Source: Branchiostoma floridae
Lineage: Eukaryota > Chordata > Leptocardii > Amphioxiformes > Branchiostomatidae
Direction of reading: 5' to 3'
Assembly (NCBI RefSeq): GCF_000003815.2
Contig: NC_049992.1
Span: 12,060,131 to 12,124,130, forward strand
DNA length: 64,000 nt
A program made the translations under genes and the position numbers. Below are positions 1 to 64,000 of the stretch, one piece after another. A model generated the notes under the pieces. That model was not told where the DNA came from, did no database searches, and saw only the letters and a list, made by a program, of their open reading frames with translations. Within the stretch, counting starts at the first letter, position 1. Every line of letters starts with the position of its first letter.

Positions 1-34
1 CTTCCCAAATTCCACATGTGCCCTTGTCGAATTG

Positions 35-793
35 NNNNNNNNNNNNNNNNNNNNNNNNNNNNNNNNNNNNNNNNNNNNNNNNNNNNNNNNNNNNNNNNNN
101 NNNNNNNNNNNNNNNNNNNNNNNNNNNNNNNNNNNNNNNNNNNNNNNNNNNNNNNNNNNNNNNNNNNNNNNNNNNNNNNNNNNNNNNNNNNNNNNNNNNN
201 NNNNNNNNNNNNNNNNNNNNNNNNNNNNNNNNNNNNNNNNNNNNNNNNNNNNNNNNNNNNNNNNNNNNNNNNNNNNNNNNNNNNNNNNNNNNNNNNNNNN
301 NNNNNNNNNNNNNNNNNNNNNNNNNNNNNNNNNNNNNNNNNNNNNNNNNNNNNNNNNNNNNNNNNNNNNNNNNNNNNNNNNNNNNNNNNNNNNNNNNNNN
401 NNNNNNNNNNNNNNNNNNNNNNNNNNNNNNNNNNNNNNNNNNNNNNNNNNNNNNNNNNNNNNNNNNNNNNNNNNNNNNNNNNNNNNNNNNNNNNNNNNNN
501 NNNNNNNNNNNNNNNNNNNNNNNNNNNNNNNNNNNNNNNNNNNNNNNNNNNNNNNNNNNNNNNNNNNNNNNNNNNNNNNNNNNNNNNNNNNNNNNNNNNN
601 NNNNNNNNNNNNNNNNNNNNNNNNNNNNNNNNNNNNNNNNNNNNNNNNNNNNNNNNNNNNNNNNNNNNNNNNNNNNNNNNNNNNNNNNNNNNNNNNNNNN
701 NNNNNNNNNNNNNNNNNNNNNNNNNNNNNNNNNNNNNNNNNNNNNNNNNNNNNNNNNNNNNNNNNNNNNNNNNNNNNNNNNNNNNNNNNNNNN
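35..793. other. Assembly gap (759 N)
   Basis: This is an unbroken run of N. A 5' exon or a further cassette of the zinc-finger gene could be hidden here. Confidence 0.99.
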
Positions 794-2878
794 CTATGTT
801 AGTTATTCCTACAGTTAATGCATGCAGATACAAGTATGTGCACATGTTTCAGTTTTGGTACATTGTAAACCTGAGTTGACTGCAGTTTACTGAAAGCTTG
901 CCAATTTGGTGATATTCTTAAATTCTTCCATCAACATCATTGAGAACATTCCATTTCTTTTTCAAAACAAAATTGGTTCATTAAACTGTAGGCAACTCAG
1001 GTAACCTTTTTATGTGACACTAGGCCTTGTCATGCTTTCTAGACTTTTTCCTTGTTGAGTTGCTGTATTTAGCAACATTCTTTCAGTTCCCTCTGCGGCA
1101 ATAGTTAACAGCTATGTTACAGCTCTGTGTGGAGGATGGATCATACTTGTGTGATGCATTATGGAAATGACATGTAGACAAAAGCATGCTCACAATGTTT
1201 TTAGTATCAAGAAATCACATGCACTCTATTGAATGCTCACTGTTGTATTGACATGCACACTGTTTTGTAGATGAAACCCAATGTTGTATGATGCTTCATT
1301 GTGTGTTTTTAATGATGTTTATAGTTCCTGTTGGTAAACTTAAATAGTTTAGTATACCATTGGCTAGCTGTTAGAAGTTGATTACAAACAAGCTCTGTTC
1401 TTCTGTTCTTTTCTGTTTGATAGGTTATTTCACTTGTTCCACTTAAAATAGATGAGACACTTGTAATGAAACTAGTGTTGTTGTTCCATGTACCTTTGTG
1501 CACACTTGTTGTGGTATGAACCACAGAAAACATGTACTCCACTTACTAGTCATTGATGTGCTGTTGACAATGAAATGTACAGTACAATGTATCCACTGAC
1601 AAAGGAAGTATGCTGTACAGAATTTTACCATGTTTGTGAACAATATTGTGTACATAGATGTGAGTTCTCTCTTTAGTGTATTTTTGTACAATGCCAGTAT
1701 TGCAAAAATGTGAATACAAAATGATCATTTAAGATGTCTGAGTTTGTCCTCGTTTTGTCATGCCTTTTCCAATACATAATTATTAGTTAATGGTACATTT
1801 AAGGTATGGAACAGTCCACCATGATGCAATGATGATAAACCAGTAATGGTCAATGATAATATTGATATTGACACAGGTAAGTTTATGATATTTTGTTTAT
1901 TGACAATTTTGTAAAAAAGATTCAAGAGGTCCATACACCCCTGTAATAACGATGGGGATAGTATAGAATGTGGTACAATCAACTCACAGCTGAAGCTACC
2001 AACTCATGAACTACATTCTACAGAAAGTTACAAGCACACATTATTAGATTATCCACATATGTTACACAATATGCAACACTCTTATTACATGACATGACAG
2101 TATCCTGACTATATGAACATGTCTCACTATCAGCTGAACAATGATGGATAGCATGTGTACATATGCCTTCACTCAACAATGGAACCGGCCATTGATCATT
2201 GACACAAGTAAACATGCACAAACCATCTATATGTAAAATGGAATGCTGATGGTGAAATAAAAAGAACACATAAATAGACATCAACATTACACTAATATAT
2301 AGCCACCATTGTCAAGTTGAACTTTGGTATACAATGGTATGTTTCGACTACCTTAGTTTTGAAGCACACATCAAGACCTATGAATATAATGTGATCATCA
2401 ACACTTCAAAACACCACTTGTTAGTATAGCAATGATAATTTACTAACTGGAAGATGTCACCGGTAACACTGCATTACTATGTGGACTGGTATTTGCAATT
2501 TATACACAGGTTCATTAAAGATAGGAAAATCACAGTTTTCACAAGACGATCAACATCACATATGAAATCAGGTAACTCTTGCATCATCTTGTGATGCATA
2601 TTACAACAATCTGATCACAGCACAATCATTTCAATCTTGAATGTGTATTGAAAATGTGTGTGCTGGTGCTTGGTAAATGACCTCCCCCCCCCCCCCCCCG
2701 GATTTTAGATCCACACAGTGTCAAAGGAATAATACAGCTGTAAAAGAAAGGTCCTGATATATGATAGCCATGCATACATGTAACTCAGGGACATGAAGTG
2801 TCATCAGACAGCAGTAGTGCATCCGTTAGTCACATGTCTGCACATTAGATGAGGGCTTCCATGACAATACATCCCTGA
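794..2878. other. Non-coding stretch upstream of the zinc-finger cassettes
   Basis: The sequence is AT-rich with only short open frames that match nothing I recognise. A run of 16 C lies at 2684-2699. It is probably an intron or an upstream flank of the zinc-finger gene. I see no finger motif or exon with a convincing splice acceptor here. Confidence 0.5.
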
Positions 2879-3060
2879 GTACCAAACTATTTCTGCCAAG
2901 GCCCCTTGCACTTGCTGCCCTAAAAAAACTCTGTTGTAACCACTAGCTCAATATTTTCGCTTGCTAATGTTGTTAGCAGCATGAAGATTGAGCCAGTGGT
3001 TACAACAGAGTTTTCTAGGGCAGCAAGTGCAAGGAGCCGTGGTAGAAATAGGTTGGTACC
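2879..3060. mobile_element. Foldback (inverted-repeat) element just before zinc-finger cassette 1
   Basis: Two arms of about 70 bp (2879-2952 and 2987-3060) are inverted copies with roughly 90% identity around a loop of about 34 bases. The shared core includes CTTGCACTTGCTGCCCTA in one arm and its reverse complement in the other. This is the structure of a foldback or MITE-type element. It carries no coding capacity. A clear target-site duplication was not found. Confidence 0.7.
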
Positions 3061-3217
3061 CAGGCTAACAACAGAAGATGGTACCCAAGCTAAGACACAT
3101 TTATATGACTGCATGATGTGACTCCCTCTCAACAGCCTTATTCACCAGACAGTGTTCCACTAACAACAACCAGTATGTGCCAAACAAACACTGAATGTCG
3201 ATTCTGTCCGTGCGTAG

Positions 3218-3615
3218 GTCGACTTGACCCCATGGGAAGTGGTCTGGTGGAAAAGGCGAGAGATGGGTCGTCACCATGGCAACAGGATGTGGGGAAATCT
3301 AAGCCCCAGTTGGCTTCGGAGAGGCCAACATCGTCTCGTAGTTCTAATCTAGAAGCAACACAGAAACACACATGCCCACAATGCAAGCAAACGTTCCAAT
3401 GTAGTGATGAGCTGAGGAAACATCTGGAGGTCCAGCACCAAAAGCTGACCTGTACAATATGTGGTGCGGTGCTGGCTGGCAAGTATAATTATAAGAGGCA
3501 TATCATGTTCAAGCACAGCACCCAACGAACTTTTGCCTGCAGTTACTGTGGGAAGACTCTGAAACGCAAAGATCACTTGTTGAGACATCTACGAAACTAT
3601 CACGCTACGGAGTGA
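3218..3615 (+). CDS. Zinc-finger cassette 1 (alternative 3'-terminal exon, three C2H2 fingers)
   Basis: This predicted terminal exon encodes 131 residues. The chosen acceptor is the AG at 3216-3217, because it aligns with the acceptors of cassettes 3-5 and gives the same entry phase, with one base supplied by an upstream exon. The frame is also open back to 3118, so the exact start is not proven. It opens with a linker (GLVEKARDGSSPWQQ) that recurs in cassettes 3 and 5. Three fingers follow: CPQC..H-x4-H, CTICGAVL..H-x4-H and CSYCGKTLKRKDHLLRH-x4-H. The stop follows the last finger closely. The product is probably one DNA-binding C-terminus of a nuclear transcription factor whose shared N-terminus lies outside the window. 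An AATAAA lies at 4390. Confidence 0.75.
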
Positions 3616-4795
3616 TTTCTTTGTTACAAAATCTCTCAAGCAGTTGTTTGAGGTTCCATTCAAATTCTAAGTAGTTGTCAAATTAGAAATAGGTATAGAG
3701 ACAAGCACCATCCAGCAGTTCTGTCATTTTTCTTGTTATTGCACTTTTTCTTAAGGGTAAATAGAAGGTATACCTTTTTCTATCTGAACTGTGAGAAATC
3801 GAAACACATTTTTCAGTATCATGTACTCGTATATTCGGTTTCTGTTGGGATGTTTTTTTCAAAAACAAAATCATTTACAAAATGTTTTCAATTCTTTGTA
3901 ATTATATGTCTAAGAGATTTTATACTTATTTCGAACGTTATTTCAACTTTCTAGATATTACCCTGGCTGTGTAAGACTAGAAATATTGATGTGGAATAGG
4001 ATATCTCTAATACTTTCTAAAGAATGGTAACAGTATTCTACTATTATTTACATTTTTTTGTAACGAGTCAGGGACCTTGAAAGAAAGCAATGATTGTACA
4101 CAGCATCACAGGAATGATGATTCCAATGGTAGAATTACTTGATAATGTTTTATCAGAGAACTGTTTCTTATGTTTGGTCAGGAAAGACTGACTTCAGTTA
4201 GGACTTAGGTCATGTACATCAACAGTATATTACATTTTGCATGTTTGGTGAGAATGGTCTGGTGGATATGTCGAGAAAACGTTAATTCCTGTTTTTTTAC
4301 AACAGTTGGTTATCATTAAGTATGACTGACAGTGTGACTTTGTGTGTTTCATTATAGGAAGCAGAGTTGTGTGTTGTTACCAATGGAAAAATAAAGCTCC
4401 ATGTTCCTACATGGAAACCTTATGATCAGATCATAGACTGTATTTGAATTTGTCAATTGATATGGAGCTAAGACTACTAGTAAGAGTACAGGGCATAATT
4501 ACAAGTCAATACCATGATGATGATGATGAACATGTTGATGTTGAAGAAAGTATCATTCCATGATGAATTATCAAACTGTGCAAGGTCATGAACTAATTTC
4601 TGAGTAACAGTTGTAGATAATTTACAACTTGTGTTCATGTTAACTGTACTCCAAGAAGCAAATGGGTATCCAAGTGAGCTAGATGGAAGTCTAGCCAAAG
4701 AAGTTAAAAAATGATGGTAGTACACACATGCTATGACACAAGCAAGTCTGAAAACACTGTTACTTGTTTTACTTATAGTGTAAGATTATGAAGTT
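3616..4795. other. Probable 3'UTR of cassette 1 and spacer
   Basis: There is no coding sequence here. An AATAAA at 4390-4395 would serve a transcript ending in cassette 1. The rest is AT-rich spacer before cassette 2. Confidence 0.5.
4390..4395 (+). terminator. Poly(A) signal AATAAA for cassette 1
   Basis: A canonical hexamer lies about 775 bases after the cassette 1 stop. Its presence before the next cassette supports use of cassette 1 as a last exon. Confidence 0.5.
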
Positions 4796-4838
4796 GTGAC
4801 TGCCAGATTTTATCTCCTATTCCAATTAAAACCTTTGA

Positions 4839-4938
4839 NNNNNNNNNNNNNNNNNNNNNNNNNNNNNNNNNNNNNNNNNNNNNNNNNNNNNNNNNNNNNN
4901 NNNNNNNNNNNNNNNNNNNNNNNNNNNNNNNNNNNNNN
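4839..4938. other. Assembly gap (100 N) inside cassette 2
   Basis: Exactly 100 N, which suggests a gap of unknown size. It hides the acceptor, the linker and the first cysteine region of cassette 2. Confidence 0.99.
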
Positions 4939-5176
4939 CTCCTGTGGTGAGAAGTTTGAATCGCGTTCAAAGCTCACGAAGCATGTGAGATCCCTGCACC
5001 AGAGGATGAGGTGCACGATATGTGGTCTGGAGTTGTCCAACAGGTTCAACCATGACAGGCATGTGAAGATGAAGCACACCAGCCAGCGTGACTTCGCCTG
5101 TGTTGTGTGTGCAAAGACATTCAAACGGAGTGACCACTTACAGAGACACATGCAAAATACCCACCCATCTTGGTGA
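4939..5176 (+). CDS. Zinc-finger cassette 2 (5' part lost in an assembly gap)
   Basis: The visible 3' part of a cassette contains the end of one finger (second Cys, then ESRSKLTKHVRSLH), then CTICGLELSNRFNHDRH-x4-H, then CVVCAKTFKRSDHLQRHMQNTH. The stop is TGA at 5174-5176. Finger spacing and the HTSQRDFAC inter-finger linker match the other cassettes closely. The splice acceptor and the N-terminal part should lie within the gap at 4839-4938. It is the same kind of alternative terminal exon as its neighbours. No AATAAA was seen before cassette 3. Confidence 0.7.
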
Positions 5177-5808
5177 GATCTTTTTGTATATTAGCAAATA
5201 CATGTACATGACGTATGTTTCAAGGATCTCGCCAAAACAGAGAATCAAGTGTCGATCTAGTTTTACAGGTGATGATAGGAATCAGCGACAGTCATGACAG
5301 TGTTCCCCAAGACACAAGGCTTTAAAGTTTAAATGCATCCCTGAAGGAAGGGATTGTATCTCCCAATCCGTATGGCACACAAAATCACATAACATCAACT
5401 AATTTCAACACATCCTGGTTTAAAGGTTAACAAGTTCAGTGTCCTATCATATTCAACTGAGCAACAACAACAATCCACTGAGCTGACATTTCTGATGACA
5501 TTATCCAAGCAACCCAAGGTCTGAGCTCTGTGTTACAGTGTTGACACAGATGTGACAAATCATGGACATATAAGTCACACACTGCACACATTATTTAAAC
5601 CTGGAGGACTAGGCTGTTGTACAGAGTGCTGTACTTACTGTTCCACCAGACCCAGTCTAAGATTTCTATGTCCAGATGATATTTCTCATTTTGATGGATC
5701 ATCAGATTCATACAAAGCTGGTGTGTTACTCTGAAGAGCCATTATACCGACTATATCGAAACAGATATTCCTGCCTAGAAATTGAACTTGACCTCTGTTC
5801 GTCCTCAG
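5177..5808. other. Spacer between cassettes 2 and 3
   Basis: Non-coding. It ends in a good acceptor (TTGACCTCTGTTCGTCCTCAG). The stretch just before that acceptor is nearly identical to the one preceding cassette 4. Confidence 0.5.
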
Positions 5809-6404
5809 GTGGCAGTGACCTCGCGATAGTTGGTCTGGTGGAAAGGACTAGAGGAGAGGCAACCCCGAGGACCCAGGAACATGACATCACAAGGCCTGAA
5901 CCACTGTTTGTTTCTGTGAATCCTATGAACAATCCCCTGGAACAGGGGCATGTAACCGTGCACACCTGTGGTCAGTGTGGAGAACAGTTCAGGGAGCAGG
6001 AGGCACTACATCACCATGTGCAATTGCTCCACCAGGCACCATGCAGTAGTCACAATGATCCGTATGGTGATGTTGGTGCTTCTCCAGGCATGGCAGGCAG
6101 ACAGTCGTTGGACCAGTCACACATGCTATCATTCGTAACCCCGGATGGAACTCTCTCCTATCCATGTTCAGACTGTGATATGACATTCATGTCGTCTACA
6201 GATCTCCTTGCACATATAGAGGCCGCCCACCAAAAGGCCCACTGTACCCTATGTGGACAGAACTTTTCCTGCAACTCCAGCCTACAGAGACATATCAGGG
6301 CTGTACACAGCGCACTGCGACATTACGTCTGTGACGTGTGCGGGAAGGCCTTCAAACGGAAGGACCACTTACAGAGACACATGCAGAACACGTGCAGGAC
6401 ATGA
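5809..6404 (+). CDS. Zinc-finger cassette 3 (alternative 3'-terminal exon, four fingers, last one C2HC)
   Basis: The exon follows the acceptor AG at 5807-5808, enters in phase 1 and encodes 197 residues. The linker GLVERTRGEATPRTQ is followed by a Pro-rich segment. Four fingers follow: CGQCGEQF..H-x4-H, CSDCDMTF..H-x4-H, CTLCGQNF..H-x4-H and CDVCGKAFKRKDHLQRH. The last finger ends H-x4-C (RHMQNTC), so it would bind zinc through a C2HC set. The stop comes three codons later. Compared with cassettes 1 and 2 it has an additional second finger. The nearest poly(A) signal, AATAAA at 6792, lies inside a hAT transposon, so the 3' end may have been taken over by that insertion. The DNA target is unknown. 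Confidence 0.8.
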
Positions 6405-6617
6405 CAAAATCTGAGAACATATTTACTTTAGGACTGCGTGCTACCTTTTTGTTACCAAGCACATTTTTCCTGGATGATACAACCATACCTATAGCCTCCT
6501 ATGGAAGTACATGTATGTTGATTATAAACTAAATGGTTGAGTTTGTATACGAGTCTTATCCATACCGGTAGTAAGAAACAGTTTGTTCTTCCCAGAATTG
6601 CTTTCCTTTGATGATGT

Positions 6618-6960
6618 CAGGGCTTTAGCCAGCTCGAAACTTTTTTCCGTCAGCCAATCGTCGCGAAAATTAATTAGAAGGACCAACGTCCTTGGAAGGA
6701 CTGAACTGAGACCTTGAAAAACGGGTTTTAATGAGATTATCGTATGCGAAAGGGCACCGACACACATTGTCAACAATCATAACAATAGCAAAATAAACAG
6801 TGTGTGGCTTTTACGGCCGTGGATGGCGTCCCCAAGCCGCCTGAAGCTTCCACCAAGGATTTTTGTCCGTCAAGGTTGACGGATTGGTTTGAAAATTTTT
6901 CCGTCAGACGCAACAAATTTCTGTCAATTGACGGAAAAACGGACGCTGGCTAGAGCCCTG
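6618..6960. mobile_element. hAT-type non-autonomous element with perfect 8-bp target duplication
   Basis: The 343-bp element starts CAGGGCTTTAGCCAGC and ends GCTGGCTAGAGCCCTG (15 of 16 terminal bases match as an inverted repeat). It is flanked on both sides by GATGATGT (6610-6617 and 6961-6968). CAGGG ends plus an 8-bp duplication are diagnostic of the hAT superfamily. Its interior (about 6705-6845) is closely related to 46850-46985 inside the larger hAT element at 45913, so it looks like an internally deleted relative. It carries no transposase. Confidence 0.9.
6792..6797 (+). terminator. Poly(A) signal AATAAA inside the hAT element, downstream of cassette 3
   Basis: This is the first AATAAA after the cassette 3 stop, 388 bases downstream, and it belongs to the inserted element. 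The related element at 45913 has AAACAAA at the same place, so the signal seems to have arisen in this copy. Use as a real poly(A) site is inference. Confidence 0.35.
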
Positions 6961-7554
6961 GATGATGTGGACTCCACTGCTTCATCACGTTCAGACTTTT
7001 TAAAATTTTCAATCAATCAGATTTTGAATAATGTCATGAATACATGATGGCTCTTGGATGATGTGTACATAACCTGGTAAGTTACCTCAATCATAGGTGT
7101 TGCATTTCAAAGCCATATCTTCTGGAAAATCGAACATATCAATTTTCACAATGAATAGAATCTGTCAGTTGATTTATCACACACATTTGTTGGAGAAATG
7201 TGTACCTAGCTTCTGTAAGAAAACTTGGGCCACAGAAGGGCTTTTTTATGTGTGAGGTTAAAGCCATTGGTTATGTAATTTTTTGGGTAATATTACTTCA
7301 GATATGTGACTGTACAATTCCAATGTACACTTTCAATGTACAATGAATGTTAGCAATCGTTAAAACTAATACTGTTAAGGCTGTGTTGGTGCTGTAGTCT
7401 GGGCATTGTTGACTCTTTGTGGTTTGTGTACTGTTTTTAGATTGTTTATCTGTATGAATGATGCTGAATAATCAGTGCACATGTTATTAGGTACTTAGTC
7501 TTGAGCACAACATTTCATAGATATGCCATTGCGATCTCTATTACATGTTTTTTG

Positions 7555-8278
7555 GACCCCATTCACACTCAGAAAAACGATTCGGATCAAACATTTATCC
7601 GAAAAAAAAAAATTCTATCCGATCCAAAATTGCGTTCACACTCGTCTTTGGCAATCCGATTAGTGCGCCCTCAGTCTTATCCGAATGAAACATTAGGCTG
7701 AGGTCAAAGGGTAGCGCCATTTCTTACAGCTCAAAATGGCGGGAATCCACCAACTTTTGATGCTGTTGTTCCTCTGGAGAATGTTCTGTAGTCGTAGAAG
7801 GGAACGCAATCAACGGTCTTTGATCGCGAGAAGGTTTCACCGACAAAGTCTTCTGCATATTGGGATAGCTGTAGTACAGCTCAGATGTACGCCACCAGAG
7901 CGGCAGACAGAATGATCTGGGAGCGGGAGCGAAGCCTTGATTGGTGGAACAACATTGCGCTTTGAACATTTTCAGACTCGGACTGGCAGAAAAACTTCTA
8001 ATTGAGCAAACTCACCTTTATATAAGTTGCATCCTATCCACTTAAAGTGAATCCTATCCACTTGCGCGTTCACACTGCCGAATCGAGACTCCCCGTGGCT
8101 CAGTTTTATCCACTTGCCGGAGTTCTATCTGCCTCCCCGAGGTGGATCGCGGGGGATTCGAATCGATGAAATCCAAGTGATTTGGGAGCGTTCATACTGC
8201 TAAGTTTTATTCGGATCGGGTAGTTTTATTCGGATAACATGTTTTATTCGAATCGTTTTTCTGAGTGTGAATGGGGTC
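7555..8278. mobile_element. DNA transposon derivative with 30-bp terminal inverted repeats
   Basis: The two ends share a perfect 30-bp inverted repeat beginning GACCCCATTCACACTCAG. Subterminal sequence repeats TTCGGAT / ATCCG motifs in both orientations. The length is about 724 bp, too short for a transposase. A 59-codon open frame at 7736-7915 begins ATGGCGGG and is rich in Arg, but I do not recognise it. GGGGYC..TTCACACT ends suggest a PIF/Harbinger-like family. The flanking duplication is not clear enough to assign a superfamily. Confidence 0.75.
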
Positions 8279-8583
8279 TTAATACATGCATTACTATGTT
8301 GAATGTTCCTCTTAGAATCAAATGTGGTTTATTCATGTTTACTCATGTTTCGTGCACATGAACTTCCTTGTGATCTATTAAAAGTTATTTGCACTTGAAT
8401 TTCTGTATGTGGTGTTTATTCAAAAGGTTGTCTCCTTTTACATCAGACTTTTTGTCACTTTTTACACCAGGCTTTTTTTCTGGAGGCTTTATCTAATTGA
8501 ATATTTCTCTCAACTGTTGTCAGCTGATCAAATTATATGAAAATGGCCATCTAAAATTGAACTTGACCTCTGTTCATCTTCAG

Positions 8584-9218
8584 GTCACCATGACCCAGCA
8601 GCAGCAAGTCTGAAGCAAACTGTGGGAGGGGGATCCTCACTATTCCAACACAACTTCCGAGGGATACCAGTGGAACTAGGAGTACCCTCGTTCATGTCTC
8701 AGTCTCAGAACACGAGTCAGCCAGAGGGTCACGGTGGATACGTTTGCGGTCAGTGTCGTAGACATTTCCTCTCCCATCATGCACTGGTAACCCATGTGAA
8801 GGAGGACCATTTCTCGGCACCTCGACCACCCTCATATCATCTCGAAGAGGCGACCAATGAAAGAGAGCCTGATGCACAGTTTGAAACACCGACCGCACCA
8901 GTCATTCAGCAGCCACCAATGACTGGAGCATCAGGCCCTAGTGAGGATACGGAGCAGTATCCTTGTAGCCACTGTGATAGAATGTTCAAGGCCAAGTCAA
9001 GTCTCATGAACCACTTGAAGTCACAGCATGAGAAGATAGCCTGTGCCATCTGTGGTATGGAATTGTCCAACAAGTTCAGCCACGACCGACATTTCAAGTT
9101 GAAGCACTGTGACCAGCGTGACTTTGCCTGCTTCCAGTGTGGAAAGACTTTCAAACTGAGAGACCATTATAGGAGACACATGCAGAAATCACATCAGGAC
9201 ACTCTGTCGCATATGTGA
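8584..9218 (+). CDS. Zinc-finger cassette 4 (alternative 3'-terminal exon, four C2H2 fingers)
   Basis: The exon follows the AG at 8582-8583, enters in phase 1 and encodes 210 residues. It lacks the GLVE-type linker of cassettes 1, 3 and 5 and instead has a Gln/Ser-rich leader. The fingers are CGQCRRHF..H-x4-H, CSHCDRMF..H-x4-H, CAICGMELSNKFSHDRH-x4-H and CFQCGKTFKLRDHYRRH-x4-H. The third and fourth are joined by the recurring linker KLKHCDQRDFAC. The intron sequence before the acceptor is almost the same as for cassette 3, pointing to a tandem duplication. A variant poly(A) hexamer ATTAAA lies at 9467. It probably gives a DNA-binding isoform of the same transcription factor gene. Confidence 0.8.
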
Positions 9219-9466
9219 TCTTGGATGAAAAGTATGGAGAATTGAAATCAATGGCATACACGGATCGTGTTTATTCTTGGAAGACAAACTGTCGGTGCTG
9301 CAACTAGCTAAAGAGCAATGTCAAACTTGTTGGTGATGCTTATGACTATATTCTATCAAACTGCTCCCCAGCAACTGTGTTCCAAATAATCAGTCATAAA
9401 AGTCTGAACCAACAGAGTTTTCTTCTACCATGAAAATATACACACAGAGGAACAGGGAGACTTATC

Positions 9467-9472
9467 ATTAAA
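9467..9472 (+). terminator. Variant poly(A) signal ATTAAA for cassette 4
   Basis: An ATTAAA hexamer lies 249 bases past the cassette 4 stop and before the cassette 5 acceptor. The placement is plausible but the motif is short. Confidence 0.35.
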
Positions 9473-9689
9473 TGTACATGAAAGGGTTGCATTTAACTAA
9501 AAAGCGACCCCTTGGTGTAATAGTACACAAATGGATGATGACAAATGGATGATGATTTGATGGCGGCAATGGTAATAATGTGCAGACATGCTGCATCTTG
9601 TGCAAACCAATCTGTCCAGACTCATGTGTCATGCATTACATACATCACACGAAGACATCAGAACTCAGTTTGGATTCTTTCGCCTCCAG

Positions 9690-10246
9690 GTTGCCATAAA
9701 ACGAGGACTGGTCTGCTGGAAGAGACGAGAGGAGGACCATTACCATGGCAACATTACATCAGCAGACCTGAACCGCCGACATGCCATGTTTCTGAAGGCC
9801 CCAGGGATCACCTTTGTATTACATGTGGGAAAACGTTTGACTCTCATCAAATGTTAGTAAGCCATGTCCAACTTCATCACCAGTTACCTAGTAGTTACTC
9901 CACGGAGTTGCCTGGAGATTCTCATCCAGGTGCAACAGCCTCTTCTGGCAGTGAATCTGCAGGTCCAGGATATCCAGCAAAGTACGGTAACCCAGAAGGG
10001 ACGTTAGAGGAACATCAGACGTTCCACACCTCTGCAGATGCTGCTCGTCACGCTAAGCTACAGCGTCAGAAGAGAGAGTGCTCCATATGCGGCGTAGAGC
10101 TGTCCAACAAATATAACCACGACAGGCACGTTAAATTGAAGCACAGTAACCTGCGTGACTTCGTTTGCACCTGGTGTGGAAAGTCGTTTAAGCTGAGGGA
10201 ACACCTGCAGAGACACATGCAAAAGAACCACATGCCCATGCCATAA
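9690..10246 (+). CDS. Zinc-finger cassette 5 (alternative 3'-terminal exon with one decayed finger)
   Basis: The acceptor AG is at 9688-9689, with phase 1 entry; the exon encodes 184 residues. The linker GLLEETRGGPLPWQ matches cassettes 1 and 3. Finger 1 is CITCGKTF..H-x4-H. Where cassettes 3 and 4 have finger 2, this cassette reads EEHQTFHTSADAARHAKLQR: the Phe, Leu-like and first His positions remain, but both Cys and the last His are gone, so that finger is a fossil. Fingers 3 and 4 are intact (CSICGVELSNKYNHDRH-x4-H; CTWCGKSFKLREHLQRH-x4-H). ATTAAA lies at 10729. Confidence 0.8.
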
Positions 10247-12114
10247 TAACACACATCCAGACTGGAGTCTGCCAAGGCAAAGCTAGATAAACAGAGAAAG
10301 TAGCAACTTGATAATAAGGAATCAGTTTTTATTCTTCACATGTATCAAGTTGAACATACTTTTTCAGCAGTGACCTGACAGCATGAAACTTTGTACAGAT
10401 AGATGATGTGATGTAATGATCTGGTTTTGTTTATCATAGCTACACCTGCTCTAGGTGCGAAGTTGGAATAAGACGTCATGCAATCTTTGATTTTTGTGTG
10501 TAGATTTGAAGTTTCCATTGATTTTTGCTCTTCTATGACAATCAATTATGAGTATCCTAAGGATGAGTATGAAGATGAGTATCCTGTCTGAACTGTCTGT
10601 AGCTGCCATGCATCAACAAATGATGCAAGGAAACAATTGATTTTGATTGACTGATTGATTGATTTATTGATGCAAGGAAAAAAGAAACCTTTGATGGAGG
10701 CAGGAGTTGAGTCGTATTAGTTGATTACATTAAATATACATGTAGGATGATGGTTATAATGTAGGGTGCTTTAGAACATGGGAAATCTTTAAAGCAGGTG
10801 CTTGTATTAGGTACCTTTGTGTCATTACTGCCGGCCATGTCTATCATAGAATACGAAAACGCGCTAGACATTCCTTGGTTATTTCGAAGACCTGGACTTA
10901 TTTGTTTTGCGGTTGACATTTTGTAAACCAGACAGCAAACAGTTGTACAAAATCATAATTTCAGTGCGCACATATAGTGAAACTGTTATTTACTTAGCAA
11001 TATGTTAATTGAATCATTATTTAGGGAGTTCGCCATTGTGGAAAGGTGAAATGTTCAACATCTGAGGCTACGTTTTAAGCACGTTAGTTGGGGGTTTGTT
11101 TTCTTTATTGTTGTTACTGTATAGTACTGATTATGTGACATGTACAATGCAGTATTGGTTTTAGTGCGTAGATATGTAATGAAACTATTCTTGTAAGGCA
11201 TGCAGAACGTTCTGAAATGTAAGCAAAAAACAAACAAACTTTGTAGGTTATGTTTGAATCCTGTTGGGAGTTTGTTCGTGTTTAGTTTGGTTATTTTAGA
11301 GCCTTACGTATGTTGGCATAATGGCAATGTAAAGCAGAGTGTGCTCTTTTGTCAATCTAGATGTAGATCACAAAAAGTTAATAGCACAGTATTGTAAGCT
11401 TGTACGTATACAGCAGTACATGGCACAGTATTGTATGTATGTAAGCTTATACAGCAGTACATGGTACAGTATTGTAAGCTTGTAAACCAACGCCTTTTGA
11501 TTTTCAGTTTTTATGTTACACCACTTTTTCCTTTTCGTAGCTTATATACATGTTTTCTTCAAATATGCGTCTCGAGTCATTATTGTGTTAAAGCATTGAT
11601 ACATTTAAAGGAATAGAATGTGAGAATTTCTACAAAATCATGACAGCTGAAGCAGAACAACGCATTTGTAATTGTCCTTGGAAGCCACCATGTCATACAT
11701 TGTAACTTTCACTGACGACATTGTAGTGTATGGAAAGGGAAAAGACTAGAACACCGACCAGGGGTACCTCAAGGCATCATGCTTGGGCCCCACTTGTTGG
11801 AGGAGGGGTGCCCACAGATGGACGATTCAAATTAGATTCCGTTGTTTCTTCCTTTTGTGACATTAGCGTTGTTTTCCCTTAACGTGACCTTTGTCTTGCC
11901 ACTAAGTCTTTCTCACACTTGTCTTAGAATCGTGAATGCCAGTTGGCCGCATTGCATTATATAGAAGATCAAGTACCATTTACTTAATTAGTAACACCAA
12001 ACAGTAGCCTTAATGCGATTCACTACAATATATTGAGCTATAAAGCTATACAGTATTTGAATTCTGAAAACGCGCTTTAAATGGTCATGACAGAGGTACG
12101 TTCTTTGTCTATAG
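10247..12114. other. Probable 3'UTR of cassette 5 and spacer before cassette 6
   Basis: I find no coding sequence. Candidate poly(A) signal ATTAAA is at 10729-10734. An imperfect tandem repeat of about 55 bp lies around 11390-11485, with repeated GTAAGCTTGTA and ACAGCAGTACATGG. Confidence 0.45.
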
Positions 12115-13319
12115 AAATGCCGAGGAGCTCGGGCGGTACTCAGCAGCCGCACCAGTGGAGGGAAGTCCTGGGCACCATGCTTCCTCAGCAGTACGACCAC
12201 CTGCAACCGCCAGGGGGCGCAGCTGATTTTAGCGTGTACGGCGACCAGCGTGGCGACGAGGGCGTGTTCTGTGACCTGTGCGGCAAACGGTTCTACAGGA
12301 AGCAAAACCTTATTAACCACAAGCGGGAGGTACATGACAAGATGAACGTCGTGGTAAGACAAGTATAGCTCCGTGTTGTTTGATATGTGATTCAATTGGA
12401 CTTATTTGTCTGTAAATTGTCAAAAACATAAAGCCAGGGCTACCCAGCTCGCTATGAATGAATCGTCTTCTGAAACAAGGAATATGCGAAGGGAATGATC
12501 ATACCATTTGATCATGTTTATTGATTGCATTCCACTTATTCGATTCTCTAAATATCAGTTTGTCCCATTGGTGCCTTTACAGACATGTGAGCTGTGTGGG
12601 GCCGAGGCCTGTAATAAATACAACCTGGCCAGGCACATGAGGACCAAACACAGGTGAGTCTCCAGACGATACCATATTCCTTTCCCCGTATTTTCCTCGA
12701 TTTGTTTATGTACAGTTACATCAGGGGATCATGCGTAATACGGTGTTCCTCAGTTTCGTCCCTCCCTGTTTCCCTTCCAAGGGTACTGTCACCCTTATTG
12801 TACAATGGGTTTATAACAGGATTTTTAAGGGAGGGAATTTGTAGCACATTGATGGGTGTGTCGTACTACAATGTAATCTCCAAGCAGATCCTACGGTGCC
12901 AAGGAAAATAGCGGGCCAAAGGGAATCAGACGGGCACTCCGGTCGCATACACACTCCTAGGCCGGTTTTACTCCTCTGCCAGCCTTTGATACTATTTTAT
13001 GCCACCGTAGGATCTACTTGGAAATTATTTCGTATACAACAACAAGCCGACTTGGGACGGAAAATGTCGCTATTGATTATTTCTAACGATACGATACCTT
13101 CGCTGAAAATCCCAACATAAAAACTACGCCCAAACAGCGGATTGCTACGTCATAACGTTTCCTCTGTCTCTCTCTGACCGTTCTCACAGCGACAGCCGTA
13201 ACCACACGTGTCACGAGTGCGGGAAGTCCTTCAAACTGCGGCATCACATGACGCGCCACATCATGAACAGGTCGTGTGCAGACAGCAACGCTCCAAATGC
13301 TCCACCAGACAACAGTTAA
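12115..13319 (+). CDS. Zinc-finger cassette 6 (three exons, one finger per exon)
   Basis: The exons are 12115-12353, 12583-12653 and 13190-13319; all junctions are GT-AG and the frame stays open, giving 145 residues. The chosen acceptor (TTCTTTGTCTATAG, AG at 12113-12114) gives phase 1 entry like the other cassettes. An ATG at 12081 is in frame and could alternatively make this a separate gene. Exon 1 holds CDLCGKRFYRKQNLINH-x4-H, exon 2 CELCGAEACNKYNLARH-x4-H, and exon 3 CHECGKSFKLRHHMTRH with a terminal H-x5-C. Cassettes 1-5 carry the equivalent fingers without introns. An AATAAA lies at 14399. Confidence 0.75.
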
Positions 13320-13473
13320 CCCTTCAAATATTCCACCTCTCAATGGAGACAAGTACATGGACTGACGGGTGATGAAAGAACATAAAATGACCCCGTTGTA
13401 GACAAGATTACATCCGTATATGTCAGGCAGACTGGTCCTGTAAAGACCAGTCTCTTAGTTCCTCCTGATCGTA

Positions 13474-13683
13474 TACTGTAAATGTATTTAAGTTCGCGGG
13501 AATTTAATTTCGCGGTAGCGGGAAAAAGGACTTTTCGCGGTGGATTTAAGTTCGCGGTAACACCGTAGACTGCAATCTAATATCATAATAGAAAAATGTT
13601 CGCGGTGGTTTTAAATTCGCGGTGAAGTGGTCACCGCGAAAACCGCGAACATTAATCCACCGCGAACATTTCTGCATTTACTA
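13474..13683. mobile_element. MITE-like inverted-repeat element rich in TTCGCGGT
   Basis: The ends read CTGTAAATGTATTTAAGTTC and, inverted, AGTAAATGCAGAAATGTTCG, and the interior repeats TTCGCGGT / ACCGCGAA in both orientations. About 210 bp, no coding capacity. TA-flanked ends are possible but not certain. It lies downstream of cassette 6 and before its poly(A) signal. Confidence 0.6.
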
Positions 13684-16600
13684 TTTCAATGACGTGTTTG
13701 ATATCGCAATCAGTTTCTGAGACCGAAAGGAAAGTTATATATAAATTTATTTTAGAGGTATAAGGCAGAAATGTTGACTTAAAAAGAATAGATGTATATC
13801 TTACTACCAACTCGGGTCTTCTTGGTGATATAGAAATGTCAACGTTTTAGGCTAAGCTGAATGTGCAATAGAAACACATACCCACACGTCGTTTCAATAC
13901 GTCTTGATAAAAAATATATTTGTTTCAGGTCAGGGATCACACGTGTTCTTCGATGTATACTTTGAAAATATTTGGTGCCCAGTCATGAATTTTTAACTTT
14001 GTTACTAGTATTATCAAATATCTTACAAAGGCACTGGTGTTTAATTTAGTACTTCTTTACAAGATTTTATTGTAAGAATGTTTTTCAAGGTCGGTAAGGC
14101 TTGGTGTATGTGACCTATGTATACGTACGTCAGTGGGTGTTATTAAATCATTCCTTGGTGCGTTTTTATAAGCTAGTATATATGGGGTAGGGTATACTTG
14201 CCCCTAGCAAATTTTGCTTTCATTGTAATAGTCCCATGAATTTTACATGGCGTCTCAATAACATTTTGAATAGCTGGATATAGCATCACGAGGGGCCTAA
14301 GTCATACTCCTAATGCTCTTGTCGCCAGGGGATATATACGGGACTGTTATTTGAGCATTTTAGCCGTTACTTTTGTTGTAAGTATGTTTATGGCACGAAA
14401 TAAAGTGGAAGAAGTTGCACTAAAGTCTGTGTCGAATCCATCGGAAGAAATTCCATGACGTCAGAAAAGTGCCAACAACAATGGTTGCGCTTTGTGACAT
14501 ATCGCCTGCAGAACGCAACGGATTACAACCTCTCTTGGGCTTGTGGTTTAGTGTTTATAATGTACACGTAAAAGCTATGTGACTGATGATGACGCATGTA
14601 ACGTCATCACCGCAACACACCAAGTTGCGATGATGCAGCAATAGTTATGTGATTATGCTACAGTTGGTTTAAAATTCTCAAAGACCTAAGCCTGTTCCAT
14701 AATTTTGTCATTGGCAATATTTCGAACAGTTGTAGATTTTACACGAGTGACGGAAACGTCTACCCCGTTTCACATAATAGCACTCATCAAGTTGTCATTT
14801 TATCTGGTCCAATTATGTTTTGGAGACATAGTATGTTTATGTCAATGAGCTATGAAGGGCGATGCTAACTTACAGAAGCGCCGCCTATCTTGTTATTGTA
14901 CGTCGTGTTCACACTACCTGGCCACTACATGTATGTCGCGAACTCATTACATCATGAAATTTCGCACACATAAAATCTATATTTGTTGTGACGCTCTCTC
15001 CTTTTTGATAAACGTTTCCAGCGTAAATCGATCCCGTGCCCTGTATCCGGGTGACATGTTCCTGAAGTGCTTTCCATGTTTTCCAACATTGGTCTGCACG
15101 CGCCACGAGGTCCCCATAGGGCCCTTCTTCAAGTGCTTTTCCACTTCTCTCTATTGAATTTTGTCCGGGCGGCGTTTTTACCTGAGGAATGAGAAAGGTG
15201 TTGCGCAAGTTTACGTTCTCTCTGGTTGTTGCAAAATTTGGATTTTCCGCCGAATTTGCCCGGCAGACGAACTGCATGTGTACTTTGTGCAAAGGTTCTG
15301 AATGAGGACGTCTCATGACAGCTGGTCAGTCGGGATGGCTTGGACCTGAAGTGACCACGACGCCAAGCGCTCAGATAGGATTAGGTTGTCTTCTGCAAGA
15401 GTGTTTCTGGTAAGGTCTTGTACACATTTCCCTGGACTTTTTCTTCATGACCATTTCCTTCATGATTTTGTTTGAACCTTTATTTGATGTCAAACTCACA
15501 GGAAAAAAAACGGTGGTTATCAACAAAACATCGATATGGGTCATATGAATTTCAATACACGATCAAAGAGCGAACTGTTTATCATAGACGTTTTTGCTAC
15601 GCGCTCAGATGTTGGTCGGATGTCCTTCGGAGAATATCACTAGTGGGCCCAAACCTCAGCGCCAACAGTTACTAGTACTATGTATTTTCACACTACAAAC
15701 GTCAGTATCACATCTATAGTGTTTCAAAGCTCACATGTATTGTTTCGAGCTGAGTTATTGAAAAATGTGTTTTGGTAAGATACTACATACTATGGGTAAA
15801 TAAATGTTCGGGACCCATAATGCCGATAACTTTTTGAAGTTTGGGGTTGAGTCAACCGTCTCGAGCTAGGATACAGCGGGCAGTTTTCTGAATATTCGAC
15901 GGCGGTTGTAACCTGGTATCCAAAGCTATCATAGCGTGTTTTATTTGCAAAATACTGTAAAAATAGCGACTAATCAACTAACTAAATTTATATGGTTTAA
16001 TGTTTACTATTGTCGCAAATAGCGCGAGAGGACGAAGGGACCCGGCAGTTTTTATAGGTTTTGATACCAGGCTACGGCGGTTGTGTTATGTTTTGCTGTG
16101 GTACACGGTTTATAATGGTCAGCTATTGCTACAAATGTGTACTTTAAACAGTTTGATATGCCACAGATGTAAACCACGGTTGCTATAGCGGTCTGTGTGT
16201 GCTTGTTGTTACGCAAGTATAGACGTAGCGAGCTTGAAGCCGCTCATAAGAACACTTTATATCAGTTATACAAATTGTAAAGAGTCTTGTGTGTTTTCGC
16301 GCCACTGCACTTTGCTGAAGAGTTCAGCCCAAGAGCGCTCCACAATTGTTGACGTCTCTTAAAAGGTTACATCTGTTCAATAAATAGTAAGGAAAATTTC
16401 TTTAAGTACCGGCTGATGTTGTGGAGTACAAAACTTCAATGAAATGATTTTGGTTTTGCAAGATGAACTTTTAGCCGCAATACTTTGAACTGTTAGACTT
16501 TCTTCGCATATTGAAAATACTGTACTGACTAATTATGTATGAAGTGCAATATTGTGAGCTTTATAGCCGGCAAGCTAGATATACCAATGATTTAATAAAA

Positions 16601-16892
16601 AATCAATTGAAAAATAATTTCCATTAAAAATTAGCTCAATGGCTTAGCTACCCAAGGCGAACTCAATCTCATACTAGTATCTTACCGACTTACGTTAATT
16701 TTAACATGACGCTGATCGAAATCTTTATAAACACATTGGAACGCTTTGCTGAACAAGTGATATCTTTCAGTTGAGACAGAGACGATGAAAAGTAAATGAA
16801 AATTACGTAAGTGGATACTTTAACAAGCGCCTCACAAAGTTAAGCCCACTGACTGACTGACTGAATTACGAACCACGTTTCTGTGTTTGCAG
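13684..16892. other. Spacer between the zinc-finger cassettes and the death-domain gene
   Basis: The only clear signal is AATAAA at 14399-14404, probably for cassette 6. A strong donor-like TTCTG|GTAAGG lies near 15410, after an open frame starting ATGACAGCTGG at about 15314. It could be a 5' exon of the death-domain gene, but its phase would put a stop in the next exon if coding, so at best it is 5'UTR. The rest looks non-coding. Confidence 0.4.
14399..14404 (+). terminator. Poly(A) signal AATAAA for cassette 6
   Basis: A canonical hexamer about 1.08 kb downstream of the cassette 6 stop. Confidence 0.45.
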
Positions 16893-19800
16893 TTCACTAT
16901 GACAACGGTAGGTGGAGACATCCCAACCCAATGAAGCCCAAGCTGTTACAAATGACCAATATGTTCGGCATTAGGAAGTATTATGTAAGTTTTCTTCTAA
17001 ATACACTATCTGTATATCTCTAATTTCTTAAGCTTCCGATTTCACCAGGGTGTTTTCTTTTACACAATCAGTGGTATGGTCTCACCTGCTTACGTTTCGA
17101 TGTCTATTAGACATTAACACTCCAGTCAGAAGCTTTGAGGAAGTTGTCTGATAAGCAGGAGGGACTATAACTGGTTGTGGAAAAGAAAACTCCAATATCC
17201 TCTGATTTATTCTTTTGATCTGAAATTCTTCCACCGACGTATGTCACATATTAAAGATGAAATCTTGAAGCTCTGGATGGAAAACTTTTTTTTGCAGAGG
17301 GAAGACTTAGAGCACTTCACACCCCGGGAACGAGAGGACTGGGTGCTGGAGCAGTTTGCGGCTTATGATGACGAGCTCAGAAACAATCCTGGGGACGACT
17401 TTGTAGAGGAAGTGCTGAAGAGGCTCCAAAAGGTTTGATTTTTGCTCAAAACTTTTCACCCTCTTGCATCATCATTAGCTTCACTCTCATATTTCATGAT
17501 GAAATACTAACGGGCGAGGTAGAATACAAAATACGTACGTTCAGCACACCACAAAACATTCTATAAGCAGAGGTTAGGCTCCATTTGTTTTGGCGCCTTT
17601 TCAGGCGTTTTCGTCAGGTTTTCAATTTCGTCAGGATTCATGTGTGTGGCTGATAGACAAAAATAATAGCTGGCAAAATAGAAAGTCCGATAAGACGCCC
17701 CAAAAAATGCACAAAACAGCTGGAGCCTAACCTTTGCTCATAAAGTAACCACAAAAGGACTTAATACCATACCTAGATCTCATTTGATTACATTGGTTAT
17801 AACCTAACACTACATTTTTAGTAACAGTAACTTTTTCCACAGGAGACGAAGAGGTGGATCTCCTGGAACCATCGCGCCTTCGGGCCGGTCAAGTCCCGTG
17901 CCCAGATCCTGCATCTCTCGCAGTGGGTGAAAAACCTCAAGCGTAGAGGTAAGTTTTTCTCAGTTATTAACATGTTATGTACATGTCTTAACGAAAATCT
18001 TGTTAAGGATCCTTTTTTCCCCTACTGTACATTTTAGACATGGACTTCAACCTGCAATTGTACACAATTGAATTATACTATTCACCTGGGGACCAGTCTT
18101 TCCCAGGGCTGTAGGCCCAGTGTTTTTCCGCAATTTAACCTTCTTTTCCCGCCTGGCCAACTTTTTGCTTAGTTTGATAAAAAAAATGATAGCCCTAGTT
18201 GCCATTAAGGGTCTTCCTTGGAAGTCTATCGAAGGAGGGGGGTGGTATGTTAGCCCTAGTGCGGTCAAGCTGGCCTGTGTGATCACTAGGTAGCTATCGG
18301 GAAGCACATTGACATGTTGTCATTCATTCATTCCCTCACTCCACAACCACAAGGTTTTATCTACACGTCCGGAGACACGGATGACGATGTGGACGTGCTG
18401 GACCAGTTCGAGGATCACGTGCTCAGGTTTGACATCCTGCTGGACACGTTCAAGGCCAACATCTACAACCCGCTGGCGGACTTCTTCTACGACGACGATG
18501 AGGCCGCACTGGACCTCCAGGACATCATCTTTGAACTGGATTCAGGTGAATACAACGAAACTCCTTTCTAATTACCTGCAGTGAAAAACTGAGATTTTGG
18601 GACGTTGGCGGAGTATTTTGTCGTAACTTTGATAAGTTGATTCGAAATTTATTCCAAGTCTAAATAATAAATCTAAAAGAGGAACATTGCCGAATATGTC
18701 AAATACAGTCTAGTTTTCCCTATATAAATAAATATAGGGTGGCGTTACATTAATGATAAAAAAAGTCTCCTGATCGCCCCTGTTCTGTTGTCACCAGCTT
18801 TGGATGCCTGGAAAGGTCTGATGAGCTGGGAGGACGTGGACGCCTCGCTGTTCACCTTCGCCAGTAAGGGGTGTGTGGACGGCCTGACGTGCCGGCAGGG
18901 GCAGCGGGACTTCGGGCTGGTCCTCCGACTCCTCCCCGACCTCAGCGAGAAGGCCCACGAGAGCCTGCGGCTAGTCCGCAGGTGGCGCCTGATGCAGGCT
19001 GTTGACAAGGCAGAGGCCTCCACGCCGAGAAAGTACGGCAAGGGAGACACGCCGGCCAAAGCGTACGGAAAGTCCTCCAAGAAACACGCAGCCGCGAGAA
19101 ACGACGAGGACGAGCTGAGAGACGAAGACGAACCGTCCGCCGTCGATGACGAGCAAACCCGAACCAGCTTTTCGGTCGAAATCAGTAAGCGTAGGAAGTT
19201 CAAAGGACAATATGGCAACGCGAAGTCTGACCTGGCGAAGTACGAAAGCCGCTGTCAGGAGCTGGAGGCGGAGATACAGAGCCAGAGAAACAGGGTCAAA
19301 GACCTGGAGAAACAGCTGCGAACTGCCCAGAGGAAGTTCAACAAGTTCGAAAACGAGGTTCGGGGTGAGAAGCGGAACTACAGGAAGCTGAGGGAGAGGT
19401 TACAGGCCATGAAGAAGGACAACAAGCAGCTGGAGTCTCATCTGGACAACACAACAGACAAGTACCACTCTGTGGTCGCACAGATGCAGCAGATACTGCG
19501 CAGGTTCGCCACTACATTTATTTGTCGTCATGCCAGTTTGTTCAAGTACATGTAGGTGGAAAAGTGCAGTATTTGGATCCACAGAATTCATTCATAAGTA
19601 ATTCCATGCGTAACTCCATGACTCTGAAGCTTAGAGGCTCGTTTTTATGTCGACAGTCTGTCCTTTGTCGTACTCGTAGAACAAGAGATGATTCAGAGTT
19701 GATATGAGGTAAAAAAAATATATGTCAGTTTTTTTTTTATTGTCGATGTTGCCGACAGGTCCAGACAACTGCGGGACTACCAGAACCAGGCCAAGGATAA

Positions 19801-22099
19801 GGTGGAGGGTTCACAGAAGGAACTGAAGGAGGCGAACGAACAGATCAAAGCGCTACTGAACGAACGGAAGGCCCTGAAGCGGAAATGTGCCTTTTTGAAG
19901 ACAAGAGCACAGAACAACGACGCCAAGGCTGTGTAAGTGTTTAGGTATAATGCATGAGTTGTAGCATGGGCCTGCGAAGGTTTTTGTTTTTCGTACAACC
20001 TTATCGGGGCAACTTCCCTGTACCGTCAACTTCCCACATTGCATTCTAGGGAAGAAAGAGGCCTGAGTTTAGACTAGATATTATCCAAACTTTACGTCAT
20101 AGCCATAAATCGATTTTAGCAACTAACATTTTTGGAACGAGGAAAAAGAGGAAAAAGTACAACTTAGGCTTTCTGTTTTTCTCTTGACAGTCACATGGAA
20201 AGTCAGTTGGATAAGACCAAGGAACACGGTCAATATACAGAGAAGGAGCTCTTCAAGGCAAGAGAAGAACTGAAGAAGCTACAAGACAAGCTCAGCATCA
20301 ACGAGAAGAAGACGCAGAACATGGAGGAAAAGTTCGTTCTTACTGGATTTCTCTTATCACGCGTTCTTGTTTTGCACTGAAGACTGAAGCAGAGTAAATA
20401 CGGTTAAAATTCACTGTGTTGTACATATTGGATTGTCAGAGTACTGTAAGGGAGACGGCCTGGAATATGAGAGACACATTTTGTTCACTTTGGCAAGCAT
20501 CTTGATTTCCCTCTAAGCGTATTGGACACTGTAGTCGCTGTGTACGTACGGTGTACTGTATTCATTTCCCGCTACACAACGTATATGCTGACGGAGCTGT
20601 TTCTGCAGGTTGTTCCAGGCGCGGGAACGTGCTGACACCATCCTCAAGGAGCTGAAGGAGAAGGAGAAGCGGGCGGAACAGCTGGAGCAGGAACACACAC
20701 AGCTGCTGGACATCTTCAGAGGTGGGCATAGTGCAGATAAAGTTTAAAAAAATACTTTTCTTTGTCCTATCCATATATAATATACAAACTCGATATTGAC
20801 ATATTGCGCAATCACATTAAAGGGATTATAATTAAATCTCCCCATTTGTGTCTAGCCTTAGTTTCTGATAATTTACTTTCTATAGTAATCATATTTTATT
20901 ACATTTGCAGAAAATTACAACGACATGTCTTGTCTGCGTATAGTACCCATGAAATAATTGCAGATAAAGTTTATGCGAATAATTCTTTTCTGACCACAGG
21001 TACGTTTTAATTATCTAGACACGCCATAGATCCTGTGTTGTAAAGACTCTTTTGTTGTAAGGTTCTTTTACCCTCTTCTATTCAGAACTTCCAAAACGGA
21101 AAGAGAAGCCGCTCTCGAACTACCAACTCGACGTCATCGCTGCGAATATTGAAGACTTCTGGCCGGATGTTGCCAAGACGCTCGGCATGTCTCGGACAAC
21201 CACCGATCACCTTCGCCGCGACTACTCCGACGAGAAGAACCGAAGTCGCGCGATGTTGTACGAGTGGAAGGCACGAAGTGCCGAGAAGGCAACCATGAAG
21301 TCGCTGGTGGCTGCGCTTATTGCGATGGGCTACGGACATCAGGACACAAAGGCGGTTTTTCAGGTATTGAAAACAGTACGTTAGAAGGACAGCTATATAA
21401 CCAGTAATGCGCGGTAACTTTTATAATTTTGTTAATGCTTCTCTCATGTAACATCCCAATGATGATAACTATCTCAAACAATTATTGATGGTGTATATCT
21501 TATTACAGAATCAGCTGACCAAGAAAGCGTTGAAGACCAAAGAATTGAAAGACCGTCAGGCTGTTAAAGAGGAATCGTCGGGGCGAGGCAGCAGTGGTTC
21601 TAGCGGGTACGAGTCAAACGCCAAGGCTCCGACAACTTGCGACTTTGACGGCGATCGGGAGTACGAGTCCCTGCCGAAGATACACGATCGTGAATATGAG
21701 TCGGCGAAGAAAAACGATCCTGACTACGACTACGACTCGAGAAGGCACGACCGAGACTACGAGAGGGACGACCGCGACTATGACAGGCGCGACAATGAGT
21801 ACGACAGAGATGGTCGTGAGTATGACAAGGATGGCCACGAATATAACGGGGATCGTGAATACGACAGGGACGATCGGGACTACGGCAGAGATGACCGTGA
21901 CTACGACAGGGATGACCGAGACTACGACAGGAATGGCCGCGAATACGACAGAGGTGAATACGACAGGGACGACCCTGAGTACGAGACTGCCCAGGAGAGG
22001 CGTGATCCCGAGTACGACTATGACGCTATGCTGAAGAAGGACGACTATTTGCCAAAAATGCGCGGGCGAGAAAGAACTGCTCCGGAAATTGAATATTGA
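16893..22099 (+). CDS. Coiled-coil and death-domain protein with charged Asp/Arg/Tyr repeat tail (5' incomplete)
   Basis: Ten exons join in frame: 16893-16984, 17298-17432, 17843-17948, 18354-18545, 18798-19503, 19759-19932, 20191-20331, 20609-20721, 21086-21363, 21509-22099. They give at least 841 residues. The first exon begins with two bases that complete a codon, so an upstream exon is expected; ATG at 16931 is the first in-frame Met and could be the start if the upstream part is UTR. The N-terminal third is acidic and unrecognised. Residues about 300-560 are heptad-like and highly charged (coiled coil). The exon at 21086 encodes a death domain: helices around DVIAANIEDFWPDVAKTLGM, a Trp in LYEWKARSAEKAT, and LVAALIAMGYGHQDTK. 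The last exon adds about 25 units of RDYD/REYD type. A role in death-fold signalling (adaptor by domain content) is inference; no ortholog recognised. Confidence 0.75.
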
Positions 22100-22500
22100 A
22101 TGCTCACGCAACAACCTCGTTTGACTTTGAGCTTGAGCTATGAACGATACAAAGAACACTCCTTACCAGTGTCACCATGTTAAACTATGGTAAAGGCCTA
22201 GGCGCCTTGAAGCATGCACTGTCCGGATGTGTGCCGCACGTATGTCTTTGCGTGTGAGTTACCCCCTCTCTTTCCATGAGTGTACGCGCGTACATGTAAA
22301 CAAACTGTATATATACATGTGTACTTGTGATCACAAAGGAATCACTTCGTCCAATCCTTGAAAGGTTTTAGATGGGATTTTACCAAACATTGCAACTTGA
22401 ACCCCATCCCAAGCTGGTGTAACGACCACATTTTTCAACTTAAACTGGGCCATATTTATATTTCAGCCATACCATAGGTATGGTGAAATATATTGTATTC
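22100..22500. other. 3' flank of the death-domain gene
   Basis: Probable 3'UTR. I see no AATAAA before the repeats; the first is at 22939 inside the tandem repeat. Confidence 0.4.
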
Positions 22501-22506
22501 GTAATG

Positions 22507-22527
22507 TTTCTTTCTTTCTTTCTTTCT
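22507..22527. repeat. (TTTC)n microsatellite
   Basis: About five copies of TTTC, marking the left edge of the degenerate tandem repeats that follow. Confidence 0.85.
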
Positions 22528-22544
22528 CCTGTCAAATCTTCAAA

Positions 22545-23210
22545 TCGAATCAACTCCGCCATTTTTTGACCGATTGACTTGAAATTTGGCACAAAGGTAG
22601 AGTAAGCCAATACCCCCAGGTGTTTTTTTCATTTTTTTCATATCTGCCTTTAAAATGATTTTATTGAGGTTTTTGTCAATTTTTATGTATATTTCGGGCT
22701 CCTGTACCCTGGTATTACAGCCGAATGACATGAAATTTGGTACAGAGGTGCCTTGATCATATGCTCACCTAGATTCAATAACAGTTTTGGCTTACGGTAC
22801 AACAAATTGCTTAATTTGCGATTTTTTGCCATTTTTTTTACCAAAAAAGGACATTTTTGGCTCCTGTAGCCTCGTTTTGCAACCAAATGATCTGAAATTT
22901 GGTATAAAAGTGCCCTTCAATTATGTGCACATAAATTCAATAAAAGTTTTCCCATACTGTACAACAAAATGCTTAATTTTGCGATTTTTGGCCATTTTTT
23001 GACCAAAAAAGGACATTTGTGGCTCCTGTAGCCTCGTTTTACAACCAAATGATCTGAAATTTGGTATAAAAGTGTCATTCAATTATGTGCACATAAATTT
23101 AATAAAAGTTTTCCCATACGGTACAACAAAATGCTTAATTTTGCGATTTTATGGCTCCTGTTCCCTTGATTTACAACCCAATGACCCGTAAATTGGTAAA
23201 GGGGTGCTCT
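22545..23210. repeat. Degenerate tandem repeat, about 162-bp unit
   Basis: GGCTCCTGTA begins units near 22697, 22859 and 23021, a spacing of 162 bp, with a shorter fourth copy at 23153. Each unit carries the phrase GAAATTTGGTA..A..GTGC and a T-rich GGCCATTTTTTGACC block. A more diverged copy precedes them at 22545. No coding potential. Confidence 0.75.
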
Positions 23211-24964
23211 AGATATCTATTCAAATGACCCATGTATAATTTTTGGCATGGACCACTTTACAATGATATATTTGGGATTTTTTTTGTCATTTTCCAATGG
23301 CCAAAGGGGTCAACGACCTCAAGGCCTATTGTTGCATGATGGAGATGGCTGAAATATGCTGTATTTGCTCTCAAGCAAATGTCGGCCTTTCTAGTTATTG
23401 ATTCTATTTTTATCATCAACTTGGGCCATATCATTCTCATTGTTTGGATGTCATCCGCTTGAGTGTTGAATGTTCGCGCCAAAAAAAAAACAAAAAAAAA
23501 ACAAGAGAAGTTTTTCTTTTTCAGTCGGTAAATTGTACATTTCATTGCATTCAATATCACCTAGTTCTTGGGTAGGAAAGAAGATATTGGCGACTGATGT
23601 GTAGCCTAGGCCTACAATGTTTTGTTCAAATGCGTGATTTTTGTTATGGGTTATCTACAGTTTTAGACCGATACAGGGATGGAGGTAACTCTTGATTTAG
23701 CTTTTGAAGCTCCCTTGTATTCCTTTTATCATTCCAATGAAAGATAATGAGAGATAATCGCATTATCCTCCACCCGGGACTATGTAAATACACGGGGTAC
23801 GTTGATGTGGGTAGGTTTGGGTACCAATAGCACTAACATGTGTACTAAAATACTTAAATATAAAGAATGGATCATATTACAGTTTTGGCGGGAAAGCAAA
23901 GTGGGCGCAGAAAATCCAACCAACGTAATTTATGCCAAAAACAAAAAAAATCAGTCAGATGTGAAAAAAAGACTAAAAATATTGTGTTTTTGTGCCACAT
24001 GTTTTACTTAAGCCTTTCTACATGTGAAATTATTCGTATAGGAAGTGTTGACAAATGTACAAACCCGCAAAATGAAGTTTTCAGACAAAAACATGTCTGG
24101 ATTTGTAAACCCCTTACGAGCCTTCCTCGTTTCCCCATTCCCAAAAAGCCGAAATTCGCGAATGAGGGCGGCTCCGTTAGCGAGATACAGGACCATTTCT
24201 CACTTCCGGTTTCTGACGGCATCAAATTAGGCTCTCTTGGGGGATGTGATTTTTACTTGATAGAACTTTAAAAAAATCTCGTGTTTACACATATTCCAGG
24301 ACATTATCAATGTTTTTTTTCAACGGTTCTGTCACATGCAATTTGAATGTTTACTAAAATAGGATCCGATATTTTTTCTATCTGGTAGTTTAAATGGAAT
24401 TTATTTCGTCCTCCCACGGTCTAAAGAATGTGTTCTGCAATACCTTTAAGTTTTCGACCGGTGACCAGAAGTGCTCGCCGCAACACCTTGTTGTTGTTGG
24501 AATGACCATTAGAAAGCAATATTGCTACTGTACAGTCTGTCTAATGAGTATTTCTTTGTAATAAGACTCTTTGTAATAAGTGTAAATTATCAAAAAATAT
24601 GTGATTTCTCTTCCATCAAATTTGGGGGCTCTAGTGGATATTGTCTATAGGATACTTCCTATGGTGGAATAGATCTGTTTTGATAGGTACCGGTACAGGT
24701 AAGAAGCAACTGATTTGATGTTAGAGACAGTGATATCTGTCATCACGTCTGTTGTTGGGCTTTATGACTATCAGTTCAGGAACAAGTCATTACTTAATAC
24801 TATTTCTTATTGACACTAAAGGTTTTAACTGAAGATTACAGGGAACTTAAGAATAGTCATCATCATTACTCCAGGAGCGCTCCCCAGACGAGGTACCCCA
24901 TTAATGTCCAGACTGTAGATGTTTCGGTCACCCATAGCGTTCCAAAAAGGAAGTAAAAGACAAC
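23211..24964. other. Intergenic region between the convergent death-domain and PHC genes
   Basis: Nothing coding is recognised. A block near 24536-24630 (CTAATGAGTATTTCTTTGTAATAAGACTC) has a second diverged copy at about 25054-25150 in the PHC 3'UTR. Confidence 0.4.
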
Positions 24965-24984
24965 AGAGTGTACAAAGTTTATGG

Positions 24985-24990
24985 TTTATT
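24985..24990 (-). terminator. Poly(A) signal (AATAAA on the minus strand) for PHC
   Basis: TTTATT on the plus strand gives AATAAA on the minus strand, about 1.75 kb past the PHC stop. It implies a long 3'UTR. No transcript evidence is available here. Confidence 0.45.
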
Positions 24991-26733
24991 GTAGTTGTGA
25001 AAATCTTACAAGACGTTTACAATTACATCCATGGCTTGTAGTTGACTTTGTGTGTGTCTCTCTAATGAATATATCTTTGTAATAAGACTCTTAGGTCTAA
25101 AACATGATATTCGGAAAAGATGTATTTGCCCTTCCAACAAATTCGGGAACATATGCCACATCTGTCATTGCCACATTTTCACTTCATTTTAAGGACACAT
25201 GTATCCTGATAGCTAGAGATTGTGGCACATACATGTAAACCCTCTTTTATACACAAATTTTGGAGATAAATGAAGTGTTTTAGCCCAATGAAAAAACATA
25301 TAAACTGTAAATTAAATAGTTGGACAAAATATTGTGTAACATAATTAACAAGTTGAACAGTTTTCTTCACTGGAACATCTATCTGCATTGTTACAAATAC
25401 AGAAACGTCTGCAAGCTTTAACACACTTTGTTATCCATATCACACTGTCCTTTTCCCTGTGGTAAAACAATGTCATAAATTTGTCTTTAAAAAGCTGACA
25501 GTTAAACAAAGTCAAAGGGCAACAAGACCAATACTCAATTAGCCAAAGAAAGTGAAGTATGACTTCACAAGATACTTTCGATCAAGTTTGAATGGTCTAT
25601 CATGTTTCTTTTCTGTCATTTTTACACTGACGCTACATAGACTACCACTATGTTATAACATGTGCACTTTGCATATAGGCCCTATTACACTACGTTCATA
25701 AACATGATCATTGTATCCACATACATATATATGTATACCTAGTACGTAGTTTAGTCTCTCATACATAACACTGTTCTAATAAATAGTCTACTATATATAT
25801 TTATATATATACTACACAAGTACAAAAGACTTTCTCTAATACATTGTACAGTTAGCTATCATCTTGTAGAGGCAGCAAGATGTATTTCCACTGTGCATTA
25901 AGCGATACTTACATGGAAAGAGAATGAAAATAACAGAATGCACATACTGTTCAATAGCAAGATACTAAAACAGACATGAAGTAGCATCAACATTTGTGGC
26001 CTTGTGATATCAGATACATTTCACTGGTTTTTCTTTGAACACACTCTGGACACTAGGTAAAACTACAGCCAATAATTTATGGCATGGTCTGTCTCTTTTA
26101 TCAAAGGTCCTCAGATTTCCAAAAGACTGAAAACACGAATTTCACTTTCAATAGACACACTACACCGTACAGGGTACTTACACTGGGGGGGGGGGGGGGG
26201 GGGGGGAATTCCACCTTAAAAAGTTCCCCTTGGAGAAACTTTCAAATTTAGGCCGGAGTTGCCTGGGTGTTATTACCTACCCCACAACAAGGGTGTACAA
26301 CAAAAGTTATGGGGGGCTATATATTGGAGCCGTTAGGACAACCCGTTTAGCTTCCCCTCCTCCCTAGCACCAGTTTTCAACACATCTTCCCAACTCTGTC
26401 AAAAGTTAAAACCCATAAAAGCTGCTGATCTGTACAAACATTGGGCCGGTTTGTACCACCTAAAACCCAAAAGTCCGTTATGAAAAGGACTTGTACATAA
26501 CATTTTCCACCAAAATCCCGGAGGCCTAAATATATATGCTGACAGACAAAATGCCCCAGTTTTGAAGGGAAAACTATCTTACAGAGCCCCTGGGGGTCGG
26601 GTTATTTTGATGGGAAAACGGAAGTGCAAGAGAAAGCAATGACATTTCACATTTTCTTCTATTGTACTACAGGACTTCATAAGTCATTGCACCAGTTCTC
26701 CTCCTGTACAAAGTCTAAGAGATACAGATATCC
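24991..26733 (-). other. Probable 3'UTR of PHC
   Basis: Non-coding sequence after the PHC stop, AT-rich with TATATA stretches around 25720-25810. A run of 22 G at 26185-26206 is followed by unusual low-complexity text; base quality there may be poor. Confidence 0.45.
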
Positions 26734-29700
26734 TCAGGAATCCTGCTTTAAGGAGTTGATCCTGGCACATATCTTGAGGGCGGGGCCCAGCTTCATGTTC
26801 ATGGCACTCATCAGGTGATCCTCCTTGAGCAGCATCAGTGCCTGTCCATCAATCTCCTGTGAACGGAACTCATCCGCAAAGTCACTACAGCCTGGCAGGC
26901 TGCGGATAAACTCCCAAACCTGCAGGGAACACAGAGAGGGAATCTTTGATTTAGAGAAGCAAAAACTGGCCATTTATGCTACTAGATTCTCCTGAACAGA
27001 AAATAAGGAAGAGCAATCTTTGTGCTGGACTAATGAAACCTGCAGTCTAGGCAACAGGTGAAAAAATTGTTCCAATAAAACCAGGAAACTTCGCACATCA
27101 GAAACAATCTTAAGAGTGGAGCTATTACAAACTGTCCTGCATCGCACAAGTAGTTGGGCAAGGTTGTGGGATCAGTCTATTGTATATATCATATAAGGCT
27201 AAACACATAAAGCTAATTGAATGTTTCCCCAAATACATTTCCCAACATGTATGCAAGACTAGATCTTCTGAAAGATAAAAAATGCGATCCTAAACCATTA
27301 GTGCTGGGTACTTTGATTGGATCTCTGACATGAAGTACAGGACTCACTTCTTCCACGCTCCACCTGGCAGGGTTGGGGTTGGCGGGCCCCAGGTCCAGCT
27401 CCGTGTCCGTGCTGCCAAAGCTGTTGTGCCGGTTCACGATCCTGGAGGGCGAGGACAGGGTGGCGCGGGGGGACAGCTGCTCGTGGGGAGGGCTGAAGTC
27501 CATCGGCTCCGACATCTGCACCTCCTCAGGTTCAGGAGACTGGGGAAACACAGATGAAACATTCTTATCATTCATGGCTTAAGCATGAGAGCCATGAGAT
27601 CTCTTTCCCTGATATTTTCTCTAAAAGACTTGAGTCAAAACTGCCCAAGAGAACCACCTGGAGAACTGGAAAAATCTGGACTATGTAGACGACAGAGGGT
27701 CAAAGAAGATAGTCTTCATAATGCTTGTGTCAATGGGGAAAATTATCACGTAGGCAAGCTGGTCATTATGTAAAAGTGGTCACAGGTATGAATGTACTAG
27801 CCAGTGTCTACAGAAAATTTTTTAGAATGGACTACTTGTCATGATTGAAAAAATATTCCGGATACACGAGGAAAATTTGCAGTGCATACACTTACAAAGC
27901 GTACATGTGCATTTCTTTCCATTTGGAAATATGGGTTTCATATATCAAATGCACTGTTTTGTAAACAAAATCACACCCAGCAAACAGTAACATGACTTAC
28001 CATGGAAGTGCTGTAAAGTCTTGACGGCGACACTTCACTGCCTGACTGGGATTTCCGTGAAGACGATTTCCGCTCCCGTTTCTTCTTGGAGATGTATCTG
28101 CTGGGCTGTTTTGGCGTGAACAGGCCGAGGCGCTTGGTGCAGCCAACGTTGTAGCGCTTGGCACAAGCCATGGAACAAAACCTAACAACACAGCAATACA
28201 CCACAAGTCAGTCAATAAAAGTACCAGTCTATTTCAGGGATGTGTGGAACCAACTAATATTTAATGTGATCCACTTTTAACTGGAACAGTTTTGGGACCT
28301 TGGTTTGATTGAATGAATCTTGAATGAATCCACTTTGTGTCAACAATGCGTGTAAATGTTACAGGAAGAATTTGTGTGTTGGAAAGAAAAAAGCAGAAGA
28401 GCAAGTGATGTGATAGAACACTATAATTCAACTGATTCAAGTTAAAAGTGAATCAAAAAGGAGTACCAGGCAGTTCCACTGAAGCAGAGAATTCTGAAAA
28501 TCAGGAGAAAATCTGTGCCAACCACTGACAACACCGACTCAGGATCAGTGTTCAAAATTGTTTCCCCTGGTTTGGTGCCAAGGCTCTTGTGTGGACAGTG
28601 TTTAGAAGATTGCTGTTACAACTTAATATCGAAAACAAAACAGTACTGGTGCAATGAATAGAACAGCACTGTTTTCAAGTGGTTTCATTGGAAACCCACT
28701 TTAAATGATGCAAATTTTTCGTAGAAAGATATACTCCATGAGATTCCATGCCAACTACAGTGCACAGTGCGTTCTGGTGCCAGATCTATGGTGGTGAAAT
28801 TTTGAACACTGCTCAGGATGCTGCTGCGAACCTGAGGCCCGAGCTGGATCCCCGTCCTGATTGGTGGCAGCTTGGATAGCAAAACAAACACAAGCTTGAG
28901 TAACACATGGGAGCAACTGGCCAGACAGCCACTGTCTGTATCTAACCCCTTCCCACATTTCATCTGCTTTAACTTGCTAGCAAGGTTAAAGCCATTGGAT
29001 AGGTAACTCCAGTGTTCTGGCCAGCTTCTGTCCCCTGGATTTTGAATTTGGAAATCCTGTCCCTCCGGAAATTTTGAAATGTACATGTATACCCTCTGAA
29101 ATGCTATTTCCTGTATTTTGAGGGGCAAATTTTGCTTGTAGACTCTGCTTGGTTCAATGGCATCTGTTTTAATATCTTTACTTAAATTACATGCCGATTT
29201 CTGTCTGTCACAGAGGACAGAATGGGCAAAATTTATGTCCGTCCCCAGCAGCAAAATTCTGTCAAAGGACGGAAGCATGGATGCTGGCTAGAACCCTGGG
29301 TGATTCTAAAGTAAGAAGAAGGTGAACTAAAGAGAATTGTGCAAAAGATCATCACTACATGACTATAACATGGCAAAGATGTTCCTGTATCTTTCTTGAA
29401 GTTTACCCATGCATATTTTCAATGAGCACTCCCAAATAGAAAACAAAGCTGTACTTTTTTTGTGGTATAATTCATTCCACTGTGAATTACCAATGCATGC
29501 TGCACACTCTAACCACCTTGAGTGGTGTGCTTCTCATACACTTGACTTTTTTTAAGTGCAGGCGTGGCCCTGTCTTTTGTTCCAATAAGTGCCTGAATCT
29601 GTTAACCATAGAAACATCTATACTCATGACATCGACAAAAACATTTTGATACAGCTGCCACTTATTCAATGGAATAATGTCACTTGATATTTTCAAAATC

Positions 29701-32700
29701 AATGCTCTTTAGAGCTCAGTTAAATATAGTTAATATACAGTTACAGCTTTTTCTACCATGCAGGGAAAGGGATACTCACCTTCCATACTTGCAATTTGCA
29801 GGCAAAAACTGACTATGAAAATTCAACAAATTATAAAGATGAATCAATGATATTCATGCTGTGAGTTGAATGGATTTCAATGGTGACAAACACAAGCAAA
29901 AGCAAACTCAAGTAAGCAAAGAAGCCTGACTACTAAGATGGTACTGTTAGGCATGTTATGCACATGTCAATGTTAACCAAAGGGGGAGGCAGCAGGGATG
30001 TAAACAGCAATGTACGCATCACAAAAAACACAGTTGTAGTAATGATGTTACTCAACATTCATTCTCAAAAGCTGGCCATGACAACTTCACTACACAGCAA
30101 TCCAACTGAACCCATACCCCTCCCTATGGCAGACATTGATAGGTGCATAACATGAATAAGTACCTTTTTGTATAGAAAATTAACCACCTTTTGGATCCAC
30201 GGAACTTGAACTGGTAATCCACCTTGCCACAGAACTCACACTTTAACAGAGTTTTATCCTGTAGCTTCTTGGGCTTCTTGGAAGGTTGCTTGCCATCTTA
30301 TTGGGAATAAAAAATTTTCTTAATGAGTCTTATGAGTATACCACAGTCACTCTGTTAACCACAGTCAATCCAATGATATTCAAAGTACAGGTTGAACTAC
30401 ACGTTTGCATTTTTGGTCCATCTGTAGATAGATAGATATATATACATCTGACTACACCACAACTGGACCTGACATACTTGAATACTAATTCCTTACTCCT
30501 CAGGAAGCTATTCTAACATCACTAACTTTGATCTTTGGAAACAAATTCTCCTACAGTTGGCTGACAGTTGGCTATGCCCTCTATAGTGCAAGAGCAGGGC
30601 AGTTAAGACGATTACAAAGACGGAGTTCTAGGGGGCTGTTTCAACTCAGCCTATGACAGTACATAAAACATGCCCTAGTACTGAAGGGATATGCAGTTCC
30701 AGACCAACCTGGGGACTGTATAAAACTTTAAGCAGTGTGCTGTCATTCTCATTCAGCAGGGCAGTTAAAAAGAGAATGAACCAAGAAGAGTTCTAGGAGA
30801 CTGGTTCATGAAACGTGGTAGTACTGAAGGGTTACGCAGTTCCAGACCAACCTGGGGACTGTATGAGCAGCGTGCTGCCATTCTCACTGCTGGGCCCTGC
30901 CTCAGGGGACAACTGGTCCTTTGCTAGGCTGATGTGGGGACGTCTGGACTCCACAAGGATGGAGTTGTGCTTGATCTGGGACAAGATGATAACAATGCAA
31001 TCATACAATACATCATTTATTCAGTTACATACCCCATCTGTTCATGGACACAAATGCTGTAAAGCAGCATAGTTGGAACAAGAAATGTGAATTACATTAT
31101 TTGTACAACTTTCCTTCATAGAGCAGATATTACATTTGTAGATGTTCCCTTCTTTTGCAACTTAAATCTTAATTACTGTACCAATTGTGGCAGAAGAACC
31201 TCTATCTGTTGCTAAATCCTGTTAATATTCTCTGATCAATGCTGACATTGATCCCAGACTTTAACTCTCTTCCCAAAAAGAAACATTGGATGTATGGGCC
31301 ATAGTATGTATGAAAACTGAAGGATTGACGGTGCAAAGCTTCTACCATCTGAGAAGCCACTATGAGCCTTTAGGGAGGAGGAATAGTTCATACTGTATGG
31401 AGAAACTCACAGGGAATGGCTGAGGCCCCTCCTGTATAATGAAGCCATCTATGAGGTGAGTGAGGATCTGTGGCTTGACGACTGCCCGCTGTGGCTGTTG
31501 CTTCTCTGGTTGTGGTTTGTTGAGTGCCAGTGGTAAGTCACTGCTACGACTGGCCGGAGGGTCTTCTTTTGGGGGCTCCGGGGACTTCATTGGATCGGCG
31601 GGTTTCTCCTGGGGCGCTGTCTGTTTTAGGAAACAGTACAACAGTGGGATGTTAAAACTGTATCATCGGTAGGAGGTTCAACTGAAAAATGTGTATAGAC
31701 AATACATGTAATAAAGTTGTGCTGGAGAAAACAATTCTGGAAAAGACACTAAATTACTGTTACAATCTTCTTTTTCATGAATATCATTGTTCCCATTCAA
31801 AGGGGGAGGGGGAATGTGAAATAAATATATTTAAGTCCATCATTAGGTGATTCCCCTAACAATGTGGTAAGCAACATAATGATATGGTAAAATAATGATA
31901 CATATGTTATACCAGGAGAAAGTAATGTGGAATGAAAAAATAAAAAGATACCCAGAACTACTACAACACAGCAAACTAAAGAAAACCATGTACTCAATAC
32001 CAACTTAGAATCTATCCATCGCCAATGAAATCATTCAGCATAAGTAAATCAAGATCATTTACAAGCAATTGAAAATGTTCCTTACCAACCTTTACGGAAC
32101 AAGTTAGAAAGCATTAAAGACAGATCAAGAGCAGCCTCCTATGCTACCAGCACACCAAACTGTCTCTTCCACACTTAAGGGACTGTCCATTTATTATCTT
32201 AATACAGCAAGAGAAAGCTTAAATTCTTAAATTGCTATATTGCAAATAAATATTGTTTCAGTGTAAATTTGACCAAAGAAGCATTACATGTATTTCGAGA
32301 CTTAAGTTCTTCTTATGAAGAAGAAAACCTGCTAAGTTCTAACTTTTCACTCCATCCCTTATATAAGAAATGATCTCTCCCCTTTTTTGATGATGCACTG
32401 AAACTGAGTGGGTGAGTCAATACAGGGTCACATCATTAACAAAGGGGGGTTCTGTTCTGACAACCCAACAATACAGGATGTTCCCGTCCCCAGTGGGGAA
32501 ATGGATGAGCCCATTCTTATTCAAAATCCTGCTGTTCTGGAACAATGGGCCAGAACAAACAGTTCTGAGATACTGCAGAACAACTAGCCCTTAACGTACC
32601 TGCTTGTTAAGCGAAAGTAGTGTCTTCTGCCATAAGTTGGGGGCGGGAATTTTAATGGAGTATTGTCTGGTAAAGAAGGTGTGACAATGTAGTAATTGTC

Positions 32701-35700
32701 AGATTTTTCTCTTTTGTTTCCTCTAAGTTTTCCCAGGCTTTATGTCTTTTTTTAGCACACAGTTCTAGGACACATCTTAAACAATGGACAAAATGCCACA
32801 ATCTATTCTGATCTTCCAAAGAACCCTAAGCTTAAGTACATGTACTTTCATATACACAAGGTCTTGTAAAACATCCTTGATACGTATGTACATACTTGAC
32901 TTGAATTCCTCAATACTGTAAAAAAATTCAAAAAGAAGCCCAACATAACAAAAAGGAGCTTGCAAATTTAAGACACAGCAGTGCAAACACATGCATGCAC
33001 ACACACACACACACACATATGCACGTACACACACACACACACAGATAAATACACACACATCCACGTGTACATACACACAGACACACACACACATGGGCAG
33101 TAGTAGTACAGCTCTTACTGTCTCTGTAACTCCGTTTTGTTTTGGCGATGGCACGCGGGGCGGAGCCTGCTGACTGACCACAGCTGATGTGGAGACGGGT
33201 GGCGGGAGTGACTGCGGGCGCTGGGGCTGGGCAGGGGGCGGAGTCAGCCGGGACTGTGGCCCGGGGGTGGGGATCTGCCGCTGACTGGGCTGCGACGTGG
33301 GCAGCACGCTGAGAGCAGAGGGTCGCGGTTGGCTGGCAGACTGTGGCACGGCCGAGGGCTACAATCCATCAGATTCGTGGAACAAACAGAGAACAAACTG
33401 AATGTGTTATATTCATGTCATTATGTATCGTGTAAGATAGCCATATCTAGATACATCTCACCATGCCGATCTGTAACATCAGCTACAGAAATCTACTAAA
33501 CATGCAGCGTTTCCTTCAGCAAAAAAAAGGATTTTAAACATACCAATCACTCATGAACAGACACAAAAGATGTCTATCGGACGAAGTGTGCTGGCATTTG
33601 CAGCCCACATACACAGTGTATGTTACACCCTTTGGCAGTCAAGTCCAACATACTGCACATGTACATGCTACGTAGCACACAGGCAGGGGAACACAGCAGA
33701 AATGAGACTCAGGATGTATAAAGCATTCAGCAAGACATGCAGGAAATGTTAGAAGGAAGGGATGCAGTCTGTATGGAGAAATATAGCTGCTATAGTCCGG
33801 CTTGGCATGCTATCCTACATGCATATTGCACACTGAAGTATTGCGCAATAAGGGGTCTGGCAGTCATCCAAGCATTGCATCCAAGCATTGCATCCAAACG
33901 TGCATCCCATGGTAGCAAGTCCAAACCTTGCATGCAGATGTAAACACAAAAGATTGCTACATGCAGCAGAAGCAAAGCGCAAAACTAGCTGTATTTATTC
34001 TGCAAGCAGGGGGGAGAGTAGCGGATGCAGTGCAGCAGAGCAAAGAACAAATGTATCTTTTAGTGCCACAGCCAGTAAGAGAAGTGTCCCAGCAGAATGT
34101 CACCTGTGCGACTGGTGAAGGTCCCAGCGGAGGCTGCTGGGGCAGGGGAGGGGCAGTCTGTACTGGCTTGTGTGTGGCCAGAGCTAGGGGGAGCGGCTGG
34201 GACAGTGGCTGGACATGAGTTGGCTGGACATGTGCCGCCTGGATGTGTGTTGGCGGGACGTGCGCCGCCTGGACGGCGTGACCCTGCGGGTTGTGTGCCT
34301 GCACCGGCTGGGGCGGTGGCGGCTGCACCGGAGGCTGCACATGGGGGTGGACGTGGTGGACATGTCCGGTTTTTGCCTCTGGGGGCGGTGGGCTGCCCAG
34401 ACTGGAGGCCCCCATCGGGATCCCCATCGACTGTGTGAGGAGACAACAGTCACACAGGAGAACCACTGCACACGTACATGTACACTATCCTCTAACAGGC
34501 CTAGCATGCACATGCCATTTCCAACTGCCTCATAGTCATAAGGGCCTGTAGGTTCTTAGTGCTAATTATTATAATTGCTACCAGCCAAAGAGCAATTATT
34601 CTTTGCACTAGTAATGTACCTAATAATTCATGTAGGTATGAAAGCAGTGCCTGTGTCAGTTATAATCTACCACTGCCAGTAGTGCAGACTACAGAAAATG
34701 TGTTATTTTTCTTCAACAGTAAAGCAAATTTAAAGATTGCAGATCTTAATGGCTTAGGATTAAGTTTGCAGTGCAGGCTGAGTTGGATTGCAAACCTAAA
34801 GCTAAGTTATGACAGAAACATGTTCTTTAGAAAAAAATGCTGTGATAGCTGACTTAGCTTGAAGTGCCCTTACCACCGTGTTCCCTCCGATTAATATGTT
34901 TAACTGCTATCTTAATGAACATCAGGGCTAAAAATTTTACAGGCACAGCAGCACCACAACAGTTTTCAAATGACCTTTTAGTTCAGTTTTATGTTTGGAA
35001 ATTTTGTACTGTGCCAGACATGGACCAATTTCCAGCCCTGATGGTGACGTGTGTCAGTCACCTGGACCGTTGGGGAGGTGGGCAGCCTTTGTTGAAAGGT
35101 TGGAGACGGAGGCGTGGTCGCCGGCCGGTTGTGTAATGGGGGCCGCGGAACCACCGGCACGGGCACGTGGTGCGGTATGTGTTGGGCCTCCATTTTAGTG
35201 ATGGGAGGGGAGGGAGCGGTTGGCTTAGGCGATGTTTGCTGGGCTGGTACAGCCTTTAGAGGAAACAACGGCAATCTGATTTTTTCTCACCATCTACTAC
35301 ATTTATACCTGCCCACAGCTATGTCTAGCTACAAACTACAACAAGAACGTACCGGTACCTCTAAACTGACATTTGCTGTAACCAATAGGAATTTGGTGTA
35401 CAAATGTAACTGTTTCGAGAAGAAGTTTGAATAATGATGAAGACTCACTCAGCAGTCATGACGTGTAGGTGTATATAATAATCTAACGATAGCAATAGGT
35501 GTGAAAGATTTAAACACAAACTCCCTCTAACTGTCATGCTGTCCACATGCCGCTGGTACCTTAGTGGCTCATGCAGAAGGTAGGGAAAGGCGAGTTCACC
35601 TGCACAGGCTGGGTCGGCCTGGAGTGTGGTCGCTGACTATGCTGGAGGAAAGTCGGAGATGGGACAGTGGTGGGCGTGGTAGGAGAGGTAGTGTCCTGAC

Positions 35701-38700
35701 CACGAGAGCCCATATAGGGGTGGTAGCCCTCCGGCTTGGGGGCAGGGGGTCTACACAGGGTTGTTTTCTGCTGATCGGCTGCAGGCTTTGGAAGAGAAGG
35801 GAGACCATCGGAACCCTTCCTATTACCATTTGGCCACTAAAGGTTTTTGGGGGTACACAAAGGGACAAGGATTGTTTTTAAAAATCTGTTTGGTTTTTAG
35901 GTTAAAGTTCATGTCAGTCATGCAGAACCAAACAGCTCTTTATTTATCAAATGCAAGCCGTATCAATGAAGTTCAAAATTAGAATAGGCAGTATAAGCAG
36001 TCTAGAATTCACTATACCAGCACAGTTTGCAATTTATGATATATCAAATCAATAACATGCCTCCGAGCAGTTATTGTTTTAAAAAGCAGCAATACACCTT
36101 TTCCTTTTTTTAATTTTCTAACTTTGGTTAGGATTGACGATAATAACCAAACCTAATCAACCTTACACTAAGTTACAGAAAAGCTTTAATTATTTACATG
36201 ACTAACACCTCCTCTGGATGGCCTCTCGATGTTGATTGCAAAGTTTAACTAAAATGTCATTTGGTGATATTTCTAACATTTTATTCACCTGCACAGAGTG
36301 TCTGAATGGAGGAGACATTGCCGAGATGCCCCTGTCATGTGTTGGGGACCGAGAACTGGCATGGTGAGCATGAGAGGCCAGGAGGTGTAGACTGGAGTGG
36401 GCCTCCAGTTTGGAGACTGGAGGTTCGGGGGCAGTCTGCTTTGTTGGGGAATACTGCACAGGCACAGCCTTTCAAAACAAGGAACACGGGCTAAATCCTG
36501 TCCAACAGCACCAATCTATCGTCTAGAATCATTGTGCAATATTTAGAAGGGAATACCTGTCTCTCAACATTGACACAAGTGAGCTTGGCTTTTTGGACAG
36601 TAAGGAAATAAATGCATGATTGATATCTAGCATTAGTGGACAGGATTCAGTAAATTATCTGTCACTGCTACATAATACAATGTACATCTAGACATGGAAA
36701 AACAAGTTGAAAAAAAGACACCCAAAAAAGGAAAGAAAATAAGGTAGAATGATAGCACTTGCCTCTCCTAAAGGCTTTTAGTAACTTTCAGTCTTAGAAG
36801 AGGAAACAAACAAGAAAGCAATTTTCTTCACAAAATACAGAAGATACAAAAAAGGTAAAAATTCTCATAACTAAAAAGCACATGTTACACCCACACAAAA
36901 ATAAAGAAATATCTGTAACAGTTTAACACCAACCTTTGCTGAAGATGGCTGACCAATAGCAATGGCCTGTGGCACGGGGTGGGAGGATTGGCTCTTTGTC
37001 TTATCAACTGTAGAGGAGTCTGTCTTCTTTGGAGAGGTGGAAACCCTCTTCTCTGATTGGTCCAGCTGTTTGGACTGGGAGGGTTTTGATTGGTTGGCGG
37101 AGGAGGGCGGGACAGGGGGACCCCTGAGAGGAAGGGCTTGCACAGAGCCCTGGCCACGGGATATCTGAGGTAGAATAACATCAACATGGTGACATTTCCA
37201 CTATAGGTTGTCCAGTTTGACTCAACAACAAGAGCTTTCTTTATTTTAGAAATACTGAGATAAAACTATGATTTCTTTATCTTAATATGACAATCATGTT
37301 TGAATAATACAATTTTAGAATCCCAGAAATAGGAATCTAGTAAAGAAATACTAGTACCAGTAAATTAAGTTGCAGCTGTATACCCACTATTGCATTTCGG
37401 TTTTATCACCACTTAAACATGTATGCAATATATGTTACATTTACACTGTAAACTTGTGAGGGAAAATGATAGAATATATAATAGAAATTATTCTAGAAAT
37501 TTAGCCAATCCAAGAAAAAAATATGTGGGTGGCAGGGACTTAATTTCATAGCAGATGGGGAAAGGATCAGTTGCAATGCTTTAAGTTCATGGTTGAAATA
37601 ACCATAACGATGCAATGCAAGACAGAATATTTCATGTTTTACAGTATATTGGTCATGTTACCCTTGGTAAATATCAATGCCCTTTTAGGAGAAAAACTTG
37701 AAAAAGACAATGTCAGAACCAAGCCTCACCTGAGAGAGGAGAGCAGGGGGTGTTGAGGAAGAGCCGGTTGAACCAGATGTAGTTGCCGGCCCGAGAGCCA
37801 GCTGTGCACCAGCCTGCTGCTGCGCCATGGAGGCTGCCGCCTGCTTCTGCAGCTGGGCAGTCGCTGCCTGGGCCTGCGGGAGGGGGGCAGGGAGGAAAAA
37901 CGTAATTATATCTCAGGCACAAAGTCAAACTGCAACAGTTTGGATACCTACTGGTAACCTTGTACAACTGAGAATTGTCAAGTATATGATCAAATACAAG
38001 GGGAAGCATTACAACCTGTCTGTGTGTTGTTTTGCTGCTGCTCAGAATGAGAACTGTATGCCTAACAGGCTGGCACACCATACCATGTGTTCAACAGACC
38101 ACACTACAGCACACACAGCAAACAATAGACCTGTGTCTCTTTGACCTTGGGAAAAGACACGACATTGTTGCAACATGTTTACCTCATTCATGAAGAAGGT
38201 TTGAGGGAAAACTGGGCTTCTTTAACAACAATGGCACAGACACTGGATGTAACATGTACACCAAACTATTATAGATTATTCATGGCACTTCCTGTTTAAT
38301 ACTAGATAAAGTTGCCTGGTATTGGAGGGTGGAGCTTGCACGCAAAGTGTTTCACCTCACAAGATCAATACCTGAAGTTGTGTGATCCTGTTACGTCATG
38401 GACGTTTTTTGTTTTGAGTTTGTTTTGTTTTGTTTTCAAGGGTACTCTTACCTATTCACTCAACTTAAGAGGACTTCCTGTCCCTAAGCACCTACTAACC
38501 CCTTTTCCTGTCTTATTCTCAGACAGCAGTGAGCAAGTATAGTTACATTGGCCTGAGTACAGTATGTAAGGGTACTGTATCATGCTGTGGGCTATATGAA
38601 ACTTCTAATGTTTATCATGTAATACCTGGCACATATGTTAAGTAAGAACTGTCAAACCTGCCCAAGCGGCCACCACTTCAACCTGGCCACCTGGCCATAA

Positions 38701-41441
38701 TGGCCGCTTTTTCTCCATCCCGAAAATTTTCCCCGAACACGCAGGTATTAAGTAACCTTCCCTAGACAGTCACCTGCCCAACATGTCTGCAGCCACATTG
38801 GATGGAGACTGAACAGGGTCCCAATCCCTGCCCATGCCAGCCACCTAGGTTTCCGAGGGTCTTCAGAAAATTGTGCCCTGGATTGTCACGACAAAACCTG
38901 ATGGCTTCAAAGGTTGGGATATTCTACTGTGATATGGGTGGACTCAATGCCACCATGTAATGATAGATTTGTTTGTTACATATGCCACAACAAAATCTAT
39001 ATCTACTTCTCAAAGAACTCTTTTTTATTGCAATGTCACCAAGCTTGTGAAGTTATACGCTTGAACCTTTATCTATTCACTTGAAATGGCAGACAGAAAC
39101 TGTCCCACAAAAAAAAGGTTTTGCAGAGCATGACCATGATCGTGTTGTTAAGGTGGCTGTAAAAAGGCAATTTAAAGCTTTCCAGCACAGAAACATAGCA
39201 GACATTCCGTGGACACCTTGAACATGTTTGTGGCAGTGGATTCAGCACATGTCACACAAAGGGCCAATATTTTGTTTGATGGTCTGGGCTCCAAAGAGAC
39301 AGAAGTGATTTTTGTGTGTTGCCACCTATGACTTATGTGACTTTGCATTGATGAGTTGACTTGAAATTCAGGATTCATAAATGGTAGTCCAATCTAATCA
39401 CATTTTTAACAACTTGAGATTTGTGTCCAGAGTGGGCTTAATGACACTGCGCACTGATTTCAGACAAAAAGAACTGTCTCGTTTCAGTCACCTTGTGTAA
39501 ATATAAGGTATACTACTTTGTGAATGTAAGATAGACCTGTTGGTAGTTTTGTCCATGTAATATGACAAATACTTGACATGTAAAACAACGACTTGCAAAC
39601 CATCTACATGTTGTGAACCGATCCTCTTCAAGCCAGCCACATGTCCAAAATGTACTTTTGTCCAGTCCGTCAAGTGGCCATCTTGAGCAGGTTTGATCAT
39701 ACCCAAGAGGCCTACACTGACAGTTCTTACTGTTCCTAGTTGAGAGTAAGCAACACAACCTTCAGCTTATCTAAATGCTGAAATACCGTTCCTTCTGCTC
39801 CTCTTTTGAAATGAGTAGTTTTAGCTTTTCAAATTTTGATCTACAATGATACAAGATAAAGACACTAAAATTGTGAAAATCATAATAAATGTGCATGCCT
39901 GGCTTGTGTGTTCTCCTGACTGACCTGTTGTGAAGCTGCTGCGCTCTGTGCCTGCTGTGCCTGTAACAGCACGCTGTGCAGCTGCTGCGGTGTGCAGGTG
40001 GTGTACAGCGGCTGTCCCGCCTGTCCCACCAGCTGTAGCGGCTGTGACAGACTCAGGCCCCCTGCCCCGGCAGCTGCAGCCATGCGGGGCCCCAGCAGCT
40101 GCAGTGCGGCTGGCGTGGTGAGGAGCTGTGCCTGAGATGTCACTGTACCAGACTGGGTGGACAGGACCTGGCGGTTTGCCTGGAATTACACATGGACGTC
40201 ACTGTTAGTGTCACAGAACACATATGATCAGGTATTTCTGAGTTAAATGTATGGAGGAAAAACAATCTCCTTGATTCATAGACTAGCAAAATGTTACAAA
40301 CAATACATTACAGGTTACACTTGTCTATCAAAGCTATATCAGAACTTTAGTTGCCTTAGAAGTTTATACACAATTTAACAACTATTATAATAATATTATA
40401 ATGCTAGAGTTCTACTACGACAGTGCTAGTTTTCTAGTTTGTTTGTAATATAGGATCAGGGCTGTCTCTAAGACAAGAAAATCAACATGGGCTCCCAAAC
40501 ATTGAGTGGGACAGAAAATTTCAAGCTGGAGACATCCCCGTGTAGGTTACAGACCTGTGTAAGTGAGAGGCCGTGCCCTGTATAGTATACAGACCTGTGT
40601 GAGAGAGAGCCCGTGCCCTGATAGTATACAGACCTGTGTGAGAGAGAGCCCGTGCTGTCCGACTGCAGACGAGCCCAGTGCCTGCTGCTGTGCCGCCATG
40701 TTCTGCAGCAGGAGCTGCTGCTGCATGTACATCTGCTGCAGGGCCGAGTACTGCGCAGCGCTCACGCTGGTCACAGGCTGGCCGCGGTGGAGGGCCTGCT
40801 GGATCACCTGCACCTGCACAGGAAACAGTCATGTTTAATAAACAGTCTTACATTTCAGACTGGGACAAGAACAAATGTATGTTTGGACTTTCCTTTTTTT
40901 GAGATGAGAGAAAGAAAAAGAGCTGGAAAAGATAAGCAACAAGAACCATATTTAGTGCAATTCTTTTCTTTCAATCCTACTAAGGTCACACTGATTTAAT
41001 TCCCTAGGTTCGTGAACATTTTAAGTTCAAAATATAGCAAGTTGACATCATGAATTTCTTAGTAGAGAAGAAAACTTCAGAATGAGTGCACCAAGGGATA
41101 ACCTGGTTCTTGTTTTTTTTCAACATGTTACGTGTATCTTTATTCTTTGATCAGAGAACTGTCATAAGTTTTCAGAATATCTTATGAGAAAAGATATTTT
41201 GAAAGAAACACAGAAGAGATAGTAAGAACTGACAAAGTTTGAAAACACTGAAAAGACACAGTGAGAAAGACAGAAGACAGAGAGAGAGAGAGAGAAAGAC
41301 CTGTCTGTCTGGAAAGAGAGCCGCTGGAACCTGCTGTACCTGGGAGGCCAGAGAGGGGGCGCTGTGAGACTGGTGTGCAGCAGGAGGCTGCTGGGTGGTC
41401 GGCACACTGGCATGATTGGGCGACGTTTGTCGGTCATTCAT
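26734..41441 (-). CDS. PHC: Polyhomeotic-like protein, Polycomb PRC1 subunit (complete, 16 coding exons)
   Basis: Coding exons, from the start: 41301-41441, 40634-40813, 39925-40179, 37730-37873, 36934-37164, 36289-36468, 35600-35785, 35062-35253, 34104-34430, 33119-33358, 31411-31620, 30852-30975, 30188-30296, 28001-28181, 27348-27539, 26734-26919. They total 3078 nt in one open frame, 1025 residues, the usual size for PHC proteins. Residues 1-740 are Gln/Pro/Ser/Thr-rich. A Polyhomeotic homology segment (KPQILTHLIDGFIIQEG) lies at about 741-762. An FCS zinc finger (CEFCGKVDYQFKF...FCSMACAKRYN) is split over two exons. The last exon is a SAM domain (VWEFIRSLPGCSDFADEF, then EIDGQALMLLKEDHLM), the polymerising domain of PRC1. 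Start is MNDRQTSPN; TTG codons upstream were not used. Nuclear chromatin repressor by family. Which vertebrate paralogue it matches cannot be said; it looks pre-duplication. Confidence 0.93.
29010..29298. mobile_element. hAT-type element in a PHC intron
   Basis: The ends are CAGTGTTCTGGCCAGC and GCTGGCTAGAACCCTG (14 of 16 match inverted). Flanks GGTAACTC (29002-29009) and GGTGATTC (29299-29306) are an 8-bp duplication with two differences, so this copy is older than those at 6618 and 53723. It lies in the intron that separates the two halves of the FCS finger. 289 bp, no coding capacity. Confidence 0.75.
30594..30897 (-). repeat. 162-bp tandem duplication covering the end of a PHC exon
   Basis: GCAGGGCAGTTAA starts at 30594 and again at 30756. 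The second copy includes the true 3' end and splice donor of the PHC exon 30852-30975. The first copy holds a decayed version of the same exon end and an intact-looking donor (CCCCAG|GTTGGT on the minus strand). Confidence 0.75.
32994..33092. repeat. (CA)n microsatellite in a PHC intron
   Basis: Interrupted CA/TG repeats next to the donor of the PHC exon at 33119. Open frames through it (Thr-His or Val-Cys runs) are artefacts of the repeat. Confidence 0.9.
40457..40540. mobile_element. Possible short hAT remnant in a PHC intron
   Basis: It starts CAGGGCTGTCTC, like the hAT element at 53723, and ends GAGACATCCCCG. Flanks TATAGGAT and TGTAGGTT agree at six of eight positions. The right terminus is not the expected CCCTG, so the call is weak. 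Confidence 0.35.
40552..40670 (-). repeat. Triplicated splice-donor segment of PHC (39-40 bp unit)
   Basis: The unit containing GACCTGTGTGAGAGAGAGCC (plus strand) starts at 40552 (diverged), 40592 and 40631. The copy at 40631 is the donor used in the model (GLSLTQ|GT). The next copy is 39 nt further, in frame, and would add 13 residues ending again in GLSLTQ. Confidence 0.8.
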
Positions 41442-41476
41442 GATGGTCAGCAAGTGTTCTTCTCGTCAGTATCAAT
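41301..41476 (-). other. PHC: PHC exon with the start codon and end of the 5'UTR
   Basis: The acceptor TGTTACAG precedes 41476. Bases 41476-41442 are UTR and the ATG is 41441-41439. The exon ends at a donor at 41301 (GACAGACAG|GTCTTT). Confidence 0.7.
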
Positions 41477-41761
41477 CTGTAACAGTGTAAGGAAACAAAA
41501 AATGATATTCAAAGGTAGGTTTCATGCAAAATCCAGATAGTGCAATAGTATCACAGAAATATTTGCTCAAATGAGTAAACTACAAAATAAAGTATGTTTA
41601 CATAAACAAAACATGTCACATCACCATGTAAAGCCCATTGACCTGGAAACAAATTGAACTGATATTTGGACAAAGCTGATGACATACAATTTTCTTTCTG
41701 GCCAGCTACAAAGTTGAGCCAAACTCCATTTAGGCATAACAAATCAGTTGAAAACTAGAGT

Positions 41762-42856
41762 TCGGCGACCTCATACCTCCATGAAAATTTAGAGCTTTCG
41801 TAAATTTCATGCAATTGACTAACACATTAACATAATTTATGCATCGTATTGTTCATCATTGACTAACGTACACATGTCACAATTATAAAATTCCCATTAT
41901 TAATCATAAAGCGTTTCTGCAATTTTTACATAAATTATGCAAATAAGTTCCTCATTACCATATTTGGTATCTGCTTATATTCCACCTATCATAGTTAACA
42001 TGTGTTACATTTATTGAAGTCCAGTTATTGAAAACAATGGAATTATACAATTTCCTCATTAATTATGCAAATTAAGTCCTCATTTGCATAAAATGTATAT
42101 CATTATGAACATCTTTGCCTAAGGTACCCGCATGCCTAATATGATGCCAATCCATCAATCCTTTCTGCAGTTATCCTCTTTAGAATGTCTTGACAAAAAC
42201 GCCCCTGCAGTTCCGAAATTAAATGTTAGGGGGCTGAAACCTGCCCCACTTTGTCATGACACTGCAAGCTATCTACCAGCCAAATGTCAAGACCATATCA
42301 CATCCAGGACAAGAGATACATTGAAAAACTGCCATGATATAATATTCTCATTAATTATGCAGATGTACTATTATTTTGCATAATTAGTATTTAATCTTGT
42401 ACAACATTGTCTAAGGTACCTATATACCAAAAATCATGAAAATCCGTTGTTTCCTTCTTGAGTTATCCTCGTCAGAAGTTTTTGACAAAAATGCCCCTGC
42501 TATCCCAAAACTAGACGCTAGGGGGCCCAAACTTACGTAATTTTTTCCTGAGCACAAGAGCTATCTAATACTTAAAAATCTTGACCATAGCATGTTCAGA
42601 ACACCGAGATAGCAAAACCGGAAGTTGCGCTGCAGTACCAAGGCCACACACCAGGGGGCCCAAAATTGACCTTGACCTTCGTCTTCCCAACCCCTACCTA
42701 CATACCAAATATCATCGTAGTCCATCAAGAGGTTCTCAAGTTATGCTGACCACAAATATGCGGACACACAGACACACACACAGACACACACACACACACA
42801 CAGACACACACACAGACACACTCAAAACTATACCTCCATTTTTTCATGGAGGTAAT
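41762..42856. repeat. Composite dispersed repeat in PHC intron 1
   Basis: Two internal units about 290 bp apart (near 42172 and 42461) share AGTTATCCTC, TTGACAAAAA, GCCCCTGC and TAGGGGGC in the same order. The block ends with interrupted CA repeats (42765-42825) and a hairpin, CCTCCATTTTTTCATGGAGG. A TACCTCCATGAAAA motif also marks the left end. It is non-coding; the family is not identified. Confidence 0.55.
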
Positions 42857-45800
42857 TACGGAAATCAGCATTACACAATTACAATACTTTCTAAATTCTA
42901 CTGATGAAAGTGTGGTGTTTTGACCTTAAAATGATATCTACATATATTTAGGAATGTGTATCTTGAATAAGCACTAAACAACATGAAGCTTTGTCAGTTT
43001 TACCTATAATCATAATGTAAATATGTTTTATACCACATCAAATCAATTCTGAGTACATAATCATGTATGTTGCTGGTGAAATGGACCTAGATACCAGACC
43101 CCTGCCCCAAACTCAATAATATCCAATGCTATTGTACATATCAGGGTCGAATTCTGGAGGAAGCCTGTTGTAGAATTTTCTTGGGACATGCTGGCCTTAG
43201 GGGTTGGTCGGTTTAGGCCCTGGAAACAGTCTGGCATCATGGATTGTGAAAATGACATGTGCTTACAACATAAATGTATCTGTCCCAACATTCTACCTGC
43301 TACCTAACTCAAAAACCAATACAGATTGGAGTGCCTAATGGCTAGATAAGAGTTTCACTATTCACAGAAACACACCATTTTTTTTTAAATTCTCAGTAAA
43401 ATCCTTCTACTCAAAAGAAACAGCGAAGTATAGTTATGACAAATTCTAAATTAAAACTTGCAACTCAGCTACTACATAGTTGACACACACATGGATGAAC
43501 TGCATTACTTGGCAAGGTACAATAGTAGTAGCAGTAATTCCAGTATTTGATTATATGGCAACATATTAGTGACAATTCTAAAAGACAGGAGGAGAGAACC
43601 GTACCTTAGTACCAACTCCTTGTACAAGCACTTTCCATCTGTGCAGGACAAACCAGTGTGGTCCTCCCTACCTTGGAGAGACCCAGACTGTTTAATGATG
43701 CTGAACAAATTGAAAAGGCCACTAAATCCTCACAGAGGACAATTAGGTCTTTCTGCCAACTAGGGTGAGATTCCCACCAAGTTAAACCTAACTTTAGGGG
43801 GAGGGGGTAAGTTTGGGAAGTTGACTCCCACATTACATATTGTGATTCAAATGATGCTACTTTTTCTCAACACCTTGTTGACGTTTCCTTTGATGCGTGA
43901 ACTTCGGTGACCCAGGAAAGTGCAGATCCCAAAGAAAGGGTGTCTAGACAATGCCGACAAGAGCAAGGATTTATATGCACATTTAGAACATGTTTGCCAC
44001 ACACACACCATTAGGCCTACAGTCCGGCCACCAGGGCAAAGACATTATGGTGTCTGGTGCTATTCAACTCTCCCACTTTGATCACAGGCGCTATTCAGCA
44101 TGGCATGCCATTACAAGGTTTGTTTCTCAAAGCCTAGAGGTCACGAGATGGAGAACAGGGGTCATTAGAAGATACTTGACAGAAAAAGGGACCGTAAACA
44201 TGAGCTTTTCCCAAGGTTATATCCTGTTATACGAATTGTTTAGTTTCAAAGGAATATTTGCATATTAAAGGACTATAGCTGAAGCTTTTGCTAAGTAAGA
44301 GCGGTTCCATCTCCTACCAAACCGAAGATGTCTACTCTACTCTACTCTGCTCTAAAAACTGACATTTTAAAAGAAATGATGTAGTTCAGAGACAGATCAT
44401 CATTCAAGGAGAAGATTATGATGGTACGAAAATGGTTTCCAGTTTCTAATCCTGACTGAAAATGAAATCCAGCCATGTTTGGTGGGAAAATGTCACCAGC
44501 CTCGCACCTTATGTTCTCTCTCTATAATAGTATTATAGAGAGAAAATACACATGTAGTGTGTACTGGTATGTTAATTAGATGCTACTTCACAGGTCTTTC
44601 CCTCAAGCAAAATATATCCGTCTGATTAGCATCTACAGGTACTTATTTTCCTTACTTCCTAGGCCCCTAGCTATAACATACCTTCTTCACAATATGGTGT
44701 AGATATACATCAAAACAGCTGTTTCAAACATACTCCAAACTCCACACATAGATGAGGTGTATACCAGATGAAAAAGTCAAACACTGCGGGAAATTCTTCA
44801 GTCTATGTAGAAACTAACCATGCAGAATAGGGAGTGGACTACGATGGAAGTTAGACTTTTGTGGGTGTCACCAAACAAAAGGACCTCTAACCACTTGTTA
44901 TTTATTGCCTATTACTAGTGTTAGAATTTTACACCTTTTCACGGCCCATTACAGCAATGTGTGAAGACAAACAATTGTTTCTCTAGTTCCTAAACATCAA
45001 CATACCTAATACACATCCTGACAATTTAGGAGTTCTCGTCATTAAAATCCAATGTTTACAGCTTCCCGCGGATGGAAATTAACAAAAGAAATACACCGGG
45101 GGGTGGGGGTGGGGGGGTATGTATAAAATAAAAAGCTTGTAACTTGGATGTTATTACTGACCATTTGAGGCAAAATTCAAAATTGCCATCTATGAGACAA
45201 GACTTGTATCTTTAGTCTTAAAACAAATGGTATTCAATACAATGTAATACCACCAAGGACTTAATTTTTTCCGGTACAGATACACCAGACATTTAGGACC
45301 AGAAATGTACCTGAACAATTTTATAGGTATGGGTACAGGTTATAGTCATGAGTACCAATAACTACCATTGTCTATAGTAACTGCCGGGGAAAATTCGCTT
45401 GCCAGCAGTGAGGTTTTAGGTACATAGCTGTACCCCAGATCAAAATTACAAATTTTTCTGGTATCGAGCTGCATAGATCTAATGTAATTTATTATAATAG
45501 CCTCAGTCAATGTAAAAACACATATTCTATGATATTGGATACCCACTCCATCCTGTGTGGACAGGTGAAATTACTACCAGGGGAAAACCTGGAATGATGC
45601 CAATCTATCTTCAATCACCTGCACAGCTTTCATGTTTCCCAAAGGTCATTCATCACTACAACATGGCCAGGCTGACATCTCAGAGATGGGCACCAGGCAG
45701 GAATATTGGACTGTTCTGGACATGGATTTTTAGATAATGTTCTTGATTGGATACATGCTAGTTGATCAGTACTGTCAGTCACTGCCACCTACCATACTAC

Positions 45801-45904
45801 TAGTAAGTATACTCCTATGCAAATAATTCCTTGTCATCAAAATGCTGTTTTGTTTTGTTGTTGATAGCTATCTACTGAATGCTTTCACATGACATTTTAC
45901 ATGA
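42857..45904. other. PHC intron 1, mostly featureless
   Basis: No coding sequence recognised. A perfect 12-bp-arm inverted repeat CTCTCTATAATA-G-TATTATAGAGAG lies near 44518-44542. Short G-rich runs occur at about 45095-45118. Confidence 0.4.
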
Positions 45905-45912
45905 CATACCGG

Positions 45913-47165
45913 CAGTGTTTCCGCCAGACCTCAGCTGGGAGGCCGTCCACCTTGGGGCGCGAAAACCGCGAAAATTAAATTTAATTGCAAAACCGCGAAC
46001 ATTAAATTTAATTGTAAAACCGCGAAAATTAAATTTAATTGTAAAATCGCGAAAATTAAAGTTAATGGTTAACTGTCGCAAGAAAAAACAAAACAACTAA
46101 TGTCCGATCTGTGCCGCGTACCGGTATGCCGCACCGAACGGGTACTACGACTTTTAAAAAGTTCTAGAAACGGTTCTTGGACTTTCAAAAAAGAAATAGC
46201 ATTTGTATATATTCTCTTTTATGTTGTAGTATACTTATAAATCATCTAAAACCTTCCATAGATCGAGAAATTTGCGTTCAGAAATGACGAAAAACATCGT
46301 CTATCGGCGACAGTGAGCGTAATGGCGGCCGAAATCCCGCAATCTCACGTGGTGACTTCTCGCGAGATCTGGGAAAACTAGTGACGTCATGGGAAACTAG
46401 CGCTGTGATTGGCTAGGATACACAACAGCTACTGACCGCCATTTTTTATGCGTATTTATCCCGAAAATTTCTGCCGTTTTCGGAGATTTTGCGGGCTCAA
46501 AACTCATATAAAAAGGAACCAAAGTTATACTTGATGTTTTTACGTCCATCACCTCATATATGAACCCTTTATTTTTCCGCTGTGTTGCCGATAACGAACT
46601 TGAAAGAGGTCGGGGCGGGGATTTCCCGTGCCGAGCACCCCGGTGGGCACATGTTTCTGTTCATCGTGTTTTGTTTTGTACGATGATTGATGATGAAAAC
46701 AGAGACTAAAGTTTTTAATATCTAGACAAAGTTAGTGTGTTTTCTTATTAATTTTTTTCTCCCAATAACAACTATTAGTTTGTAGTGTAATAGCGAGATC
46801 GACCTACCGCCAAGTTTTCGAAATGTGGCAGGGAAAATTCGCATAACTGAGACCTTGAAAAACGGGTTTTAATGAGATTATCGTATGGGAAAGGCCGCCG
46901 ACACACATTGTCAACAATCATAACAATAGCAAAACAAACAGTAAGCGGCTTTCTGACTGTGGACGGCGTCCCCAAGCGTCTAGCTTCAATACAAAACACA
47001 AAACTGCGGTTTACATTTATCGACTTTGTTAAAGTTTGTACAGATTTCTCGGCAAAATGTGGGTCGCATTTTTTTTATGAGGACGGCCTCTGTTTGCGTT
47101 CAAGCCGTCCAAAACGAAATGAGACCGTCAATGGACGGGTGGACGCCCCTCTGGCGGAAACACTG
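45913..47165. mobile_element. 1.25-kb hAT element with perfect 8-bp target duplication, in PHC intron 1
   Basis: The terminal inverted repeat is CAGTGTTTCCGCCAGA, 16 bp and perfect, flanked by CATACCGG at 45905-45912 and 47166-47173. The 8-bp duplication and CAGTG ends place it in the hAT superfamily. The left subterminal region holds four tandem units of about 30 bp (45960-46065) containing the palindrome AATTAAATTTAATT. The interior at 46850-46985 matches the smaller element at 6618. I find no transposase frame, so it is non-autonomous. A CpG-rich interior around 46320-46420 has promoter-like motifs. Confidence 0.92.
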
Positions 47166-47173
47166 CATACCGG

Positions 47174-48988
47174 TACCTCAATTTTCTGAAGGCAAGTGTC
47201 CCTGGAATTAGCCTAATGTAAACAGGAATTGGAGAATATGGGCTCAAGTCCAGCCTTGGGTTTTCATCAGGTATACAACAGTATCCGTTTGTATATTCAA
47301 AATTTTCCAGGAAATTTGAAGGTGGTATCAGAGGATACCTGACCCCAGTCCAATCTCAAAACACGATAGATATTTTTTTTAGATATTTTTGAGATAGGGT
47401 CTGGTATCCAGGCTATATCAAAGGTTGAGGTTTGCATTATTGGAGTGTCATTTCTGGTTACAACATTGAACCTCTGAACGGCCGATAGTGAATGGCTATA
47501 AGCCCTACCATGGAACCATTTTGACACAACTACCTAACCTGTGTACCTTATTGTAAGTCTAGTGTTGTATCAGCTGCTAATCTGAGCTTGAGATGATTAC
47601 ACTGACAGATGGAACACTGTTGGAGTGCCAGCTAATGAACAGACCAGTCACCTGATCAGACTGAAACAGTGGTGGTCCCTTGTAGATGTCTGTCCACATG
47701 TTTTCAATCTAGCATTGGTAACTGATAACCTGACTGGGACTTGATGATGGCTACAGAGAAGGCCACATGATTTTGTCTTGAAAAATGGGTTTGGTTGAAA
47801 AGACCATGACAATGGTACAAATTTTATGCCTTTGAAACTGGAACTTCCCTTAATGGTTATTCCCAGAAACTATCTTTTTACATCTGTTTCGAATAACAGC
47901 AAATCAGTATCACCCCCTCCCCCCATTCCCCTCCTGTTACTGTAAGCTCATCTCCAGCCTTTTGGCAGAAAAAAACTGTATTCTTTACAGGGTTAGGCAA
48001 CATCTATATGCAGTAAACATACTCTGCATTATAATCAAGGCACAGTGATAGTTTATAGCTAGAGGATAAAGAAAATTTCAATTTTGAACCGGATCAGAAA
48101 AATTTAAATCCCAATCAATTCTCTTGATTAGAAGGGCTATGGTAGGACCTGGTCCTGCCTGGCAGAATTGTTCATCATCCTCCACTGTACTTCCTCTGAC
48201 ATCATGCCAGCACACAGAATGGCTTGTATTAGGGTTCCCTCAATACAGCTCATTGAGCAGAATTACCACGCAAATTACCAAGTCAACTAATCATCTTTTA
48301 ATGGAGGAAAACTAATTGCAAGTGAAAGTCTGCTTCTTCTTTTTTTGTCATGATAGGGTGCATGCAACTGCACTACAAGATGAACCAAAATGTGTGAAAA
48401 TTCGATATTATCAGTTGTTTATTATGATATGCTGCATGCTGCTATGTTTTGATATCAAAACGACTGGTCCCCTGAGTATCAATTACACATTTTTGTGCAT
48501 ATGTATATGAATTTCCATATTGTAGAAAATAGGAGGAAAATAAATCAATGTCAACTTTTGAGTAAATAATTTGTTCTTAATTCATCCCAGAGAAGCAGGA
48601 AAATCAAACCGATATTCGTTATGTAAAACAGGTCCTTGCACTAAAATAAAGATTTACGTTCGTCTGCATATGAATGTCTGGGTGTGTGAACAGAATTTCC
48701 AGCGGGCGCGGGCCGGGTTGTTATGAAAATAAGCGGCGTTTCTCCAAGACTCACGTCTACTAAAACGAAGACATCTTGAGGACAGGGGAACCCACCACAG
48801 CGCCCAGCAGGCACCAGCGTACCTTGCTATTAGCGGGAAGCAGCCAAGCAAGTCGGGCCGCGGTCTGGCGACGGGACCGGGCCGTCTCGGCAGGCAGACG
48901 GGCGGAAAAGCGGGCACAACCCCCTCGCTTTCCGGACAGTTCTGCGCAGGTTTTAGTGCGAATTCAGGCTAGAGAAAGCTCGACTTAC
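47174..48988. other. Left part of PHC intron 1 next to the first exon
   Basis: No coding sequence recognised. GC and CpG content rises after about 48690, consistent with the edge of a promoter CpG island. Confidence 0.4.
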
Positions 48989-49117
48989 CTCTCCGATTTT
49001 TGCTGGAATATCACACGCCTGCCTGGTGAAGCAGGAAGGGTGGAAAATGTGGAGAAAGCCCGTCTGTGCCTGCAATCTCGCTGGGTGATTGATGGGCTCC
49101 AGTCTGCAGCTTTGTTG
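48989..49117 (-). other. PHC: Predicted non-coding first exon of PHC
   Basis: On the minus strand a near-perfect donor (GAGAG|GTAAGT, last exon base 48989) ends a GC-rich stretch directly downstream of an ETS/YY1 promoter motif. It can join the acceptor before 41476, giving a 5'UTR. No transcript evidence is available; the 5' limit is approximate. Confidence 0.55.
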
Positions 49118-49134
49118 TCAAAATGGCGGAAGTG
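49118..49134 (-). promoter_or_regulatory. ETS plus YY1 core-promoter motif of PHC
   Basis: The minus strand reads CACTTCCGCCATTTTGA, which overlaps an ETS site (CTTCCG) and a YY1 site (GCCATTTT). Such sites lie at transcription starts of many TATA-less CpG-island genes. The position immediately upstream of the predicted PHC first exon supports this reading. Confidence 0.6.
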
Positions 49135-50105
49135 ACTTTGGGCTTAGAAGGCAGCCAAATGTATAGAGTTTTATAACGCCAATAATCTGGTCATTGGTAT
49201 CAAGAAAATACACATATTTCATACATATATAATACAAAATCTATATTTTAGTTAATCAATGAGATCATAAAGGGTTTGTGATACTGTTTATGGGCAAAAG
49301 TTCTCGTTACATTTTACGTTATGATGCGTTTAATTTTCCGGGGAAAGTGGGATATACCATTTGTACCTAGGGGCGTAATTATTATAATTTTGACTACGCC
49401 TTGATCTCAATCTTGATCATGTCATGAGAACAAATATTGGATGCTACTAGTATTTACTTGCGGATTTATGACCTTTCCTCTTTTTATCATAACTTTAACT
49501 TGCAAGTGTATCAGATATATTTGTTGTATCGATTTTTTCTGTTCTCCCTGACTATAACATGTGAGAAGAAACTCAATAAACTGGACACCGAACCTTTGAC
49601 TCGAGAGTAACATTTTGACCACCATCAAATATGACTAGGTGTTGTATGAAGCCTAATTGTGTTTCATAAACTTCTTTCATTGAGAAAAAAATTAACTATG
49701 CTGTCTTCTCTAATATGAAGAAAAAAATATACACAAGACATTCACAAAATAGAATATTGTAATGATATACAAAACTGTGATGCTTTCCAAAGTTGACCTG
49801 TAACATATGCTAAATTGAAAAGTCAACACCATGTGGAAAAAATAGAAATGCACATTGTAAATGTATGGGAAAATTGCCAACTTCTACAGTGTACCAAAAC
49901 ATACAAAATCAATGTACTCTAGCAACCATCATAGCATTAACTTACTGTGAAAACATTTGGTTCTTTATCTCCATATGAACACTATGTATTTTCAACTCTA
50001 TAAATAGAAATGAAAATTGCTGTCCCAAAACTCTACCAAACATCATTTACAAGAGAATCAATATGATTATCAAAATGTTGTTTGGACAAAACTACGTCTA
50101 CTAAA
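49135..50105. other. Intergenic region between PHC and the C3orf14-like gene
   Basis: AT-rich and without recognisable coding sequence. The right part should be the 3'UTR of the gene on the minus strand ending at 50106. Confidence 0.4.
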
Positions 50106-51604
50106 CTACATATATGGACTGTTGCTGGTTGGTCCCTTGTCCTTCATCTGTTTCTTCCACTGAGGCAGCTGGTCCTGAACTGTGGTCCAGTACATCGTCT
50201 GGGGAGGGACAAACAGAAAGAAATTTTCAGAACTTAGACAAAGTTTCATGTAGCATAGAAATTATGCAATTTCCTCAAAAAAATGAGAGTTGAAAAATTA
50301 AAGAAACATGGAAGGTTACAACAAGGAGCTTTCACTCAATGAAAGCTAATGGTTATATTTGAACATCCACCAAGTATAAAATCATGCAGTGATGTGCACG
50401 TTGTTATAAGGTGTAATATAGTGTAATTATGTAGACAGAATTCAAATCTGAAACATGCGTTTCCAACACTTATCTTAAATGCATGACTTCAAGTTTGGAA
50501 TATTGATTTTCACCTGTAGTTCAGTGAACTTGACATTGGGAGGCTGTCGTGCTATGTCCTTCATTTCTACTTGACTTCTCTTGATGTCCTGAGGAATAGA
50601 TACAGATACATGTATCAGTGAAACATGTCCTTGTTGATCCTTGGTTGTTTTTTTTAGAACAACTGGCACTCCACTAGTGATAACTGCGCTGTTAGATGCT
50701 TTATTTTCTCATGTCTCCACCCTGCCAGCGAGCCGCAGGTCTTCAAATCTCTGCTTTCTTATGTTACTATGCTAATGTTACCCGATAGTCCATGTGAGTC
50801 TATGCCAATTCAACTAACACCACTTTACAATCACATCCTTATCAAACAAACCTGATGAGCCTAAGAAATCATAGTAATTCCTACCCTGCAAAACAAAGGG
50901 TCATAAATGGATTTTTGACTGACTTTGAGTGTCATAACTTTCAACTAAATGCATGTTCTCAGAGTTGGTGATGGCATGACAATTTACATGACAGTTACAG
51001 AGGCTGCTACCCCAAGGGAAGAATATTTGTAATGGCATTAATGACCATTGGAGAGGATGGCATATTATGCAATGTCTGGGTAACCACCTGTAGGAGTTGT
51101 TTGTTCCTCTGCTGTACATGTGTCCAGTGAGCCTGGTGAACCTTCGCGCGGTGTTCCGAACTGTTCAGCTCACTCTGGGACAGATGCAGCAACTGTTCTC
51201 TCTTGGCAAGTCTGCAGATGCAAAAAAAGTTTGAATGTAATCACGGTTGATTAATCAAGGTAATTGTTGTAGACATATTTACTGTGCAGGATGCTGAAAT
51301 GACTTTTATGAAATAGCTCGAAATACAAAGGAAAATGAAAAGAGATGAGGATGCTGGAGAACTTAGGGAAAATATGCCACATATCAGTTACACAAGTGAT
51401 GGGTGATGAAGAAAGAAAGGATACAAATAATGTTAGTTTAACCATTATAACGTTAAAGTTACCATCGATGTTGTGTTTGAAGAGTGCAAATGATCCAAAA
51501 TTTGCAGAGATGCAAGACATAAAAGTTACTTACAGTTCTGCATGTTTTTGACTGAGCTGAATCTCCCTCGCCAACCATTTCTCTTCCTTCTGACTTCTGT
51601 CCAT
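50106..51604 (-). CDS. Small coiled-coil protein resembling C3orf14
   Basis: The four exons are 51534-51607, 51088-51211, 50514-50588 and 50106-50198. They join in frame and encode 120 residues from an ATG at 51604, one codon after the acceptor. The protein is helical and charged throughout (REIQLSQKHAELLAKREQLL, then HWTHVQQRNKQLL). It ends in a Trp-containing segment, MYWTTVQDQLPQWKKQMKDK. The EIxLSxxH start and YWxxVxxxxPxW end, the size of about 125 residues and the helical middle recall vertebrate C3orf14. That assignment is from memory of the family and is tentative. Function unknown. It is transcribed away from MRPL47, with a LINE fragment between the two. Confidence 0.65.
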
Positions 51605-51673
51605 GTCCTGAATATGAAAACAATTGGCTAAACACGGGTTAGACTGACTACAAACATGACCGACACGAATAAA

Positions 51674-52190
51674 GTTGTTGTTGTTGTTGTCCTCGTTTAA
51701 CGTCTATTATTTCGCTAGACGTGGCCTCTTGGTGCTGAGTAACACACGGTTTGCATTTGAGTCAATAGTCTCTCTTGGTATTTAACTCTTGGTTCCTTGT
51801 GCTTGAGAGTTGCTGGAGGAGTTTCTAGGAGAGTACGTCGAAACGGTGTGTACTCTCAATGTACTGGGAGAAGGCCATGTACATCTGTTTGTTGATTCCT
51901 TCTGAGAGGTCTTCTCTCATTCCAGCAAGCGTAGTGATGTCCGTGTCTCTGCTGTCCTCTGCTGTGTTGTATGTCTCATATATATTCTCCACTTCTAGCA
52001 GCATGTGTTGTCTTTCCTTTTCGTAGCGAGGGCAGTGGTACAGGAAGTGGTTGGTGGTCTCCACAGCGCCGCAGTTTGTGCAGCTAGGTGAGATTTCAGG
52101 GTTCATCCAGTTTTGATAGGAGTTGAGTCTGGTATGGCCGCTCACCGCAGACACAACATGAACGTCAGGACGCCATCTTTGCTTGGTATC
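51674..52190 (-). mobile_element. 5'-truncated LINE, C-terminal end of reverse transcriptase ORF plus (AAC)n tail
   Basis: The minus-strand frame from about 52184 to 51825 reads ...SGHTRLNSYQNWM...SCTNCGAVETTNHFLYHCP.YEKER. This is the Cys-His knuckle found at the C-terminus of many non-LTR retrotransposon polyproteins (TGH..L..Y...C..C...ET..H.L..CP). After the stop, 3'UTR sequence runs into AAC repeats at 51690-51674, typical of a LINE 3' tail. An upstream in-frame stop shows the 5' part is missing. It sits between the divergent C3orf14-like and MRPL47 genes. Confidence 0.8.
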
Positions 52191-52376
52191 TCATGGCTCA
52201 AAAGCGCCGACTTGTGGAAATTTATATTACTGCAGCAGCATGCCTTGTTAACCAATGGAGCGACACGTAGCGGCAAAATACAGTACTGCAGCCTTCCAAG
52301 TGAGAAGAAGCTGTTGACCTGCAGTACTGCAACTGACCGTCTAGAGGCGCTTCCAATTGACCTTTACGGAACAAAA

Positions 52377-54954
52377 ATGGCAGCGTGCATGTGTAGAAAT
52401 GGTCTATCAAACTCAAAGGGTATTTTCGACAGGGGGAAACACTGTCTGGGATCGAAATTGTTACTAAGGTAAGTATAGAGTCCAGAGGTAAAATATACAT
52501 GAAGCGAAAGTGTGTAAATTCGCGTGATTTTGACTGTAACGAAGTTGATGTGTGATGGGAGGATGTGTGATGGGAGGGGGGCATAATAGATTGAGTCTAA
52601 CTTGGTCTAGGTTAATAAAGTTTCAGGTCTTAACGCCATAATACTAAAGGCCTTGGAGTTGAGACACAGCCACCATGCCATGTACTATGATCAGGCAGAA
52701 ATACCAAGCACTGACAGGTCCCATAAGCGTGCAGTATCTTTCCTGAACTTTCCTGGCTTAGTTGTGTTTTTTGTAACGTTATGTCTTTTTTAATAGATCC
52801 TTGTTGATTCTTTGCAGATCATTAACAGTGACATCATCACCTCAAAAAGTATTTCACAGACTGACTTTTCAACAGCAACAGCCTGTAACATCAGCTGCAG
52901 TGTCCGGGTCAACATCTCTACAGGCCTTAACAAGAGTTCACACAAAAACTCTCCACACCAGTTCTACCTATCATGGAATAGAAGAGTTCTTTGACGATCC
53001 CAAAAATTGGGGCGAGAAAAATGTGAAACATGGTAGGCAAAAATGGCTTTATAAAATGTTTCTAACTGTGTGATTATAATGTGTTTTTAAAGCTCCAACT
53101 TCAATAGACCTTTATGGGTCCAATAAGCTTTCCAAGTTCCCTTATGCTTATCCTTTAAAAGGATTTTCATGTTCATTTTAGCTTGAGCTACATCGTATGA
53201 CCGTTTTCTTTTCTGTACTGTAGGTGATGCCTGGACCCTGGATCAACTCCGACAGAAAAGTAACGTGGACCTGTGGAAGTTGTGGTGAGTATTATATATA
53301 TATATATATATAGCACTGTTCCACTTCTTAAAATAGATGGCTAGTGAGAATGTAGGTACATGTACATTTTGAAAATGCCTGACCAGTTTTACCAACACAA
53401 ATTTAGGACATTAAAGATTTGATTTTTCTAATATGATAAAACAGTTAACGTTGTATTGTACTTGGAGTTTTTTTCCTAGAGTGTGCTTTAGTATGGCTGC
53501 TTGTACATGTATCGGAACATAACTGATTCTCTGACAGCACTGCTTACTATTAACAAAACCATATTTCATGTTAAACTTGAAGATAGGAGTGACTGCCATG
53601 CATATGCCTGTGTTGCAGGTACGTGTTACTGAAGGAGAGGAACATGCTGCTGACTCTGGAGCAGGAGGCCATCAGACAGGTGGAGAGGATGCCCAGTGAA
53701 GAGCGACTAGAGAAGGTAAGACCAGGGCTGTCTCCAGTTCATCATTTGTTTCCATCCTACTCATTGATAGGAAGAGCATGTTGTTCATTTTCCTTGTCAA
53801 ATATGTCATTTTAAGCTTATTTAAAGTACATTTTCAACAGTTTCATGACATTTTTGAGGCAAATGGGTTCAAATTTTCCGTCCCAACAAGCAAATTTCTG
53901 TCTCCGGACGGAAAGATGGGTCCTGGAGACAACCCTGGGTAAGACTGACCTAACAAAATTAAAGTGCAGTTACTACTGCTAATTAGATATAAATCATATA
54001 CAATGTTTCATACCAAAAGAATGTACAATATTAACTATAATTGAAACCATCTTTTTCCTTTGTGGTTTAATACGGAGTGATGTTACGCATAGCATATTGA
54101 GTGCCCATTTCTTTGAAGATACAGTCATAGCAGTATATTGCAAACATGAATACGAAAGTTATTATGACAGATCTGTTTGCTCCATGATTCTGAAAAGTGA
54201 AAGATTTGGTTCTATCTCCTATTCAGGTGACAGAGTCCATGGACAACCTGATTGAAGTGTTGTTGGAGCGAGAAAAAGCCCTGCGCCTGCTGAAAACTGG
54301 GAGGGAGGAGGAGGTTCCTGGGAAATTCCTCTTCAACGTCTTTGGGCAGAAGTACTACCGGCGCTTCAAACCCTACCCCATGCCTGTGATGATGAACACA
54401 TCCTTCAACAAGAAATACTGGACCTTCCCCACTTTTGTGGAGTATTACATCAGGTAGGATTTGGAGATCAACTTACTGCTTAGAAAATGTAGTTCAACAA
54501 CACACTGTTGTATTGGTACTCCATCTCTACGTGTGTTGCTACATTTGTATGTGTCCACTGTTTTCTGATACATCTTTACCACTTTGCTCATGCTTATATG
54601 AGCTTGAAAGTCAAACAAAAACCTAATGAGTCTGTCATCTTGTGAAATTTGAGTTGTTCTTTGTAAAGATACTAAAAGTACCAGTAGTTTGTTCAACTGT
54701 TGCTTTTTTGCCATGATCACCGTTTGCTAAATCTTTAGCTTCTCCTCTTGACTATTTTTTCTCTCAGATTGCGAGAAGAGAAATATGAGAAGAGGAAGTT
54801 TGCCCAGGCCCACGTGGAGCGGCGCTGGTGGGCCAAGATGGTGGAGAAGTTCCCCAACCTGAAGGACCAGAAGACGCCTTGGGAGGAACGGGAGGAGAAA
54901 AAACAACGAGACAAGGAGCAGAGACTACGAGAGATCAAGGAGAGGGACTATTAG
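52377..54954 (+). CDS. MRPL47: Mitochondrial large ribosomal subunit protein uL29m (complete)
   Basis: The six exons are 52377-52468, 52818-53032, 53224-53284, 53619-53715, 54227-54453 and 54768-54954. They total 879 nt and encode 292 residues. The N-terminus is Arg/Ser-rich without acids ([14 protein letters not shown]), as expected for a mitochondrial targeting peptide. The conserved core follows: [20 protein letters not shown], then [35 protein letters not shown] and [10 protein letters not shown]. This is the uL29 fold of MRPL47, near the exit of the mitoribosome tunnel. The C-terminus is a basic, highly charged helix ending EIKERDY. Human MRPL47 is somewhat shorter (about 250). The donor of exon 4 has been duplicated by a hAT insertion but the frame is intact. 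Poly(A) signal AATAAA at 55488. Confidence 0.95.
53723..53937. mobile_element. hAT-type element whose target duplication is a MRPL47 splice donor
   Basis: The 215-bp element has ends CAGGGCTGTCTCCAG and CTGGAGACAACCCTG (14 of 15 match inverted). It is flanked by perfect 8-bp copies of GGTAAGAC, at 53715-53722 and 53938-53945. The left copy is the last base of MRPL47 exon 4 plus its GTAAGAC donor, so the intron now starts with a donor, the element and a second donor. Confidence 0.92.
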
Positions 54955-56489
54955 GCTGTACTTTTGTCCCACAAGTTCTTTAAGTGTTAACAACATAGAG
55001 AAGGTCTAGGCTAGATCGAGCTCCTTAGTTTGTACATGTACTGGTATGTTCTACCAGGTACCTTGGATTTGGCTGGATAAACATGGAGGGACGTGACCAT
55101 GTCAGTCTCCATCTGTAGAATAACTACTCTCTGCAGAAATGTGACAAATACTGGTGTCTATCCTAAACATGTCTGTGTACAGTAAGTGTCTTACTCTTTC
55201 ATTGGATGCGTGGGGTATGAATTGGAAGAGTCAGATCTCAAAAGTAAGCATACTTTATTGCATACAGTATTTGCATGAGAAATTTGTAGATCTTTGAGAT
55301 TTTCAGAGTTGATAGAAACCGATCTTAGTACACCTTCTAAAATTAGAACAGTTTTGTCAATAGCTAGAAGCAAATCGGGGTAACCTTACTTTGCTGCCCA
55401 CTATTTCCTCTCATGTCAAGCACCAGTATCAAAGATATGACAAGTGTAGGTAACAAAGGCTTTATCCAGAGTCATAATTTCTTGCGGAATAAAAGAAACC
55501 CTCGTACATCTATTGCATATGTCTACACATTCTTGTATTTGTCATTCTGTGGTGAGATATATGTTGTTACAGTACCTACTTTCTCTTGACTCCATTTTCC
55601 ATGTAGCATTCCATAAACACATTTCAACTGACAATTTACAAATGATGAAGTACTCTTGCTTGTATCACTCTAAATTTCAACTATCTGAAGTTAAGGTATC
55701 CAAAATAATCACAGCAATATTGTGTAATATTTACGTTTACATTATACGTATGTACATATCACAGGCCATAAGATGGGTGTCCAATCTAAACCATTTAATA
55801 TTCAAGATTTTACTCCAATATCTTTGAGAAAGATTCTAACATTTTCTTCAATTCTTGCACCATGAAACCCTACACCACACTCATTCTATAGTTAGCCTAT
55901 AACATGAGTTAGGAATCCACACTGTAAATCTAAGCATGACACCTAGCTGAACACAGTAGTACTGCAATTTACATTTGACCACATTAGGCTCACAAACTGG
56001 TAAGAAGCATGAAAAAATCACATCACAAGCTTAAGTTTTAAGCATTCCTGCATAATAAGTTAAATAGCAAATTATCTTCTTCATATCTCTCATCTGTCAT
56101 GATCGAAATGCTTTCATAGAGCAAAAATTAATTGATGCAAAATCAACAAATCTTAAGACATACACAGTGTATATTGCTAGCTTTCTAAATGACCAGAAAA
56201 CCCATCAACAGAAAGCCTACAACATGGGTAAACAGGTTAGACTGCTGAACACAAGGTACATTGTAACATAATTACGACTTTAACATACGGTATACACCTA
56301 ACATTTGCCCCTTTTCATGTTTGCCCAGATGTTTACCACTTCCACAGCCCTTTCTCATAAACACAGATCACACTTGAGACAGTATCTGCTGGACCCCAAA
56401 TACTATATGATTCTTTCAACCTCAGACTGGGAGGTGTCCTCTTATATGACACTGTTGGCTCTTCCTCCAATATTGTAGAAATATCCTTC
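54955..56489. other. Convergent 3' flanks of MRPL47 and PEX5
   Basis: No coding sequence recognised. AATAAA at 55488-55493 suits MRPL47. For PEX5 on the minus strand the best candidate is ATTAAA (TTTAAT on the plus strand) near 55794. Confidence 0.45.
55488..55493 (+). terminator. Poly(A) signal AATAAA for MRPL47
   Basis: A canonical hexamer 534 bases after the MRPL47 stop. Confidence 0.5.
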
Positions 56490-59400
56490 TCAGACATCCA
56501 CCTCGTTGAGACGAAACTCGCTATTCAAGGCGTCTAGATCCTTGCGGTCGCAGTGTGCGTACAGTTCCGGCCGCCCCATGAGCGAGATGGCCATGCGTAA
56601 CGTGCTCCAGATGTTCTCCGACATGAGCGCCGCCTCTCCCTTGGGACCCTTGCCTGCTCTCTGCATGTTCAGGGCCGTCAGAAAGTGTTCTACTGCTTCC
56701 CTATCAAACACAGAAACAACAGCTCATTCAATTTCTAGCTATAGGGCATGTGTGGATGTACGCCATTAAGTGCAACACGCCTTTCAATGATATGTAATTG
56801 GATTTTGTGCAATTCTTTATACTTGTGACCGATTTATGAAGTTTGAGCACACAAAAATTGAACAAGCACATTTGGCTAAGGGTTCACAGAAAGCTCTTAT
56901 ATGTGACAATTTGATATGGGATGTATTTCTGCACGGTCAATGATCACTTAACTTCAAAGTAGCTAGATATTTCCAAAATCAATGCATCTACTGTAATTCC
57001 TGATTTTTTCAATGTACTGTTATGTTCACGGTTTTCACGGTGACCCCTGTAACATGAAGTTATCATTACCGGTAACAAATAAATCGCTGACATTTTTCAC
57101 ATGCACCTGCTACCACTGTGAACATTTAGGTCCAAGAACAAGTTACAGTAGATTTTCTCAGACCGTGAAAGTTTGTTACCGAGAAGACAAAGACAAAACT
57201 TCAGAAGAAGTGAGACGTACTTGTACACCCCCAGGTTGACACAGCTGATGCCCAGGTTGTACCGACTGCGTACAAACCCGGGCCGCAGCTGCAGGGCGTG
57301 CCTGTACGCCTGGATCGCCTCCTCACTCCTGTTCCCATTGGCTAGGGTGGCGCCAAGTCTGTTCCACAGGAGCGAATCCTGTGCAAGGACACAAAGCTAG
57401 CTGCTCAGATTTGCTACAGCATGTGGTTATGATACATTGTTCTGGCAAACCTAATCGATTAAGTCGTTCCAAATCTATACTAAATCCTTATCTTATGTCC
57501 AGGCCTTAGTCATACTATTAATAGTATTATAAGAGAACTAAGAGTTACTAGAAGATGCACAATGCAAGAAAAACACAAATTTTGTACTATCCACTGATAG
57601 ATACAAGTAAGGAAAAGACTGTATTTTTCAAATATTCATGATTATGTAGTCTTAATTTCTGATGAGAATATATTGCAGGGTTTCAGAAGGAAGCTTACAG
57701 TACTTGCCTTACACCCTCTGAACAATATCTCCTAACAAACTGTCTCCGAACATTACATGTCTCCTCCCATCCCTACCTCAGGTCTGACAGCCAGTGCAGC
57801 ATTGAAACAGTCCACAGCCTTGTCGTACTCCCCGGACAGGTTAAACAGCACCCCCAGACCACACTGCACATCTGGGTCAATGTTGTCCTTCGGTGCTCTC
57901 CTGGCTGCTTGGATGAACAGGTCCCGAACCTCATCATGTAGCTCACTGCAAACAACAACAGATATTACGATTATTAAGGTTAAGCATCCAGGTAAACGAT
58001 ATTCAACAATATATTGGATGTCACTCGAAATGTCCGGAAGTAAATCTCTGTTTTTATCCAGTCAAAAGTTATATCCCAACAAACTAAAGCACACAATTTT
58101 CAACCAGCACTTCAGCCTTCTTCAGCAAAACTAACCCACTCACTTCTGACATGTGACACATCAGTAGTGGAGCACCTAGTCGGGGAAAAAGGGGGTGAGA
58201 CTGCTTAACAGATATTATGTGTTTTTATCATATCACAGTGTCACTGATGAAAGACAACGGAAGGCTATCTGAAATGTCTGACCATTTCCAAAATCATATC
58301 CAGTTGCTTGTCAATGAGTAACTTCTTTTTGGCATGTTTTTATCAGAAACCTAGTTTGGAAACAAATCCACACCTTGACATGACGGAGCTGACTTTGGCT
58401 GTTGCCCCTGCTGCCTCTGCCCCCTGTGGAACCAGGTTGCTGTACTTGACAGAGTTGGCCAGCCAGGACTTGAGTGTCTGACAGGCCTGCTGCTGCATGG
58501 ACTCGTTGGTGTAGCTGACGGCCAGCGCCATCAGAGCTGTCAGGTTCTGCGGCTGCAGCTCCAGACACCTGCAGGACATGGTGGATGAAAAAAGTATGTG
58601 TGCATGTGTTAGAGTAGTACAGATCTGCCAATGTTTAGTATGCATGCGTGCAGGAGAACAGAGTCTGGACATAGGGGCTCCACCTGAATACATGTTGTTT
58701 TGTTTACGCATGTCTGTGTGTGAATCTTTCCTTAAGGTAAAGAGGGGCGAAAGGCAAATTTACAGTATGTAAATGATGTCAAGATCTGTAACTAAGTGTT
58801 TTGGAGAGAGTTTTAAGCACTCATGATCACTCATTTCTTTCAGCTACAGGCTTGAAAAATAACATACAACATTCAGTACAGATTCTCCACCCCTTGTACG
58901 TACCTTTTTGGCATTAAGCATTGAAATATGAAATATTTTGCGTACATTTACTGAGAGCATGTTAAATAATACATATTAAGGCACAAACAAATATTTCCAA
59001 AAACAGAAAAGAATCAGACAAACCTTTTCAGTGCACTGATGGCATGTTGTTCTTGCTCATTCTCTGCTTGGCTGGTACCTAGGTACTGCCATGCCTGCAT
59101 AAAGCACAGAGACACACAACATTATATTGTCAAACTTTGGTGGGATTTTCCTCTTACTGGAATCTGTCATATCCAAATCTGCCCAGTCTAAGCTGTGTTG
59201 TTGGTAGGCCTGTTCTTAAACTCATCTGTTTGACTGCTCCACTATTCAAACGACAGTTATGCTTTGTTTCAACTTGTTCAGTGCATGACTACCCTCAACC
59301 AAAGAATCAATGATTTAAAACAGTCAAGCCATTATTCCTAGCCCCCACTGTGTTCCACAAACACAATGTCCATGTACTTAACAGCAGACACCATAGACCA

Positions 59401-62400
59401 CCTGCTATGGAGATGAAACATAATAGTTTGAATGTGTTGTTGGACCGCACCATTTGGAGAAAGATTGCCCACCGAGTCAACCAATACAACAGTGTTGCGA
59501 GAGGGGGTAAGGTAAGGTTGTTTGAAAAGCACACATACTTCCATGTGTTCAGGGTCCTTCTGTACAGCTGCCTCAAACAACAGCACAGCATTGGCCAGGT
59601 CACCCTGCTTCAGCCTCTCCATGCCCTCCTTAAAGGCATCGGGATGGTCCTTCAGGGGGTTGTCCTCCTCAAATGTGTACTCCTGAAAAACAGTACTTAT
59701 TCGTTAAAAGGGTTGTGCACCATGCTTATCTAAACTGCTCTTGAGCTCTTATTGAAGGTAGGTAGGTAAAGGAAAAGGTAGTCCCATAGCCTTTGAGGCT
59801 GTAGGGGCAGTTGGTTGTTATACGCTGTGTCTAGGGCATGGTATCGGGAGGCAGAGCACTCCCCTACCCTCCCACTGCCTTTTACGTCCCCAACCAAAGT
59901 CAGGTAACCATTTTTACACCTGGTTAGCGTGAGGAAAATCTTGCAAAGTGCCTTTTCCAAAGGATAGCATGACAGGAAGGGACCCTGCAGTTACGTCACA
60001 CAGCCCCACTGTTACTACTCATACTGTCACCTTTGTACTAAAAAAAGTAACTGCTTCACACCACTCACCTTGTTAGTGTCTACAACATTGTCAAAGTCTG
60101 ACAGCCAGGGATGGGCGGAGTCCTGCTGTGCTAACTGGTCCCACTCCTCTTGTAACTTGTCCCAGAAGTCACTACCAGCCTGGTGGGAAAACACAGAGAA
60201 AACATGTAAGAATGAATCATCATCAATTATAAGGATTGAATTGACTTTTGAAAAGATTTTCTTTGAAAAGGTTGAATACAGTACATGCACTTTCACCAAA
60301 AAACATCAATGTCACTGAAAGTACAAAAATACATGACTTTTCAGAAGCAAAATACAATGTACAATGTCATTTTTTTTTTACATGTAGCTGCCCTTTAGAC
60401 ATTAGGAACTACTGTAACACACATACTTCAAATCACTCTACTGTATAGCTGTACAATATTGCTGTTTTAACATTCCTATGAACTCATCAACTCATCATCT
60501 TTTACTTCAAAATGCCCTGAACATGGAGAGCCGGCAGACTCAAGTCCATCAATAATGGACAAACAGAGAACTCTGGTCACCTCTAACTGTTGTCTGGCTT
60601 CATCAGTGTCAAAGTTCAACACATCTGGTTCCTGTTGGAACTGTCTAACCCACTCCTCCTCTTCTGCTTCTGCTCCTCGCTGCCAACCCTGGGGAGGGGG
60701 GCAAAATTGATCAATGAAGAAGTTTGCGAGAGAAAGGAGATGATGACATAAACTTTGGGGAGGGGGCAAAGAACTGTCACTGGGGAAAACTTGTGGGGAG
60801 GGGAGGGGAGATATTGTCATATCTTGCTTTGTGGACAACCTCACTCAAAAGTAACATTACATGTATTACAGGAGCAAGAGGTGGCACTGCAAGTTTGAGA
60901 ATAACCGCAGACAAACTAAAACTTACGTCACTGCATTAAATAGTGGTAGCACAGAACATTGATCATGCACATATATACCTGTTCTCTAGCAAACTGTTCT
61001 GTCCACTTTTCAGCTTCCCTGTCTGCTGTCTGGTCTATAACCTGGTTCCCCTCTATTGTCACATCCCCCTCGCCTATCTTCTTCACAAACTTCATGAACT
61101 AAACACAGACAGAATAGAACAGATCCCGTCAGCAAATGCCAAAGACACATTTAGTAAAATTAGCACCATATTTTCTCACTTGAAAGAGACAATTGGCAAG
61201 CAATTTTCCTTTCAAATACACTTTGAATCATGATTTTTCTCTGAAGGTAATTTTCCTTTTTCTTTCAATAATGTAGGGTGGTGTAAAATCAACTTTCTCT
61301 TTACAATTTGGGTATCTATATGTTCAGGAATTTCCCAGTTTTGGCTTATTACAACGGTTTAACAAAGCAAAAGTGTCAACTTTCAAAATCAATTGTATTA
61401 TAAAAGACAGTGATTGCTGATACTGTTCGATATCTATGGAGTCAGTGTCACTATGAAGAGAAGAGAGCAGACCTTGTCTACAGACATTGGGAAGGCAAAA
61501 TCCTCTGTCTGTAAGATAAACAACACGCTGTACTCACTTTCTTTCAATCTCATTCATTAACTTTGGTTTCTAGAATATTTTTAATTTCCTACAAGAAAGG
61601 TTTGCAAAAAAAAGCATACACAAAGCAGCCCAATCTGTATCAGCCTATTGTTTCCATTATGTGATGTACAATATTTGTATGATGTTTGCAGTAAGTTGAA
61701 GCATTGTTTTTGCTTTTGTCATAAAATTTTCTTGCAGGAAAGCAAAAAGACTGAATACACGAGTTAATCTTTAGATTAGTTGAGCTTACACCACAGTGCA
61801 TTTTGAAAATTAAATGAAGAGAAGAAGGCTTACCTCAGAGTTTGTTAATTTCGGGTCATCTACCGACTGCAGGAGCTGATTGGCTGTTCTGGCAAGTTCG
61901 TTATCTTGGTCTGTAAACTCCTCAACCCTGCATGGCAGACGTGTACATTTGGAGAGTTAAGATCCGAATAAGCAAAAACAAAACTTGAAAAATTACCTGA
62001 AATGACCTCAAAACCAAATCTAACACTACTGTTTGTATGATGTTGTGGAATCAAATGCCCCACAATTGAGCTGTATAAGTATAAAAAGTTGTTTCAACTG
62101 TTTTTTTCCTCAATTTTGTCCACTTTTTACACAGTCCTAGATTGTAACAATCAATTACTAGTATATATATGTACCATTTTGTATCTGCTTCATCTTCTAA
62201 TTTGACAAATTCTTCTGTCCTGCAAAACAAAACATAATGTAAATTGATTAAGGTCACAAATACAAATACAAAAAAATTCATCCAAAAGGAAACAGAGACT
62301 GAGAGGTTTTTCGATCAATATTTAGATGGAAAAAAAGAAACATATCACCAACCAGGTTTTATCTTCTGCTTGTTCTAGATACTCATGGGCCCACTTGGCA

Positions 62401-62805
62401 TCAGCCTGTTCCAAGGGGAGGATATCTGGACCTAGCAATAAATCAGAAAAGTGGAGTTAAATTGTGTTGCAGTGTCCACAGCTATATCTTAAGGATCCAA
62501 AGACATTACGACAAGCTTCTGAGAGAAAACTACACTAGAGGGAATGGTGCAGTTCTTTCAAGATAAAACAATTGTCAAATAGCAAGAAGACTGACAGGTA
62601 ACATTGTGCAACAGATAAAAAAGGTAATTTGTAAGTTGTAAGTTAAAAGGAATTTTTATACATTCTACAGTCTCACCTGCATATCTACTGAGAGGATCGT
62701 CTACAAACTCCTTGGACCAGTCCGAGTCATTCAAGTCTGTTCCTTCCTTAGCAAGGTACTCATCCGCCCAGTTTGCAGCAGTGGCAAGGTCAGCTACATT
62801 GGGTG
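56490..62805 (-). CDS. PEX5: Peroxisomal targeting signal 1 receptor PEX5 (N-terminal exons missing)
   Basis: Thirteen exons, N- to C-terminal: 62677-62805, 62353-62431, 62175-62219, 61834-61927, 60979-61098, 60581-60688, 60069-60179, 59539-59682, 59024-59094, 58374-58568, 57777-57945, 57221-57378, 56490-56700. They join in frame for 543 residues; the first needs one more base, so the Cys-containing N-terminus is upstream. The N-half has diaromatic pentapeptides (WADEY, WSKEF, WAHEY, WTEEF, WVEEF, WTEQF, WVRQF) that bind PEX14 and dock cargo at the peroxisome. The C-half is the TPR domain that binds the PTS1 (SKL-type) tail: [59 protein letters not shown] and [20 protein letters not shown]. 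One PEX5/PEX5L-type gene; which of the two vertebrate copies it is nearest cannot be judged. Confidence 0.94.
59755..59975. repeat. Possible SINE-like dispersed repeat in a PEX5 intron
   Basis: The text CAGGTAACCATTTTTACACC followed by a GTGAGGAAAATCTTG..AAGTGCCTT segment resembles a short repeat I associate with marine invertebrate genomes. There is no second copy in the window, so this is recollection, not proof. Confidence 0.3.
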
Positions 62806-63024
62806 CTAGAAACAAAAAGATATCATCTACATGTATGAACAGAATTTGTATCATTAAACAGAAATAAGGGATACTACCAATATACCAATCACATAAAAAG
62901 TGAACAATGCAAGAACTCATTTTCAGTCCCTAATGAAAGATAGTGTATACAGCTGCTTGATTCATTTTGTATTGATATAATACAATTGTACAATTCTACG
63001 AGCTATATCTGAAGACCGTGGATT

Positions 63025-63120
63025 GATGAATTCCACAGCTGTGATATTCATCACTTAGATGATGAATTCCACAGCTGTGGTATTCATCAGATGATGAATT
63101 CCACAGCTGTGGAATTCATT
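63025..63120. repeat. Three palindromic 28-bp units before the satellite
   Basis: GATGAATTCCACAGCTGTG-type units start at 63025, 63061 and 63093. Each is a dyad centred on CAGCTG. The third contains a perfect 26-bp palindrome at 63094-63119. Their ends (GATGAAT / ATTCATC) are the same words that form the hairpin in the adjoining satellite. Confidence 0.85.
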
Positions 63121-63133
63121 AATAGTGCTGTGA

Positions 63134-64000
63134 GATTCATCGATCTACTGATAAATCCAACGCCACTTCCGTCCCTAATACTGGCGATCGGCCGTGAGAT
63201 TCATCGATCTACTGATGAACCCAACGCCACTTCCGTCCCTAATACCGGCGATCGGCCGTGAGATTCATCGATCTACTGATGAATCCAACACCACTTCCGT
63301 CCCTAATACTGGTGATCGGCCGTGAGATTCATCGATCTACTGATGAATCCAACGCCACTTCCGTCCCTAATACTGGCGATCGGCCGTGGGATTCATCGAT
63401 CTACTGATGAATCCAACGCCACTTCCGTCCCTAATACTGGCGATCGGCTGTGGGATTCATCGATCTACTGATGAATCCAACGCCACTTCCGTCCCTAATA
63501 CTGGCGATCGGCCGTGGGATTCATCGATCTACTGATGAATCCAACGCCACTTCCGTCCCTAATACTGGCGATCGGCCGTGGGATTCATCGATCTACTGAT
63601 GAATCCAACGCCACTTCCGTCCCTAATACTGGCGATCGGCCGTGGGATTCATCGATCTACTGATGAATCCAATGCCACTTCCGTCCCTAATACCGGCGAT
63701 CGGCCGTGGGATTCATCGATCTACAGATGAACCCAACGCCACTTCCGTCCCTTATACTGGCGATCGGCCGTGAGATTCATCGATCTACTGATGAATCCAA
63801 CGCCACTTCCGTCCCTAATACTGGCGATCGGCCGTGGGATTCATCGATCTACTGATGAATCCAATGCCACTTCCGTCCCTAATACCGGCGATCGGCCGTG
63901 GGATTCATCGATCTACTGATGAATCCAACGCCACTTCCGTCCCTTATACTGGCGATCGGCCGTGGGATTCATCGATCTACAGATGAACCCAACGCCACTC
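63134..64000. repeat. 64-bp satellite array (13.5 copies, open at the right edge)
   Basis: GATTCATCGATCTACTGATG starts (with small substitutions) at 63134 and then every 64 bases through 63966, 14 starts with no insertion or deletion. Each unit holds an inverted pair GGATTCATC / GATGAATCC around an 8-base loop, then CCACTTCCGTCCCTAATAC and GGCGATCGGCCG. The array continues beyond the window. It lies upstream of the visible PEX5 exons, in an intron or in the 5' flank. Confidence 0.95.

Follow-up and report, generated by a model that had tools for sequence, protein, structure and literature searches.

Introduction

The Broad-Complex of Drosophila joins a common N-terminus, which carries a BTB domain, to a few sets of alternative zinc-finger ends. 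For two other Drosophila genes of this general type, the reported numbers are 20 isoforms for lola, 17 of them with C2H2 fingers, and 30 or more alternative 3' exons for mod(mdg4) (PMC11426971). A second form of diversity is represented by the fly Dscam clusters, for which 48 (exon 6), 33 and 12 exons are given, while human clusters are described as having at most three exons (PMC6071210). Arthropods provide known examples of both designs: lola and mod(mdg4) carry such arrays of alternative DNA-binding tails, and Dscam1 uses docking/selector splicing.

Here we describe a locus in which the two designs appear side by side. The window, namely the 64,000-nucleotide stretch of DNA that was analyzed, comes from contig C14 of Branchiostoma floridae; an earlier note on its sequence had surmised that the source was an invertebrate chordate, which is correct. 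That note read six C2H2 cassettes as the interchangeable ends of a possible gene of the lola/Broad type. We find that the cassettes are the last block of one gene with about 70 alternative ends, the majority of which are not zinc fingers, and the overall reading, to which we assign a probability of about 0.75, is that a single gene carries a constant N-terminus and alternative 3' blocks, with its mini exons chosen by competition between docking and selector elements.

Gene Organization

The gene is annotated as LOC118430328 (B. floridae, C14:12026746-12073449, about 47 kb), and no papers describing it were found in a literature search. It consists of a constant N-terminus followed by alternative 3' blocks. 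The N-terminal exons (C14:12026746-12028310) lie 32-33 kb to the left of window base 1: in coordinates relative to the window, exon 1 spans -33384..-33283 and exon 2 spans -32570..-31820, the latter ending in the phase-1 donor AATG/gtaagt. In B. floridae, NCBI isoform X47 (P0001) consists of exon 1, exon 2 and cassette C5, and it matches the genome over its full length at 100% identity; its residues 285-469 correspond to 9689-10243 of the window, again at 100%. Because X47 spans both the distant N-terminus and C5, the proposal of one upstream N-terminus joined to interchangeable, predicted DNA-binding 3' ends is correct at the level of annotation, the isoforms cited throughout being annotation models. 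The absence of a shared N-terminal exon from the window was also borne out, as a tblastn search with 20 isoform proteins (E <= 1e-3) gave matches only at the cassettes.

The exon-2 donor supplies the single base that every visible cassette borrows, and the entry phase is identical in all nine readable phase-1 entries (HTH, BEN-looking, zinc-finger, helical, C1, and C3-C6). A different origin of the tails, from separately transcribed 3' exons joined by trans-splicing, the route reported for lola and mod(mdg4), could draw support from PMC12692577 and from introns of up to 41.5 kb in this gene; since every block found lies on one strand within one 47-kb stretch, and a docking-like site (described below) sits near the constant donor, we regard it as improbable.

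The constant N-terminus comprises 284 residues encoded by two exons and gave no match to Pfam families. A search for its relatives retrieved 20 clusters, all from lancelets where named, with isoform numbers up to X47; none was found outside lancelets by this search, which works only on sequences of similar length that have 5-residue words in common and may overlook distant relatives. By Pfam, BTB is absent from seven isoforms and from the N-terminus scanned alone, no BTB candidate lies at 10.05-12.42 Mb of C14 among the best 150 of 702 in the genome, and no immunoglobulin cell-adhesion domain of the Dscam family was detected in the isoforms scanned. Looking upstream for a BTB exon or another exon ending in phase 1 yielded exon 2, 32-33 kb to the left, and no BTB among those best 150 candidates. 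The array of alternative C2H2 3' cassettes is the sole feature that a lola/Broad-family BTB gene outside arthropods would explain, while Pfam finds no BTB in the N-terminus and TTK-type BTB domains are, as reported in PMC11426971, confined to arthropods. The lola/Broad assignment is abandoned, as the N-terminus lacks BTB, has no counterpart in Pfam and was retrieved from lancelets alone: homology is rejected at the level of annotation on the BTB-free N-terminus together with the lack of a nearby candidate among the same 150, and such a gene retains a negligible probability.

The Zinc-Finger Cassettes

All six C2H2 cassettes are present on the + strand at the positions that the note gave, each with its own stop. 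C1 (3218..3615) is entered in phase 1 at the acceptor gcgtag/GT, encodes three fingers and ends in TGA. The visible part of C2 (4939..5176) also ends in TGA, its 5' part and acceptor lying inside the 100-N gap at 4839-4938, which masks its entry. Phase-1 acceptors likewise open C3 (5809..6404; cctcag/GT, four fingers, TGA), C4 (8584..9218; cttcag/GT, four fingers, TGA) and C5 (9690..10246; ctccag/GT, three fingers, TAA), the last being the C-terminus of X47. C6 is divided among three exons, at 12115..12353 (phase-1 acceptor ctatag/AA, donor gtaaga), 12583..12653 (donor gtgagt) and 13190..13319 (stop TAA at 13317-13319); once its two introns are removed the frame is open up to the stop at 13317-13319, and splicing restores a KHSDSRNHTCHECGKSFKL module homologous to the other cassettes. 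The identical phase attributed to the five visible acceptors (3218, 5809, 8584, 9690 and 12115) was confirmed for 5/5: each exon begins with two bases of a codon whose remaining base is borrowed.

The Pfam cut-off for zf-C2H2 is passed by C1-C5 and, once spliced, by C6, the first exon of which scores 24.9 bits on its own against a cut-off of 25.2. Compared over their last two fingers, the six cassettes are 39-69% identical to one another, which indicates that they are diverged tandem duplicates and not chance ORFs. Annotated isoform tails in other lancelets are counterparts of C2, C3, C4 and C5: the visible part of C2 is 80.5% identical to the tails of B. lanceolatum X39 (P0024) and of P0030, C3 is 58% identical to the tail of P0005, C4 is 76% identical to P0002 and 70% to P0004, and C5 is 82% identical to P0003. 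Several alternative zinc-finger 3' exons on one constant part, in one phase, are accordingly found at the annotation level for C5 and in other lancelets for C2-C4. No annotated isoforms ending in C1 or C6 were retrieved, and homology and phase predict that these two would also serve as tails.

The in-frame ATGs of C6 (12081 and 12117) and its own introns are what would be expected if each cassette were a small independent zinc-finger gene with its own start. However, P0001 links C5 to the distant N-terminus and all visible entries are in the phase of the exon-2 donor, so that this explanation is very improbable. The remark that most cassettes are followed by a poly(A) hexamer stands for five of the six if ATTAAA is counted with AATAAA (neither follows C2), but not for AATAAA alone, which follows C1, C3 and C6 (3/6) and has a background of about 0.6 per kb nearby; for this reason the hexamers after the cassettes are no evidence. 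Docking-type repeats were also sought near the cassettes, and no 11-mer was common to at least three of the six upstream stretches. As to the count of six interchangeable ends, the six cassettes hold, but the ends total about 70 and are mostly not zinc fingers; it appears that one front part can join all of these tails in a single lancelet gene.

Tails of Other Kinds

In addition to the C2H2 cassettes, the phase-1 donor of exon 2 has before it an HTH-like block, an unassigned block that looks like BEN, a zinc finger of transposase type and a helical module. The tail of P0021, taken alone, passes the cut-off of zf-Tnp_2 (Pfam) with 25.9 bits against 24, whereas the whole protein, at 22.8 bits, falls under it. 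The tail of P0020 resembles BEN by eye; none of four members matched the BEN profile at E <= 10, and a comparison with solved structures returned only six matches (E 0.29-0.82), judged to be chance. Two AlphaFold2 models have a mean pLDDT of 32 and 35, i.e., low confidence, so the helical and BEN-looking readings are without fold support. Relatives of the helical module came from lancelet clusters only, in a search by 5-residue words that may miss distant ones. DNA binding by the alternative tails is predicted, and the C-terminus of each isoform would form its own nucleic-acid-binding surface, with the N-terminus as a common partner or effector region.

Candidate Terminal Exons behind the Helical Module

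Across from the phase-0 donor of the helical module are 60 candidate mini terminal exons, which encode one basic helix each. Detection was at E < 1e-3 for 42 of the 60 and at 1e-3 to 1 for 17, with one found from an upstream start only, while 2461 control ORFs gave none at E < 1e-3 and one at E < 1. The acceptors read CAG in 59/60 cases and TAG in one, the pyrimidine content is 75% ahead of the mini exons versus 48% in the array, and the third column is F in 55/60. The m5 helix is conserved over 22 identical residues in B. lanceolatum P0028, and the annotated proteins P0022, P0028 and P0034 each have one mini exon at the end. These three represent 86, 35 and 35 member sequences, respectively, and the cluster sizes fit many isoforms that differ just in the last mini exon.

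Two arrangements of the mini exons were considered and rejected: internal exons with a donor past the stop, as no consistent donor was found, and a separate poly(A) signal for each, as AATAAA is at background. From the last mini exon, at -712, to C1 the sole AATAAA is at 2256..2261 (+ strand), a candidate shared poly(A) signal. Instead of 60 terminal exons that each have an end of their own, there may be, at somewhat less than even odds, a plain choice among alternative 3' splice sites, with the transcript continuing through all later mini exons, as a very long 3' UTR, until it reaches a poly(A) site common to all (that at 2256, for example). The lack of a consistent donor agrees with it, as does the lack of AATAAA enrichment after mini exons (9/60 against 10.0 expected, and 15/60 on the reverse strand). 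On the other hand, it implies 3' UTRs as long as about 25 kb, and other hexamers could act as poly(A) signals, since AATAGA is seen 12 times against 4.8 expected. This account is compatible with the docking model, and both may hold together.

Element M and Proposed RNA Pairing

A 17-nt element, M, occurs above the threshold of a PWM, derived from the same sites that it counts, in 42 of the 61 stretches around the mini exons; it is absent at that threshold from the other 19, those ahead of m1 and m60 included. Sites that match M at 13/17 or better number 45, of which 13 are 17/17. Outside M and its reverse complement, no 10-mer among the top 60 is shared by more than 3-4 of the 61 stretches. 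The reverse complement occurs at >= 13/17 only three times in 48 kb, each time at 16/17 (-24349, -893 and -217), with one copy after the constant exon and two at the far end of the array, and 300 Markov sequences gave 0 such sites at >= 16/17. Predicted duplexes with M beat 300/300 control windows at 38/45, 43/45 and 43/45 sites, and 39/45 M sites can form an unbroken pairing of at least 14 bp with a reverse copy.

The repeated 17-nt signal suggests, by analogy with insect Dscam, that the majority of tails are chosen one at a time, and pairing between docking and selector elements is, with somewhat better than even probability, the mechanism by which mini exons are selected. In the model that we propose, the phase-1 donor of exon 2 would splice to one block, be it HTH-like, BEN-looking, transposase-type zinc finger, helical module or C2H2 cassette; if the helical module is taken, its phase-0 donor would proceed to one of the 60 mini exons, which would supply the last basic helix and the stop. 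The choice would probably be made by competition among about 45 near-identical selectors: the docking site, in the intron 318 nt past the constant donor, would pair with one selector and bring its acceptor to the donor. The other two docking copies, which lie at the 3' end, may work in the opposite direction.

M might instead be bound by a protein that recognizes RNA or DNA, or be what remains of a mobile hairpin, and owe its conservation to this, with the three reverse copies as oriented boundary sites of the array. In its favor, the internal changes in M within this one genome include 18 that are incompatible with wobble pairing versus 13 that are compatible, a tally that lends pairing no compensatory support, and the distances of M vary widely (median 84 nt from the stop and 155 nt to the acceptor). 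A further copy of M (16/17 at 30133) lies within an inverted repeat (29930-30175) in another gene region far from the array, and a reverse copy (14/17) is at -146244, so the locus is not alone in having M; the 501 bases searched around the 30133 hairpin gave no Rfam family. Against it, the reverse copies occupy exactly the docking positions of Dscam1 clusters, behind the constant exon and behind the final variable one, unbroken pairing is available to most M sites as noted, and the flanks differ between M copies, which argues against a recent mobile origin. This alternative seems unlikely to us, and RNA pairing is preferred. A weak copy of M (14/17; 12846..12862, + strand) in the second intron of C6 may be due to chance.

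Relation to Arthropod Genes

Whether a chordate independently evolved Dscam-like splicing for a nuclear protein, with 60 mutually exclusive terminal exons that are selected by competing RNA pairings to docking sites at both array ends and swap the last, recognition-like helix of a DNA-binding module, in a gene that can also turn to four further kinds of binding domain (the six C2H2 sets being one of these), we regard as evenly balanced. If it did, both designs occur in a lancelet with unrelated protein parts and can arise independently in chordates; a single locus would hold binding domains of several folds, part of them transposase-type, and one effector part would be combined, in the cells of the lancelet, with about 70 alternative DNA-binding identities. 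The gene would also be a compact natural test of RNA pairing that chooses one exon from 60.

The lancelet gene resembles lola in its constant N-terminus, many alternative C2H2 3' ends and single entry phase, but differs in lacking BTB, in its majority of non-finger tails and in its 60-exon mini array with docking-like elements. With the Broad-Complex it shares alternative zinc-finger ends on a common N-terminus, although that gene has BTB and few finger sets. A constant N-terminus and alternative 3' exons are also found in mod(mdg4), which has BTB and FLYWCH-type tails, whereas the lancelet tails are C2H2, zf-Tnp_2, HTH-like and helical and lie on one strand. As in the exon 6 and 9 clusters of Dscam1, a docking-like site lies in the intron past the constant exon, near-identical complementary elements lie among the variable exons, and the intronic site is complementary to these elements (16/17, as are the two other copies). 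The further docking-like copies beyond the array recall the bidirectional design described for Dscam1 exon 9 (PMC8042237). Unlike Dscam1, the lancelet protein is unrelated and from a chordate, its variable exons are terminal and carry stops, and an element does not accompany every variable exon (19/61 stretches are without M). In number of exons, the mini array, with 60, exceeds the 48 given for fly Dscam exon 6 (PMC6071210).

Zinc-finger cassettes and their constant N-terminus

In what follows, positions upstream of the window (G000:C14:12060131-12124130 of a 513-Mb assembly) are given as negative window coordinates, the position on contig C14 being 12060130 + x. Reading of the sequence places six C2H2 cassettes (C1-C6) on the plus strand at 3218-13319, as the earlier note had described, and all five visible acceptors, at 3218 (C1), 5809 (C3), 8584 (C4), 9690 (C5) and 12115 (C6), enter with a split codon that borrows one base. 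The start of C2 (4939-5176, plus strand) is lost in a gap of 100 N, and C6 consists of three exons whose splicing brings back the common two-finger end, for which pairwise identity among C1-C6 is 39-69%. That most cassettes carry a poly(A) hexamer holds only weakly: AATAAA lies downstream of three of the six, and AATAAA or ATTAAA downstream of five, with AATAAA occurring about 0.6 times per kb in the surrounding sequence.

A chimeric query made of C3, C4 and C5 retrieved lancelet proteins with cassette-matching ends and common first 284-289 residues. One of them, P0001 (isoform X47 of B. floridae), is encoded with 100% identity by -33384..-33283, -32570..-31820 and C5, so the upstream N-terminus that the note had postulated is confirmed at annotation level, and its exon 2 ends in the phase sought, the donor AATG|gtaagt leaving one base over. 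No shared exon had been recognized because an intron of 41.5 kb separates exon 2 from C5. Counterparts were also found for C2 (protein records P0024 and P0030, 80.5% identity over its visible part), C3 (P0005, 58%), C4 (P0002, 76%, and P0004, 70%) and C5 (P0003, 82%). For C1 and C6, the word-based search retrieved no matching annotated tail; since it also missed the well-matching P0024, this is weak evidence against these two cassettes.

With residues 1-285 as the query, 20 clusters were obtained at E ≤ 1e-3, all of them from lancelets where named. The N-terminus matches no Pfam family, even at E ≤ 10, and is therefore not that of a BTB gene; moreover, C14 10.05-12.42 Mb holds none of the best 150 of the 702 BTB candidates in the genome. 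The suggested lola/Broad-type BTB identity was thus rejected.

Other alternative tails and the mini-exon array

In the annotated isoforms, the common N-terminus is followed by unrelated ends of several kinds. These include an HTH-like block at -31174 (clusters P0023 and P0025; no Pfam match), a block at -29794 that resembles a BEN domain by eye, without Pfam or PDB support (P0020, P0027, P0032 and P0033), a transposase-type zinc finger at -28175 (P0021, P0026 and P0031; zf-Tnp_2, 25.9 bits, cut-off 24), and a helical module of three exons at -25955..-24667 (P0022, P0028 and P0034), the third of which ends in TGG|gtaagt, phase 0. Every readable entry from exon 2 is in phase 1 (9 of 9, five of them into C2H2 cassettes). 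At the level of sequence and annotation, these data establish one N-terminus with many alternative ends.

Downstream of this third helical exon, between -22943 and -632, iterative profile searching recovered a family of short ORFs directly 3' of acceptors, at 60 loci (m1-m60). With a profile trained on its own hits, 42 of these mini exons scored E < 1e-3, 17 fell between 1e-3 and 1, and one (-13915) was recovered only from an upstream start; the identical profile, applied to 2461 control ORFs (218 from the reverse strand, and 1147 and 1096 from both strands of 120 kb upstream), gave none at 1e-3 and one at E 1. The acceptor is CAG in 59 cases and TAG in one, and pyrimidines make up 75% of the 15 preceding bases, compared with 48% array-wide. 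The peptides are all net basic and follow a common amphipathic pattern (F in 55/60, R at column 9 in 42/60 and at column 14 in 47/60), and their pairwise identity over 20 residues averages 30%; the helix of m5 agrees with a B. lanceolatum counterpart at every position of a 22-residue stretch. The sizes of clusters P0022, P0028 and P0034 (86, 35 and 35 member sequences) would fit a large set of isoforms that are alike except for the last mini exon.

AATAAA follows 9 of the 60 mini exons, compared with 15 on the reverse strand and 10.0 expected, and the mini exons lack a consistent donor. One distal poly(A) site used in common, with long 3' UTRs, is therefore a serious alternative to separate transcript ends.

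A subgroup, m28-m31 and m33-m35 (about -12804 to -10067), carries an additional end whose GHD...C...CC pattern may bind metal.

A 17-nt element and its reverse complements

Between the mini exons lies a 17-nt element, ACATTGATAGGTGCATC, with 45 sites at ≥ 13/17, 13 of them perfect. Scored with a matrix built from the same 45 sites, it exceeds the threshold, i.e., the third-best score among 240,000 background positions (best background site, 18.6 bits), in 42 of the 61 stretches around the mini exons, and stays below it in 19. In the top-60 list, the only 10-mers that occur in more than three stretches belong to the element, its flank or its reverse complement, which indicates that the remaining intron sequence has diverged and that the element is held by selection. 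Its distances to the stop and to the acceptor vary, so it can be assigned neither to the preceding nor to the following exon.

From -34000 to 14000, the reverse complement occurs at ≥ 13/17 three times, always at 16/17: at -24349, 318 nt 3' of the constant donor of the helical module, and at -893 and -217, on either side of the last mini exon. Among 300 length-matched Markov sequences, the mean at ≥ 13/17 was 0.9, ≥ 15/17 was reached once in total, and ≥ 16/17 never. Three weaker reverse matches (10.5-11.1 bits) lie at -18614, -4060 and 13330. An unbroken pairing of at least 14 bp with one of the 16/17 copies is available to 39 of the 45 sites, and for 38, 43 and 43 of these sites the predicted duplexes are stronger than any obtained from 300 random windows. 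Several observations count against pairing: of the changes inside the element, 13 preserve it and 18 disrupt it; 19 stretches are without the element; its distances to stop and acceptor vary; and a 16/17 site at 30133 lies outside this gene, in an inverted repeat of about 50 bp.

Most likely, exon choice would proceed by pairing as in Dscam1 exon 6: by this analogy, a docking site near the constant donor would pair with a single element at any one time, which would draw one acceptor within reach of that donor.

Other features of the window

The inverted repeat at 29930-30175 has arms of about 50 bases, roughly 75% alike by eye, a degenerate reverse copy of the element at 29957, and no Rfam match. 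Also by eye, a hairpin-like inverted repeat lies directly 5' of C1 (2885-3050), and mobile-element-like sequences comprise an insertion between C3 and C4 (7555-8280) with long inverted repeats as ends (GGACCCCATTCACACTCAG...CTGAGTGTGAATGGGGTC) and a TTCGCGG-rich inverted repeat 3' of C6 (13480-13690). The plus strand carries a coiled-coil gene at 16890-22100, in which the exon at 21061-21381 encodes a Death domain (Pfam Death, 42.8 bits). On the minus strand are Q/P-rich exons at 27200-41500 that resemble those of a Polyhomeotic-type gene, two of which gave no Pfam match when tested; a weak match to a reverse-transcriptase-associated zinc-binding domain at 51828-52190 (zf-RVT, 18.2 bits, below the cut-off of 27.5); and, at 57100-60900, exons encoding a PEX5-like TPR receptor for peroxisomal targeting, with PEX5-related protein and PEX5 as the best natural PDB matches.

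Comparison with known systems

A search of openly accessible papers found no published account of this lancelet gene; related work includes PMC6071210, PMC11426971, PMC8042237 and PMC12692577. In layout the gene resembles lola and mod(mdg4), and in its presumed exon choice Dscam1, but it belongs to neither family. The copies at the far end of the array, at -893 and -217, recall the two-sided design of Dscam1 exon 9 (PMC8042237).
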